Part shown: in pieces, positions 1 to 64,000 of the stretch | How positions within the stretch are numbered: position 1 is the first letter of the stretch | Layout: each line of letters starts with the position of its first letter | Source: Hericium rajendrae | Lineage: Eukaryota > Basidiomycota > Agaricomycetes > Russulales > Hericiaceae | Assembly: GCA_033439255.1 (NCBI GenBank) | Contig: CM065879.1 | Location: 2,212,501-2,276,500 of the forward strand | DNA length: 64,000 nucleotides | Direction of reading: 5' to 3' | Translations under genes and position numbers: made by a program | Notes under the pieces: generated by a model | What the model saw: only the letters and a program-made list of their open reading frames with translations | Told to the model about the DNA's origin: nothing | Databases searched by the model: none

Positions 1-1658
1 CGCCGAAGCAAGAATAACAGGCGGGAATCCAGCCCATTCATAAAAGCGTTCGTGTTTTCTGCGCAGTCAGCCCCGCTGGCGTACTTGCAGCTTTGCGCTG
101 GATAAGAAAAAAACGGACGGGACGAGCGGGCGCCGGGGATGGAGAAGTTGCGATATGATCCATGAGCGCGGATAGACAGTGAACAGGGATGTAGAGAAGA
201 GATTGCGGTTGCTGGGCGCAGAGGCTTCCCGTCCGCGTAGGGTCAGGCTGCGATCGAGCTTTCAGACTTCCAACAGGGTTATCGGGTGATGCCTGCGGGT
301 GGAGATACTTAGATGAGAAATGATTCGAGGACGGCAGGACAAGTGTAGCTACATATATAGATATTGGGTTGTAGATGGGGATATTGCCAACGCAAAAATT
401 TGACATGACACGGGGACGACTTCGCTGTCTTGTACATGTCAGACAGACGATCCTGAGGCGCGAGGCATTGAGTCCTGTCTACTCTGCCTCTGGGAGACTA
501 GCAAGCATCGTCAATCGCCTATCTTGACGCGCTCATCCGCTATGGCGTTAAATATATTGAAATTTCAAGCTGTCTTGCGTGGCGTATTGTACTAGTAGAT
601 GCAGAACGCCGCTCTGATGGCCGTCGGAGTCAAGGGAACCGAAGCATCGTTGGCGTTGCAACTGTCCAGTACGAGCAGCACCGTGCCTGGCTGCGCGAGT
701 AATAAAAGATCGCGTGATGCGAAAAGTGATGGCAGCTAGATCGTGAAGCATAGAATATGGTGCAGGAAGGTGGAATGACAGGGACTGATGCGAGGACGCC
801 CGAATTGCGGCTTTGCAACGACTGTCAGCTATGAGCAGTACTGCACAAAAAAGAACGGATGATGCGATGGAGTCGTTCGGTCCGAAATCGCATTAAAGAT
901 GGATGGGGAAAAGAGGAAGGATCGATGAAGAGATAAGGGCAGTACAGCATGGGCAAGCGATAGCAGATTGCGGAGAAAGAGCAAAGATGCGCCACATGTA
1001 CATGCCGACGCGAGGACGCTGTCGGCCCGGACGGACGCCGCCTCGGAAGAACGGATCACTGCAAATTCAAGATTAGCCGCACAAGCCGCCGCTCCACAAG
1101 AGTTCCACAAGCCCGCCAAGTAACAATCAACCTATTAACTCTACAGGACCGCCACCAGGTCTGCTCAGTGCACGCCTGCTGCGCAGACGTCGTAGAGGCT
1201 GACGACGCAACAGTCAGCACCACATCCCGGGTGTCAGAGACGCAAAACGGATGACAGGCTGACGAACTGCAAGAGGGGATGCGGCTGCCGGGGACGGACG
1301 CAAGCAGGACGGAGAATCTTCACGTCATGCATTTTGCGTGTTGGGCGTGCCGCGGAGTGGAAAAGAGCGGAGACAGATGGATCGGGCGGTGGGTTCAGCA
1401 GCAACGGCTGGGCTGACTCTGGACTGATGCCTTTCCGTTTTGCAGATTCGAGATTCGAGATGTCGCACGGCCGGCGCGAAGAGTCGGATTCGGTGTCTGA
1501 GGCCCACAAACCACCGATCCTGCCCGCCAACGCGTCATCCCCCTGTCCGCCCCCCGGCTGACTTTTTTTTACGCCTGCCTGGCTGACTGATCTCATACAT
1601 CCCTTTTATATCTACTCCCTGGCGATGCCGACCGTCGTCGACGCCACGCTCTCCAGGG
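1..1658. other. Upstream region without a recognised gene
   Basis: I see no coding region that resembles a known protein here on either strand. Open frames are short, low in complexity and mutually overlapping. The last 100 bases before the ABC transporter start include a pyrimidine-rich stretch (1561-1625), as is usual just upstream of basidiomycete start codons, so the 3' part is probably promoter and 5' leader of that gene. Confidence 0.6.
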
Positions 1659-4600
1659 ATGTCCGCCGACTCCCCACCACCCTTTCCCACCGCGCCTGAC
1701 TGGCGCGACAATGAGCGCGAAGCACAGAACGTCGCCGACGCCCAGCGCGAGCGCGATGCCCAAGACGCATCTTTGCATGAAGAACGCGAAGAAAATGACG
1801 GCCAAGACATCTCCATACCCGACGAGAGCGAAGTAGAGGACGTGCCCTCCCCGCTGATTCCGATTCGCACCCCCCACACCGCGCGCCCCGAGCCCGCGCG
1901 CCGCACATCCTCTGTCTCATCCGTACCCATCGACTTCTTCGATCCCGAGGGCGCCGCCCAGCTCACCCACCCCGGCGAGGGCCTTTCCCCGCACGAGAGC
2001 GAGGAAACCCTCGCCGCGAACGCGGTCGCGACCGTCGTGCGCGGACCCGACGAGACCGCCTTCGACCTCGAGAAGTTGCTGCGCGGCCTCCGCAAGGGGT
2101 GCGTCGTCCTCCCTTTCGTTTTTTGCAGCTGATTGAAGGAAACACATGCAGCCGCGAGGAACAGGCGATCCCGGCCCGCGAGCTCGGCGTGATCTTCCGC
2201 GAGTTACGCGTCGAGGTCCCAGATACCAGCACCGCGCTGCAGCCCACCTTCGGCGCCATCTTCGACCCCCGCTCCTGGGCGCGCGCGCTCCACCGCCCGC
2301 CGCGCCGCACCATCCTCAAGGGCTTCGAGGGCATCGTGCGCCCCGGCGAGATGCTCCGTGCGTGTTCCCCGCTTCTATCATCTGTGTGCGTGCTGATGAT
2401 TTTGTCTGGCAGTGGTGCTCGGTGCGCCCGGCTCAGGCTGCTCGACGCTCCTCAAAATCCTATCCAACCAGCGTTCGGAGTACTCGCGCATCGATGGCGA
2501 GGTCTCCTTCGACCACTTCACACCCCGCGAAATGGCGAAGCACTACCGCGGTGCGTAATCCCAATCCCCCTTCTCTGCCTCTCCCTCTGTCCACCCGCTC
2601 CCTTCCTTCTTCGCCGTCTCCCCCCGATCACGCTCGCTGACACGCGCGCGCACTACAGGCGACCTGATCTACTGCCCGGAAGACGACGTGCACTTCCCGA
2701 CGCTCTCCGTGGGCGCGACCCTCGAGTTCGCGGCGCAGATGCGCGCGCCGCGCGCGCGCCTGGAGGGCATGTCGCGCAACCAGTACGTGCGCGGCGTCGC
2801 GCGCATCCTGTCCGTCGTCTTCGGCCTCCGGTGCGTCTTCCCTCTCTCCTCCGTGCGATGGTAGAAAGTGACTGAAGGTGTGCGCTGCAGACATGTGTCG
2901 AAGACGCGCGTGGGCGACGCGTCGCTGCGCGGGGTCAGTGGCGGCGAGAAGAAGCGCGTGAGCATTGCGGAGGTGTTGGCGTTGCGCGGGCACCTCTGCG
3001 CGTGGGACAAGTGCGTGCGCTCCGCTTTCATCGCGTTTGTGTGGGCTGACATTTTGCGTGAATTTGTTTTCTCCTCTCCCTGCCCGCTTCCCCCCTGCCC
3101 CGCGTCACTCGTTTGCCTGGTGAATTAGCTCGACGCGCGGCCTCGATGCGTCGACCGCGCTCGAGTTCGTGCGCGCGCTGCGCATCGCGACGGATATTGG
3201 AAGGCTTGTGACAATTTTATCAATCTTCCAGGCCGGCGAGAGCTTATATGAGCACTTCGACAAGGTGCGTTGACTCTTCTTTTGCGCCTTCCGCCTCGGC
3301 TTTTCCGCCACTGCTCTTTCGGCGCTCCGCTTTGCCCTGTTTTTATATTCGGCACTGCGCATGTTAGACAAGACAAGGATGCTGACGGTGAGAACAGGTG
3401 TGTGTCCTTTACAAGGGCCGCATGGCCTACTTCGGACGCGCGGACCAGGCGCGGCAATATTTCATCGACATGGGCTACGAACCCGCCGACCGGCAGACGT
3501 CCGCCGATTTTTTGGTCGCCGGTGCGTCCTTCTTGTATTTCCTTGTTGGCCGCATACTCACACAACATCCTCCCTGGCTCTTGTGCACAGTCACTGACCC
3601 GCATGCACGCACTGTGCGCCCGGGCTACGAAGCGCGCGTCCCGCGCACGCCCGAGGAATTCGCCCATTACTTCCTCAAATCGTCCGCGGGCGACATGAAC
3701 CGCAAGGACATCGAGGAGTACCGTGCACTCCTTGTCGCGGACCCCGAGCGGCGCGCGGCCTACCGCGCGAGCGTGCGTGCGGAGCACGCGCGGCGTGCTC
3801 CGAAGCGCAGCGTGTACACCGTGTCGATCCCAATGCAGGCAAAGGCCGTCATGGTGCGGCGTGTGCGCATCATACGCGGCAACATCGCCCCGCTCATAGT
3901 GCAGATTGCCGTGTTCTGGGTGCAAGGGATCATCATCGGTACCGTGTTCTACAACAGCCCCGAGGCGACGAGTGCGTACTTCTCGCGCGGCGGTGTGCTG
4001 TTCTTTGCGTTGCTGTTCAGCGCGCTGAGCGCCATGGCGGAGATCCCGGCGCTGTTCGCGCAGCGGCCGATCGTCATCAAGCACTTCCGCGCGGCGATGT
4101 ATCACCCATTCATCGATGCCGCCGCGCTCACGCTCGTCGACATGCCCATCACCTTCCTCATCATGTCCGTCTTCTCTGTTATCCTCTATTTTCTCGTCAA
4201 CCTGCAGCGCACCGCTTCGCAGTTCTTGTGCGTCCCTCTTCCATTCCCCTCCCCTTGTATCTGGACGGTGCGAGCTGACGATTGGGCGGCAGCATTTTCT
4301 TCTTGTTTATTTTCACGATGGCGGTGACCATGAAGGCGTGGTTCCGCGCTGTTGCGGCCGCGTTCGGCTCGCCTGCGCCCGCACAGACTGTCGCGGGTAT
4401 CCTACTGCTTGGTCTCGTGCTCTACACCGGTTACACGCTTCCCAAACCGAGCATGATCGGCGCGTTGAGTTGGATCTCGTATATCAACGTGCGTCACCCC
4501 TCTCCGTGTGTCCCCTCCCGCTGACGCCGCGCCCAGCCGCTGCGCTATGGCTTCGAAGGCATCATCACGAACGAGTTCCACACGCTCAACGGCCTGTGCT

Positions 4601-7460
4601 CCCAACTCGTTCCGAGCGGGCCTGGCTACGAGGGCGTGTCGCTCTCGAACCAGGTGTGTACGAGCGTCGGCTCGCAGCCCGGGCAGGACCGCGTCGACGG
4701 GAACACGTTCGTCGGGCTCAGCTACGGGTACAGCCAAAGCCACCTCTGGCGGGTGCGTTTTCTCCTCCCTGCCTCCTCATCGCGAAGCGGATACTGATAC
4801 GTGAATGGCATAGAACTACGGCATTATCGTCGCCTTCGGCGTTCTTTTCGTGTCCATACTGCTGATCTTCACGGAGTTTAACACGAGTCTCTCGAGCGCC
4901 GTCTCGGCGGTGCTGTACAAGCGCGGCACGCACGCCGCGAAGGACCTCGTGCGCACCGAGAACGACGAGGAGACCGGCTCCGCGAAGCTCGCGAGCCGCA
5001 CGAGCTCCAACTCGGCCGACACCGCCGCGCGGCTGCCGACGCCCGTCGGCCACCTCCCCGAAAAGCCAGGCGCACCCGCCAGCGAGAAGCCCCGCTCAGC
5101 CACGAACGAGAAGGGCGCGAGCACGAGCGAGTCCTCGTCCCAGGCGAACGGGGCGAACGGGAATGGGAAGGAAAAACAGCGAGAGCTGCCGGTGCTGCAG
5201 GGCGAGGTGTTCACGTGGCGCGGGCTGTCGTACGACGTGCGCGTCGGGCGCGGGGAGACGCGGCGGCTGCTCGACGACGTGTCTGGGTACGTCGCGCCCG
5301 GGAAGCTCACTGCGCTCATGGGCGAGTCGGGCGCGGGCAAGACGACGCTGCTCAATGTGCTTGCGGAGCGCCAGGTGGGCGGCGTCGTGCATGGCGAGCG
5401 GCTCATCGGCGGGCACGCGCTGCCGCCGGATTTCCAGGCGCAGACGTGCGTGATTTTTTTTATTTACCTTGTTGGTGTTTTGGAGAGGCTCACTGATGTG
5501 TGGTGCAGCGGGTATTGCCAGCAGATGGACACGCATCTGCCAACGACGAGTGTACGCGAGGCGCTACTTTTCTCCGCCAAGCTCCGCCAGCCGCCAGAGG
5601 TCCCGCTTGAGGAGAAAGAAGCCTAGTGCGTCTCTCTTCAATTTTTTTTCTCGATTCTCAAAACTTGTGATATAGCGTTGAGACCGTTCTCGAGATGTGT
5701 GGGCTGACGAACTACGCGGACGCCATCGTGGGCTCGTTAGGTGTGGAGCACAGTAAACGCACGACGATCGGCGTAGAGCTTGCCGCAAAGCCGAAGTTGC
5801 TGCTGTTCCTCGACGAGCCGACCTCCGGGCTCGACTCGCAGAGCGCATGGGCGATCCTCATGTTCATGCGCGAGCTCGCGGAGCGCGGGCAGGCGATTCT
5901 CTGCACGATCCATCAACCGTCGGCGGAGCTGTTCCAGGTGTTCGACCGGCTGCTGCTGCTCCGCAAGGGCGGGCAGATGGTCTACTTTGGCGACATCGGC
6001 ACCAATTCGCGGACGATGCTCGATTATTTCGAGTCGCATGGCGGATATCATTGCCCTGAGAATGCGAATCCGTACGTGTCTCTCCTTGTTTTCTCAACAA
6101 CTTACACTGATGCCTCCTTAGCGCTGAGTACATCCTGGACGTCATCGGCGCCGGCGCGACCGCGAAAGTCGAGATCGATTGGAATGATGTGTGGAAAAAG
6201 TCGGAAGAAGCAGCGGCGCTGCAGGCTGACCTCGAGCACATAATCGAGGACGGCCGGAACCGCCCGCCGGTCCAGGCGGCGATCCACCGCGAGTTCTCGA
6301 CGCGCTGGGGATACCAGCTCGCGACGTTGCTCGATCGCGACGTGCGGAGCACGTGGCGTAGCCCGACGTATCTCCTCTCGAAGTTCATGCTCAACATCGT
6401 TGGGGGCATTTTCATTGGGTTCACGTTCTTTAAGGCGAAGGACACGATCCAGGGAACGCAGAACAAGCTTTTCGTGAGTCGGTTTTTGGTTTGTTGGTTA
6501 GGCGGCGCTAAATTTCGTTTGTCGTGCAGTCGGTATATATGTCCACGATTCTCGCAGTCGCGCTCGGAAACCAGATCCAGGTGCCATTCCTCGAGACACG
6601 CACAATCTACGAGGTCCGCGAGCGCCCAAGTCGGATGTACAGCTGGAGTGCGCTCGTGACTGCGCAGATCCTTGGCGAGATTCCGTTCAACATCGTCGGG
6701 TCGGTGCTATACTTCTTCTGCTGGTACTGGACCGTCGGCTACCCGAGCTCTCGCGCTCCTTTCACGTTCCTCATCATGTCAACCGCGTTCCCATTGTACT
6801 ACACGACGATCAGCCAGGCCGTCGCTGCGATCACGCCGAGCGCGGAAGTCGCCGCGATCCTGTACAGTTTCTTGTTCTCGTTCGTGATCACTTTGTGAGT
6901 GTCCCCTCTTTTGCCCTTGCACCACATTGACAGCGTGTGCAGCAACGGCGTGCTCCAGCCGTTCCGCCAGCTCGGGTGGTGGAAGTGGATGTATCGCGTG
7001 ACGCCGTTCTCGTACCTCATCTCTGCGATGCTCGGCCAAAGTGCGCTTTCTCTCTCTCTCAGCGCCTGCGTCCTCCTCACCTGTCCTTGCAGTTGTCGGA
7101 GGCCAGCAGATCAACTGTGCGCCCGATGAGGTGAACCGGCTTATCCCGCCCTCCGGGGAGACTTGTATCCAGTATCTAGGCGCGTTCATCCAAAGCGCGG
7201 GCGGATACCTGCTGGACGACAACGCGACGGGCATGTGTGACTACTGCCAAGCGCGCACGACGGACCAGTGGCTTTCCAGAAGTTTCAACATCGTCTATTC
7301 GACTCACTGGTGGCATTACGGGCTGCTGTGGGCATATATCATTTTTAATGTGCGTTCTTTTCTCCTCGCTTTGTGCTGGCGTGTGCTGATGTCTTGGGGA
7401 TCATTGCAGGTTGCTGCGATCTATGCATTTACGTGGATACGCATTCGGACTCATAAGTAG
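1659..7460 (+). CDS. PDR-type (ABCG) ABC transporter, full length, multi-exon
   Basis: Full-size pleiotropic-drug-resistance transporter, predicted to pump lipophilic compounds out across the plasma membrane using ATP. Layout is NBD1-TMD1-NBD2-TMD2, roughly 1,500 residues over many exons. NBD1 has the PDR-specific Walker [13 protein letters not shown] with Cys in place of Lys (about residue 230), signature [13 protein letters not shown] and a Walker B region ending [13 protein letters not shown]2 has a canonical Walker [10 protein letters not shown] (near 5325-5345), a degenerate signature ([15 protein letters not shown]) and a complete Walker [17 protein letters not shown] (near 5805-5840). 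This split between one degenerate and one canonical ATP site is normal for fungal PDR proteins. The pore-loop region carries the cysteine-rich NEFHTLNG...C...VCTSVG motif. The start at 1659 opens an acidic cytoplasmic leader. The frame stays open through splice-consistent introns to TAG at 7458-7460. Its closest relative in the window is the convergent transporter at 8257-13667. Substrates cannot be inferred. Confidence 0.93.
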
Positions 7461-8256
7461 TTGCTTTATCTTCGCCTTTTTGCTTTTCGCGATGAACACG
7501 ATGTTGTGCACGCTCATTGTAGATGTCTCACTGTATCCATTGTATTTTCGTCTCTATATATCGTTCTAGTACTTAATATCGAACTAGTTATGAGATTCGA
7601 CGACTCGTCTTCTCATAATAAAATACCACAGTGTTGTGTCGATTGGTCTTCCGTTCATCTGTGCCAGCCGCCTTATAGTGCGGGATGTGGACAATCGCAA
7701 AAAGACTTGCTTCTAATTTATGTACACCCCCTAAGATCCTTCATCATGCAGAAGAAATGTCTTTGTCGCCCAGGCCCACGAGGGCGGGGGAGGTGGGGTG
7801 TCCACCGAAACTCTGGTCGTCTGTTCGATGCCGAAAGATGTGGGCGAGCAATTCCGAGCTCAATCTAGCGATGGGGCAGAGCAATACGAGATGGGATTCG
7901 ACAGCACTTTTCACATCCTCAGACGATCTGAGCTCCTTTTTTATTTATCTTCGGAGGTCAATGGGTAGTATAGTTGGGTCGCTCTGTGCGGTTAAGCGAG
8001 ACAAATATAATGAAAACCACGGCTTGAGGGTCTATTCTCTGAGCAAGCAAGCGTAAAGATCACCTCATCGGCCGTGGGAGGTATGATAATATCAATCAGC
8101 GGTAATTCTATTGAAAGGGAAGGAGAGTAAGTCCGAAATGGTATGTCCCGATGGTAGTGTTCTTGAATAATATACGTGCGACTGAGACGATGCATGATGG
8201 TAACGTGTTGTGTTAGGTATCTGCAAAAGCTATCTATTGTTTCGGAGCAAAGGCAT
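7461..8256. other. Convergent intergenic region between two ABC transporters
   Basis: About 800 bases shared by the 3' ends of two genes that face each other. It should hold both 3' untranslated regions and polyadenylation signals. I recognise no gene, RNA or repeat in it; the open frames crossing it are in-frame read-through from the flanks or have no family resemblance. Confidence 0.6.
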
Positions 8257-11200
8257 TCAACGGCGTGCGGCGAGGCTCTTCAAGGCGTCAAGGGGGTTGA
8301 ATTTCCGGATCCGGGAAACATAAGTCAATGCGAAGATTGCAGCGGTCTGTCGGGAGCAGATAGAATTAGCAGGACTGCTCCGCCGAGACAGCAACTGGCA
8401 CGTACATTGAATGCTACATAGACCAGCAGCAGACCAAAGTCTCTCCAGTGGTTGTCGTAGAAGATATTGAAGCTCTGCGCGAGGAACTGGTCCGACGAGC
8501 TCACTGGACAGACTAGGCAGGCAGCGGTATCGTCTGGGTTGCTTAAATAACCCCCGGCACCTGCGATGAACGGTCCCAGATACTGCGTGCACGACATCCC
8601 AGAGGGCGGTACAACGGTAACAAACTCGATTGGGGAGCAAGAGATCGTCTGCCTTCCAAGAGCTACGGATGTATGTCGCTTCAGTAGAGGGGCGGGACGA
8701 TGAGCAGTGACATACCTTGGCCGACTAGACCCTCGACGAGATAGGCGAATGGACTGACACGATACACCCATTTCCACCAACCGAGCTTCGCAAAAGTCTG
8801 CAAGATGCCATTGCTGTATAAAAGTCAATGTTAAGATCATGTAGCGTGAGCAAAAAGGAACTGACAAGGCCAGGGTAAACGCATAAAGAACAGTGAACAT
8901 CAATCCAGCAACATCCGCGCTTGGCGACATGGCCGCGGCGGCCTGTCCAAGGGACACATAGTACGCCGGGAAAACTATACCGAGAACAAGGTAGGCGTAT
9001 CCTGCCCGGTCAGTTGGGAATCCGACAGTCCAATACCAACAGATGAAGAACACAGAGCCGGAGATGATGTCTAGAGGAAGCTCCGTGAGGAACTGCGCGG
9101 TAAGCAGTGCTGTCCAGCTATACATCCGACTTGGTCGTTCGCGAATTTCGTACACGGTCCGCGTCTCGAAAAATTTGACCTGGAGCTGCTGGGCGAGTGG
9201 CACACTAACGACTGTCGACAGGAAACTCGCCTGATGTTATGTCAGTTCAGATATAATATGAAAACAACAAAAAGTCTCACAAATATCTTGTTCTGCGTCC
9301 CCAACATGCTATTCTTCGACTTGAAGAAGGTGAAGCCGATGAACAGGCCGCCAACAGCATTGAGAATCAACTTGGAGAGAAGATACATCGGATCACGCCA
9401 GTGGCGCTGAGCCTCCCGCTTCATCAACTCTCGAACTTGGAATGTCCAGGATGTAGAAAATTCCGTATGCAGCTCAGTTTGCACGACGCTGCGCCTGGAA
9501 CCTTCCGAGACCAGTGTTTCAATCTCCTGCTGTGCACTCTTCATCTCATTCGAGTGTGTCCAGACGTCATGCCAATCGATTTTGCTTGAGCTCGTCGCGC
9601 CAGCGCCGATAACGTCCAACATGTACTCGGCCCTGCCAAATACCGGTGAAGATCGTACTATGATATAGAGAAAGATACATACGGATTTTCATCCTCCCGA
9701 CATGGCCGAGCACCGCCAGCCTGGAAATACTCTAGCAGCGTAGCAGCGTGCTCGCCGAGGTCGCCGAAATAAACCGTCTTGCCACCTCTTTTGAGCAACA
9801 GCAGGCGGTCAAATGTGGCAAAGAGCTCGGCTGAAGGCTGGTGGATTCTGTTAATTCGCGCAGATGAGCACGATTCAGAAGATTGGGAAGTGCGAGAGTG
9901 GCGTACGTGCAGAGGATAGCCTGACCACGGTCCGCTAATCCTCTCAAGAACCGCATGATCGACCAGGCACTCTGAGAATCAAGGCCGGAAGTCGGTTCAT
10001 CCAAGAATAACAGGAGCTTGGGCTGAGCGTAGACAGAATTAGCACGCGAGAAGACCAAGTCACGCGTATTTTCTTGGGTGCTTACCTTGGCCGCGAGCTC
10101 GACGGCAATGGTCGTGCGTTTGCGCAACTCGATCCCAAGAGATCCGACTATCGCGTCAGCGTATTGCGTCAAACCACACATCTCCAGTACACTTTCCACA
10201 CTAATGCGAACGGTGAGCATTTCCGTTAGCTGAAATACTGATGACAATGCTTACTAGGCTTCCTTCTCCTCAAGCGGCACCGAAGGCGGCTGGCGTAGTT
10301 TGGCAGAAAACAGAAGCGCTTCGCGAACAGAGCTAGATGCAAGGTGAGTGTCCATTTGCTGCACATAGCCGCTGAAAGTCTTCATGAGGACCGGAATAAT
10401 TAAACCAGTCTCGTGATTACATACGTCTGCGATTGGAAATCGGCTGGCAACGGGCACCCATTCACCAGTCTGTCGCCAGTGACGACGCCCGAGCTCGTGC
10501 GTTGCGCCAATACGTTGAGCAGTGTAGTCTGGAAATCGTAGTGAGTCGCCTCAGAATCCAGTGCAGATGATCGAGACTGACCTTTCCAGCACCAGATTCG
10601 CCCATCAGAGCCGTCAGCTTCCCAGGAACGACGAAGCCAGACACATCGTCCAAGAGCCTCCGCTCTTTCTCCTCTCCGCCGACTGGAACAGTGTACGTGA
10701 GATGTTGCCAGGTAAAGACGTCCTTCATGGCGGTTTGCTCCTTCGACACAGAGACCGTCTTGGACCGAGCAGTGGGATCTGTCACATCAGAGTCCCGTGG
10801 CCCCTTCTCCTCATCGCTAGAGCTAGGCTCCTCCAAACCAGCAACCTTCGCACCTCGTTTGAACAGCATAGCCGTCGCGCTTCCCGCCACCGATGTATTG
10901 AGCTCGGAGCTGACAAATAGCACGATAAAGAAAAGGGTCAGAAAGGCGACGAGGATCCCGAAATTCTGGACGGTCGAAGATTAGATCTAGGGTAACGATA
11001 CAAAGATCGACAGGACGTACGCGCCAGAGGTGACTGTGCTTGTAGCCGTATGAAAGCTCAAGGAAAATATTGCCGTCGACGTTCACATGGCCTGGTTGCG
11101 ACCCAACGGTGGTGCAGACCTGGTTCGCCAGGGAGACGTTCTCATATCCGGGGCCGGAGGGGATCAAAGTTGAGCAAGACCCGTTTAACGTATGGAACTC

Positions 11201-13667
11201 GTTAGCCATGATCGCTTCGAAGCCATACTGGGCAGGCTACTCGATGAACTTGAATTAGCTCACGGCATCAACTTTTTCAACTAGCGACCACGTACGCTGA
11301 GCCAACTGATCCATCGGAATGCTCCTATGATCGAAGGTCGAGGTATCGTATACCCCGTGTACAGAGCCAGGGTAAGAAGGATAAGCCCCACCAGCCCTTG
11401 GACGGGGGCCGGGCTTCCAAACATCGCCGCGGACGAACGGAACCACGTCTTCATCACCAGCGACATCGTGGTGGTCAAGAGCAAGAATGTGCTGTTCGTG
11501 GTTGGTCATTGCAAGTCCGGTGACACTGCAGCATGAAGTGTGAGCTCACAAGAACTGTCCAGCGGTCCTTTGAAGGCCGACGATGAAGTAGACGACGACA
11601 GCGAAAACGCCCATGGTCAAGATGTTGGTTGGGAGATCGACCAGCGATAGTGCGACGGAATCGAGGAAGGGGTGGTACATAGCCGCTCGGTAATGTCGCG
11701 CTACGGTGGGGCGCTGTGCGAACAGGGACGGAAGCTCAGCCATGGCCGCCAGAGTAGAAAAGAGTAAAGCGCTGAGGAAATGCGATCAGTGCTTTCGCAA
11801 GCAAGGGGGAGTAAAGATGAACACACAAGAAGAGCACGCCCCCGCGAGAATAGTAATCAGAGGTGGTCTCTGATGTCTTGAGAAAAACAGTTCCTACTAC
11901 GATACCCATGACTGTAAACGCGCTACAAAAAAGGATTTAGCGCCGTGACGTGACTTTGATTGTTGGAAAACACACCTGAACTGTGTCACCTCAAGCATGT
12001 AATTCCCCTTCAGAATCTGCAGCCGCCGAATGATGGTAGCCTTGGCCTGCATCGGAAGAGAAATTGTATACGGGCTAGTCTTCCTCATCATCCGAGCGCG
12101 CTCCGCGTGGACACTCTCCATGAACGCGGACGCGCGGTTTGACTTCCCGACGAAGTCGTTACGGTAGCTATTCATGTCCTCCCGATTGAGTTTGCCGAGC
12201 TCCGACTGAAGGAAGCGCTCTGCAAACTCGGCCGCTGTTCGGGGTACAGCGTGTTCGAACCCAGCGCGTGGGGTGCGAGCCGTAGGTTCAGTGACTGCAA
12301 ACGAAGTGAGTGGCGTTTCCATACGGAGAGAGATATATACATACCAGCCACCAAGAAGTCTGCCGTAGTCTGCCGAGGCACAGGCTCGAAGCCCATATCG
12401 ATGAAGTACTGACGGGCACGGTTTGCGGGCCCGAAATAGACCATCCTGCCTTCGTAGATGATACAGACTTTGTCGAACAGGCTGTAAAGCTGCTCTCCCG
12501 CCTGGTATATTGACACGATCATCGACGCACGGCAGATGTCAGTGGCAATCCGAAGGGCGCGGATGAACTCAAGCGAGGTGGAGGAGTCCAACCCTCGCGT
12601 TGAACTATAGAATAGGATAATGTCAAATTCCATCGCAGTGCAGTAGTGGTCGGGATGGGCTTACTTATCCCACGCGGATATCAAGGCTCGTGCCGCCATA
12701 GCCTCAGAGATAGACACACGCTTCTTCTCGCCACCAGACACGCCTCGAATAGACTCGTCTCCAACAGGCGTGTCCTTGACGTGCCTCAAGCCGAAGACAG
12801 CTTCACAGCCGTCCGTAATGAGTTGGACGTGCTTATCGCGCGAGATCGCATCATGTCGAGCACGAGGAGTACGAGTGGTCGCTGCGAAGCGGAGCGTTTG
12901 GTCGACCGTGAGCATCGGGAAATGGATGTCGTCCTCCGGGCAGTAGATCACGTCGCCTATCCGTGGCCGTCACGATTGAGCAAGCAGGAAAGCCGAATGT
13001 CGAAGAAAATCTACCTCGAAAGTGCTTGGCAACTTGCTCTGGAGTGAACGAATCGTAGAGGACTTCTCCGTGGACCGCATGGTATTCCGTCCTCTGGTTC
13101 GTGAGCGTTTTGAGGAGCGTGCTGCACCCAGAACCAGGGCTGCCCAAGACAACTGCGCATCGGAGGTCGAGATAAGTCAAAGAAATGGCACAGTGTAGCC
13201 ATCACTCACGCAGCATCTGTCCCGGTCGCACTACGCCCTCAAAGCCACTCAGTAAATCCCGTAGCGGCGGGTTCCGCTGCTTCCGAATGAACTCCAGGAC
13301 GGTCCGTGGGTTGAGCATCGAGCCGAACGTATGTTGATAGCTCGCGGACGCGCCCAGGCCAACGACCCGGAGATCTTTGAACAGCACACCGAGCTCTCGC
13401 ATCTTGACATCAGAGTTCTCAAGCCTGAAGAACAGAATCAGTGAATCAGACGGCACGGATGGGCTACCACACGCACTTCCTCGTGTAGAGCCGGAGCACC
13501 TTCTCCAAGTCGAGAGGGCCCTCCTTGTCCACTGCCAACGTACAGTCGGAGTCGACGCTATCCCTGCTCCCCGAGAACTCTTCGGCATTCGTCATGTGCG
13601 TGATAGTCCGCCGCAATTGTTCGACCCCGTCGGGGTCGAAGTGGTCGACACCAACATGTTGCGCCAT
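8257..13667 (-). CDS. PDR-type (ABCG) ABC transporter, full length, paralogue of the neighbour
   Basis: Second full-length PDR efflux pump, read on the minus strand from about 13667 to TGA at 8257-8259, with many short introns. NBD1 shows [25 protein letters not shown] and a Walker B region with [12 protein letters not shown]2 shows GESGAGK (near 10600), [34 protein letters not shown] (near 9990) and an IHQPSAELF-type switch region. Both TMDs are present, and the inter-domain [11 protein letters not shown]...VCTTVG loop matches the plus-strand neighbour closely. I see no disrupting change. The start is uncertain: the Met at 13667 precedes an in-frame acidic leader, but the open frame continues upstream to a possible splice acceptor near 13700, so a short 5' exon may exist. 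The similarity, domain for domain, to the gene at 1659-7460 together with tail-to-tail placement argues for inverted tandem duplication. Identity is clearly below that of a recent copy. Confidence 0.92.
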
Positions 13668-14665
13668 TTCGTCAGAGAACGAGGACGGGAATCCTGTGGA
13701 CTGCGAGAGGGTCCCAGGGCAAAGCCTGTTAGCAACGTGCGAGCTGTGTACTATAAATCACATACTGAGGCGTTAGCGTTTTATCACGCGCCTAAGATAC
13801 TGTGAGATAAGAGTTGTGCGTTTCAATGGTTGAAACGCGGATTCACGAAACACTGAAAACGAGAGGAAAGGACCGTGATTAGAACGTGGATAAGTTGGGT
13901 GTTGTCGCAAAGTGAGGAACAGGTCTTACGAGCGAGCTGAATATATAACGCTCCCACTCATGGCAGCGAACAGACCGCTGCTATCCACGTTCGCAAGGCT
14001 CCTTCGCCGAGGAGACGACATCGTCAGAAGTGCTGACGCCCGAGACTCGCCGAAACTCCAGGAAACTCCGGCAACAATGATGAGACCGCGTATAATTTTA
14101 TCCCAGGGCCCAAGGGTCATGAAGACGTGGAAGGCCTGTGATTGACCGAAGAATGAAGCAAGCCGACAAGGGTGTGTGGACAGCCCCAGAGCGGCTGTAT
14201 GAAAATAACACACCTGCCATGTCTCCCTGCGGTGTTACAGGCTGTCTTGGAAGCTTGAAGCCTCATTCTTCCAGTCACCGGCATCGCGAGCATCGAGGAA
14301 CGAAAATCGCGTGTTCCGAGTGGCCGGCGGTTAGATCGATTGCAAGGCTAGACCAGGTATCCCATAAATGGTAACTGGCCAGGATCAAATTGATCTCTTC
14401 GCGAGAACGCGCGCTTGCAATCTGCGGCGCCATGCAGAATCGCACCATTACGACGGACGACATGTTTCAGAGCCGGTGTCCAATATGGCGCTAAGAGTGC
14501 ATCAGTCAGCCATACGACAGTGACATGTAAATACCCCGCGCAGCCTTTTTTACTCCGGTCTGACAGAACGATATCACCATTGCATACGTAGCCGTACGCG
14601 TACACTCACGGCAGATGCGGCCCTTGCTGGACTGATGATGCAGGTCTTTGCGTTTGCTTCTCTAA
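13668..14665. other. Intergenic region, no recognised gene
   Basis: This lies between the start of the second ABC transporter and the stop of GWT1, both on the minus strand. It should hold the transporter promoter and the GWT1 3' untranslated region. Short open frames here on both strands have no resemblance to known families and no splice-linked continuation that I can follow. Confidence 0.55.
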
Positions 14666-16664
14666 CTACATCTTCCACAGTCTCCGCTCGCGCACAGCCC
14701 ACGCAAAGCCACATACCCCCATCGCGTACAACGCAAGCACCACCATCGACGTCCATGTCGACGCGTACATGGTCTCCATCGACAGATTGACCAGGCCTGT
14801 AGCCACGTTGCTCTGCCCAGCTCGTTAGCCACGACCAGCAAGGAGACATCACTATAGAGCGGCATACCAGTAGAAAAATAACGAGCCCATTGCGGTTGAT
14901 GGCCTCCAGCAGCGGGGGCGCCGTCAGCACGTTCGCCTGCAACGTCTGCGGAAGGAAATTCGCATTCGTCTCGGCGTGCACTTTGAGCTTCGAGGTCGGC
15001 GAGTAGACAGAGTGCGAGAGCGGGGAGGGAAAGAACGCGAGGTCGAGCGCGAGGTACCCGAGCAGGAAGCTCACGTTGAACGCCGCGACCCAGACGACGT
15101 ACGGCAGATTCACCTATCGCGCGCGCTCAGCGATCTGCAGCGGCACATGACATGAAACTTACAATCCGACGCGATACGCCGCCGCCGATGCCGAAGAGCA
15201 TGCATGCGCCGAGCAGCGTCCACCAGATGAACGCATACGAGAACAACTCGATAGCGGTCTTGTCGTCCTCGCGATGGAGGGGCGCTGCCGCGTCGGATTT
15301 GCGGTCTGCCTTTTCGGAGACGGCGGCGTTGCTGTCCCTGCGCTTGGCGCGGCTTTCTGCCTTTTGGCGCCGGCGGAAGTATGACGGTGTAGGCGGGAGC
15401 AGGTACGTCCCCGTCGACAGACCGAGTAGGTGGATTGCCAGGTATCCTTTGGAGCGGACTGGTGTCAGACACGCTAGAGGATCATGACGATGGCACTGAC
15501 CCGGAAGGGATACGATGCCTTCTTTGTTGGCACTGATAAGGGTTGTTCGGGGCGCATTAATCACGAATTCTTGCAGACCGGCTGAGAGGATAAATTGTTG
15601 AGCTATGCAGAGACGTCAGGATGTCTGCTACGCTCAGCCATGCTGCGCATACCCAGTGCTAACAAGACTCCAATGAGGGAGATGGGGAGCTTCATTATGA
15701 GGGGATGGAGGAGGACTTGAAGGACCGGTATAAATGCGAGGGTGAGAAAGAAGTTCCAATGGACGCCATATTCAGTTACGTGTTCCTGCGGCCTTTGTCA
15801 GAGTGCGACGAACGGGCGAATGTAGTCGTAGACGATTTACCGGGTATTCCGTGCCCTTCACTAGGAGAACGCGTACGAGGCCAAGTGCAAGTATAGGAAG
15901 GCATTTCCTGAGAGTGCGTATGACTTTGGGTATATACGGTGATGTGAGGTATTTTGGATCTTTCAGGATGGGAATGGCGGACACGACGCCTTGAGAGAAA
16001 ACAAACGAGCCAACGCCCAAGTCCATCTATCGGAGTCAGATGTACAACCTCGAAGCGATAATACTAGGAAAGAGGAAGCATACCAGGGACACACCAAACG
16101 TCTCGCATTTGACAAGAGAACGGGGAAAAACAGGAAAGTCGACGGCAAGGATGGCGAGGATTGTCATGAGCATCATGTGTGCACGGTATGTACTCAGCGC
16201 AGGGAGCGGAGCGAGGGCGGCGGCCTGTTCCTTACTCGACGACGACAGGAAGCGAGTTGGTGGGGTGGGAGAACCGCGTGGAGAGACATCGGCGTTGGAG
16301 GGTAAGGGAGTTCCAGACTCACGTTGCGGAAAGAGAAATAGAACGATCACGGTGCACAGAACCAGCAGCGATAGAAGAATTACTGGACTTTCGGCGAAGA
16401 GAGTCATCGAAAGCAGGAGCGGGGCAATCAAGGACAGCCATTCGACCAGAAACGCGACTGAGCGAGCTGGTTGCGGAAATCGGGTGCGGAGAGATGAATG
16501 AAAGGCTATGGACGCCTTGGTTCGGGAGAGCGTCAGATGGGTTCCTTGGGGAAAGGATGCACACGCACCAGTGCTACAGCAGAGATCATATTCACGTGTA
16601 GGACCGTGGATCCTGACATACCAGAGACAAAGGCCTCCTTTGAAGCCTTGTAGTCATTTCCCAT
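14666..16664 (-). CDS. GWT1: GPI-anchor inositol acyltransferase GWT1
   Basis: Acylates the inositol of glucosaminyl-phosphatidylinositol in the ER membrane, an early step of GPI-anchor synthesis; orthologue of yeast Gwt1 and human PIGW, and the target of the antifungal class that includes manogepix. The N-terminus [20 protein letters not shown] at 16664 is the family's opening. Downstream come [52 protein letters not shown] (read here in two overlapping parts), [16 protein letters not shown], an [16 protein letters not shown] block, [39 protein letters not shown] and the C-terminal [25 protein letters not shown]. The protein is polytopic with about a dozen hydrophobic segments. About six introns separate the exons; the last exon ends at TAG 14666-14668 after ..RRLWKM. 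I see no broken exon. It appears to be a single-copy host gene and a good synteny anchor. The exact splice after the first exon (near 16570) is inferred. Confidence 0.94.
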
Positions 16665-17846
16665 GTCGCCAAAACTTGTCGACCGTTTCCTTCGACGAGT
16701 CGGAAATTCGACGTTCGGATAGCGCGAAAAGGAAGATCAAATCTGATTCAACAAAGCGCTTGCATAGTTCAAGCCCTCAAGCTGGACGATCAGTACAACC
16801 AGACCGGCGTGCTGGATGGAATGAAGGAGGATGAAGGATGCGACCACTCTCCAAAGCCGCAGACCGTACGCGGTACGTAGTAGATCACATGGCCATCTTC
16901 TGCTAACGCGCAAGTTAGGCGCCCTTGGGTTGCTGCTCCTCACGGCTTCCTTCATCATGAGCTTTTGAATTAACCTCGCTAGGCTGCTCGACCTTCTCGT
17001 CTCTACACGATCTCCTGTTTATAAATTCTAGCTGACCAGCATTTATTATGCGTCTATACTTGGAAACTTTGCATGCGCGCGTGTTCCGGAGCACGTTCAA
17101 GGTATCGGTCCTTCTCGTCGCGCAATTTTGAAAGTAGCTGCAGTGAACCGATGCACTTTCCCAGCGCGTTTTGTTCGATTAAAACATCAATTCAGCTTGT
17201 AAGTGCGGGACGAGTAGTCCGAAAGCTGAAAAAGGGGTTTTTTCTGGCTTATTCGGAGATAAGTACGTGCTCTAGACGCCTACAATCCTCGACTCATTTC
17301 ACTCCTCCCCCTCCTAGACATTCTTCGGACCGCGCCTTTCTAGCCGCGGTAGTCAACTCGGAGGTGCTGGTGGGAAATCGAAATCTTTGCGACTGCTCAA
17401 ACCCACTTCACTGAAGCACGCATGGGAGACGGAGAAAAGCTCGGGCAACCTCTGCGTTGAATCTCGCTGTGATCGAGGAATCTGCTGCTTTTTCTGCGTT
17501 ACGAGGGGATTTGTTAGCAACTGATGAGTATCTACTCGAGGCCCGTAAGTACTGAATGTGAAAAAGTACCCGGACAACTCGTCGGCGGTATCCGACTTTC
17601 CCTGCAGTTCCGCGCTGTCGACGCTGCAAGGCCACTTTTCCTCACAAAGTCCCGGAATCGGAAAGTCCGGAGTCCGGTCGTCCGAGCGTCCGAGTCCGGT
17701 CGTCCGAACGTCCGAGTCCGACCGTCCGACCGTCCGGGCCTGGACAGACGGCTAGTCGATCGGGGCGAGATCTCGATCGGGGCTGCAATTACAGCGGCAG
17801 CCATGACGTAGTAATCGGGCAGCAGGGGCGCGATCGTGACCTTCAA
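16665..17846. other. Intergenic region with a short GTCCG repeat
   Basis: Upstream of GWT1. The first part should be the GWT1 promoter and leader. Open frames in it on both strands lack recognisable domains. Apart from the imperfect repeat described separately at 17664-17738 I see nothing further. Confidence 0.5.
17664..17738. repeat. Imperfect tandem repeat of GTCCGAGTCCG-like units
   Basis: A run of about 75 bases built from GTCCG pentamers arranged as CGTCCGAGTCCGGT-like units. It sits about 110 bases upstream of the small LTR element. No function is evident; it is probably a local microsatellite-like expansion. Confidence 0.75.
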
Positions 17847-17851
17847 CAACG

Positions 17852-18024
17852 TGTTGGAATCGGCTGACGAGCAGCACGAGGGTCCAGGGTAGCAGGGAAC
17901 CCGCGCAAACGCGCGGGGGCATCAATTGCACAACGGGCACCATAAGTACGAAAAAACAATATCTAATCTAATCTAATCACGAGCGCTTCGGCTCGTACCT
18001 CCGACACGAAATGATAATTCTACA
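17852..18024. repeat. Left long terminal repeat of the small LTR element
   Basis: This 173-bp repeat starts TGTTGGAATC and ends TCTACA. Inside are a possible hairpin (CCCGCG..CGCGGG), a second one (CGAGC..GCTCG) and three tandem TCTAA units. It matches the copy at 18698-18870 except at one position. Confidence 0.88.
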
Positions 18025-18697
18025 CTCCCCCGCAAGCCAAGCGCGAGTGAGCAGAGCGGAACGGACCAGAAAGGCAGCAAACATGATGAAAGGAAATAAA
18101 GCACTGCACCAAGAAACAGAAACCCACAGAAAACTCCCCCGTACTCCCCCGCAAGTCCATAAGGGGACCACCCTCACCATCGAGCCCACAGCGACGTTGG
18201 TCGTTCGACCAGTGAAAAGCAGCGTGAAGCCGCACGCAAACGAACATGAAACGAGGTCATCCAGATCCGCGTGAGATCTCCGCAATCGCACGGAGTCCAT
18301 GTGCCTCCCGTCGACCCGCAAGACCCTCGACGCAACCTCTGACCCTCCCGGAAAACCCTCATCAAAGCCCTTCCGTACCCCCAGACCTCAGCCATGCCCC
18401 ACAGTCCCGATCTGACCCACTGCACCCTCACCCATACCAGCTAACCCTCCAGAATCACCGACTCGAGCTCCAGGGCTATGCCAACCCGAGCCATGCACGA
18501 TAAGCGAGAGAAGTCGAAGGGGAATGGTGGTCAGCCGAACTTGGCGGCCATGCGAAGAGACGTGATACGCGATGAGAAGACGAGACGTTCGACTTTCAAC
18601 CGAAGAAGGAAACAGCGAGACAGCGAGTGATAAGACCAGCCAGCAGCCGGAATGGCAGCGTCGCAACGAACGACAGACGGGTTATGCCGCGCGTTTG

Positions 18698-18870
18698 TGT
18701 TGGAATCGGCTGACGAGCAGCGCGAGGGTCCAGGGTAGCAGGGAACCCGCGCAAACGCGCGGGGGCATCAATTGCACAACGGGCACCATAAGTACGAAAA
18801 AACAATATCTAATCTAATCTAATCACGAGCGCTTCGGCTCGTACCTCCGACACGAAATGATAATTCTACA
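18698..18870. repeat. Right long terminal repeat of the small LTR element
   Basis: This 173-bp copy of the left repeat is directly followed by the target duplication CAACG at 18871-18875. The same two hairpins and TCTAA triplets are present. Confidence 0.88.
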
Positions 18871-18875
18871 CAACG

Positions 18876-19446
18876 GTCATGTGATTGTGTCGCGTCGTCT
18901 GCACGTTGGTATCCTTCCCCCTTCTTCCTCCCCACTCCCCTTGCCCCCACCATCATTTCTCTCCTGCTGCTGCCTGCCGCCATACCCCTCTACATCTGTG
19001 TCCCATATCAGCCAGGCCTGATCCCTCTGTTCCACGCACAAACAGCCTAGAGCCACTTTCTGACCACCGGTACGCCTCCACTTCCTGCATGATGGATGTG
19101 GGCCTTCCACACTCTCTCCCATGTTCAACGTGTTTGCGTCCTTGTCCAATCAAGTGTGTCTACAACAACAGGAACGGAAATATAGGAAAACTTTACGTAA
19201 ATGTATGATACCCTTTAGTTTTGACGACGTACCGTACCGGCGTGTGTGCTTTTCGTCCAACTAATATTGTCACCACAGTGCTATCGGGCTCGCGCATCTG
19301 GTGGTCATTGCCAGTTCTTTCGATTCATAAAGTCTCCTTCTACGTCTCCTTCTACGTCACCCAGCCTATCTACCAGTTTGGTAGACATCCGTAACAGCAC
19401 GGACGACGCCACCAGTCTAGACAGCGACCATAGCACTGGAGTGATC
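18876..19446. other. Region without a recognised gene upstream of the cysteine-cluster gene
   Basis: The open frame of the following gene extends upstream to about 19246, but the recognisable protein starts at the Met at 19447. The pyrimidine-rich stretch near 18910-18980 may be promoter sequence. Nothing else is seen. Confidence 0.5.
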
Positions 19447-21746
19447 ATGCCTGGTAAGCGAGAGTGCACATACACAGGCTGCGATAACACCCGGATCAAC
19501 AAGAATTGCATACATCAGTTCTGCGCTCCGCATTGCCGTGCCAATGGCAGATGCGATGTGCACAAATCTTCAGCTCGAGCATCTACTCAGCCTGGGGTGC
19601 CCTCACAGCCTGCACCCCTGGCATCCTCATCTTTGCCTGGTCCTTCTAGATCCACTAGTGCTGTTCCTGGAGGGCCCCCTCCAGTACCGGCAGCACCTTC
19701 TGTCACACAGGCAGTGCCATTTGCACCACAGCTACCGCAACCGCAGCCTCCTGCATTTCGTACGCCGCACCTCCAATCTCGTAACGCACCATCCTTTGTC
19801 TGCTTGGATGTTACCCCTGCCTCTCCAGCTCATAACGCCCATGAGTCGCCAGTGCGGTTGAATGTTACCCCTGCATCTCCAGCTCATAACGCCCGTGAGT
19901 CGCCATCTACCTCATTGGTCACCAATTCGGCACAATCTCCTTCAATCTATGCAACACCTCGTGAGCTACCAGGGCCATCTGGGACACGAGGGCAGAACGT
20001 CCTTCTTCCAGCCTCTGCAGCTCCTCTGCAGCCAACGCAGCCGAAGTCAATGCAGCCGAAGCCAACGCAGCCGAAGCCAATGCAGCCGAAGCCAATGCAG
20101 CCACCAACAATGGAAAAACGGTATATGAAGTGGTCGTTCGAGGACCAGCACAATATGGAGCAGGAACTTCACGAGGAACGACGTCGACGTGACCAGGAGC
20201 AGCTCACGAATGCTTGTCTATCCAAACAGAATGTAGTCATCTATGGCTGGCCTCAGGTACGTCTTGCCTTCGCCTTCACCTCCCTAGTCTAGTCAGACTG
20301 AGGGAGATCACCAGAACGGTTCTCCGGTCCTCCATGAGACGCAGGACTACATATGGCCTAACCTAGCTGTCACACCTGCTGTCCTTGCCAAGGTGGACAT
20401 CAGAGAGGGTGCCATTCAGCGCTTCAATCCCTTTCTCAAGCGCTGGGTCAACATCAATCGTGGCTATGTCATCTCCCTGGACAAGCTCAAGGACCTGGCT
20501 ATCTTTGTTCGCCGAGAAGGTGTGACTGATGCTCATGGTCTAGAGGAAGCTGTACAGCAGCATACGCCATCTGCACAAGGGGCAGACACCTACGATGTCT
20601 GGGAGTGGGTTGGGACTCTTCTTCGAGCAGCTTCCGCAGGAGAGGGCCGCTGTTCGTCAGGTACTTGCTGCTGCTGGTATGGAGGCAAACAAGACACGGA
20701 GGGGCAAGACAGTGAAGGCTCCAGAGTTCCGTTCCACTACGGCAGAGCTGCCATCTCAGACCCCACTCATGCCCACCATTCTATCTGCTGCTGCAGCTAA
20801 TATGCCAACCGTTCCTGTTCCGCCTCACAGTGCTTCTCAGCAGCCCACTCCTCATGCAGTTACACCGCTGGCTATTCATCCTGCCTTCAGCAGCCCAGGC
20901 CCAGATTCTCCACCTCGCCTTAGTGCGGCAGAATAGGGCAAAGCACGGGCTCACACTGTGGTCGTTGATGGTAGCGTTCCAGATAGGCTTTCTCAGGCCT
21001 ACCCTCAAGGCCGCAGTCAGACTGCCCCTGTTCCAGCATTTCATCGTGTTCCTACCCCCCTTCCAGCATCAGGAGAGCAGCCGCATGAGTCTCGTCACTT
21101 TCCTACCCCCCAGCTGTTGCCAGAGGTCATTGAGATCTCCTCAGATTCTGATTCTGATGATGGTCCACCTCCTTCAAAGCGTCAGAAGCAGTTCATCGAC
21201 ATTGTGGACCCAACTAGTCCCAATGTAATTGAGCTCACCTCAGTTTCTGGAGTCTCGTCTCCGTCCCTCTCTGAGGCTGTGGACGTCGATGTCAAGCCCA
21301 CACATCTGATGCCATCTGCGTCTCCTTCTGTCTTCACTCCAAGATCGTCCCCTTCACCGCCAGAGCCTTCAGCACCAGCCTGCTCCAAGGCTGTGAAGGC
21401 TTCAACAAGTATCCAACAACGACGGACAGCAGGCTTCAATAAATCTAGAGAAAAGGCGAATAAGTGGCCGCAAGCATATTACGCCTGTGATGTCGTAGCA
21501 ACGTACTGATACTGCCTCAAAGATCCAGAGGAGACTCAAGAAAGCAAACCTGGAACGGTCAAGGAGAGGTTTGAGGCCGTGGTAGGCAAGCGCTGGGTCC
21601 ATGGTACATTCTACGACAACTGGACTCGATAGAGCAACGCGCCGCAGTCCCTTCGGGAGAAATTTGAAGATGCTGGGAGGACCGAGGAGGGTATGTGGTC
21701 GAAGTTCATGGAAGAGTCTCTTGAGATCCTTAACCGTCAAGCTTGA
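19447..21746 (+). pseudogene. Decayed cysteine-cluster protein of an Agaricomycete-specific repeated family
   Basis: The start MPGKRECTYTGCDNTRIN opens a compact Cys/His cluster (CTYTGC, then NCIHQFCAPHC, then C..H), probably a zinc-binding module. A long Pro/Ser-rich linker contains a repeated AHNA-ESP segment and a repeated QPKPTQPKPMQ tract. A coiled-coil-like stretch (EEQELHEERRRRDQEQ-like, near 20130-20220) follows, then a conserved block with IYGWPQ and YIWPNLAVTP. A splice-consistent intron starts at 20257. This architecture recurs in many Agaricomycete transposon-rich regions (recalled, not searched). The copy looks dead: the frame changes near 20600 and again after a stop at 20934, with further stops at 21507 and about 21630, yet recognisable C-terminal sequence (GTFYDNW, GMWSKFMEESL) continues to 21744. 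Some of the frame changes could be unrecognised introns. It converges on the dioxygenase gene. Confidence 0.6.
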
Positions 21747-21934
21747 ACCTTGTTCCTCGGTCTGACATCTTTTGGTACATCCTATTTTTTTTGTCGTTTT
21801 GTTTTTCAGATCTTGTATCCGTAGCACATCATTATGTATAAACCACCTTTTTTTGAGAATAAGTTGCGTCACTGTTACTCACACCATCGCATGATGTGAG
21901 CTACGATATGTCGAAAGGACTAAGTGAATATACT

Positions 21935-24900
21935 CTAGTAGATTACGTGACTCCAGCTGTTTTTACCCTCGGCCCACTTATCCATTTCTCTGTCATTTGC
22001 AAGAACAAATGATGCACGAGTACCTTCATAAGGAAGATTAAAATGAGTTGTTCTGTTCGACTGAAAGCCCGCCAGATCAGCGTTCCTCAGGTCGACAACC
22101 AAATCTTGTTCGTACAGCACAAGCTGTCCTCCAGTAAAGTGGCCAATTGGAATAACCAAACAAAAGTCTTTGTCCTTGCTGTCACGATGTCCGTTGGAAG
22201 AGATATTGAGATTGATGACCAGGCTGAGAAAAGGAGGAGCAGGTGGCTGAGCATGTACCGGAAGAAGATGAGCTTCATAGGAATGAGACTTGTACTGCTC
22301 TGGGAGGTATCGCTTCATCTGATGTTGTGAACAGTAAGGGCACCATGTGTTATAGAGGAGAAAAACTCTTACTGTCAGCTCAATCCAAGAAAACAAGTCC
22401 TTGAAGACGTCCTCCACCAGACTCAAGACGTCTGCATATTCTGACATCTCTCTGGAGCCATACGGAAGGAACTGCGACCGATTTGTTTGAGCAACATCAG
22501 CACGAACCAAATTGTACGGCAAGGCATCCACTGGAGTCCCGTCGCCCTAGATCAGACGTTTGAGATTAAGCATCAACTGAGATTGGGGTAATTGTGCGTA
22601 TGCATACCTTGGTAGTATGGCGATTATAGAACGAGAAATGATAGCTCTCATACCACAGGTCTGGTCCAGCGTCTCTAGAGTTGCGAGCTGCCAGCTCATG
22701 CTGGAACAGGAGTTGCATGTTGGGATATAGGACATCTTTGATCGAGGACAGCATTGCGTTTGACAGAAACAAGAGGAGCGAGCCATCTGAATTCTCCAAT
22801 CGTAAGTAATTTCTATAAATCAGCACAATCAGCCACATAGATATTGGATAGCAAACAAGATACATACGGCACAATGTGAGAGGAGAAAGCAATATAATCC
22901 TTATTGCTACACCTTCTGCCTTGGTCGTAAGCAACCAAGAGCTAAGTTTATATGTATGCGAGTCAGATCACTGCTGAATCCAATGTGACAACAATAAGAA
23001 CATACCTTCTGTCTCAAATCATCCACAGATATTGCAGGGGATGCCAATGCCTTTGCAGCAGCGCCGCATTGCTTCTCTGTCCACCGAAAACTACTATCCC
23101 AGTTAGAATCAGTCTTTTCTTCTTATTGCAAAGGAGATTCCAATTGTAGGACGTCTTGATGACCTCAAGAGTGTCAAGAAAGGACGAGGAGCACAGACCC
23201 TGATGAGGAAGCGTCGATGACACATTATCCAAGGGGAGAGTGGCAAGGGATGTATAAGATGTAGCTGTTGAAGAACAAGAGGAAGATGATGATGATGCTC
23301 CTGAAATATGACGAGCAATCACGTCATCAACAGTCATTGTCTGCTGTGCTTGGAGCAAAGGGATCGCATCGTTGATGCTCCAGGATGTCATATTCCACTG
23401 AGGGAATAAAAATGAGCTGAAGACCAGAACATTGTTTAGCCAGGGAAAAGAATACTGAATCATTCACATCACGTACTTGAAAGGTATAGTTGAGAAGAAG
23501 ATGTCCGACGTCTTGAAGCTAGTTGCATCCATGTAGGGCGGCAAAGGCCATGTTGAAGTGTCCTCATGCGAAAAGAGTCCCCGCAGATCCAAAGGAATCA
23601 GGCCATGGAGACAGTTGATGGCAGGAACAATACGTTGGCAGATAATCTGCCCTACAGGCATATTGGACGGAGGGGATCGCAGCAGAACTCCAATGTTCTG
23701 AGCAGTTGCCGAACTGAAACTGTGGACCTTTTCTCGATGTTGAAGCCCAGCTACGAGCACAAGAGCATAGATGGTCCCTACCAACAAGTTACTTTCAGCA
23801 CAGCACATGAGCATACCTGGCTATGACTCACCTCCAGCTGCAATCAATGCATACTTTGTACCCTTGAGATGCCAATCGTTGAAGGTATTATGAGTCACCC
23901 TGTCCAAGTGAGGCATGTTTGCGATCAGACGCTCAAACAGGTGTGACTTATTCATGGTAGGATATAATAAAAGGAGACTGGATGAATGATCTCGTAAGGT
24001 CACTGCAAGCTAACAAAAGAAAAGCATGACAAGAACCCACTGTTCGGTCTTGATAACAAACTGCATTAAGCTCAACATAGTCGCAAAGCTAAGTCCAACA
24101 TTGGTGCTCGTAGCCGCCCAGCACTGGGCCGCAACATTCTGAAAGTCTTGTTCCGGTGACAGCGATCGACCCGCAATGTATTGCACAGATACTGTCCGAA
24201 CAGAGTCTGCCCAGACCTCCAGAATATCAAGGCTTTTAGCCTTTGCACGCTGAATGGACTGAGCTCCCTCCCCAACTGCCTGCCACGCACCAAGCAGAGC
24301 AAGGAAGCTTGATGCATTGGAGTCAGCAACGAAGGCTTTGTTGGCCGTCCACTGCCAGTTTGCTGGCCTCCCTGGTGGAACGCCCCCTCGCGGGCATGGT
24401 GAAGGAACTCGCGGGGGCAATTCACCTCCCCAAAAACTGCCTGCTACGGCCCCACTTTGATTTCCTCCACGAGAACGCAAGTTATATGGTTTGGCACATA
24501 CATTGCCTGACGACGCTGCATGGACAGGCCCCGGCCCAGCAGGCTCATCCCGCTCGGACATCTCATCTTCGCTGTCTTCATCATGAACCCATCGTTGGGG
24601 CTCTTGGGGCTCCGGTTCGTGTTTGCTCTGCTCCAATGACTGGTCTTCGATGCGGTGTTCGTCAAGCTGGAACGGCTCCTGGAGATTCATCATCAATGGA
24701 AGAGCCAGTGGTTCCAAACTGAGAGGACTCCATGTCAGGGGGGTCGAGGTGAGAGGACATGACCGTGGAACAAGACGCGAAGGTTGGGCGACGGTGCTAC
24801 AGCCGTGTGCACGAATGTCGGTCTCAACATGCAAGGTGGATGCCAGGAGCTGTAAACTATTCAGAAAGCACAAAATTAGCTAGACAACATCCAAGATAAA

Positions 24901-26064
24901 CATAGCCACATACTCAGAGCCTGACTCAGAGTCCTGCGAAGCAGCATGCGACGCTAACAAGACCAGTGCAAGGACAACCTCTTCCTCCCCTTCTATAGCT
25001 GGCCCAGCATGCCTATTGCACAGGTCGTTGATAAGGCACAGTGTACGCGCCAGGAGGGCAGATGAGATAAATGGCATGGGAGAGGGAGTGGGAAGAGCAG
25101 GACCTGAGATGCGAGATGCGAGATGCGAGACGCAGAAGACCAGCCAAGGCCAGCCAGACGCGTCACGATGCACAGCATGGGAAAGATACTGGGCACCCCA
25201 GAGACATTTCCACAGCTGGTTAGCTGCAGAGGAGACAGTGAAGTTTAGCTGCTGGAGGAGACATTTGCATCTGTGGCAAATGTCTGTGGACTTCCTGGTC
25301 AATGCAAGACACTAACACGACCAGTTGCTAAAGAGAATCAATGTGTCGTAATGCATTGTTCGAAGATCAAAACGACATGCTCTATCTAGTTAACAAAGAT
25401 AATACTCGTTATGCGCACAAGCAGGAGGAAGCTCAGTTAATAGTTGCATGGGCAAGGATGGGAGGACACTATGTGTAGAGATAAAAGAATCTTGGTAAAA
25501 AGCTATTAGCTTCAACTCACGATCTAGGTACTCTTCTTGCTTCAAACACAGCAGTGACGACTCCAAGGCCGCAGGAAACCTCTTCCATGAGGACATTATG
25601 ACCCTAAGGTCCTCAAACCATAGCATTCTATCCCGCCAATCCCGCTTCTGGCACCCGTATTTGTGGCCTACGATAACGTCACCGTAGTTGGGACCGTCTG
25701 GCCAAACCTTCTTCCTTTGCTCGGCCCGCCTGCTCTGTCGATCCTTGTCCCATTCTGCAGCTGAGATTTGTTGTTCGTCATGATGTTCAAACTCCCAAAA
25801 GATATGAGCCATGTTGAGCTTGTACAGGATAGTCGCACGTATAACTGGATGATTAGATATAGACGGGTTGGCGACACAACCACAAGAAAGCGGGCGATTA
25901 ATGAATCCCATGCCAAGACTGCCTGAAAACAGAGAGCCAAAGAATTGATTGGAGCCGTGGGCCCAAAATTTGTCCAGTTCGTATGGTAGGTGGTCTTTGG
26001 GCCACAGGCGCTTCCAGTGACTGTTGCCTAAAAAGGAACGCCACTCCGACGGTGAAAATGTAAG
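21935..26064 (-). CDS. TET/JBP-like 2-oxoglutarate/Fe(II) dioxygenase, C-terminal part (gene split by a retroelement)
   Basis: The last exons (22531 to 21935) encode a double-stranded beta-helix dioxygenase core of the TET/JBP family. The sequence LVINLNISSNGHRDSKDKDF carries the metal-binding H-x-D (HRD), followed by GHFTGGQLVLYE. The block SNRTTHFNLPYEGTRASFV supplies the second metal His (THFN) and the Arg (GTRAS) expected to bind 2-oxoglutarate. Family enzymes oxidise 5-methylcytosine or thymine in DNA. Upstream exons (about 22550-26064) form a long region of unknown fold with an acidic Glu/Asp segment near 24560-24700, and a block (FSPSEWRSFLG, HWKRLWPKDHL) that starts at the retroelement junction. 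Many short introns are present. TGA/TAG-bounded frames agree with a single multi-exon gene, but exon borders are inferred. The 5' exons lie beyond the insertion at 33151-34443, so the gene is probably inactive unless a truncated product is made. Confidence 0.72.
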
Positions 26065-26487
26065 TGTCAAGACTCGGTCGTAGACAGCAGAGAACCACCC
26101 AAGTCACCAGCGATGATGGGAGCGAGAGAGCAGAGAGCGACTAGCAGTGCAGTGACCTGTATTGGAGGTACAGTACGGTACAGATGAAATGGACAATCTA
26201 GGGAAATAGGTGAGCGACAGGGAGCCTATAAGTACTGGGACGACAATGGGAAAAGAACAATGGACACCATAATGGGTCGAACAATAGAGTGAGAACAATG
26301 GTGGCCAAAAGAAGAACAATGGGAGGGAGAACAATAGGATGTCCCAAAGGGGAACAAGGGCATGGGTGAAGGATAGCCCCAGGTCATGTGAGGAAGTGAA
26401 CATGTGATGGGGCTGCTGGAGCACATGACCGACGCGATGCCTTGATGGCAGAGAAGAAGGCGGAGAGAAATGGAGCGATCCGTGACA
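26065..26487 (-). repeat. 3' LTR of Ty3 element A
   Basis: This 423-bp terminal repeat is bounded by TGTCA..TGACA ends and preceded by GTAAG at 26060-26064. In the element's own orientation it is the downstream LTR because the polypurine tract adjoins it. Confidence 0.93.
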
Positions 26488-29400
26488 TCACCCCCTCTCT
26501 AAGACGCACTTTCGCCTGGAGTGCGTGATGAGCATGGACGGGTCGAGGTAGATGAGTCCACGAAGATTGGGAGCCTTGAGTGCATGCAGATGGTGGGTGT
26601 AGAAGTCAGTGATTGCACCATGGGCATTGGAGAGGGAGGTACGTGAAAGCCACTGATTTTCTGAATCAGGGTAGCCTGCCCATTTGACGAGATATTCAAT
26701 GCCGCGTTTGTTCCAGGTGAGACGAGCATCGAGGACAGACTCAACTTCGTACTCTTCCTCGCCCTCCACAAGGTCAGGTGGTGGTGCAGGGAAGTTGGGA
26801 CCATGAGCATTGGTTTCCTTGTAAGGGGACAACAGGGACGTGTGGAACACCGGGTGGATACGCCAGGTGGGCGGTAGCTTCAGTCGATAAGAGACTGGGC
26901 CCAGGACGTCAGTGATTTCGAAAGGTCCCAGGCGTCGATCAGCAAGCTTAGCTTTGGGTCGCGTGGTTTTGATGTTCTTGCCATCGAGCCAGACCTTGTC
27001 ACCAACCTGGAAGTGGATGGTGTCGTGCATATGGTCCTGGTTGTTGCACTTCATGAGATCAGCAGCTGTTTGAAGGCTGGCCTGGACCTCAGTGCGAAGT
27101 TGTTCAAGGTGACGGAAACGATCCTCGATGGCAGGTGTAGACGATGTGGGGTTGACAGTGGGGATGGCAGTGGGAATATAGCCGAGGAGCATTTCAAATG
27201 GAGCTCGGTTAGTGGCGCTGTGGATACGGTGGTTGTGCGAGAACTCAGCATAAGGGAGCCATTGGACCCAATCATCCTGACGGTAGTTGCAGAAGGTACG
27301 AAGGAACTGCTCGAGTTCTTGATTGATGCATTCTGACTCGCCGTCGGTCTGTGGATGATAGGCGGTGCTGAGGGAGGACTTGATACCAAGTTTGTCAAAG
27401 ACGCCACACATGACTTTGCCTGCATACTGTGGGCCATGATCAGAGATGAGGCGTTCCCAGAGGCCGTAGTTCCGATAAATCCTGTCAAAAAGGATGTCGA
27501 CTGTGCCATCACTGGTAATGGTCTCTTTACAAGGAGTGAAGGAGACGTGCTTTGTAAAATGGTCGATGACCACATTGATGGAGTCATAGCCTTGGCATTC
27601 TGGGAGTTTGACGATGAAGTCCGAGGTAATGTCTTGGAAGGGACGGGTAGGGATGGCATTGGGAATTGTTTCAACATGAGGGCGGTGATTTTGAACCTTG
27701 GTGGCCTGGCAGGTAGCACAGCCATCAACATAATCACGAACAAAGACAGACATACCGGGCCACCAGTAGTTGCGACTGAGGAGCTCATAGGTCTTGTAGC
27801 ATCCTGGGTGACCAGCCATGGGGGTGTCGTGATGCAGCTTGACGATGTCCCGACGAAGGTCCTTGTCAGCAGGGATGTAGACTTTGCCACGAAAGAGGAT
27901 GAGGCCATCCTTGTAGTTCCATTCTTGGAGGTTCTTGATGAGAGAGCGAGGACCATTGTTCAGGATCACATCAAGGGCTTGAACAACCTCAATGTCCTTG
28001 GTCTTGGCATTGCAAATGTGTTGGCAGAGATCAGCATTGCCAATGGACTTGACAGCAGCTGGACGTGTAGCACGGATCTGGAAGTACTTGGGGTCGAGGA
28101 GGACACGATCAGAGTTGTCATCGTCCACCCCCTCTCTATGGTCAGGTCGTCTCGACATGGCATCTGGCCGGTGGTGAATACCGGGTTTGTGGATCAGGGT
28201 GAAGTCAAAACGAGTGAGGAAGAGGGCCCAGCGAGCTTGACGACGACTCAGCTTTTGGGCAGACTTGAAGTATTCCAGGTTCTTATGGTCAGTCCAGATC
28301 TCCACAGTATGGGGAGAACCTTCCAGGTAGTGGCGCCAGGCTTCGAGGGCACGGATGATGGCCAGGAGTTCCTTGTCATAGACGTCGTAGTTGCGTTTGG
28401 GGGCGGTGAAGGCCTTGGAGATGTAAGCGACAGGGTGCCATTGCTCGTCCTCCCCACGCTGGGATAGGATACCTCCTGTGGCATAGTCTGAGGCATCGAC
28501 CTCAACCAGGTAGGGTTTGGACGGGTCAGGCATGATAAGGACTGGGGACGAGGTGAACGCAGCTTTAAGAGCCTCAAAGGCATGTTGACATTCAGCAGAC
28601 CAGGCCCAAGGATGGTCTTTCTTGGTAAGGTCAAACATGGGACGAGTGACTTTGGAGAAGTCCTGGATAAAGTGTCGATAGAAGTTGCCAAAGCCAACAA
28701 AGGACTGGACGTCCTTGACGTTACGAGGGGCAGGCCATTCAGCAATGCCTGCAACCTTGACGGGGTCCATGGCGAGTGTGTTATGGGAGACGATGAGACC
28801 GAGGAACTCAACTGAGGGCTGCTCGAACGAGCACTTCTCTGGTTTGAGGAAGAGGTCATTGTCCTGGAGGCATTGGAGGACTTTGTGCACAAGGTCGCGA
28901 TGTTCTTCGAGGGTTTCAGTGAAAATGAGGATATTGTCCATGTAGATGACGACTTTGCCCGTATCAATGAGATCCTTGAAAAGTTCATTCATCATTCCTT
29001 GGAACGTGGCAGGGGAGTTGGTAAGACCAAAAAACATCACCAGGGGTTCAAAGAGACCACGGTTGGTTTTCAAGGCGGCTTTCCATTCGTCGCCCTCCTT
29101 GATGCGAACGTTGTTGTAACCCCAACGAACGTCCATCTTGGAGAAGACTTTGGCACCCTTGAGCTTGTCAACGAGTTCAGAGATAAGGGGCAGGGGATAT
29201 TCATTCTTGATGGTGCCTTTGTTGAGGGTGCGATAGTCCTGGATGGGGCGTAGTTTTCCATCTTTTTTCTTGATAAAGAAGAAGGGACTCGCCATAGGGG
29301 ATTTGGAAGGACGGATGTAGCCTTTCTTGACCTGGTCATCAAGGAATGAATCGAGGTCCTCCTGCTCGGTAGGAGCCATGGGATAGACCTTGCATGAACG

Positions 29401-30489
29401 GGGTTCAAAACCATCTTTCAGGTCAATGGCGTGATCCCAAGGGCGATGTTCGGGGAGGCGATGAGAGGATTCCTCATCGAAGACAGGTTGGAAGTCCTGA
29501 TACTGAGGGGGAACCATCTCAGCAAAGGACTTCTCTGCAACACGCGTGGCCACATGCTCCGCCAGTTTCTGAGCATTGGTGAAAGAGCGACGGATACAGA
29601 TGGTGTGTTGATAGTCGGGGTCATCGTCTGGTGGGGGTGGTGTGTCCCAGTCAGGGAGAACACCAGCTAGACGAAGGCCCTCTTCAACCCAGTCGTCATC
29701 GACATTAGGTCGGGGGTCATCGTCCTCGGTGAATAGACGTGCAGGGACTTTGGACAGGTGGATGCGGTGAAGGCGGACACCTTGGACTCGGCAAGCGGGG
29801 ATCACGTATTTGGGAAGTGGAGCAGCGACAAATGGTGGGGGCAGTGGGAGCAATGGAGGGGGGCAAGGTGGGGGGAGCAGTACTGCAGCAGCGCTGAGGA
29901 CTGGTGGACGAGGAGCTGAGTGGCGGCGTTCAGTGCGAGTGGACAGATTCTTGACCGGGGGTTTATTCAGAGTGCAAGAGGGAGGGCAGCGAGTCATGTC
30001 GACACGACGAGAGACCCAATCAATTTCAGGGTTGTGTTCCTGTAACCAATCGGTCCCAAGGATAATGTCGTAGTCACCAATGTCAACGAGATAGAACTCA
30101 GCTGTCTCCTCATGGAAGGACGTCGAGTCCTTGGCGTAAATACGGATGTTCTGGTTGACTGAATAGCGAACCCAGCCCATGATGTTTTCGGAGTTGTCCA
30201 CATTGCAAACGGGAAAGGGTTTAGGGAGTTTTTTGAGGGGGAACTGGTGTTTCTTGGCAAACTCGGGGTGTATAATGATGCCTTCTGCACCACTATCGAG
30301 AAGTGCCTCAGCGTCGATTTGTTTCTTGATCGGGGCAGTGATAATCTTGGCCTGGAGCGTAATGGACGGTGTCTGACGGTTGGGCCTGATAGCGGACATG
30401 CGCAAAGATGATGGATACGATTGCTCACAGGGGTCGGATAGTACAGAGAAGTGATTCGATGGATCAAAGAAATGTTTCTTGCCACCCAT
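26488..30489 (-). CDS. pol: Ty3 element A Pol polyprotein (PR-RT-RH-IN-chromodomain)
   Basis: One open frame of 1,333 residues. Domains in order: aspartic protease with LLDSGAEG (about residue 60), reverse transcriptase with RPIQDYRTLN and a FGLTNSP block (about 420-560), RNase H with a VEVDASD start (about 670-790), integrase with an HHCC zinc region (HHDTPMAGHPG..CATCQ) and a core bearing SDHGPQY and HPQTDGESE (about 930-1150), and a C-terminal chromodomain (EYEVESVLDAR..YLVKWAGYP). The chromodomain is thought to guide integration to particular chromatin. Gag lies directly upstream, ending within 25 bases. As a fossil it appears whole. Confidence 0.93.
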   Translation of the reverse strand: MGGKKHFFDPSNHFSVLSDPCEQSYPSSLRMSAIRPNRQTPSITLQAKIITAPIKKQIDAEALLDSGAEGIIIHPEFAKKHQFPLKKLPKPFPVCNVDNSENIMGWVRYSVNQNIRIYAKDSTSFHEETAEFYLVDIGDYDIILGTDWLQEHNPEIDWVSRRVDMTRCPPSCTLNKPPVKNLSTRTERRHSAPRPPVLSAAAVLLPPPCPPPLLPLPPPFVAAPLPKYVIPACRVQGVRLHRIHLSKVPARLFTEDDDPRPNVDDDWVEEGLRLAGVLPDWDTPPPPDDDPDYQHTICIRRSFTNAQKLAEHVATRVAEKSFAEMVPPQYQDFQPVFDEESSHRLPEHRPWDHAIDLKDGFEPRSCKVYPMAPTEQEDLDSFLDDQVKKGYIRPSKSPMASPFFFIKKKDGKLRPIQDYRTLNKGTIKNEYPLPLISELVDKLKGAKVFSKMDVRWGYNNVRIKEGDEWKAALKTNRGLFEPLVMFFGLTNSPATFQGMMNELFKDLIDTGKVVIYMDNILIFTETLEEHRDLVHKVLQCLQDNDLFLKPEKCSFEQPSVEFLGLIVSHNTLAMDPVKVAGIAEWPAPRNVKDVQSFVGFGNFYRHFIQDFSKVTRPMFDLTKKDHPWAWSAECQHAFEALKAAFTSSPVLIMPDPSKPYLVEVDASDYATGGILSQRGEDEQWHPVAYISKAFTAPKRNYDVYDKELLAIIRALEAWRHYLEGSPHTVEIWTDHKNLEYFKSAQKLSRRQARWALFLTRFDFTLIHKPGIHHRPDAMSRRPDHREGVDDDNSDRVLLDPKYFQIRATRPAAVKSIGNADLCQHICNAKTKDIEVVQALDVILNNGPRSLIKNLQEWNYKDGLILFRGKVYIPADKDLRRDIVKLHHDTPMAGHPGCYKTYELLSRNYWWPGMSVFVRDYVDGCATCQATKVQNHRPHVETIPNAIPTRPFQDITSDFIVKLPECQGYDSINVVIDHFTKHVSFTPCKETITSDGTVDILFDRIYRNYGLWERLISDHGPQYAGKVMCGVFDKLGIKSSLSTAYHPQTDGESECINQELEQFLRTFCNYRQDDWVQWLPYAEFSHNHRIHSATNRAPFEMLLGYIPTAIPTVNPTSSTPAIEDRFRHLEQLRTEVQASLQTAADLMKCNNQDHMHDTIHFQVGDKVWLDGKNIKTTRPKAKLADRRLGPFEITDVLGPVSYRLKLPPTWRIHPVFHTSLLSPYKETNAHGPNFPAPPPDLVEGEEEYEVESVLDARLTWNKRGIEYLVKWAGYPDSENQWLSRTSLSNAHGAITDFYTHHLHALKAPNLRGLIYLDPSMLITHSRRKCVLERG

Positions 30490-30512
30490 GGACGACGTGA
30501 CTGGGGGGCGCT

Positions 30513-31502
30513 TTAAAAACCCTCAACCATATCCTTTAATGCAGCCTTTGCCTCTTCCCTCTCTTCCTCGCTCAAGTCCTTCAACTGCAACGATAAGTCG
30601 GCGATGGACCTGTTGATGGCGGGGACAGCAAGGGCAGTGGCTGCATCTTCTGGAGCTACTCCCGGGGCAGAGCCGGTTTCTAGCGCTCGGACACGAGGGA
30701 TTGGGGCACGGGGGTTGGAGTCGGCATTGAGGGGGCAGTCGCGGAAGCCATGGCCCTTCTGGCAGCAGCGGAAGCAACCGCCCTCATGCCTGAGACGCTC
30801 ACGGTCAGGCTCTGAGAGTTTGGGCAGTGGGGCACCTGTAGCAGCAACTGTGCGGGATCGGCCAGTAGATGTGGACTGAGGGGAGTGAGTGCTCACCGGG
30901 GTGCGCCCAGTTGTAGGGCGGGGACTCTGGAACCGGGTGCGCATGAGGTAGGCAGCATTCCTGTCACGGGCCCTCGCCTTCCACTCATCCAGGGTGGTGG
31001 GCGTGGGGTAGCTGCACTGGCAATCATCCCGCAAGGCACTGTTGAGGCCATGCAGGAACCAATCGATCAGGGCCACATCGTTGTAGCTGGTGCAAGGAGC
31101 GAAGGACTCGAACTCGGTAATGTAGTCGACTACTGGGCGCGTACCCATCTGGAGGGTCTGGATGGCATGGGAGGCATCCTTGGAGTTGTCGAGGGGGGAG
31201 AAGTCCAAATTGAAGCGAGTTCGAAGGGCAGCGAGGTTGGCGTAGCGAGGGACATGGGCTGGAGATGTGTTTGCAGCCACAAGATTGTCATCCTCAAGGA
31301 TCTCCTTGACACGCTGAGTGGCCCACTGGCTGGCAATAGGGCCCTGGCAGAGGTTGAGGAAGAGGGAGATCTGGGCGGTATCATCTTTATACCAGGTAGA
31401 GTTGGCGCGAAGGAATAAGCGAATACGCAACTGGAACTCCTTGGACTTGGAACGATCTCCCTCAAAGGGAGCAGGTTTGATGCCAATCTCGGGGTTGGAC
31501 AT
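30513..31502 (-). CDS. gag: Ty3 element A Gag with CCHC zinc knuckle
   Basis: A frame of 329 residues from MSNPEIGIKPAPFEGDRSK. The region LFLRANS..WATQRVKEIL to FESFAPCTSYNDVALIDWFLHGLN is the retrotransposon Gag capsid domain. A zinc knuckle CFRCCQKGHGFRDCP follows near 30745-30790, then a short acidic coiled C-terminus (LSLQLKDLSEEEREEAKA). Coding-like, Pro-rich sequence continues upstream on the same strand toward 32200, so the natural start may be earlier. Gag forms the particle that packages the element RNA. Confidence 0.88.
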   Translation of the reverse strand: MSNPEIGIKPAPFEGDRSKSKEFQLRIRLFLRANSTWYKDDTAQISLFLNLCQGPIASQWATQRVKEILEDDNLVAANTSPAHVPRYANLAALRTRFNLDFSPLDNSKDASHAIQTLQMGTRPVVDYITEFESFAPCTSYNDVALIDWFLHGLNSALRDDCQCSYPTPTTLDEWKARARDRNAAYLMRTRFQSPRPTTGRTPVSTHSPQSTSTGRSRTVAATGAPLPKLSEPDRERLRHEGGCFRCCQKGHGFRDCPLNADSNPRAPIPRVRALETGSAPGVAPEDAATALAVPAINRSIADLSLQLKDLSEEEREEAKAALKDMVEGF

Positions 31503-32727
31503 GTCATCGGGCGGCTGAACAGGGGGAGCTGGGGCAATGATCGGTTTGACGTTGACGGTGGATGTGGATGTAACAGTGGTAATGGGTGGAGCCGGTGAGG
31601 GGATTGGTATTGGGGTTGGGATGCGAGGGGGTAGCGGTGAGCGGAGGACTGCGAGCCGGGTAACTCGCTCTTGCTCGCGGGCTTCTAGGACTTGGTGAGA
31701 GAGAGCGAGTTCAGGTTCAGTGATGAAAACGCTACTGGCCTGCCAAAACCACTGATCTCTTCCTTCTACTAGGTTTGGTCTCCAGCCAACGACTAGGCGT
31801 CGAGAGTTGGAATGGTATGCATAGTACTTCCTGGTAATGGCGTTGAAGATGATACCTGTTGGTACAAAGAGGGGTTCGGTGCGTGCAGGAGGGGAGTCGA
31901 TACTAGGAGGGGCGACGGTGGGGAGCGGTGGAGTGGCTGGGTGTAGGCGGTGGTGTTCTTCTCTGGCAACATCGAAGTCGACGAGTTCGAGGTAGGGGAA
32001 GTCTTCACGCTCAGCGAAGTACCACTGGCGGGTGGCAGGGTCTTGGTGAGAAAAGTGGATCCGGGTGATGCCAGCAAGGGTGTAAACGTGGTAGTCCCCA
32101 AGGGACTCGAAGATCCCGAGTGGGAAGGGTGCAGTGGTCTGGAAGCGGGGGTCGGTGGAATCAATGGTGACAACCTACAGGAAGTCTGCCGCAACTGGAC
32201 GACGTCCAAGGGCACGAGGGTACAAGGTGGTGGAGTACGGGGTTCTGAGGAATCGGTGGCCGAGGCGTTCTCTGGCCCACACAGGCTCAGGCGAGGGTTC
32301 TGGGGTGAAGAAACCTAGTGTGCAAAAGGGAAATGAGGTCGATGGCAGGATGCTCGCAGGGGATCCTCGGTTGGGTTGGCGACAGTGGTAGGCAATGTCC
32401 GAGGCACCAAACGTGAATTCTTGCAAGTCGATGTCAAAAGCAACTCGAATTCGAACGTATAAGGCAATGGAGATAGCACCTGCGCGTGGTTTCCACGATC
32501 TTAATCGAAACCAAACTCCTTCAGCTTCCCAACGCTTCACAGCACAATAGTGGAGGAGGGGAATGAGTGCACTGCCCTCGATGGTGTTGGCGATGGGGAA
32601 GGGGAGATGAGGTTGATGGAATGGATGTCGAGATACGGTGAAGATGTCGGCAGTGAAGGGTTCAAAGAAGAGAGGTATGATGGGCGATAGTAGGGAGGTG
32701 AGGCGGGTGTATGAGAAATCGTCCAGG

Positions 32728-33150
32728 TGTCAAGACTCGGTCGTAGACAGCAGAGAATCACCCAAGTCACCAGCAATGATGAGAGCGAGAGAGCAGAGAG
32801 CGACTAGCAGCGCAGTGACCTGTATTGGAGGTACAGTACAGTACAGACGAAATGGACAATCTAGGGAAATAGGCGAGCGACAGGGAGCCTATAAGTACTG
32901 GGACGACAATGGGAAAAGAACAATGGACACCATAATGGGTCGAACAATAGAGTGAGAACAATGGTGGCCAAAAGGAGAACAATGGGAGGGAGAACAATAG
33001 GATGTCCCAAAGGGGAACAAGGGCATGGGTGAAGGATAGCCCCAGGTCATGTGAGAAAGTGAACATGTGATGGGGCTGCTGGAGCACATGACCGACGCGA
33101 TGCCTTGATGGCAGAGAAGAAGGCGGAGAGAAATGGAGCGATCCGTGACA
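32728..33150 (-). repeat. 5' LTR of Ty3 element A
   Basis: This 423-bp terminal repeat is followed by GTAAG at 33151-33155. It should contain the promoter of the element, which reads on the minus strand toward gag. I could not match the bases just inside it to a tRNA primer site. Confidence 0.93.
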
Positions 33151-34443
33151 GTAAGGTTGCGGTCTTGAATGTGCCGGAAGCCCCAGCATCATGCCAAACA
33201 ATACCAATGATAGAAGAACGTATTTCTGGTCTTCTCTTCTGCTGGGCCCCAGAACAGGTGGATCGGTGGTAAATGATATCGCCATCCACGAGTCAGTTCC
33301 TTTTCCATGAAAATGGGCGCTGTATTTGGAGTGGATGTGGCCCAGGTCTCGATGACGCTGGGCACCCAATCTGGGCGGGCAACCATGTTTTGAACCCGGC
33401 GGCTGCTCTGAGTATGCTTCAGTCGTGAGGCATTCACAAGATTACGTTCATGTGCGACTGGCATCATCTCGTGAGGAACACGATTTGGCAAGGGAGAAGG
33501 AATACAACTCACGGTCTTGTTGTTGGTGCATTTTCATTCCCATAGCTCTCTGTGTGAGTTGTTCAACGTCATCACGTGGAGCGTATCCACGTGCCGCGAG
33601 CTCAAAGAGGGGGCCATTAGCTGACTCTTCGACTGACCCAGCCGGCACTCCTTCGTCCCGCCACTCGCTGATCTCAGCACCAACGAAATTACACCAATCT
33701 ATCAACCGAAGGAAGCCCTTTTGATATGAGGGTGAAGGCAGGTGGTATTTGGAGAGGGAGACATGCAGATACACGGTTATATTCCTAGATTCAAGCATCT
33801 GGTACACGCGGGGGTCGGTGGTGATACTGCCACGAGTGGGAATACATGTTAAGGCTTGTCGGTTTGAAGTGCTACTAGTGAACCAATCACAGAAAGCTTG
33901 CAACTCAAGCAGGTGGCGCTGAATTGTTCGAACAGCCTCGATGATATCGCGCCTGGAGCATGGGGCATCTTTCAGTCTTATCAGAGCAGATAGTATGCAG
34001 CGAGGTGCGGTGGAGGGAAAGGATACATGACGATAACAGGAAAAGTCATTGATACGAGAGAAACACAGTTGCGTGCGTGCTTGAAGAAGTTCTCGCTCGT
34101 TGCACAATTCGTCGATCCACTTCTGCGCTAACACAACGCGCGTGGGGAAAGTGGGGTGGGGACATAGATCGGATCGTGTGGGCAGGCGATACAGAACGGA
34201 GCATGAGGTGTTCTTGGTAGGTAAGCGTATCCAAGCCAAGTACAGGGAACGAGGATCAAAAGGTTGCGGGAAGCGGGTCCAGTTGTGCGGACCCCACAAA
34301 CCGTCGCTGCGAACCAACGCCGTCTTGTCATCTGGCAATTCAGGGATATAGGTCGCATGCGCTGCGACGACCATCTCTCCGGGTGCCCATCCAAGGGCCC
34401 AACATGCGAATGGAAGGTCTAAGCGACGTAGAGAAGCAGACAT
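33151..34443 (-). CDS. 5' exons of the gene interrupted by Ty3 element A
   Basis: From Met at 34443 (MSASLRRLDLPFACWALGWA) a long exon runs to about 33510, ending MHQQQDRE before a GTGAGT donor. A second coding block (NASRLKHTQSSRRVQNMVARP, then GWRYHLPPIHLFWGP) reaches the retroelement junction at 33150. The exon is rich in Trp, Arg and Cys and has no domain I recognise. It faces the same way as the TET/JBP-like exons at 21935-26064. The insertion target GTAAG lies inside this transcription unit, so I read these as the 5' part of the same gene. An upstream Met at 34512 in the same frame is a less likely start. Confidence 0.55.
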
Positions 34444-34630
34444 CTTAAGGGAAAAAATCAAAATGTAATGAGTCAGTTTAATGACAACCACAAGGAAACT
34501 ATGCACAGTCATACCTTATCTTCACTGGCCTATATACTAGCTACGGTAGCTACGGTGCCGTGGAGATCCGATCAAAGTATGGGCCGACAATTTCAGCACC
34601 TCAGCAAGATACTGGGGTGATTGAAGTATA

Positions 34631-34772
34631 TGAGATCTGAGCGCACAAAGCGTGGAGCTCTTTTCTCATACACCGTGCCCAATAGGAGGCAAAGAGTGAG
34701 ATGGGAGATGGGGAAGAAGTATGTACGATCGGAGCGCACAAGGCGTGGAGCTCGTTTCATGCAGACAATGCC
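34631..34772. repeat. Short direct repeat pair
   Basis: The segments at about 34631-34680 and 34723-34772 share the core GAGCGCACAA(A/G)GCGTGGAGCTC. They are spaced about 92 bases apart, upstream of the split dioxygenase gene. These could be promoter elements or remnants of a tandem duplication. Confidence 0.6.
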
Positions 34773-35181
34773 AGAGATGGCCAGCACTGAGTATATCTAG
34801 TGAGAGCTACAAAACAAAGCAATGAGAAGGCAACAAGAAGGGTCAGCAAATGGGGAATCAAGATAAATTTACTCACATTTGGCAGATCTAGACAGAGTCG
34901 AGACGAATTAGCAGAGGAACAAAGTGGGAAGGAGAGTGGACAGCAGAGACGTGAAAAAGTGGCGAGGTGAAGCTGAGGTGTCCAAGGCTCGCCTGAGGAT
35001 GACATAAGCAGGATCTATTGCACGCCTATGAGACGACACCTCTGACAGTGTGACAGGCGTCCGTACCAAGTCCTCCCTAGTCCTCCTCGCATACAATTCC
35101 TGTAGCACTCGTCTTTTCTGTTTTTGCATGAACAAGCCCTGCTATATAATTCCATAGGCGATTAATATAGATGAGCCAGCG

Positions 35182-35527
35182 TAATCACCCTCTCTTCTCT
35201 CGATGATTCCTCGAGGGTGCAGCTACCTCGGCCGTCCCATTTCTCTTTTTTTTTGCAGGTATACATGACTAGGCCGCAGCGCTGCACCAATCGACTCCAC
35301 GCTCTGTGCGTCGGGAGGTGCGTCGCCCAGGTCGCTTTGGTCATCTTTGTGCCGTAACCACCCTCTCTTCTCTCGATGATTCCTTGAGGGTGCGGCTACC
35401 TCGGCCGCCCCATTTCTCTTTTTTTTTGCAGGTATACATGACTAGGCGGCAGCGCCGCACCAATCGACTCCACACTCTGTGCGTCGGGAGGTGTGTCACC
35501 CAGGTCGCTTTGGTCACCTTTGTGCCT
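35182..35527. repeat. Tandem duplication, two copies of 173 bp
   Basis: Copy 1 spans 35182-35354 and copy 2 spans 35355-35527. Both open TAA(T/C)CACCCTCTCTTCTC and contain the run CCCATTTCTCTTTTTTTTTG followed by CAGGTATACATGACTAGGC. Differences are few and mostly transitions. No coding potential is recognised. Confidence 0.85.
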
Positions 35528-36301
35528 GTGCCAACACTGCGCTTCAGACCACCCATACATGATTGACCGATTGTCCTGCCATCCCGGCGTTTCTTTCTCC
35601 ATACATGTAACGGATGCCGGGTGCCGAGTGATGTCATGCGACGCCAGGCGCCGGGAGCCATCACGCGCCAACACGGAATCTCGAGGTAGCCAGGCCCGGA
35701 AGCGCCGCCTTCCCGATTAGGTAGTCAAGCCACACCGGCCGACCTACTGTACAGTTGAGGGCGGACCTGCAATCTTATTTTCTTCCGTATTTAGTGTACG
35801 TCTTGTGTAGGAAAAAGATCATCATTTTCATTGTCTATCATCTTCCGAATCTTACTTCTCTTTTCTTGCTTTTTCCTTTCTCTCGAACGACATCTGCACG
35901 CGCGCTCCGAACGAGCGCCCGCGCCTTGCTTCTGAACGAGGAAATCGAAGCGCGCCCACATACGCAAATCCGGCCAAAGGCTGTCTTTGGTGAGTGGACC
36001 GCCTCGTCTTCTTTTTCTCTCCACGACGCGTCGTCCGAGGTAACAGGCGAGTTCGCCTGCCTCGTCCTCCGTCCCTCCGATTCCTAGGAGTCTTTGTCGA
36101 GCCGAACTGAGACTTCTCGTTCGACTTTGACTCGGGCGCCTCGCTTGGACTCGAGGACCGCACACACCTCTGCTCTCCAACGCCCGCTAGCCACGGTGAG
36201 GACTCCCGGTACTTGCGACCGTTGCGTCACAAAGGTGGACATATCCGGAAGTCCTTCACCCCTAGCCGACCTTCTTTCCTCCAAATCTCAAAGCTTTCGA
36301 T

Positions 36302-37435
36302 ATGGCTCCCAAGACTCGCAGCAGCCGAGCGGATCCGCCCGTGGCTCCGACGCCTGCTCCATCTCCAGTTGCCCCGGATGGAGAAGGCGACGCTGGCGAT
36401 CCATCCCTAGCTGTACCATTGCCGGATGCCGACGAGGCGAATTCGCCTCAGCGGGATCCTCCTCCCCATCTCGGGCTGCCGCTCGCGGACGACTCTCTTT
36501 CGACTTCGCGTGGATCTAACGAGGACGCGCCCGCACTCGCCCTTCACGTCGCGACAGCGGCAGCCATCTATGATGAGTTTCAACAAACTCTCGTCGATCG
36601 TACCCTCCTGCCAGAGTACATAGCCGGTCGCAATTTCGCGCGCTATACCGAGGCTGTTATCATCAATCGCAGAATCCAGGCAGACGGATCACCTCGCTTC
36701 CAATTATCTTTCACGGAAGCATCGGTATTACACACCCTCGTCGAGCGCGTCCAAGGCTTCCTCGACCGTCTGTTCCAGCTGTTCCCTTCCGAAATGCACG
36801 CCGGTCAGATAGCATACCAAATCGATCCCAACTTCCGCCTGCAAGGCGTGCTGGAGGGCTGCGAATCCGCTATGCAAGTCTTCATGAACTGGCAAGTGCT
36901 CGGATATCGTCTTCAGCGCGGGGCTCGATTCGTCGAGAAGTACCGCCAGGAGTTTGTCACTGAACAGAGACCTCCGTCTCCAGCCTCCTCCACTGCTTCT
37001 GGCTTACAAGCTCGCCAACAGACGGCAGTTCACTCAGAATATCTGCGCCAACTCTATGCTTCGAATTCCATCAAAACGCGGCTCCCTGTTCACCGTCAGG
37101 AACTCTTCCAACAGAATCCTCCCGTGTCCCTACGGGCCATTATTCCAGTTCCCAACGAGGTCCGCAACCTGGACTGCCCTCCGTACCCATCCGAACAAGA
37201 CAGGTCGTCAGCTCCGTTAGCCACCTCCGCTTTCGCCGCTTCAGGACAGTCCTCGTTGTCACAAGCCGACGTATCGGCCATAGATCATGGGCTGACTATG
37301 GCCGAAGGGGATTCGACTTACCGCGGCCCCGATTATTCCCATCGATACGACGCAAGGCCTCTTAGTAATGCTACCTTCGACCAAGGACTGCGAACCCGTC
37401 CGAGTTCGACGGCGCTACCCATAGAACCAGCCGTG
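36302..37435 (+). pseudogene. gag: Ty3 element B gag, 5' part
   Basis: Starts MAPKTRSSRADPPVAPTPAP with a Pro/Asp-rich leader. A helical region with repeated Gln/Arg follows (IAGRNFARYTEAVIINRRIQ; a VQGFLDRLFQLFPSEMHAG segment). The coding sequence runs directly into the left end of the KDZ transposon. It is treated as a fossil. Confidence 0.75.
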
Positions 37436-38288
37436 GTGGTCCCAGTAATAACTATAGTACTGTTATATCAATACAGCCTAGTGGTCGCATCAAGTACTTT
37501 TTCCACCATGCTATTATAACAGTGTGGTAGTAGTTTGAGGATATATCAGCATGTAGTAGTATTCTGGCTTGATTAACAGTGGTATGGTAGTAGTTTATAG
37601 TAGGGGGCCGCAGGGGGGGACAGGGGACCCCCAGCTCCCGCTATAGGGCATTGATGGCTAGACATATGGTAGTTTTTTATAATGAGGGTGCCGCAGGGTG
37701 CCGCTTTGCTGCAGAATCACTATAGTAAATGCTGTGCAGGCCTAAGTCCAGTGATTCGGCTTAGGCTCGATGGTGCGGCTGCCAGTTGTGGCTGTGCTTG
37801 CTACCACTGTGGGTGATGCACGGCATGTGCGGCAGCCAGCCAGCCCCTTGGGTCCACCTTGGGGCATGTCTCGGGGCATGCCTCGGGGATCTCGGGGATC
37901 TCGGGGATCCGTTTAGGATGCGTTGCATGCACGTTTGTGCTTCATTTTTGACGTTATCCCTACCGTTGTAATCAGCATTCAGGATAGCAACCTACACACT
38001 TTCGATTGCTATACAAATCTTCGTACCGTTTTGCCCAGTTACTGTATTAATATCAGCTCTTATGGGTTCATACCAGTCCGGGTTTGATAATAAAATAACA
38101 GATTTCTTTCGGAAATTGTTCGCACATTCGATTGTGATGCATTTTCGTAGATACTTGATGACTTTTTAGCACTCTAGTGATCCTGTTTGCACCACCACGG
38201 GGAAGTTGTTCTAACGCGTTGCGCTGACGTGTCAGATCACGTGACCGACCGACTTAGCAGAATTTCGTGTATGTGTGGGTGGGTAAGT
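37436..38288 (+). repeat. KDZ copy 1 left terminal inverted repeat
   Basis: About 853 bp matching, inverted, 48571-49432, and directly 59516-60377. Similarity to both is roughly 90%, lower than those two have to each other. It includes an AT-rich subterminal part with TAGTAGT motifs, a GC-rich CAGGGGACCCCCAGCTCCCG block and a 9-bp tandem repeat. Confidence 0.88.
37882..37909. repeat. Three tandem CTCGGGGAT units inside the terminal repeat
   Basis: CTCGGGGAT occurs three times in a row just after two GGGGCATGYCT units. The same array is present in the other two terminal repeats (near 48954-48981 reverse, and 59962-59989). Conserved arrays in transposon ends often bind transposase; that role is inferred. 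Confidence 0.7.
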
Positions 38289-38697
38289 ACGGGTATTTAG
38301 TACTGGTGAGGTTTTGGTATCAAGCCAAGACATTTCACTTGAAAGATGCGATAGATTTTAGATGGTAGGGCCTCTGCACTTTGTTCTATTAGCTCTTTGA
38401 TATCTACCAGTGAGTATATTTGCCTGGACGATCGGTCGAGCGCGCGGGATTGAAATTTCAATGTACTTTCCTAAACGGGAACTGCACGATGAAGCACTAA
38501 AACGAATAAGTAGAGAAGCTTGGCTGAGCAATGTGAAGTCGGTGCGGTAAGTCGGTCAGGAGCCTTAACGGAAGTAAAAGACGATGTATTGACTATTTGA
38601 CAGGCTCCTAAGTACTATACAAAGCACTTAGTTACGTGTATTTCCCGAATTTGGGCGCCTTTACTGCGCCCACGAACACACGGACCCCAAGCTTTTC

Positions 38698-41391
38698 CTA
38701 GGCATCACCCATCACCACGTCTTCACCTGCCTCTGCGACACGGACGACCTCTCCCATCGCATATTCGACGTCTTCGAGCGCCGAATTCAGCTCGCCGATC
38801 TCGGCCTTCGTGGCTGCCTTTCGAGACCACCAAACGAGCGTTATCAGCACCATCCCCAGCCCGTTTTTCCCCCCTTTCATCACCTGGCTCCAACGTTCAT
38901 CTGCGTTACCCGAACGATGCAGGGGCCATTCGACATCCGGTATGAACCGCCAGCTGGGCTGCAAGGATTTCCACCACATCCTCCAGCTGTTCCCGTAAGC
39001 TGACAAGGGACCCAGCGACGGTATGCTGGTGAACTTGCGATGACGCTTGATCCAGTCTTGGACCGCAAGTGGGCGATTCTTAGAGCCGAGGAACTCCTTG
39101 CGGTTCTATAGATATGTGAGTACCAGGTTTCTCAGACGAGTAGCATGAATCACTCACAGTGCCCTCCGGGTACCCGAGCGCGGCCTCGATCTTCAGCCAG
39201 TTATTCACGATACTGACCCATTCGGTCCCCTCTGGACCGGTCTTGAAGAACTCAAACATCTCCATGACCAACTGCGGCGCATCACTTGGCGCATCTCCAA
39301 GTTCCTGCACATTCTCTTCTGCCTCTGCCGGCGCTTCGCCAGGACCACCTCTGCTCGGCGGCGAGCTGCCAGAACCTCCTCCGTTCGGCGGCGATCCGCC
39401 ATTGCTGTCTTCTTCGTTCGGGGATGTCTCTCCAGGACCGTTCTGTCCAGAGGTTTCGGCACCATCTTGTCCTTGGCCGGACGACGTGTCTGTCTCTCCT
39501 GCCGGCGACGCCCCGCTGCCTTCCTCTGCCGGCGATGCCCCGCGGCTTTCCTCCGTCGAATCTACGTCCATAGTCATAGTGGCCGCAGCGGCGATGCCTG
39601 CACCCACGGATCCAACTTCGCTCGACATTACAGGGCCAGGGATGATGTCGATCGGCATGGCGGCAGTGGTAGAGGCATTCGAACCCACAGCCCCGACTTC
39701 GGCGGACGTCTCAGGGTCGGGTATGTCCCTTGATATGGCAGTCGCAGCAGCGGCACTTTGCGAGACGGCGGACTCGCCGTTGGACGTGGCAGGGTCGGGC
39801 GTGGGGGTGTTCTCGCGGCCGCCTACATTGTCTTCGCCCGTCTCGTCCGCCATGTCTATGGTCTTGTCAGTAGTCTTCGAGGCTGTCGTATCTTCGGCCG
39901 ATGCGCTGGTCAAAATACTCGGTAAGTTACGCGCAAAATAAAGCATTCTGATATTGACTCACGCCCCACCACTTGCCCGTTGACGAGTGACTATAGTGCG
40001 CTCTACCATGGTGTCCGCGCGTTTCTTCCTCGGCTTGGGGGCTGGTTTCTTAGGAACCAGTGGCTGCGACCCACTTACATCAAGCATTTGGCAGTCGATG
40101 TCGTCCAAAAGGCGCCGGTTCCGAGTGATGTTGTCCTCGCGTTCCTGCATATACGGATTTACTCTAGACTTTGCAGCTGTCGAAACGAGGGCGTCCTCGG
40201 TATCGTTGGACTGGACGTCGATATCTTCACGAGAGGTCTCGTCTACCTCCTTCGACTTGTCGCCGGGACCATCTTCATCCTCGTCAGATACTCGCCCATC
40301 ATCAGCACCATCTTCTGTCTCGGATACCTTGTCTCCGGGCTGGTCAAGGCCATCGGCGTTCTGCGGCTTGAGTGCTCGACTATCGCGCACGTTCTTAGCT
40401 GCAAATTTGTTAGACCGTTGCCCTTACTGAGATGCACATCACTCACGATAGTACTTGTGAAGATACTCAGCAAATGGCTTCTCAACCAAGTCGTGGAAGC
40501 CAGCGTAGCTTTTCTTGAATGAAATGCCACCCTCGGCCTCTGTGTGGACGCTAGCCCAGCGAATCGTTCGATAAGTAAAGAGCCTGTCATTTGTCGAGAC
40601 TGCACTGACCTGAAGGATTCTATCTTTCCGCCAGCGCTAGGCCTCGGACCGCCAAAGTCGAACACGCAGACCCAACCGGTTTGCTCGAAGACCTCACGGA
40701 CAAGAACTTCGGCGGTGCACAGCAAAGCTTCGATGTTCCTGGCGGTATGTCAGTCTTCCCTTCGTTTCATTCAGGATGGAATTAACGCACTTCTCCCAAG
40801 TCAGCAGCTGTTGCTGACGATCTGAGTCCGTCATGTCCGGTGACGGCGTCGCGCCCTCGCTCGCAGGCGAACTCTGCTTCTCGAACTCCTTCTGGACTTC
40901 TGCTTTGATGTCCGCAGACTCATCCTCGAGAAGCTCGATGCAGAGCTTGTTGCGGAAGACCAGGCGCGATTGGGGGGTATCGCCTTCCGGTAGACCCAGC
41001 AGGTAAGCCTTGTACGCTTTATTGATCTTGCCTTGAAGCTTGGACTTATAGTACAGCTTCTGGTAGATCTGATACGGTGAGAGCTTGCGGGAAGTCCTGT
41101 GCGTAAGCTTAAGGACCCGCCGCCCTTTGTTGCCTCCGCCAGCACCACACGTACGGTTATTGAACCACTCCTTAATCCTCTATTCTAGCAGGGTGAGTAT
41201 TTGCCTAGTGTTTATGTGAAGTAAGTGCTTACCTTCCTATCTTTGGAGCCCGATGGGCCCTCCGGCCACTTCGTGAACCAGCCCTCGTAGAGGCGCTCCC
41301 ATATGTCGCCGGACCGATTTTTCTTCTGGAGCTGCCTGAACTCGGGCAGATAGGAGTTGAGGTATGTGAGTTGGGGTTTCGTCGTCCACAT
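38698..41391 (-). CDS. KDZ passenger gene 1, unknown Agaricomycete family
   Basis: Multi-exon gene on minus, opening MWTTKPQLTYLNSYLPEF (41391; an upstream Met at 41439 is possible). First conserved part: WERLYEGWFTKWPEGP, then IKEWFNN after an intron, and a block with LTHRTSRKLSPYQIYQKLYY. The middle is low in complexity and acidic (Asp/Glu/Ser, then Ala/Ser/Gly-rich, about 39150-40390). The C-terminal conserved part has WLKIEAALGYPEG, DWIKRHRK and YGNSWRMWWKSLQPSWR, ending EDVVMGDA at 38698. I recall this Trp-rich pattern as widely repeated in Agaricomycete genomes without assigned function. WF-NN and the spacing suggest a helix-turn-helix DNA-binding head, which is only a guess. No clear break is seen; exon borders are inferred. 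It is divergent from the next gene. Confidence 0.65.
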
Positions 41392-41817
41392 AGCTAAGCA
41401 GAATAGCGCAACAGATAAAAACGCGACTGCAAACGGCAAACGAGGAGGATTTATAGCAAGTTGTCGACGACGCTTGCTGCCTTATCAGGGGGAAGTAGTA
41501 AATACCAGTTCGTGCTCGAGTCCATCGTCCTTATTTGTTTCTTTGTTTTGCTCCCTCGTTGCCACACGATCATCCAATTCGCAAGTCGTGGCCAAGGCCT
41601 CGGTACGTCGGCGGAATGCTTGTTCCACTTAAATTCACGAGCGGCACCATCGGCTATTGCAATCCGAACTGATCAATCTTTTGTCAGGGTCTGTTCGTAG
41701 TCTGTTCGCCTGCCTGTGGAATCTTTCATCCCTCCCCCCTAAATAATCCTTGCTCTAATTGTTGTCTGTGTCGCTAGCGTCCCTCATCAGTTTCCCCTTC
41801 ACCAGCGACCATAGGAA

Positions 41818-43012
41818 ATGGCTGAAGACTGTACGTTTATTCTACTCTCACGTCCAAACCTACATCCCAAACAGACTCAGTGACATTTTCAGGCTCCCTC
41901 TCTCCCGCGCCTTCGAGCAACGGCGATGATGAGATGCTCATGGCGACTGAGCATGTCCGCAATGCCGGAGACCTCACAGGCAATATCGACGATGGCGTCG
42001 TCGACTTACCATCCAACGTTCGCGGCCACGAGCGCGGCAACTCCATCGAGCCCTCCAATGAGCCTTCCGGGGCCGTAAACCACGACGCCGGCAACAGCGG
42101 CAGCGTCATTGATCTCTCCAGTGACACTGACAGCGTTATCGACATTTCCAGCGATACTACTGGCCGAGGGAGCGTTATTGACATCTCCAGTGATGACGAG
42201 TCCATGGCCGTCGACGAGGCCAACAATGCTCAGCCTACCAACATGTCATCTGCTGACTCCATCTTCTCGGTAGACGATGAACCTCACCCATACACGACCC
42301 ATGTCGTCGTGTCGACGAACAGGTCTGCAGTCAGCGTCATCATCCCTGCAGGGCTCCTACCAGCTGGTGATCTCAGGCTCAACATCTCGCTGGAGGTATG
42401 TACTTATATATTGGACTTCTTCATCCTTCTGATCGGCACCAGAACCTTACCGGGCAGTCGAACGCCTCCAGCGGTGGAGATAACCACCACGGTCACGGTG
42501 GTAGTGGCGGGAACAATGTGCAGGCAGCGGCTGCATCCGAATGTCACTGCGCCGTCGACAATAGGGCAGCTGATGTTGCATCGCAAATGCGCCAGGCTGC
42601 TGCTTCCTCCCTTCAAGCTCGCGAGACTGCACACACGACGACGACTACTGTCACCATGCCCGATGTACCCACTGGTGTGCATCGTCGCAACAACGAAGTC
42701 ACGTCGAGGCGCATACCTCCTTCAAACGCCGTCGCAAGCTCTTCTCGCCTGCCAACTTCAATCTCCAATGGACCTTTGAGTTCAGTGCTGGACCCTTTGC
42801 CATACTGGGCTGTCACGAATGGTATGCAGCCGGCGATATATTATCGTCCTTCGTGAGTTCTTCCATCTTTAAATGTCAACCGTGCTACATGCTGATTGTC
42901 TTTCGTCGATAGCCTTCAACTTCGCGTGGAGATCTTGAGCGCTTTCGACTGCGTGTTCCGATGCTTTAGTACTTTGCAGGAGGCCGTCGAGTGGTTTGAG
43001 GCACGCATGTAG
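41818..43012 (+). CDS. KDZ passenger gene 2, acidic protein with possible RNase H1 N-terminal-like (viroplasmin) module
   Basis: Starts MAEDC at 41818, then an intron with GTACGT donor. The second exon encodes an acidic Ser/Asp-rich region with three repeats of the type SVIDISSDT (near 42105-42200), a pattern like SUMO-interacting motifs (hydrophobic V-I-D-[IL]-S-S-D). After an intron at about 42396 comes a low-complexity His/Gly/Ala region. The C-terminal part, split by a phase-2 intron at 42855, reads PYWAVTNGMQPAIYY..VFRCFSTLQEAVEWFEARM. This resembles the small RNA:DNA-hybrid-binding module found at the N-terminus of RNase H1 (consensus YYAV-G--PGIY..F--F-T-EEA). The intron phases match and the frame is intact to TAG at 43010. 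The RNase H1-like call is tentative. Confidence 0.55.
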
Positions 43013-43619
43013 ATGCGATAGATAGTCGTAGATACTTCGAAGTTGTTGCTGCCGCTGGTTAACCAATATCCACATTCCCGTCTGCGAATCAATTTATATA
43101 TCTGTCCAATGAGCTTTTTATTATACCGACGAAGCCATTTTACTTCTACTAGTTGACGACTGCTGACTGCGAACTTGAACAGTACACGGAAATGTTACTT
43201 TGGCAATAATGTGAGACAAGCACTCAAAAACATATGTCAGGTCTCGTTTACATGTCTGTAGCTACCTCACTTATCTCAGATTACTTGCAAGCAAAATAAA
43301 TATCATGCCCCCTTCTATTAGAAAGAGTTCCAAGTGATAGCTGTAGCCGAAGCATTTGGAAGGAGGGAATAGTTAGATATGTATGCGGAGCGAAGCCCAC
43401 TTCAAGACGCGGATGTAGCCAAAGTTGCCACGGCCACAGCCTCAGACTCAGCGCGGCCTTTCGCTTCATTGTTCTTGTTGCTCTCGCTTCGTTCGTAGTC
43501 CTCACTCAACCACTTTTTCGCTGCACTCCTCTCTATGGCAAAGGGGCACTCATGCAATGAGTCTTATTATTTAAAGTAAGTAGGTCCGGTTTTAAATAGC
43601 TATCTGTTGTTGACTGGGA
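43013..43619. other. Non-coding stretch between KDZ passenger genes
   Basis: AT-rich, with no recognisable coding sequence. The minus-strand frame at 43281-43505 has no family resemblance. Confidence 0.45.
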
Positions 43620-43623
43620 CGTC

Positions 43624-44229
43624 ATTGTTGAACGGCGCCAGAAATAACAAGTCCCGTCGAGCGTACCAGCGCGAGTACGTCAGAATCACGCGTATAGGGC
43701 GTCGGAAAATCAGCAAGAAGGAGCGGGAGGTGGAGGAAAGCATTAGGCGGGCCACCGTGGCAGGTTTGCGTCCGTAAGTTCTGACATTTGAGCGATGTAT
43801 GACGGTGACCATAGCGTCTTCTGTAGGCCCTATTCCAACTCCATAATTCACTCTCACAGACGAAAGGATCCCGACCGCACTGACCAAATGTTGTCGGACG
43901 AGACTCAACTTTGGGAACAATGTCGAGAACTACGCGTCAAAATTATCGGTTCTGCGGACGGCACCGCACCTTGCGCACCCAAGGTGGACGAATACAACCA
44001 AGTCATACGCGCGCTGATCGATGGCCATCTAACCGTCGCCAGTGACCTCCTGCACAAGAACTCGCCGAGCTCCAAGGCTGAATTGCATCGCGTGCGCAGG
44101 CTCATTGCCGGCCTTCACCAGGAGGTGGAGCTGCTCTCGCCGGGCCGCGATATGATGCTGCAGGCGATGGGGGACCACGCACTCGTTTTTATGGGTTGCA
44201 GGTTTGTTCATCTCTTCGTTTTTGTGTAA
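43624..44229 (+). CDS. KDZ passenger gene 3, possible small coding unit, unknown
   Basis: A basic first segment (SRRAYQREYVRITRIGRRKI, then KKEREVEESIRRA) ends at a GTAAGT donor near 43773. After an intron ending TGTAG, an exon reads PYSNSIIHSHRRKDPDRTDQ, then LWEQCRELRVKI and LLSPGRDMMLQAMGDHA to a stop at 44227. The first segment has no Met in frame, so a 5' exon is missing or the gene is a remnant. I do not recognise the family. It is the same strand as, and 200 bases upstream of, the transposase and could be a lost part of it. Confidence 0.3.
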
Positions 44230-44429
44230 CTTCTCTGAGCTAATGGAATGGGCAGCATAAATAAGAGGATTTTTCGTTCTCTGTACGGATTTTGAAAGCC
44301 GCTGACTATTTTCGCTTAGCTACATAGATAATTAGATCCCTAAGACGATGTCGTAGTGCCTTCTCCCCCTCTCCGTCCTTTTCTTATTCGTATCTCCGCC
44401 CATCCTTTCCCGTTGTGCTCTCCGGTGCC

Positions 44430-47400
44430 ATGTCTACGAAGAAACGCAAGCGAAAGACCCTTCAGCCTATCTGCATAAGCGACGATGACGACGCTCCTAG
44501 TACCTCCAGACATACCACCGTCACCGTGCCTCACAGCACTCACCAGAAGACGAGGGCGAAGATCACCCAGGTCGAGGCTAGCAGCTCGAACATTCAACTC
44601 GAGAAGGCTACGACGCCTGTCGACGCGGTACCGCCGGAAGATCAGCAAGATCACCTTGACGCACCATGGCAAGACAGTGAAGAGATTCTAGTGACCTCGG
44701 CAGATGTGCAGACCGGTCGCCGACGAAAGCGTACTCGTCGTGGTGGGCGCAAAACAAGAATGAGACGGGTGAGGTTCTCCCGGGTCGGTTTCCTTCCTTG
44801 CTAACTGCTATACTCAGATTGATATGCTGAAGAAGTTTGAGAAAGAGCGCGACACAATCCTGGACGAATTACTTCGTCATGAAGGCCCCGGCTCGCAAAG
44901 CGGGTCATCGACCTGTCCGAATTGTGATTCTGACTCGCCTGCCGATACCCGCTGCATCGACTGTGCATACTCGTGCCTAGAGTGCACCTCCTGCATCGTA
45001 GCGCGTCATTCGCGTGATCCGCTTCATAGAATACAGGCATGTTGATACCTTTTATTCTACACACTTCTTGCTTAACTATCGTTTTATAGAAGTGGAACGG
45101 AGACCATTTTGAACGCTCGACTCTAGCAGGCCTCGGGCTCATCGTCCAGCTAGGCCACGAAGGTCTTGCCTGCCCAAATCCATATACGACATATCAGAAA
45201 ATGACGCTCATCGACGTTTTGGGTATTCATACTGTTCATGCCCGGTTTTGTGGCTGCGCGCAGGTCGGGTCATCTAAAGCCTATATCCAATTGCTTCGGG
45301 TCCGATGGTGGCCGGTCAGTTTCGATCGCCCTCAGACTGCGGTCACCCTCCGGACTCTCCAGCTATTTCATGCAATGACACTACAAGCAAAGACAAATGC
45401 CTATGATTTCTATGGCGGCATAGTCAAACTTACAGATGGCAGTGGTATTAACAAGCCCAAGGTATGTGGTGCACAGCTGATACAGGATAAACCATCTGAC
45501 GAGATCTCGATCGCTCCGCAGGACCGGTATCACGAGTTCACTCGCGCCGCCCGGTGCTATCGGCACATTCGAATGGTCAAGCGTTGTGGGCGTGGTCACG
45601 ATCTATCTGGGATCCGAGGGACTGCGCTCGGAAGCCTTGTGGTCGAGTGCCCCAGATGTCCCCATCCAGGAAGAAACCTGCCGGATAACTGGCAATCTGT
45701 GCCGCCGCATCTTCAGTAAGCCAGATCAGGAACTTTCCCCGATCAGAGCTCTAACTCAAAAATCAAATCAGGTTCCTGTATAGAATGCTTTTCGCGATGG
45801 ATGCGAATTTCAAACTGAAGCTCAAGAACCGTGGCCACCAGGACATTGAATTAGCACCTGGCTGGGCTTATTTTGTTCCGGACGCCGCGTACAAGGCGCA
45901 CTTGTCGAAACACGAGAACGAGACCGAAGTTAGTCAGCAACACTCCTAAGTTATGTCCAGACTAACCAGTGTCCCTGTGATAAACAGATGAAAGCCTGCG
46001 ACTCGAGCTTCGCAGCTGTAGACCATGCAAATACTCCAGCACAGAAGAGATTCACTGTCAATGGCGTTGGCGCCGTTATTTGTGCGCGCCATTCATTTTT
46101 TCGTCCAAACGGCGTTGGCGATCTGGAGCGCGGTGAACGGTAAGCCCCTTGACGTGATCTTATCTCGAGGATCTTTGCAAATGCTCACCCATTTTCAAGG
46201 TATGCTAATATGGATTTTCTCATTCTGATGACGATCATGGTTGCCGCCGAATGCTGGAAGCTGCTCGGCATCTCGTATGACATAGCATGCCAGTACTCCA
46301 AGAATTTCATCAAGCGCATGCTCGAGAACTTTGGAGTCGAATTGCACATCGACCTCACGAAGACCGAGATCATCTTCGTCGTACCCAAGTTCCATTTGCC
46401 CGCGCACGGTGCAAGTTGTCAAGTGCGGTACTCCTTCAACTTCACGGAAGGAGTAGGAAGGACCTGCGGTGAGGGGATTGAAGCTAACTGGTCTGAAACG
46501 AACGGCGCCTCCCTGAGTACACACGAAATGTCATTTGGTGGACGTCATGAGACCCTGAACGATGTTTTTGGTGCGATGAATTGGCGCAAGACGGTGTCGA
46601 CAGGTGCGTGCCTTTGCTCGTGGTTTTCATGCATTTACTGAGATGCTGTCCATATAGGAGAGCACATCTCTGCTTCACTGAAGGAGGCTCGTCGTGCTGC
46701 TCCGTAAGCAGCAGCGTAACTTCGACGACATGAAGCAGACTTTCCCGCAAGAAATCATCGAGCAATGGGACTCCATGATCACGGCCTGGGATGAAGACAA
46801 GTCATGCGAGAATCCGTACAAGGAACCAGTCAACGGTGCGCCATTTTGCGAGTTCTGGTAGTAGCCCGCAATGTTAACTGTAGGCCCAGACATCTCATTG
46901 GCAAAAGTACGCTTGGACTTGGCTAACGAAGAAGCACAAGAAGCGGAGAATGGTGCGGTGTCGCTCCATGAGACGACTGCAAGTACATTCCTTGCTATGG
47001 GTCTCGATTTACAAGAGCAACAGTACGTATTTAATTTCATGAATCAAACCTTTTTCTTATACTCCGGTAGGCGTACGCTGCGCCACAAAGATGGAAACAA
47101 AGATAACGACACTGCGACGAAAAAGGTATCCCTTCAAGACAGTCGAAATGCCCTTCGACACCGAATCAACACCTGGCGCGCCATACAGGCCGTGTACATG
47201 CCAGTCGTCTCCACACTCACCTCTGCTCAAACCTCCGACACTTCTACCCCCGAAGACGGCGTCTCTGCGGCCGATCCCCCCAAACCTGAATTCGACAGGT
47301 TGTGGATGCCGAGTGATGTCCCGGAGGCCTTGAGAGAAGCCGGCATGGTCTCGGGCTTAGCATCCAAGGAGGCTCGATTGCGGGAGGCCGAGTGTGAGAC

Positions 47401-48436
47401 CTCCCTCCACGAAATCCGCCGCTTCATTCGCACTGCCATGGGCCTTCGTCATTACAAGACTGCGAATGTCGATGGTCCCAGCCAGAAGCGACACACACGC
47501 GCCCGGACCATCATCAAGAAGGTCCTGTCGAAGCGCGACCGTCATTTCGAACGGTATAATGCCTCGCGTCTCGCGCTGAATGCTCTCGACCCGGATGAGG
47601 TGGCGGCATGGCGTCATCGGCTGCTCCCTTTGAAACGAAGCGACATGGTCAATCCATCGGGCGACGATGAAAACGATGATGTGAACAGCGACGACGAGAC
47701 TAATGCCGGCCGCAAGAAGAAGAAGGCAAGAGAGAAGGCACTCGGAGAAGGGCGACGAGAAGTCCCGTGGATCTGGCGGGTACTCACTCATGATGCACGC
47801 GACCATTTTGATGGAGAAGACATGTCCGCTGAGGAGGTCCACGACAGTAAGTTATTCCAACATCCTGATTATCTCTTCTGACGAGTCTTATTCACGATGT
47901 CAGGTATGCGTGTGACTTACGCGAAGAGTCGAGCGCGAATGCGTCGCTGGAAGGAGGAGGTTCTCCTCCTGCAGGAGGAAATGCGTCGCAGCGTCGTATT
48001 TATGCTGTGGAAGGCCGAATGGTGGCGGGCACGCGTGTCGTTGCGCCCCAACGCTGCTTCAGACCTCAAAGTAGGTATCCGCGCTTATGCACTAAGGCAA
48101 GCACAAATCTACGAGGATCTGGCCGCGTCCTTCAAACGACGATGGATCCCTCTACTGGAAAAGTACCACCTCACGGTTGACTGGCCTCAAGAACCACAGG
48201 GCTCAGTGACAAATGATTCGGTGCTACCGCATGCATCTGTGACGACAGCGGCTGCGTCGACGTCCGAGACATTACCACCACCACCTCCAGACACCAACTC
48301 GTCACTTAACACGCTGGATGGACTGCTTCCAGATATGCCAGAACAAGTACAATCGGATGTCTCGTCATCCGATGACGAGACTTCGGAGGAATCTGGGATT
48401 GAGTATGTCGAGAGCGAAGGCGAGGAAAGTAGTTAA
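44430..48436 (+). CDS. KDZ transposase, copy 1 (one frame-disrupting base)
   Basis: Cuts and joins DNA at the element ends. The basic N-terminus MSTKKRKRKTLQPICISDDD carries a likely nuclear signal. A Cys cluster follows (CPNCDSD..CIDCAYSCLECTSC), then the CxC2 domain typical of KDZ proteins (LGHEGLACPNP, FCGCAQ, DRPQTAVTLRTLQLFHAMTL, AYDFY). The motif KRCGRGHDL..VECPRCPHPGRNLP is diagnostic. The RNase H-fold core includes FAMDANFKL, YANMDF, SYDIACQYSKN, VPKFHLPAHG and YSFNFTEGVGRTCGEGIEANW. The C-terminal helical part has RMRRWKEEVLLLQEEMRRSV and ends in an acidic tail at 48436. About nine introns. Compared with the inverted copy it has one extra C near 46692 (GGCTCGTCG against GGCTGTCG), which shifts the frame before LLRKQQRNF. 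Otherwise the coding sequence is open. Confidence 0.88.
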
Positions 48437-48570
48437 TTACAATAGTTTGATATAATTCAATTGAGTCCATTTGGAAGCATCGTACACTATAACTAAGTCA
48501 GAAGTTGAGCAGAACTTATATTTATTGAGTGAGATACAATCAATGACAGAGCCAAAGCCTATGTCATGTC

Positions 48571-49432
48571 CGTGCCCGCCCACACATACACGAAATTCTG
48601 CTAAGTCGGTCAGTCACGTGATCTGACGCGTCAGCGCAACACGTCAGAACAACCTCCCCGCTGTGATGCAGATGGGGTCATTAGAGTACTAAGAAGTCAT
48701 CGAACATCTACGAAAATACATCACAACCGAATGTGCCAATAATTTCTGAAAGGAATCTGATATTTTATTAGCAAACCTGGACTGGTACCATCCCATAAGG
48801 ACCGAGATTCATATAGTAACCAGGCAAAATGATATGAAGATTTGTATAGCAATCGAAAGTATGTAGGCTGCCGTCCTGAATGCTGATTACAAAGGTAGAG
48901 ATAACGTCGAAAACAAAGCACAAATGCGCATGCAACGCATCCTAAACGGATCCCCGAGATCCCCGAGATCCCCGAGGCATGCCCCGAGGCATGCCCCAAG
49001 GTGGACCCAAGGGGCTGGCTGGCTGCCGCACATGCCGTGCATCACCCACAGTGGTAGCAAGCACAGCCACAACTGGCAGCCGCACCATCGAGCCTAAGCC
49101 GAATCACTGGACTTAGGCCTGCACAGCATTTACTATAGTGATTCTGCAGCAAAGCGGCACCCTGCGGCACCCTCATTATAAAAAACTACCATACGTCTAG
49201 TCATCAATGCCCTATAGCGGGAGCTGGGGGTCCCCTGTCCCCTCCTGCAGCCCCCTTACTATAAATTACTACCATACCACTGTTAATCAAGCCCGAATAC
49301 TACTACATGCTAATATACCCTCAAACTACTATCACACTGCTATAATAGTGCAGTGAAAACAGTACTTGATGCGACCACTAGGCTACACTGTTATAACAGT
49401 ACTATAGTATACTATACTGACCACTACAGTTG
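48571..49432 (-). repeat. KDZ copy 1 right terminal inverted repeat
   Basis: About 862 bp, inverted relative to 37436-38288. It is nearly identical to the start of the second KDZ copy (59516-60377), including the terminal CAACTGTAGTGGTCAG read inward. Confidence 0.9.
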
Positions 49433-51322
49433 ATAGAACCAGCCGTGCGACGCCCTCGTCCATCCAACGTCATCTTCGGGCTTGCGCAACACTCAAGAAT
49501 CCCAGGCGCTGCTGAGCTTCCCGACACGCCCGTTAGGCAGACCGGAACAGCGGCGATTCCGCCGCCGTTCGGTACTCCCTCTCGGGCTGATCGACCTCCT
49601 GGAGCCTGGTCCGCGCAAGACGCCTCGGCTCATTTCGCTCGCCTCCGTCAGAGCGCAGACGACCCCAGTCGGGTCAATCTCAACCCCGAGCCCGTCACCA
49701 ACGTGCTCTCAAGAATGAAAGGATCTCCTGCGCTCTCGCAGCAATCTTCCGGGCCCGGAGGTTCGGGAAGCGGGGGACCTCCTTACGCAGGGGGGCCTCC
49801 CTATGCTGGGGGAGGCGGGGATCCCAGTGACCCTGGAAGCCCCGGTGGTTCGGGGGGCCATGGCGGGAACGGTGGGGGGCCTCCTCCGCATAGGAATCCC
49901 CACCATCACGTCCCGCGACCTCCGAACGCAGGGCCTCCTGATGGAGTGGGACCGCCAGCTCCGCCGCCTCCGCCGCCTCCTGCGATCGCTGCCCTTCCTA
50001 CGCCATCCGCCCCCGACAAAGGCCCTCGTCTCAAGGAAGTTCTTAATCCCAGTGATTTGCCAGGATGGAACGGGAGCTCCTACACTGCCGTTAATTACTT
50101 CACGGAAGTGCAACAGTTTGCTTCCATGGGCGGAACCCTGCCAGAGGTCATGGGCAGATGGCTATGGCGTCGTCTGGACGACGGGTCCTCGATTCGTAGC
50201 TGGTACATGCTGCTCCACGACGAACTTAAGGACTACATGTCGTCGCACTATCTCAACTGGCTCCAAGGCATCAAGAAGTATTGGCTCGGGGACAAATGAA
50301 TGCTCGATCGTCAGATCGAATTCTCCGAAATGCACTACCACCAGAAACGCCACGAAAACGAGTCCCCGACCGACTTCATCACTCGTCGTCTCATGTATTC
50401 CCGCATGATCATGGGCACTGGACTCGACGGCGAAGAAGAAGTCCGCTTGGTCTTGCGCAATGCCAGCCCCGAATGGCACAACATCCTCTATGCCTCGTCC
50501 GTCACCAACGTGGCTGAACTTCTGCAGCGAGTTCGCTTGCAAGAAGTACAGTTACGCGCTGCTCATCGTGGCAGAGGTGCGGACATCGTTACGCGCGACG
50601 AGCTCAACGCGCTCTTGGATAGCCGCTTCCGCGGTCGTAATGAAGGAGGCACTGCCCGCCGTCCCTTCTTCGGAAAGCGTCGGACCGCCAACACTATCGC
50701 TGCTCACGAAGCCGACGAGGAATTTCCGGTTTCTGTCGAAGATGACGAAGCTTCTGCAGAAGCTGACCGACGATCCCACGACGACGACGACGACTACGTC
50801 GACGGCGTGTGTGCCGAAGCTTTCACCAATGAAGCGAAACGCCAGAGGCCGCCTCCCAAAGGAGGCTACCCATTTCCGAAGGCGGATCAAGTCAAGTCCT
50901 CGCGCAAGCCACCTTCCCCGTGCAAAGTCTGTGGCAGTAGCAACCATTGGGACAAGGAGTGCCCTCATTGGTCTTACTACGAAGCCAGGAAGACGGCCAA
51001 TCGGTTAGAAGGATTTGAGGATACCTCTCGGACAAAGTCCGAAGAAGCTGTATACAGCAAAGCCTTCGAGGCTCTTCTTTCTGAATCTATTTCTTCTACC
51101 TATGTGGATGTGGTTGCGCTTGACGCGGACCTGCGCGAAACGTGTGAATGTCCGACTACTCCTCCGGCTAAGTCAGCCTTCTTGTCCCGAGCTCCTTACG
51201 TTGAAGAAATTGAGGATGAACACTTCGCTAACCTTCGGAGGAAACCGTCGCAAGCGGACGGCCCCCTCTTGGAGGAAGTTACGCCTGCTAGTCGCCCTGT
51301 AGTGGACCTTCCGAAAAGGTGA
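49433..51322 (+). pseudogene. gag: Ty3 element B gag, 3' part with zinc knuckle
   Basis: Coding resumes on the far side of the KDZ insertion, beginning inside the 15-bp duplication. A Gly/Pro-rich linker (49740-49960) precedes the Gag capsid domain, and a zinc knuckle CKVCGSSNHWDKECP lies near 50918-50965. An acidic C-terminus follows. This part is broken by about one change. It is treated as a fossil. Confidence 0.82.
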
Positions 51323-51328
51323 TTTGCC

Positions 51329-54300
51329 TTGCCGGGACAGAACGCTGAGGGCGTCTCGGTACTCTCAATGCCGGGATGGGTACTAAGTCGACGGGGCTCG
51401 CCCCTTGACCTTCGCCTCGATTCTGGCGCCGACATTACCTTGCTATCGGAGGCCTTCTACAAAGAACTAAGGGACCCTCCGCCTCTCAAACGAGGCCTCA
51501 AGCTCCAGCTCCTGCAGCTCACGGCGAAGGATGCGCGCCTACTTGGATACGTGAATTTGCCTATCTTCGTAGAAGCCGTCAACGGTGAAATCCTACGCCT
51601 CGAAGCCGAGGCTTACGTAGTCTCAGGCATGACGGTTCCCATCCTTCTTGGCGAGGACTTCCACCAAACTTACGAGCTTGCTGTAGCGCGTCCGAGCACG
51701 GGCACTACAGTCACGTTTGGCGAAACTGGCTACAGCGTCCTGGCCCAGCCGTGCCAGCACACGAAGGACCGCCGACTTGTCACCCGCGCTAAGGGTTATC
51801 CCCTTGCGTGCTTCGTCAAGGCGAAATCTCACCGTCGTGCCAAAGCGCGTCGCCGTGCGGCGAAGCACAAGTTCGGCGGTGAACTGCGTCTCGTCTGCGT
51901 CAAAAAGGACGTTCGGGTTCCCGCCAGTACTGTCAGCAAAGTCGAAGTCGAAGCGCCCTTCCTGGACGATCGGACCTGGCTAGTGGAGAAGGCTATCGTC
52001 GCTAACTCGGAGGATCCAGTTTTCGCGACGCCGAACACCCTCGTTACGGGCTCCTTCCCTTTCGTCCCTATCGCCAATACTTCATCGCGCCCTAAGTATC
52101 TTCGTAAGGGGGATATTGTCGGGCAACTTGTCGACCCCGTGGAGTTCCTCGACACCCCGAAGGATCGCGCTCACCTCTCCCTATTGCTTGACCATGCGAA
52201 AAAGACGGCCGTTCTAGTCGAGGCGTGCATGGCTACTAGCGATTCGCGTGCCACGCCCTCTGACGAACCGGCCTCCGAGGAGCAGTGGGGACCCAAGACG
52301 GCGGAAGTTCCCGACACGACCGTCTACCCTTCCTCAGACATGGAGGACCTGTTGGATGTAGGGGAATTGCCGGCTCACTTGCATGCCAAGGCCTGGGACA
52401 TGCTGCGGCGCCGCGCTGGTGCCTTCGGATTCGATGGACGTTTAGGCCAACATCCGTCTCGCGTCCACATCCGTACCCAGGATGGTCAAGTCCCCATCGT
52501 GGTTCCCATGTACGGGACTTCCCCGGCCAAGCGCGAAGTTATTGACGACCAGCTCGACAAATGGTTCGAACAAGGGGTTATCGAACCCTCTCGCAGTCCG
52601 TGGAGTGCGCCGGTCGTTATTGTCTACCGCAATAACAAGCCGCGTTTCTGCGTCGATTACCGACGCCTTAACGCGGTCACAACGCCGGATGAGTTTCCTA
52701 TTCCCAGGCAAACTGAGATCTTATCCTCCTTATCCGGCGCGCAAGTCCTATCCTCCTTGGATGCCCTCTCTGGCTTTACCCAGCTTGAGATGGCGCCCGA
52801 GGACGTCGAGAAAACCGCCTTCCGCACGTACCGCGGTCTTTTCCAATTCTTGCGCATGCCATTCGGCCTGCGTAACGGGCCTTCCATCTTTCAACGCGTG
52901 ATGCAGGGCATTCTCGCGCCTTATCTGTGGCTCTTCTGCTTGGTCTACATCGACAATATCGTCATTTATTCCAAATCGCACGAAGAGCATTTGAACCATT
53001 TAGACAAGGTCCTCGAAGCTATCGAGGAGGCCGGGCTCACCCTCAGCCCCTCGAAGTGCCACATGTTCTACAGCTCCATCATTCTTTTGGGTCACAAGGT
53101 GTCTCGGTTGGGCCTCTCCACTCACCGAGCAAAGGTGGAGAAGATCCTGAATATGCCACGCCCCACCAAAGTCAGCGATTTGCGGACTTTCTTGGGTTTG
53201 GCTGTCTACTTCTCCACTTTTCTGCCACATTATGCCAGCATCGCCACGCCCTTGTTTCAGCTGACGCGCAAAGGTGTCCACTGGCCATGGAGTTCCGACG
53301 AAGAACATGCCTTCCAAAGCATCAAGGCCTCCCTTGCCGCGGCACCCGTCTTAGGGCACCCCGAACAAGGCTTTCCATACCGTCTGTACACCGATGCGTC
53401 CGCTGATGGCTTGGGCTGCACGCTCCAGCAAGTCCAACGCATTCGAGTCAAGGACCTTAGCGGCACCAAAGCATACGATCGCTTGAAGCGAGCGTATGAT
53501 AACGGCCTGGCAGTACCTCGGTTCGTGACCTGTGTTTCTTCCTCTGATACCCCGGACGCTTTTGCTTCCGAATGGGCTACCTCGCTCGATGAAACCTTCA
53601 TTTTCGTCGAACGAGTTATCGCTTATTGGAGCCGTACCTTCAAACCCGCGGAGCGGAACTACTCGGCGACCGAGCGCGAAGCCCTCGCTGCCAAGGAAGC
53701 CCTCGTTAAATTCCAGCCCTTCATTGAGGGCGAGCGTATCGTGCTGGTCACCGACCACGCTGCGCTGCAGTGGGCTCGGACCTACGAAAACAGCAATCGT
53801 CGTCTGGCCGTGTGGGGCACCATTTTCTCTGCTTATCAACCTTACCTCGAAATTGTCCATCGTCCTGGACGTGTTCATTCCAACGTCGATCCCCTGTCCC
53901 GTCTTCTCCAACATGTCCCGCCGCACGTCTCCCCTCCGCCCGATGATGCTCCAGCGATCGTGACCAACGGTACCGTCGCCGCCGAGGCCGAAGACTCCGC
54001 TCAGCGGGAGCCTGCTCTTAAAGTTGCTCAAGTCGTCATTACCGATATCCGGGATGCTCTCGCCGGCGGAGCTGCCTGCGCCCACGCCGTTCAAACACGG
54101 CATCGGTATCGCGAGGCCGCGGCTCGTTCCTCCACCCCGTGCGTCCCGGACGATGGGGGGGGCACCGTCACAGACCCCACTGCGAGTACGCATGCGGGTC
54201 CCTCCAGCTCTTCCCATCCAGATAAGCTAGCTACCCTCCACCAACCGGCGATTCCGCCAGTAGGGGAGGGTCCTCGTCATCCTTCCGATTCCCTCGATCT

Positions 54301-55867
54301 GTACGAGAAACGTCTTTGGTGGGAGGCGGATAACCCTCCTCCGACGATTCTTGTCCATCTCAATGATGCTTACCTCCAACGCTTCATTGAGGGCTATAAA
54401 GCAGACCGTTCCTTCCAAGCCAAGTGGACCACGCTGGACCCCAGCGTCGGATCCTGGCAAGCGGGAGAACGTTTCTTCAAGGATGCGAAAGGATTGCTCT
54501 TCTTTCGCAACGCCGATTTTCAACCCCGGCTCTGCGTGCCCGCGTCCGAGAGATCCGCACTCATGGTTCAATGCCATGAATCTCCCTTCGAATCTGCTCA
54601 CGCGGGGCCGGAGAAATTATGGCAGCTTATGAGTGGGAAGTTTTACTGGCCTAGCATGCGCAAAGACGTCGTGGAATTCTGCGCGACCTGCGACGTCTGC
54701 CAAAAGGTCAAGTCGACGAACTTCTCGAAATACGGGAAGCTTTTGCCTAACCCGATTCCTCGCCGTCCGTACGACTCCGTGTCTATGGACCTCATCACGG
54801 GGCTGCCGTGGTCGGAGGATGCCAATTCAATCTTGGTGTTTGTCGACCGCCTCACTAAACATGCGCAATTTATTCCTACAACGACCGGGCTCACCACGGA
54901 AGGGTTCGCGCGTCTGTTTGTGAAGCACGTTGTCTGCCGGTTTGGCATTCCACGATCTATCATTTCCGACCGCGACCCGCGCTGGACGTCCCTCTTCTGG
55001 AAGAACGTCGTGAAATACTTGAAGACGCGCATGGCTCTGTCATCGTCACATCATCCTCAGCACGACGGTCAGACGGAGATTGTAAACCGCAAGCTGGAAG
55101 TCATGCTTCGGGCTTACGTGGCAACCGATAAAAGTTCGTGGGCCTCCTGGCTCCACCTGCTCGAACACGCCTACAACTCCACCCTGCACGCATCGACAGG
55201 AGCTTCTCCTCATTTTGTGCTCTACGGGTTTGTCCCCACCAGCACCTTAGACTTCTTCTCCCCGCCGTCTGCCTCGTCCTCCCCGCAAAGCGATTTGCTG
55301 AACGGTGACGCGAAGGCTTTTGTGGACAAATTGCACTTTTATCGCGACAGCGCTCGAACCGCCATTGCGCGCGCGCAGGTTAAACAAGCTGACGGCTTTA
55401 ATCGCACTCGCCGGGAGCTCGAACTTTCTGTCGGTGACCTTGTTCTTGTCAATCCTCACTCTCTAGAGTGGTTAGAGTCAAAGGGCGAGTTCGCGAAGCT
55501 GACGCAGTGCGCGATCGGGCCTTTCGCGATCCAGGAGCGCCTCAATCCCAATGTCTATCGTCTGGATATGCCTGACAAATATCCAGGCTCCACCGTTTTC
55601 AACATCCAACATTTACGGCGCTATCGCCGTGCAGAGGACGACATCGCCCGCACGATTCTCCCAGAAACGCGACCCGACGTTGTGGCATCCGAAGAGTACC
55701 AAGTCGACAAGATTGTCGGGCACCGCTATGACAAACGGCGCCGGCAAATGCTCTACTTGGTCCACTGGGAGGGCTACTCCCCTCAGTTTGATCTTTGGCT
55801 CACGGCTCGTGACCTGCGTAACGCTCCTCGCCGCCTTTTTGCTTACAAGCAATTTTATAACCTGTGA
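51329..55867 (+). CDS. pol: Ty3 element B Pol polyprotein (PR-RT-RH-IN-chromodomain)
   Basis: One open frame of 1,512 residues. Order: aspartic protease with LDSGADI (about residue 32), a long spacer, reverse transcriptase with FCVDYRRLN and FGLRNGPS (about 410-560), RNase H with LYTDASADG (about 690-850), a Pro/Ala-rich linker, integrase with an HHCC zinc region (HESPFESAHAG..CATCDVCQ) and a core with SDRDPRW and HHPQHDGQTE (about 1080-1280), and a C-terminal chromodomain (YQVDKIVGHRY..LVHWEGYS). It is a chromovirus, distinct from element A. The frame is open throughout. Confidence 0.93.
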   Translation: MPGQNAEGVSVLSMPGWVLSRRGSPLDLRLDSGADITLLSEAFYKELRDPPPLKRGLKLQLLQLTAKDARLLGYVNLPIFVEAVNGEILRLEAEAYVVSGMTVPILLGEDFHQTYELAVARPSTGTTVTFGETGYSVLAQPCQHTKDRRLVTRAKGYPLACFVKAKSHRRAKARRRAAKHKFGGELRLVCVKKDVRVPASTVSKVEVEAPFLDDRTWLVEKAIVANSEDPVFATPNTLVTGSFPFVPIANTSSRPKYLRKGDIVGQLVDPVEFLDTPKDRAHLSLLLDHAKKTAVLVEACMATSDSRATPSDEPASEEQWGPKTAEVPDTTVYPSSDMEDLLDVGELPAHLHAKAWDMLRRRAGAFGFDGRLGQHPSRVHIRTQDGQVPIVVPMYGTSPAKREVIDDQLDKWFEQGVIEPSRSPWSAPVVIVYRNNKPRFCVDYRRLNAVTTPDEFPIPRQTEILSSLSGAQVLSSLDALSGFTQLEMAPEDVEKTAFRTYRGLFQFLRMPFGLRNGPSIFQRVMQGILAPYLWLFCLVYIDNIVIYSKSHEEHLNHLDKVLEAIEEAGLTLSPSKCHMFYSSIILLGHKVSRLGLSTHRAKVEKILNMPRPTKVSDLRTFLGLAVYFSTFLPHYASIATPLFQLTRKGVHWPWSSDEEHAFQSIKASLAAAPVLGHPEQGFPYRLYTDASADGLGCTLQQVQRIRVKDLSGTKAYDRLKRAYDNGLAVPRFVTCVSSSDTPDAFASEWATSLDETFIFVERVIAYWSRTFKPAERNYSATEREALAAKEALVKFQPFIEGERIVLVTDHAALQWARTYENSNRRLAVWGTIFSAYQPYLEIVHRPGRVHSNVDPLSRLLQHVPPHVSPPPDDAPAIVTNGTVAAEAEDSAQREPALKVAQVVITDIRDALAGGAACAHAVQTRHRYREAAARSSTPCVPDDGGGTVTDPTASTHAGPSSSSHPDKLATLHQPAIPPVGEGPRHPSDSLDLYEKRLWWEADNPPPTILVHLNDAYLQRFIEGYKADRSFQAKWTTLDPSVGSWQAGERFFKDAKGLLFFRNADFQPRLCVPASERSALMVQCHESPFESAHAGPEKLWQLMSGKFYWPSMRKDVVEFCATCDVCQKVKSTNFSKYGKLLPNPIPRRPYDSVSMDLITGLPWSEDANSILVFVDRLTKHAQFIPTTTGLTTEGFARLFVKHVVCRFGIPRSIISDRDPRWTSLFWKNVVKYLKTRMALSSSHHPQHDGQTEIVNRKLEVMLRAYVATDKSSWASWLHLLEHAYNSTLHASTGASPHFVLYGFVPTSTLDFFSPPSASSSPQSDLLNGDAKAFVDKLHFYRDSARTAIARAQVKQADGFNRTRRELELSVGDLVLVNPHSLEWLESKGEFAKLTQCAIGPFAIQERLNPNVYRLDMPDKYPGSTVFNIQHLRRYRRAEDDIARTILPETRPDVVASEEYQVDKIVGHRYDKRRRQMLYLVHWEGYSPQFDLWLTARDLRNAPRRLFAYKQFYNL

Positions 55868-56178
55868 TTTCCGGCAGTGGCTCCCTCGCCCTGCTTGTTC
55901 TTTCTACCCCGCTTGTTCTTCTATTTCTATTTTTCTTTATTTCTCTTCCAATTCGCCATTCCGCTGTGCAGGACTCTGCTTCCTATTTCGTCCCGGCCCT
56001 CCGGCCCGCGGCATCCGCCCAGTCGTGACTTCGCGCTGCCTCGGCAATTCCCGGCGGCGCTCCAATCCGTGTTAGCTCCGCCCACGCGCGTCCCAAAACT
56101 CTCTTTCTTTTCTTATCTCTACTCCCATCTCCTTCTTCGGCGGCTTCTTCGCATCCCTTCTCTCTCTCTCTCTCTCTC
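55868..56178. other. Pyrimidine-rich region after Ty3 element B pol
   Basis: C/T-rich sequence with a (TC)n run at about 56157-56178, ending at the next insertion. Similar CT-rich sequence resumes on the far side at 59023. I see no LTR-like repeat of the 5' region here. Confidence 0.5.
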
Positions 56179-56709
56179 CATCTGAAAAATTTGCCAGTGG
56201 TACATAGCTCTATATAGTCTACATAGATCTCCTAGCTTCATAGTATCGCCCTTTATTGTATAGCCCACATAGCCAAAGGGTGATGCTATGTAGTGCTATG
56301 AGGCTCAAAGGTGATGCTATGGAGTGCTATGGAGTGCTATCATAGCTATGAGAGCTGACTATGTAGCTATGATAGTATGACTAGCTATCAAAGCTATCAG
56401 TATCTATCAAAGCTATAAGGCTTATGTATCTTACATATCCTATATTCAATATGTGTCTCACATAACCTATGTATAATATATGTGAGACATATCCTATATT
56501 CAATATGTGTCTCATATATCTTATATTTAATATGTAGACCTGATATACATATTAAAGCAATAAAATTTATTAGAACTTTAAATCTTTTCTATAATCATAT
56601 CAAAATTAATAACATATGATCACACAGATTTATAATATTTCAAAGCATCAAGATTATATTGATATCACAAACACTACTACTAACTAAAAAGTGAAAATAT
56701 AAGTAAGAA

Positions 56710-56880
56710 AATAAAAAGATAAGATAAGATAATACAAGAAGATACGATAAGATAATACAGTATGATAAGAAGATATGATAAGATAAGATAAGTAAACGGA
56801 CATAAGATAAGAGAATATAAGAAACTAAGTAAGAAAAGATAAGAAAACATGAGTCTTAGAAGATAAAGATAACATATAAG
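56710..56880. repeat. GATAAG-rich microsatellite
   Basis: Irregular runs of GATAAG, AAGATAA and related units on the plus strand, e.g. GATAAGATAAGATAAG near 56778. It lies inside the CTGAAAAAT element and is AT-rich. GATA motifs are binding sites for fungal GATA factors, but here simple slippage explains them. Confidence 0.7.
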
Positions 56881-57576
56881 AACTTACCAAAGTAACAAAA
56901 AGCGAAATGTAAGAAACTAACTTGAAGACATTAGTATTAGTATAAGCAATAAAAGACCAACAATTAAAACATTACCTTAAAGACAGCAACAACGAGCAAG
57001 AAACAATGAGCAAGTAGAAAACAACGACGAGCAAGCAAAAAACAACGACGAGCAAGCAAACGACGTCGACGAAGGCGTCGACGTGGCAAGAGATAGTGGG
57101 AGTTAAAGAGCAAGAGGGCGCGCGCGCGCGCGCGAGCCTTATATACGAATCCCGGGCGGAGCTGGGATTCGTGGCTGCCGGGCGCTTGCCGAGCATCGCG
57201 TCAGAGACTGGGGCCAGACTCCACTAAATGGCCTTGGCTCTCTGTGAGCTTGATGTATAGTAGATACTTACAATGCTCATTCATTCGAATCGTATTTACA
57301 ATTTATGGCTCTACTGTTTTTTTCTAAATTTGTGTGATTTTTCTTGATTTGTGGTGGTTCGAGAAACGTAGCTTCGCTCGTTTGGTGGCTGAAGCACCGA
57401 AACGCGCGTCGAAGTTCGTCTCTCGCTGTCTCCACCACATTAACTCTCCACTCTCCTCCCTCCATCCTCCTACTCTCCCTCTAACTCGTCAAACCGCATG
57501 CAGGAGGGACTCAGGCAGATGCAGAGGGTCTCGAAGGTGAGTAAAGAATACTTTTATTTCGTTTATTCGTGCTAAC

Positions 57577-57612
57577 GTCGAGAGTATCGCTCGTTCGAGC
57601 GATACTCTCGAC
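57577..57612. repeat. Near-perfect 36-bp palindrome
   Basis: Arms of 17 bases (GTCGAGAGTATCGCTCG and its exact reverse complement) are separated by TT. It sits at the boundary between the AT-rich left part and the GC-rich right part of the CTGAAAAAT element. It could extrude as a hairpin; no role is known. Confidence 0.9.
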
Positions 57613-57959
57613 TTCTTTCGTCCTCCCGCGCCCTCACTCCCCCTCGCCTCCGACTGCCGCCCCTCCCGCATCACCTTGCCCTCCACCGACCTCGCCGCCT
57701 TGCCGTCACGTCGCTAGCGCCCGGCGCGCCGCCTCCAACGGTCACGATCAGCGGAGTGCGCCCGATCGTCCACGACCCGGGACGGGCACGCCAGCACACG
57801 CACGTCGCGCGTGGCCCTCTCCATCCGCGCGACCGTCTACGCCATCGCGCCCAGGCCCGCTGCCCCCGACACTTCGCGCACGCCTCCCCGCGTGCCTCGC
57901 GTCTCCCGCATGCAGGTTGCAGCGTCGCGCACGGGCCCGCCGACGCCGACGCCTCGTGC

Positions 57960-58490
57960 GGGTCCCTCGCGCCTCGTGCCCGTCGCCCTCGCCTCGCGCC
58001 CGTCGCCCTCGCCTCGCGCCCGTCGCCCTCGCCTCGCGCCCGTCGCCCTCGCCTCGTGCCCGTCGCCCTCGCCTCGTGCCCGTCGCCCTCGCCCTCGCCG
58101 TCGCCCTCGCGCATGTCGCCGTCCCCTCGAGCCCGTCGTCCGTGCCTCGTGCGCGTCGCCCTCGCCTCGCGCGCGTCTCCCTCGCCTCGCGCGCGTCGCC
58201 CTCGCCCTCGTGCGCGTCGCCCTCGCCCTCGCGCGCGTCGCCGTCGCCCTCGCCCTCGCGCACGTCGCCGTCGCCCTCGCGCACGTCGTCCGTGCATCGC
58301 GCACGTCCTCTGCCCCACGCGCACGTCCTCTGCCCCACGCGCACGTCCTCTGCCCACGCGCACGTCCTCCGCGCCACGCGAACGGTCCCCGCGCCTCGTG
58401 AACGGTCCCCGCGCCACGCGCACCTTCCACGCGCCTCGTGAACGGTCCCCGCGCCACGCGTACGAACCCCGCGTTCCGCATCTCCCGCGC
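57960..58490. repeat. GC-rich minisatellite with 20-bp period
   Basis: The unit drifts across the array but keeps a 20-base period: CGCCTCGCGCCCGTCGCCCT-like units (about 57965-58090), then CGCGCGTCGCCCTCG variants, then ACGCGCACGTCCTCTGCCCC (about 58290-58370), then GAACGGTCCCCGCGCCTCGT (about 58375-58480). Because 20 is not a multiple of 3 and the units lack stops, long open frames appear in several frames on both strands; these are artefacts of the repeat, not genes. Confidence 0.85.
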
Positions 58491-59115
58491 GCAGGCTTGC
58501 TGCATAATGCAGGCCCGCCCTATCGTGCACGGGCCTCACAGCATGCGACTCTCGCGCACGGGTCCCGGGCTTCGCGTGCACCATTGCACCTCGCGTGCAG
58601 TGTCGTGCATATCAGTCGCGCCCTTGCGCGTGCACGCCTTGTCACCTCGCAGGCATACATGTAACTTAGTGTATTTGATTGTCGTAGTAGTTAAATATAA
58701 TTTAATTTGACCTGTTTTGAGTATAGTATCAATATCATAGACTCTACATTAACTGTAGATATTATAGCAGACTAAAGCTCTGTATGGAACATAGTATCTA
58801 TAGGATACATAGAGGGAGACTAGAAATACATAAGTTACATAGCAGGCATAGTAATGTCCTATTACTATGTAATACTATGTACCCATCACCCATGACTATG
58901 ATAGCTATGATAGCTACCATAGTCCTGTATAGCTGTGTGGCCCAACTACATAGCAGCCATAGCACTATTATACCAGACATAGCATTGGCTGGCAGCTATG
59001 TAGATTTCAGATTTTTCAGATGTCTCTTCTTCTTCTCTTCTTCTCTTCCCCTCCCTCTCCGCTTCACTTCTCTCCGCCTGCTCTGACGACCGTGGCCCTG
59101 CGATTTCGCGACGCC

Positions 59116-59515
59116 ATGGTTTCAGGTACCCATCGTAGCCCCTCCGCCGACAGCGACGACCCGGCGCTTGCCGCCGCCTTGTCCTTCGCCCTTCAAGATT
59201 CTCTGCATACCCTCTCCATCCGCGTCTTGGAGCGCACCACGGGCAGTAGTTATCGGGACGGCGCCTCCTTCCTTCCGCGCAACAGCACCGGCGAGACTCT
59301 CCCCGCCTTCACCGCTCCGCGATTTACGGGGCTTTGGGTGACCTTCGGCGACCGTTTCCCCGATCCCGCCTGTGACCTCGGGCCTCCTCCCTCGGATCCC
59401 TCAGACGAGCTCGGCCTCGCCTCGCCCGCGCCGGTCAACTGGGTCGACGCCCATGGCGTCTACCCCTGCTGGCATGACCCGCTGCGGCCTTGGCTGGCTT
59501 ACCGCCCTCTCCCAT
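59116..59515 (+). pseudogene. Unknown coding fragment truncated by the second KDZ copy
   Basis: From MVSGTHRSPSADSDDPALAA the frame is open with normal GC-rich codon use. It contains ALSFALQDSLHTLSIRVLER and ends VNWVDAHGVYPCWHDPLRPW just before the KDZ end at 59516. I do not recognise the family. The CT-rich leader before it (59023-59095) resembles the region after Ty3 B pol at 55870-56178, so it may be an extra gene at the 3' end of that element or an unrelated host gene. The protein as seen has no transmembrane or catalytic motif. Confidence 0.45.
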
Positions 59516-60377
59516 CAACTGTAGTGGTCAGTATAGTATACTATAGTACTGTTATAACAGTGTAGCCTAGTGGTCGCATCAAGTACTGTTTTCACTGCAC
59601 TATTATAGCAGTGTGATAGTAGTTTGAGGGTATATTAGCATGTAGTAGTATTCGGGCTTGATTAACAGTGGTATGGTAGTAATTTATAGTAAGGGGGCTG
59701 CAGGAGGGGACAGGGGACCCCCAGCTCCCGCTATAGGGCATTGATGACTAGACGTATGGTAGTTTTTTATAATGAGGGTGCCGCAGGGTGCCGCTTTGCT
59801 GCAGAATCACTATAGTAAATGCTGTGCAGGCCTAAGTCCAGTGATTCGGCTTAGGCTCGATGGTGCGGCTGCCAGTTGTGGCTGTGCTTGCTACCACTGT
59901 GGGTGATGCACGGCATGTGCGGCAGCCAGCCAGCCCCTTGGGTCCACCTTGGGGCATGCCTCGGGGCATGCCTCGGGGATCTCGGGGATCTCGGGGATCC
60001 GTTTAGGATGCGTTGCATGCGCATTTGTGCTTTGTTTTCGACGTTATCTCTACCTTTGTAATCAGCATTCAGGACGGCAGCCTACATACTTTCGATTGCT
60101 ATACAAATCTTCATATCATTTTGCCTGGTTACTATATGAATCTCGGTCCTTATGGGATGGTACCAGTCCAGGTTTGCTAATAAAATATCAGATTCCTTTC
60201 AGAAATTATTGGCACATTCGGTTGTGATGTATTTTCGTAGATGTTCGATGACTTCTTAGTACTCTAATGACCCCATCTGCATCACAGCGGGGAGGTTGTT
60301 CTGACGTGTTGCGCTGACGCGTCAGATCACGTGACTGACCGACTTAGCAGAATTTCGTGTATGTGTGGGCGGGCACG
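59516..60377 (+). repeat. KDZ copy 2 terminal inverted repeat
   Basis: About 862 bp, nearly identical to the reverse complement of 48571-49432 and about 90% like 37436-38288. It includes the three CTCGGGGAT units near 59962. Confidence 0.9.
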
Positions 60378-60511
60378 GACATGACATAGGCTTTGGCTCT
60401 GTCATTGATTGTATCTCACTCAATAAATATAAGTTCTGCTCAACTTCTGACTTAGTTATAGTGTACGATGCTTCCAAATGGACTCAATTGAATTATATCA
60501 AACTATTGTAA

Positions 60512-63500
60512 TTAACTACTTTCCTCGCCTTCGCTCTCGACATACTCAATCCCAGATTCCTCCGAAGTCTCGTCATCGGATGACGAGACATCCGATTGTA
60601 CTTGTTCTGGCATATCTGGAAGCAGTCCATCCAGCGTGTTAAGTGACGAGTTGGTGTCTGGAGGTGGTGGTGGTAATGTCTCGGACGTCGACGCAGCCGC
60701 TGTCGTCACAGATGCATGCGGTAGCACCGAATCATTTGTCACTGAGCCCTGTGGTTCTTGAGGCCAGTCAACCGTGAGGTGGTACTTTTCCAGTAGAGGG
60801 ATCCATCGTCGTTTGAAGGACACGGCCAGATCCTCGTAGATTTGTGCTTGCCTTAGTGCATAAGCGCGGATACCTACTTTGAGGTCTGAAGCAGCGTTGG
60901 GGCGCAACGACACGCGTGCCCGCCACCATTCGGCCTTCCACAGCATAAATACGACGCTGCGATGCATTTCCTCCTGCAGGAGGAGAATCTCCTCCTTCCA
61001 GCGACGCATTCGCGCTCGACTCTTCGCGTAAGTCACACGCATACCTGACATCGTGAATAAGACTCGTCAGAAGAGATAATCAGGATGTTGGAATAACTTA
61101 CTGTCGTGGACCTCCTCAGCGGACATGTCTTCTCCATCAAAATGGTCGCGTGCATCATGAGTGAGTACCCGCCAGATCCACGGGACTTCTCGTCGCCCTT
61201 CTCCGAGTGCCTTCTCTCTTGCCTTCTTCTTCTTGCGGCCGGCATTAGTCTCGTCGTCGCTGTTCACATCATCGTTTTCATCGTCGCCCGATGGATTGAC
61301 CATGTCGCTTCGTTTCAAAGGGAGCAGCCGATGACGCCATGCCGCCACCTCATCCGGGTCGAGAGCATTCAGCGCGAGACGCGAGGCATTATACCGTTCG
61401 AAATGACGGTCGCGCTTCGACAGGACCTTCTTGATGACGGTCCGGGCGCGTGTGTGTCGCTTCTGGCTGGGACCATCGACATTCGCAGTCTTGTAATGAC
61501 GAAGGCCCATGGCAGTGCGAATGAAGCGGCGGATTTCGTGGAGGGAGGTCTCACACTCGGCCTCCCGCAATCGAGCCTCCTTGGATGCTAAGCCCGAGAC
61601 CATGCCGGCTTCTCTCAAGGCCTCCGGGACATCACTCGGCATCCACAACCTGTCGAATTCAGGTTTGGGGGATCGGCCGCAGAGACGCCGTCTTCGGGGG
61701 TAGAAGCGTCGGAGGTTTGAGCAGAGGTGAGTGTGGAGACGACTGGCATGTACACGGCCTGTATGGCGCGCCAGGTGTTGATTCGGTGTCGAAGGGCATT
61801 TCGACTGTCTTGAAGGGATACCTTTTTCGTCGCAGTGTCGTTATCTTTGTTTCCATCTTTGTGGCGCAGCGTACGCCTACCGGAGTATAAGAAAAAGGTT
61901 TGATTCATGAAATTAAATACGTACTGTTGCTCTTGTAAATCGAGACCCATAGCAAGGAATGTACTTGCAGTCGTCTCATGGAGCGACACCGCACCATTCT
62001 CCGCTTCTTGTGCTTCTTCGTTAGCCAAGTCCAAGCGTACTTTTGCCAATGAGATGTCTGGGCCTACAGTTAACATTGCGGGCTACTACCAGAACTCGCA
62101 AAATGGCGCACCGTTGACTGGTTCCTTGTACGGATTCTCGCATGACTTGTCTTCATCCCAGGCCGTGATCATGGAGTCCCATTGCTCGATGATTTCTTGC
62201 GGGAAAGTCTGCTTCATGTCGTCGAAGTTACGCTGCTGCTTACGGAGCAGCACGACAGCCTCCTTCAGTGAAGCAGAGATGTGCTCTCCTATATGGACAG
62301 CATCTCAGTAAATGCATGAAAACCACGAGCAAAGGCACGCACCTGTCGACACCGTCTTGCGCCAATTCATCGCACCAAAAACATCGTTCAGGGTCTCATG
62401 ACGTCCACCAAATGACATTTCGTGTGTACTCAGGGAGGCGCCGTTCGTTTCGGACCAGTTAGCTTCAATCCCCTCACCGCAGGTCCTTCCTACTCCTTCC
62501 GTGAAGTTGAAGGAGTACCGCACTTGACAACTTGCACCGTGCGCGGGCAAATGGAACTTGGGTACGACGAAGATGATCTCGGTCTTCGTGAGGTCGATGT
62601 GCAATTCGACTCCAAAGTTCTCGAGCATGCGCTTGATGAAATTCTTGGAGTACTGGCATGCTATGTCATACGAGATGCCGAGCAGCTTCCAGCATTCGGC
62701 GGCAACCATGATCGTCATCAGAATGAGAAAATCCATATTAGCATACCTTGAAAATGGGTGAGCATTTGCAAAGATCCTCGAGATAAGATCACGTCAAGGG
62801 GCTTACCGTTCACCGCGCTCCAGATCGCCAACGCCGTTTGGACGAAAAAATGAATGGCGCGCACAAATAACGGCGCCAACGCCATTGACAGTGAATCTCT
62901 TCTGTGCTGGAGTATTTGCATGGTCTATAGCTGCGAAGCTCGAGTCGCAGGCTTTCATCTGTTTATCACAGGGACACTGGTTAGTCTGGACATAACTTAG
63001 GAGTGTTGCTGACTAACTTCGGTCTCGTTCTCGTGTTTCGACAAGTGCGCCTTGTACGCGGCGTCCGGAACAAAATAAGCCCAGCCAGGTGCTAATTCAA
63101 TGTCCTGGTGGCCACGGTTCTTGAGCTTCAGTTTGAAATTCGCATCCATCGCGAAAAGCATTCTATACAGGAACCTGATTTGATTTTTGAGTTAGAGCTC
63201 TGATCGGGGAAAGTTCCTGATCTGGCTTACTGAAGATGCGGCGGCACAGATTGCCAGTTATCCGGCAGGTTTCTTCCTGGATGGGGACATCTGGGGCACT
63301 CGACCACAAGGCTTCCGAGCGCAGTCCCTCGGATCCCAGATAGATCGTGACCACGCCCACAACGCTTGACCATTCGAATGTGCCGATAGCACCGGGCGGC
63401 GCGAGTGAACTCGTGATACCGGTCCTGCGGAGCGATCGAGATCTCGTCAGATGGTTTATCCTGTATCAGCTGTGCACCACATACCTTGGGCTTGTTAATA

Positions 63501-64000
63501 CCACTGCCATCTGTAAGTTTGACTATGCCGCCATAGAAATCATAGGCATTTGTCTTTGCTTGTAGTGTCATTGCATGAAATAGCTGGAGAGTCCGGAGGG
63601 TGACCGCAGTCTGAGGGCGATCGAAACTGACCGGCCACCATCGGACCCGAAGCAATTGGATATAGGCTTTAGATGACCCGACCTGCGCGCAGCCACAAAA
63701 CCGGGCATGAACAGTATGAATACCCGAAACGTCGATGAGCATCATTTTCTGATATGTCGTATATGGATTTGGGCAGGCAAGACCTTCGTGGCCTAGCTGG
63801 ACGATGAGCCCGAGGCCTGCTAGAGTCGAGCGTTCAAAATGGTCTCCGTTCCACTTCTATAAAACGATAGTTAAGCAAGAAGTGTGTAGAATAAAAGGTA
63901 TCAACATGCCTGTATTCTATGAAGCGGATCACGCGAATGACGCGCTACGATGCAGGAGGTGCACTCTAGGCACGAGTATGCACAGTCGATGCAGCGGGTA
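60512..64000 (-). CDS. KDZ transposase, copy 2 (partial at window end, one frame-disrupting base)
   Basis: Stop at 60512; coding continues past 64000, where the CIDCAYSCLECTSC cysteine cluster begins. The CxC2 motifs, RGHDL..CPHPGRN, the core blocks (SYDIACQYSKN near 62650, VPKFHLPAHG near 62550) and the C-terminal RMRRWKEE helices are all as in copy 1. At the position where copy 1 has an extra C, this copy is in frame (SLKEAVVLLRKQQ, near 62255). Instead it lacks one base in a C run near 61670 (five against six), shifting the frame after SAADPP. Substitutions between the copies are few, mostly transitions. Confidence 0.86.

Follow-up and report, generated by a model that had tools for sequence, protein, structure and literature searches.

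In fungi, CcTET of Coprinopsis cinerea requires Asp337 for 5mC. Work on fungal KDZ and TET/JBP was reportedly founded by the 2014 article of Iyer et al. in PNAS. According to the main text of Kojima (2025, PMC12730594), some Plavaka transposons are known TET carriers, with TET+ Plavaka elements bearing a PE-type TET in Agaricus bisporus and Gymnopus confluens; the hallmark of the PE type in that paper is HxE instead of HxD, and Asp337 and Gly/Ser331 are conserved in the AG type.

Here we analyze a 64,000-nucleotide stretch of the Hericium rajendrae genome (hereafter the window), which holds a TET/JBP-like dioxygenase gene. The clade of this gene shares with CcTET and with the AG-type TET of TET+ Kyakuja (KDZ) transposons the HxD...H...R oxygenase core and the role of transposon cargo, whereas it is distant from these proteins, has a different N-terminal part, and is carried by Plavaka in six of nine places. 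With the PE-type TET+ Plavaka elements, as the main text of PMC12730594 presents them, it has in common the carriage by Plavaka, CATC..GATG-like termini and a 2-bp flanking repeat. An adjoining gene, which we call gene N, is found at 15 other places upstream of the transposase of KDZ transposons with CxC clusters (PF18758, PF18803); in contrast to those transposons, no KDZ domain was found in the window unit beside its gene N. Judged against the literature searched, including the main text of PMC12730594, window-type elements are a variant on known TET+ DNA transposons. The reading that we favor, with a probability of about 0.78, is that a 9.9-kb mosaic joins gene N to the TET-like gene, and that a chromovirus broke gene N and left the predicted dioxygenase open in a copy marked by CpG decay.

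Results

A two-copy unit of mosaic composition

The locus spans positions 17643–35604 of the window (C2:2230143-2248104) and is 98% identical to C7:389207-402108. Freed of inserts, the unit shared by the window and C7 (L040) measures about 9.9 kb, and a genome search found no copies beyond these two. Its left edge is sharp (5'-CACAAAG), with flanks that are unrelated between the copies. Inverted repeats and a target duplication were sought at its ends and neither was found, and no transposase was found inside. The window unit is also absent from the Plavaka matches listed for the genome, and no KDZ domain at C2:2230143-2248104 is among the matches listed (172 genome matches). Near the right end lie two 173-bp direct repeats (35180–35525), an 83-bp piece of which recurs upstream of gene N in a KDZ element on C10; the similarity between the two C10 KDZ copies continues past the compared stretch, and the element edge was not seen within it. 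Because the unit occurs only twice and shows neither a transposase nor terminal hallmarks, it may be a segmental duplication of degraded repeats and its mosaic an accident, which would be compatible with the two-gene structure described below. The sharp left edge with its unrelated flanks and the right-end repeat common to the C10 KDZ element speak against such an origin, and we put its chances somewhat short of even.

Two further features complete the unit. A small LTR/TRIM-like insert of 1.0 kb (17852–18870), with 175-bp terminal direct repeats and a CAACG duplication, is missing from the C7 copy. A convergent gene on the plus strand (19447–21509, exon edges and 3' end approximate) was found nowhere else than in the two unit copies and has a weak CxC6-like N-terminal cysteine cluster (E 0.011–0.035, below the cut-off).

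The TET-like gene and its catalytic residues

The TET/JBP-like gene lies on the minus strand (21938–24708) and was delineated as a multi-exon gene by tblastx and tblastn against relatives in the same genome. Its exons are located at about 24708–24037, 23955–23833, 23775–23476, 23113–23000, 22817–22605, 22546–22370, and 22318–21938, and a further short exon is probable near 22910; the start codon (near 24708 or a little before it) and part of the exon edges are approximate. The gene is open, with no stops across the 659 codons compared. Of its N-terminal part, about 300 aa align with relatives. The HRD, THFN, and GTRAS signatures, noticed in an earlier sequence-only reading of this DNA, are indeed present in the catalytic part (21938–22546) on a single open frame of the minus strand (21935–22546) that reads ...NGHRDSKD..., ...TTHFN..., and ...GTRASF...; a short in-frame intron at about 22370–22319 was recognized within it because relatives carry stops there.

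The TET/JBP iron triad HxD...H and the downstream 2-oxoglutarate arginine, here H173, D175, H221, and R230, are invariant in the alignment of five clade members, from which L015, a degenerate place with HHN instead of HRD, was excluded. In contrast to CcTET, the clade has no equivalents of Gly331 and Asp337: mapping by spacing and an hhalign alignment places Cys182 at the Asp337 position and a gap at the Gly331 position, which sets the clade apart from the AG type. HRD in all five aligned members likewise separates it from PE-type TET+ Plavaka elements, defined by HxE in the main text cited above.

Membership of the clade in the TET/JBP family

All five clade members scanned matched Pfam Tet_JBP (best E 1.2e-8), the only Pfam family matched by all of them. 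The window copy matched with an E of 0.0076 (15.9 bits) as a single exon and 4e-4 (20.1 bits) when spliced, both below the curated cut-off of 34.9 bits (PF12851), and is missing from the 46 Tet_JBP places of the genome search, where relatives reach 30.2 bits. The profile match that the sequence-only reading had anticipated was therefore obtained for the gene and its relatives, with the window copy falling under the cut-off. By these scores the TET-like signal exceeds chance, and the predicted window protein is TET/JBP-like rather than a curated Tet_JBP member. A profile of the clade aligned with four CcTET-like proteins of the same genome at E=2.4e-5 and 18% identity, with H, D, H, and R in register. 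Searched against solved structures up to an E of 10, the clade profile recovered no TET chain; the profile of the four CcTET-like proteins finds CcTet (7vpn) at 7.9e-25. Two of the five members also touch 2OG-FeII_Oxy_3 (best 0.034), all five weakly match one PHROGs family of no known function (best 0.0023), and an NCBIfam scan of the clade returned nothing useful.

The domain could instead belong to a different 2OG-Fe(II) oxygenase family, acting on protein or RNA, with a TET/JBP likeness confined to the metal-binding motifs. The score of the window copy under the Pfam cut-off, the contacts with 2OG-FeII_Oxy_3, the structure search, and the cysteine at the CcTET Asp337 position are in line with this, but Tet_JBP is the sole Pfam family common to the five members, and the clade is carried by Plavaka, some of which are TET carriers according to the main text of PMC12730594. 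We consider another family improbable and keep the TET/JBP-like assignment. The earlier proposal of a formerly active 5-methylcytosine oxidase is not borne out, the clade being distant from CcTET and having Cys at the Asp337 position.

Carriage by transposons

At six of the nine genome places, the TET-like gene stands back to back with a Plavaka match some 6–7 kb away; the other three, the window included, have no nearby Plavaka match. The earlier description of a transposon-linked TET/JBP-like gene near a recent chromovirus is upheld. C2:25000-37414 and its C4 copy represent a 12.4-kb element, shared at 99.5% identity, with CATCTGGAAAAAGTGT inverted repeats at the ends and a Plavaka transposase (E=2.1e-43). 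These relatives thus possess the transposase and terminal inverted repeats that characterize TET+ Plavaka elements, which the window unit does not; nor does the window unit contain, among the matches listed, the KDZ transposase domain that characterizes KDZ elements. The same genome has 38 Tet_JBP places above the cut-off, at least 31 of which sit 2.1–5.9 kb upstream of a KDZ domain.

Gene N is a separate gene

Gene N runs on the minus strand from the ATG at 34443 to a stop at 25390–25392 and encodes about 650 aa; sequence comparison assigns its 5' part to 34443–33156 and its 3' part to 26059–25390. The stop position is identical in 17 of the 18 other gene N copies compared, and DNA similarity between the window and the C3 gene N copy ceases 6 bp beyond it. 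No gene N lies upstream within 20 kb at seven of the nine TET-like places, one of which (C2:33.7 kb) has a 29% gene N match 13.5 kb downstream. Because of the conserved stop and these seven places, we treat the two as separate genes, and a single long TET/JBP gene running from 34443 to 21935 and cut by the chromovirus is close to refuted, even though strand and order agree and gene N adjoins the TET-like gene in both the C2 (window) and C7 copies, which are 98% identical. The sequence-only reading had joined 34443–33151 and 26064–21935 into such a gene, split or truncated by the chromovirus, with a long N-terminal region that perhaps served targeting. That region is largely gene N, whereas the TET-like gene has a separate N-terminal part of its own, and it is gene N that is broken while the TET-like exons are open. 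The possibility of separate transcripts, which the same reading had named as evidence against itself, is favored insofar as the gene structure predicts two genes, with the break at 25390 and not at 26064. Gene N as the N-terminus of the TET-like protein was also rejected, given the conserved stop and the end of the C3 similarity.

Of 37 genome matches of gene N, 16 precede a same-strand KDZ domain by 3.2–4.0 kb; at L042, gene N is followed by CxC2 (2.8e-29) and KDZ (5.4e-29). Among the matches listed, none to KDZ falls within 12 kb of the window gene N or of the three relatives closest to it (C7:397-401 kb, C7:434 kb, and C3:1668 kb), and in two of this group without KDZ a Plavaka remnant lies 3–4 kb downstream of gene N. 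For each of the 15 KDZ domains that have a gene N partner, no Tet_JBP place among the 46 listed lies closer than 7 kb. The window pieces of gene N gave no credible Pfam match (best NUT at 0.05), the L041 and L042 pieces gave none at E up to 1, and a comparison with the PDB gave no match. We ruled out that gene N is the KDZ transposase itself, based on the lack of a credible Pfam or PDB match and the separate KDZ gene that follows in L042. As judged from its genomic positions, gene N is an accessory gene of KDZ elements, separate from the TET-like gene. It sits ahead of the KDZ transposase, in the slot filled by TET in other KDZ elements.

Chromovirus insertion

The Ty3/chromovirus (26065–33150, minus strand, same orientation as gene N) interrupts gene N once about 425 of its roughly 650 codons have been read. 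Its 423-bp LTRs (TG..CA, 26065–26487 and 32728–33150) differ from each other at 9 positions and enclose gag (32174–30513) and pol (30522–26488), the latter carrying RT, RNase H, integrase, and a Chromo domain (E=4e-10). GTAAG flanks the element on both sides (26060–26064 and 33151–33155), and the 98%-identical C7 copy (L040) is continuous with a single GTAAG, an empty insertion site confirming that the previously noticed element and its duplication are real. With gag, pol with a C-terminal Chromo domain, a 5-bp duplication, and 423-bp LTRs in common with Ty3/chromovirus LTR retrotransposons, the element shows nothing unusual. Scoring the best 40 of 394 candidates gave at least 39 more LTR matches that are full-length at 99%. 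The window gene N also has an in-frame stop just before the insertion (about 33190) that the C7 copy does not have.

CpG decay of the window copy

The window and C7 units differ by 183 transitions and 7 transversions in 9,857 columns. In this alignment, 130 CpG sites were lost in the window copy versus 22 in the C7 copy, a ratio of about 6:1; CpG-type decay and unequal loss are also seen in other repeat pairs of this genome. Within the window copy, the losses amount to 60 of 197 CpGs at 22–26 kb, 32 of 166 at 18–22 kb, and 38 of 165 at 33–35.6 kb (Fisher p=0.016 for 22–26 kb versus 18–22 kb). The gradient away from the chromovirus is weak, and we place no weight on it as evidence. The dN/dS values between the copies, 0.52 for the TET-like gene and 0.87 for gene N, come from few changes and therefore cannot show selection. 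Because of the CpG-to-TpG decay, the window copy was probably methylated and may be silent owing to methylation. Silencing had earlier been attributed to the retroelement; if the copy is silent, the unit-wide CpG decay is an equally likely sign of the cause.

Discussion

The 9.9-kb unit, of which the genome has two copies, would be a mosaic pieced together from parts of DNA transposons, which joins the KDZ accessory gene N to a divergent TET/JBP-like gene that is elsewhere borne by Plavaka. The dioxygenase most likely worked as an Fe(II)/2-oxoglutarate oxygenase altering methylated bases on transposon DNA, and this alteration would relieve transposon silencing, as is thought for other transposon-borne TET/JBP proteins. 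The unit would have been duplicated first, and the chromovirus would then have entered gene N of the window copy, leaving gene N broken and the dioxygenase frame intact in a copy that decayed by CpG-to-TpG change.

We also advance, tentatively and with considerable doubt, that the clade represents a further transposon-borne TET/JBP type (HxD, Asp337-less, Plavaka-carried, and with its own N-terminal part) and that gene N is a second counter-silencing factor. Such a type would stand beside the PU, AG, and PE types. Given the lack of an Asp337 equivalent, the HxD motif, and the carriage by Plavaka, its enzymes possibly act on another base or form another product. TET+ DNA transposons are known, and their sub-types and substrates have barely been tested; a Plavaka-borne HxD clade without the Asp337 of CcTET offers a natural way to test on which base such enzymes act. 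Of the two copies of the unit, one has the chromovirus and one does not, and their CpG losses differ 6:1, which raises the question of whether methylation is attracted by a nested retroelement to a unit of transposon origin that carries its own putative counter-measure.

A chromovirus interrupts the gene upstream of the TET/JBP-like gene

The sequence-only reading held that a chromovirus had split a TET/JBP-like dioxygenase gene. On re-examination of the sequence, the dioxygenase signatures, the Ty3 element and its GTAAG duplication all lay where that reading had placed them, but the wrong gene had been named. Two minus-strand segments, 34443-33156 and 26059-25390, form one gene of about 650 residues (gene N), distinct from the TET-like gene downstream at about 24708-21938 on the same strand. 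The genome (46.8 Mb, 19 contigs, here C-numbered; the window is C2:2212501-2276500) would be that of a basidiomycete, judging by the KDZ, Plavaka and CcTET-like sequences in it. Searching it, we found the empty site on C7, where a second copy of the region runs continuously across the chromovirus position with one GTAAG. Gene N is thus interrupted in the window. The chromovirus has 423-bp LTRs with TG..CA ends and a Chromo domain in pol, as revealed by domain search. Because its two LTRs differ at only nine positions (all transitions, five of them at CpG sites) and the left LTR has at least 39 further full-length matches at 99% among 40 scored of 394 candidates, some surely being the two LTRs of one element, this chromovirus family is both recent and abundant. 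In the window, gene N is further broken by an in-frame stop immediately ahead of the insertion. The C7 gene N lacks this stop and contains an insert of 2.77 kb with terminal repeats of 165 bp; gene N is therefore disrupted in both copies, by different elements. Opposite window 33360, the C7 gene also holds a near-palindromic insert of about 205 bp, probably a small inverted-repeat element.

The limits of gene N are seen in its relatives. A copy on C3 is 84% identical to the window's over the first 331 residues, with DNA similarity starting about 430 bp upstream of the ATG and stopping 6 bp past the stop codon. When the C-terminal 222 residues were compared with 22 loci (L021-L042), representing 18 copies besides the window's, the stop fell at the same point in 17, the frame of the remaining copy (L023) being disrupted before it. 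Profile searches returned no credible Pfam or PDB relative. Going by the KDZ matches listed, at least 16 of 37 gene N matches (15 genes, one in two pieces) are followed on the same strand by a KDZ domain at a distance of 3.2-4.0 kb. In L042, gene N is followed by CxC2 (E 2.8e-29) and then by KDZ (E 5.4e-29). For several of the more distant matches (26-31%), the KDZ is instead found on the other strand. Evidence against a gene N-KDZ link comes from the window's own copy and its three nearest relatives: among the matches listed, no KDZ falls within 12 kb of any of them, and two of these are followed at 3-4 kb by a Plavaka remnant (C3:1671767, C7:431353). Near the ends of C1 (9-24 kb), C17 (25-40 kb) and C18 (396-411 kb), a TET+ KDZ element and a gene N/KDZ element stand in opposite orientations in similar arrangements. 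Upstream of a C3 gene N copy, an open frame with an HKD...RHGN...RYS pattern (L022:3-491, C3:1666447-1666935) resembles another 2OG-Fe(II) oxygenase (2OG-FeII_Oxy_3, E 0.19, not significant) and adjoins gene N and the C3 Plavaka remnant.

A divergent TET/JBP-like clade carried by Plavaka elements

The TET-like gene occurs at nine places (11 matches), with identities to the window of 97% on C7, 52% on C14 and 36-47% at six others; gene N lies upstream only in the window and C7. Since the relatives align segment by segment from about 24192 to 21950, the gene's own N-terminal part is conserved. The compared exons (659 codons) have no stop codon in the window or C7 copy. We aligned five members (window, C7, C14, one of the C4/C2/C2 copies and one of the C9/C4 copies), excluding the C18 place as degenerate (HHN for HRD). 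H173, D175, H221 and R230 are invariant in all five, and the predicted metal- and 2OG-binding residues are intact in the window gene. All five members also match Pfam Tet_JBP (best 1.2e-8), the window copy scoring under the cut-off.

Against four CcTET-like (Coprinopsis cinerea TET-like) proteins of the same genome, the clade gives a profile E of 2.4e-5 at 18% identity. In profile searches of solved structures, those four retrieve CcTet (7vpn) at 7.9e-25; the clade profile retrieves no TET chain, even with E values up to 10 allowed. Asp337 of CcTET is described as essential for 5mC activity (Kojima 2025, PMC12730594). By spacing and profile alignment, the clade has Cys at this position and a gap at Gly331, and therefore 5mC should not be assumed as its substrate.

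The clade is carried by transposons. At six of the nine places (C14:67161, C4:1122950, C2:3866205, C2:33734, C9:549659 and C4:348936), the opposite strand carries a Plavaka transposase some 6-7 kb upstream; no Plavaka match lies near the window, C7 or C18 places. Between the copies at C2:33.7 kb and C4:1123 kb, 12.4 kb are 99.5% identical, and the flanks differ. This element (about C2:25000-37414) is bounded by inverted repeats of 16 bp, CATCTGGAAAAAGTGT, with CA adjoining each repeat on its outer side, and encloses a Plavaka frame (E 2.1e-43). TET+ Plavaka has been reported from two Agaricales species, and the PE type of TET is defined there by HxE (Kojima 2025, PMC12730594), whereas the clade described here has HxD.

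The two-copy unit

Window 17643-35604 aligns in separate pieces with C7:389207-402108, at about 98% identity. Besides gene N and the TET-like gene, this unit holds a third gene, which is convergent, has a weak CxC6-like cluster and was found in the genome only in the two copies. Both share the left edge 5'-CACAAAG, preceded by unrelated sequence; at the right end of the window copy, an adjacent repeat may have truncated the unit. Searches for a transposase, a target duplication or inverted repeats belonging to the unit found none. Each copy carries further inserts of its own. One at 17852-18870 (1.0 kb, 175-bp terminal direct repeats, TG..CA ends, CAACG duplication), with no counterpart at the corresponding C7 position, looks like a TRIM.

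Directly where the unit ends, a 1.8-kb repeat begins (35606-37435); C11, C1 and C5 carry 98% copies of it. Window 37420-44000 has inverted copies of about 100% identity at C2:2300157-2306730 and C2:2277445-2284023, which, with KDZ matches at 46195-46581 (+) and 62365-62751 (-), appear to form a very young repeat cluster. On C7, a CxC5 cysteine cluster frame (L045:3608-4189, C7:406008-406589; E 1.1e-10) lies 4 kb beyond the unit.

CpG-biased decay

The decay of the unit is CpG-biased. In an alignment of 9,857 columns, 183 transitions and 7 transversions separate the two copies. At 152 CpG sites, one copy alone has TpG or CpA, and that copy is the window's in 130 cases and C7's in 22 (binomial p 8e-20, sites taken as independent). 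The observed/expected CpG ratio is 0.57-0.75 at 20-34 kb and at least 0.89 in the rest of the window, and the genome has five cytosine methyltransferase matches. Other repeat pairs show the same bias, with losses split evenly in some (C10 pair, 11:13; C3/C7 gene N pair, 13:9; loci L003/L008, 20:21) and unequally in others (L003 vs L004, 23:2; L003 vs L005, 23:3; L027/L028, 19:5). Because these pairs behave likewise, CpG-biased decay is a general feature of repeats in this genome, and the window/C7 imbalance does not establish the chromovirus as its cause.

Implications

By oxidising a methylated base of transposon DNA, the enzyme may counter silencing, a role already proposed for other TET+ elements (Kojima 2025, PMC12730594). 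The window unit is itself probably methylated, and gene N might have an accessory role comparable to that of the TET-like enzyme. Judged from its sequence, the locus is a mosaic unit that holds a divergent TET/JBP-like gene, a member of a clade carried largely by Plavaka. TET+ transposons are a known kind, and within that kind, as far as the published description cited here extends, this TET/JBP-like gene is a new variant.
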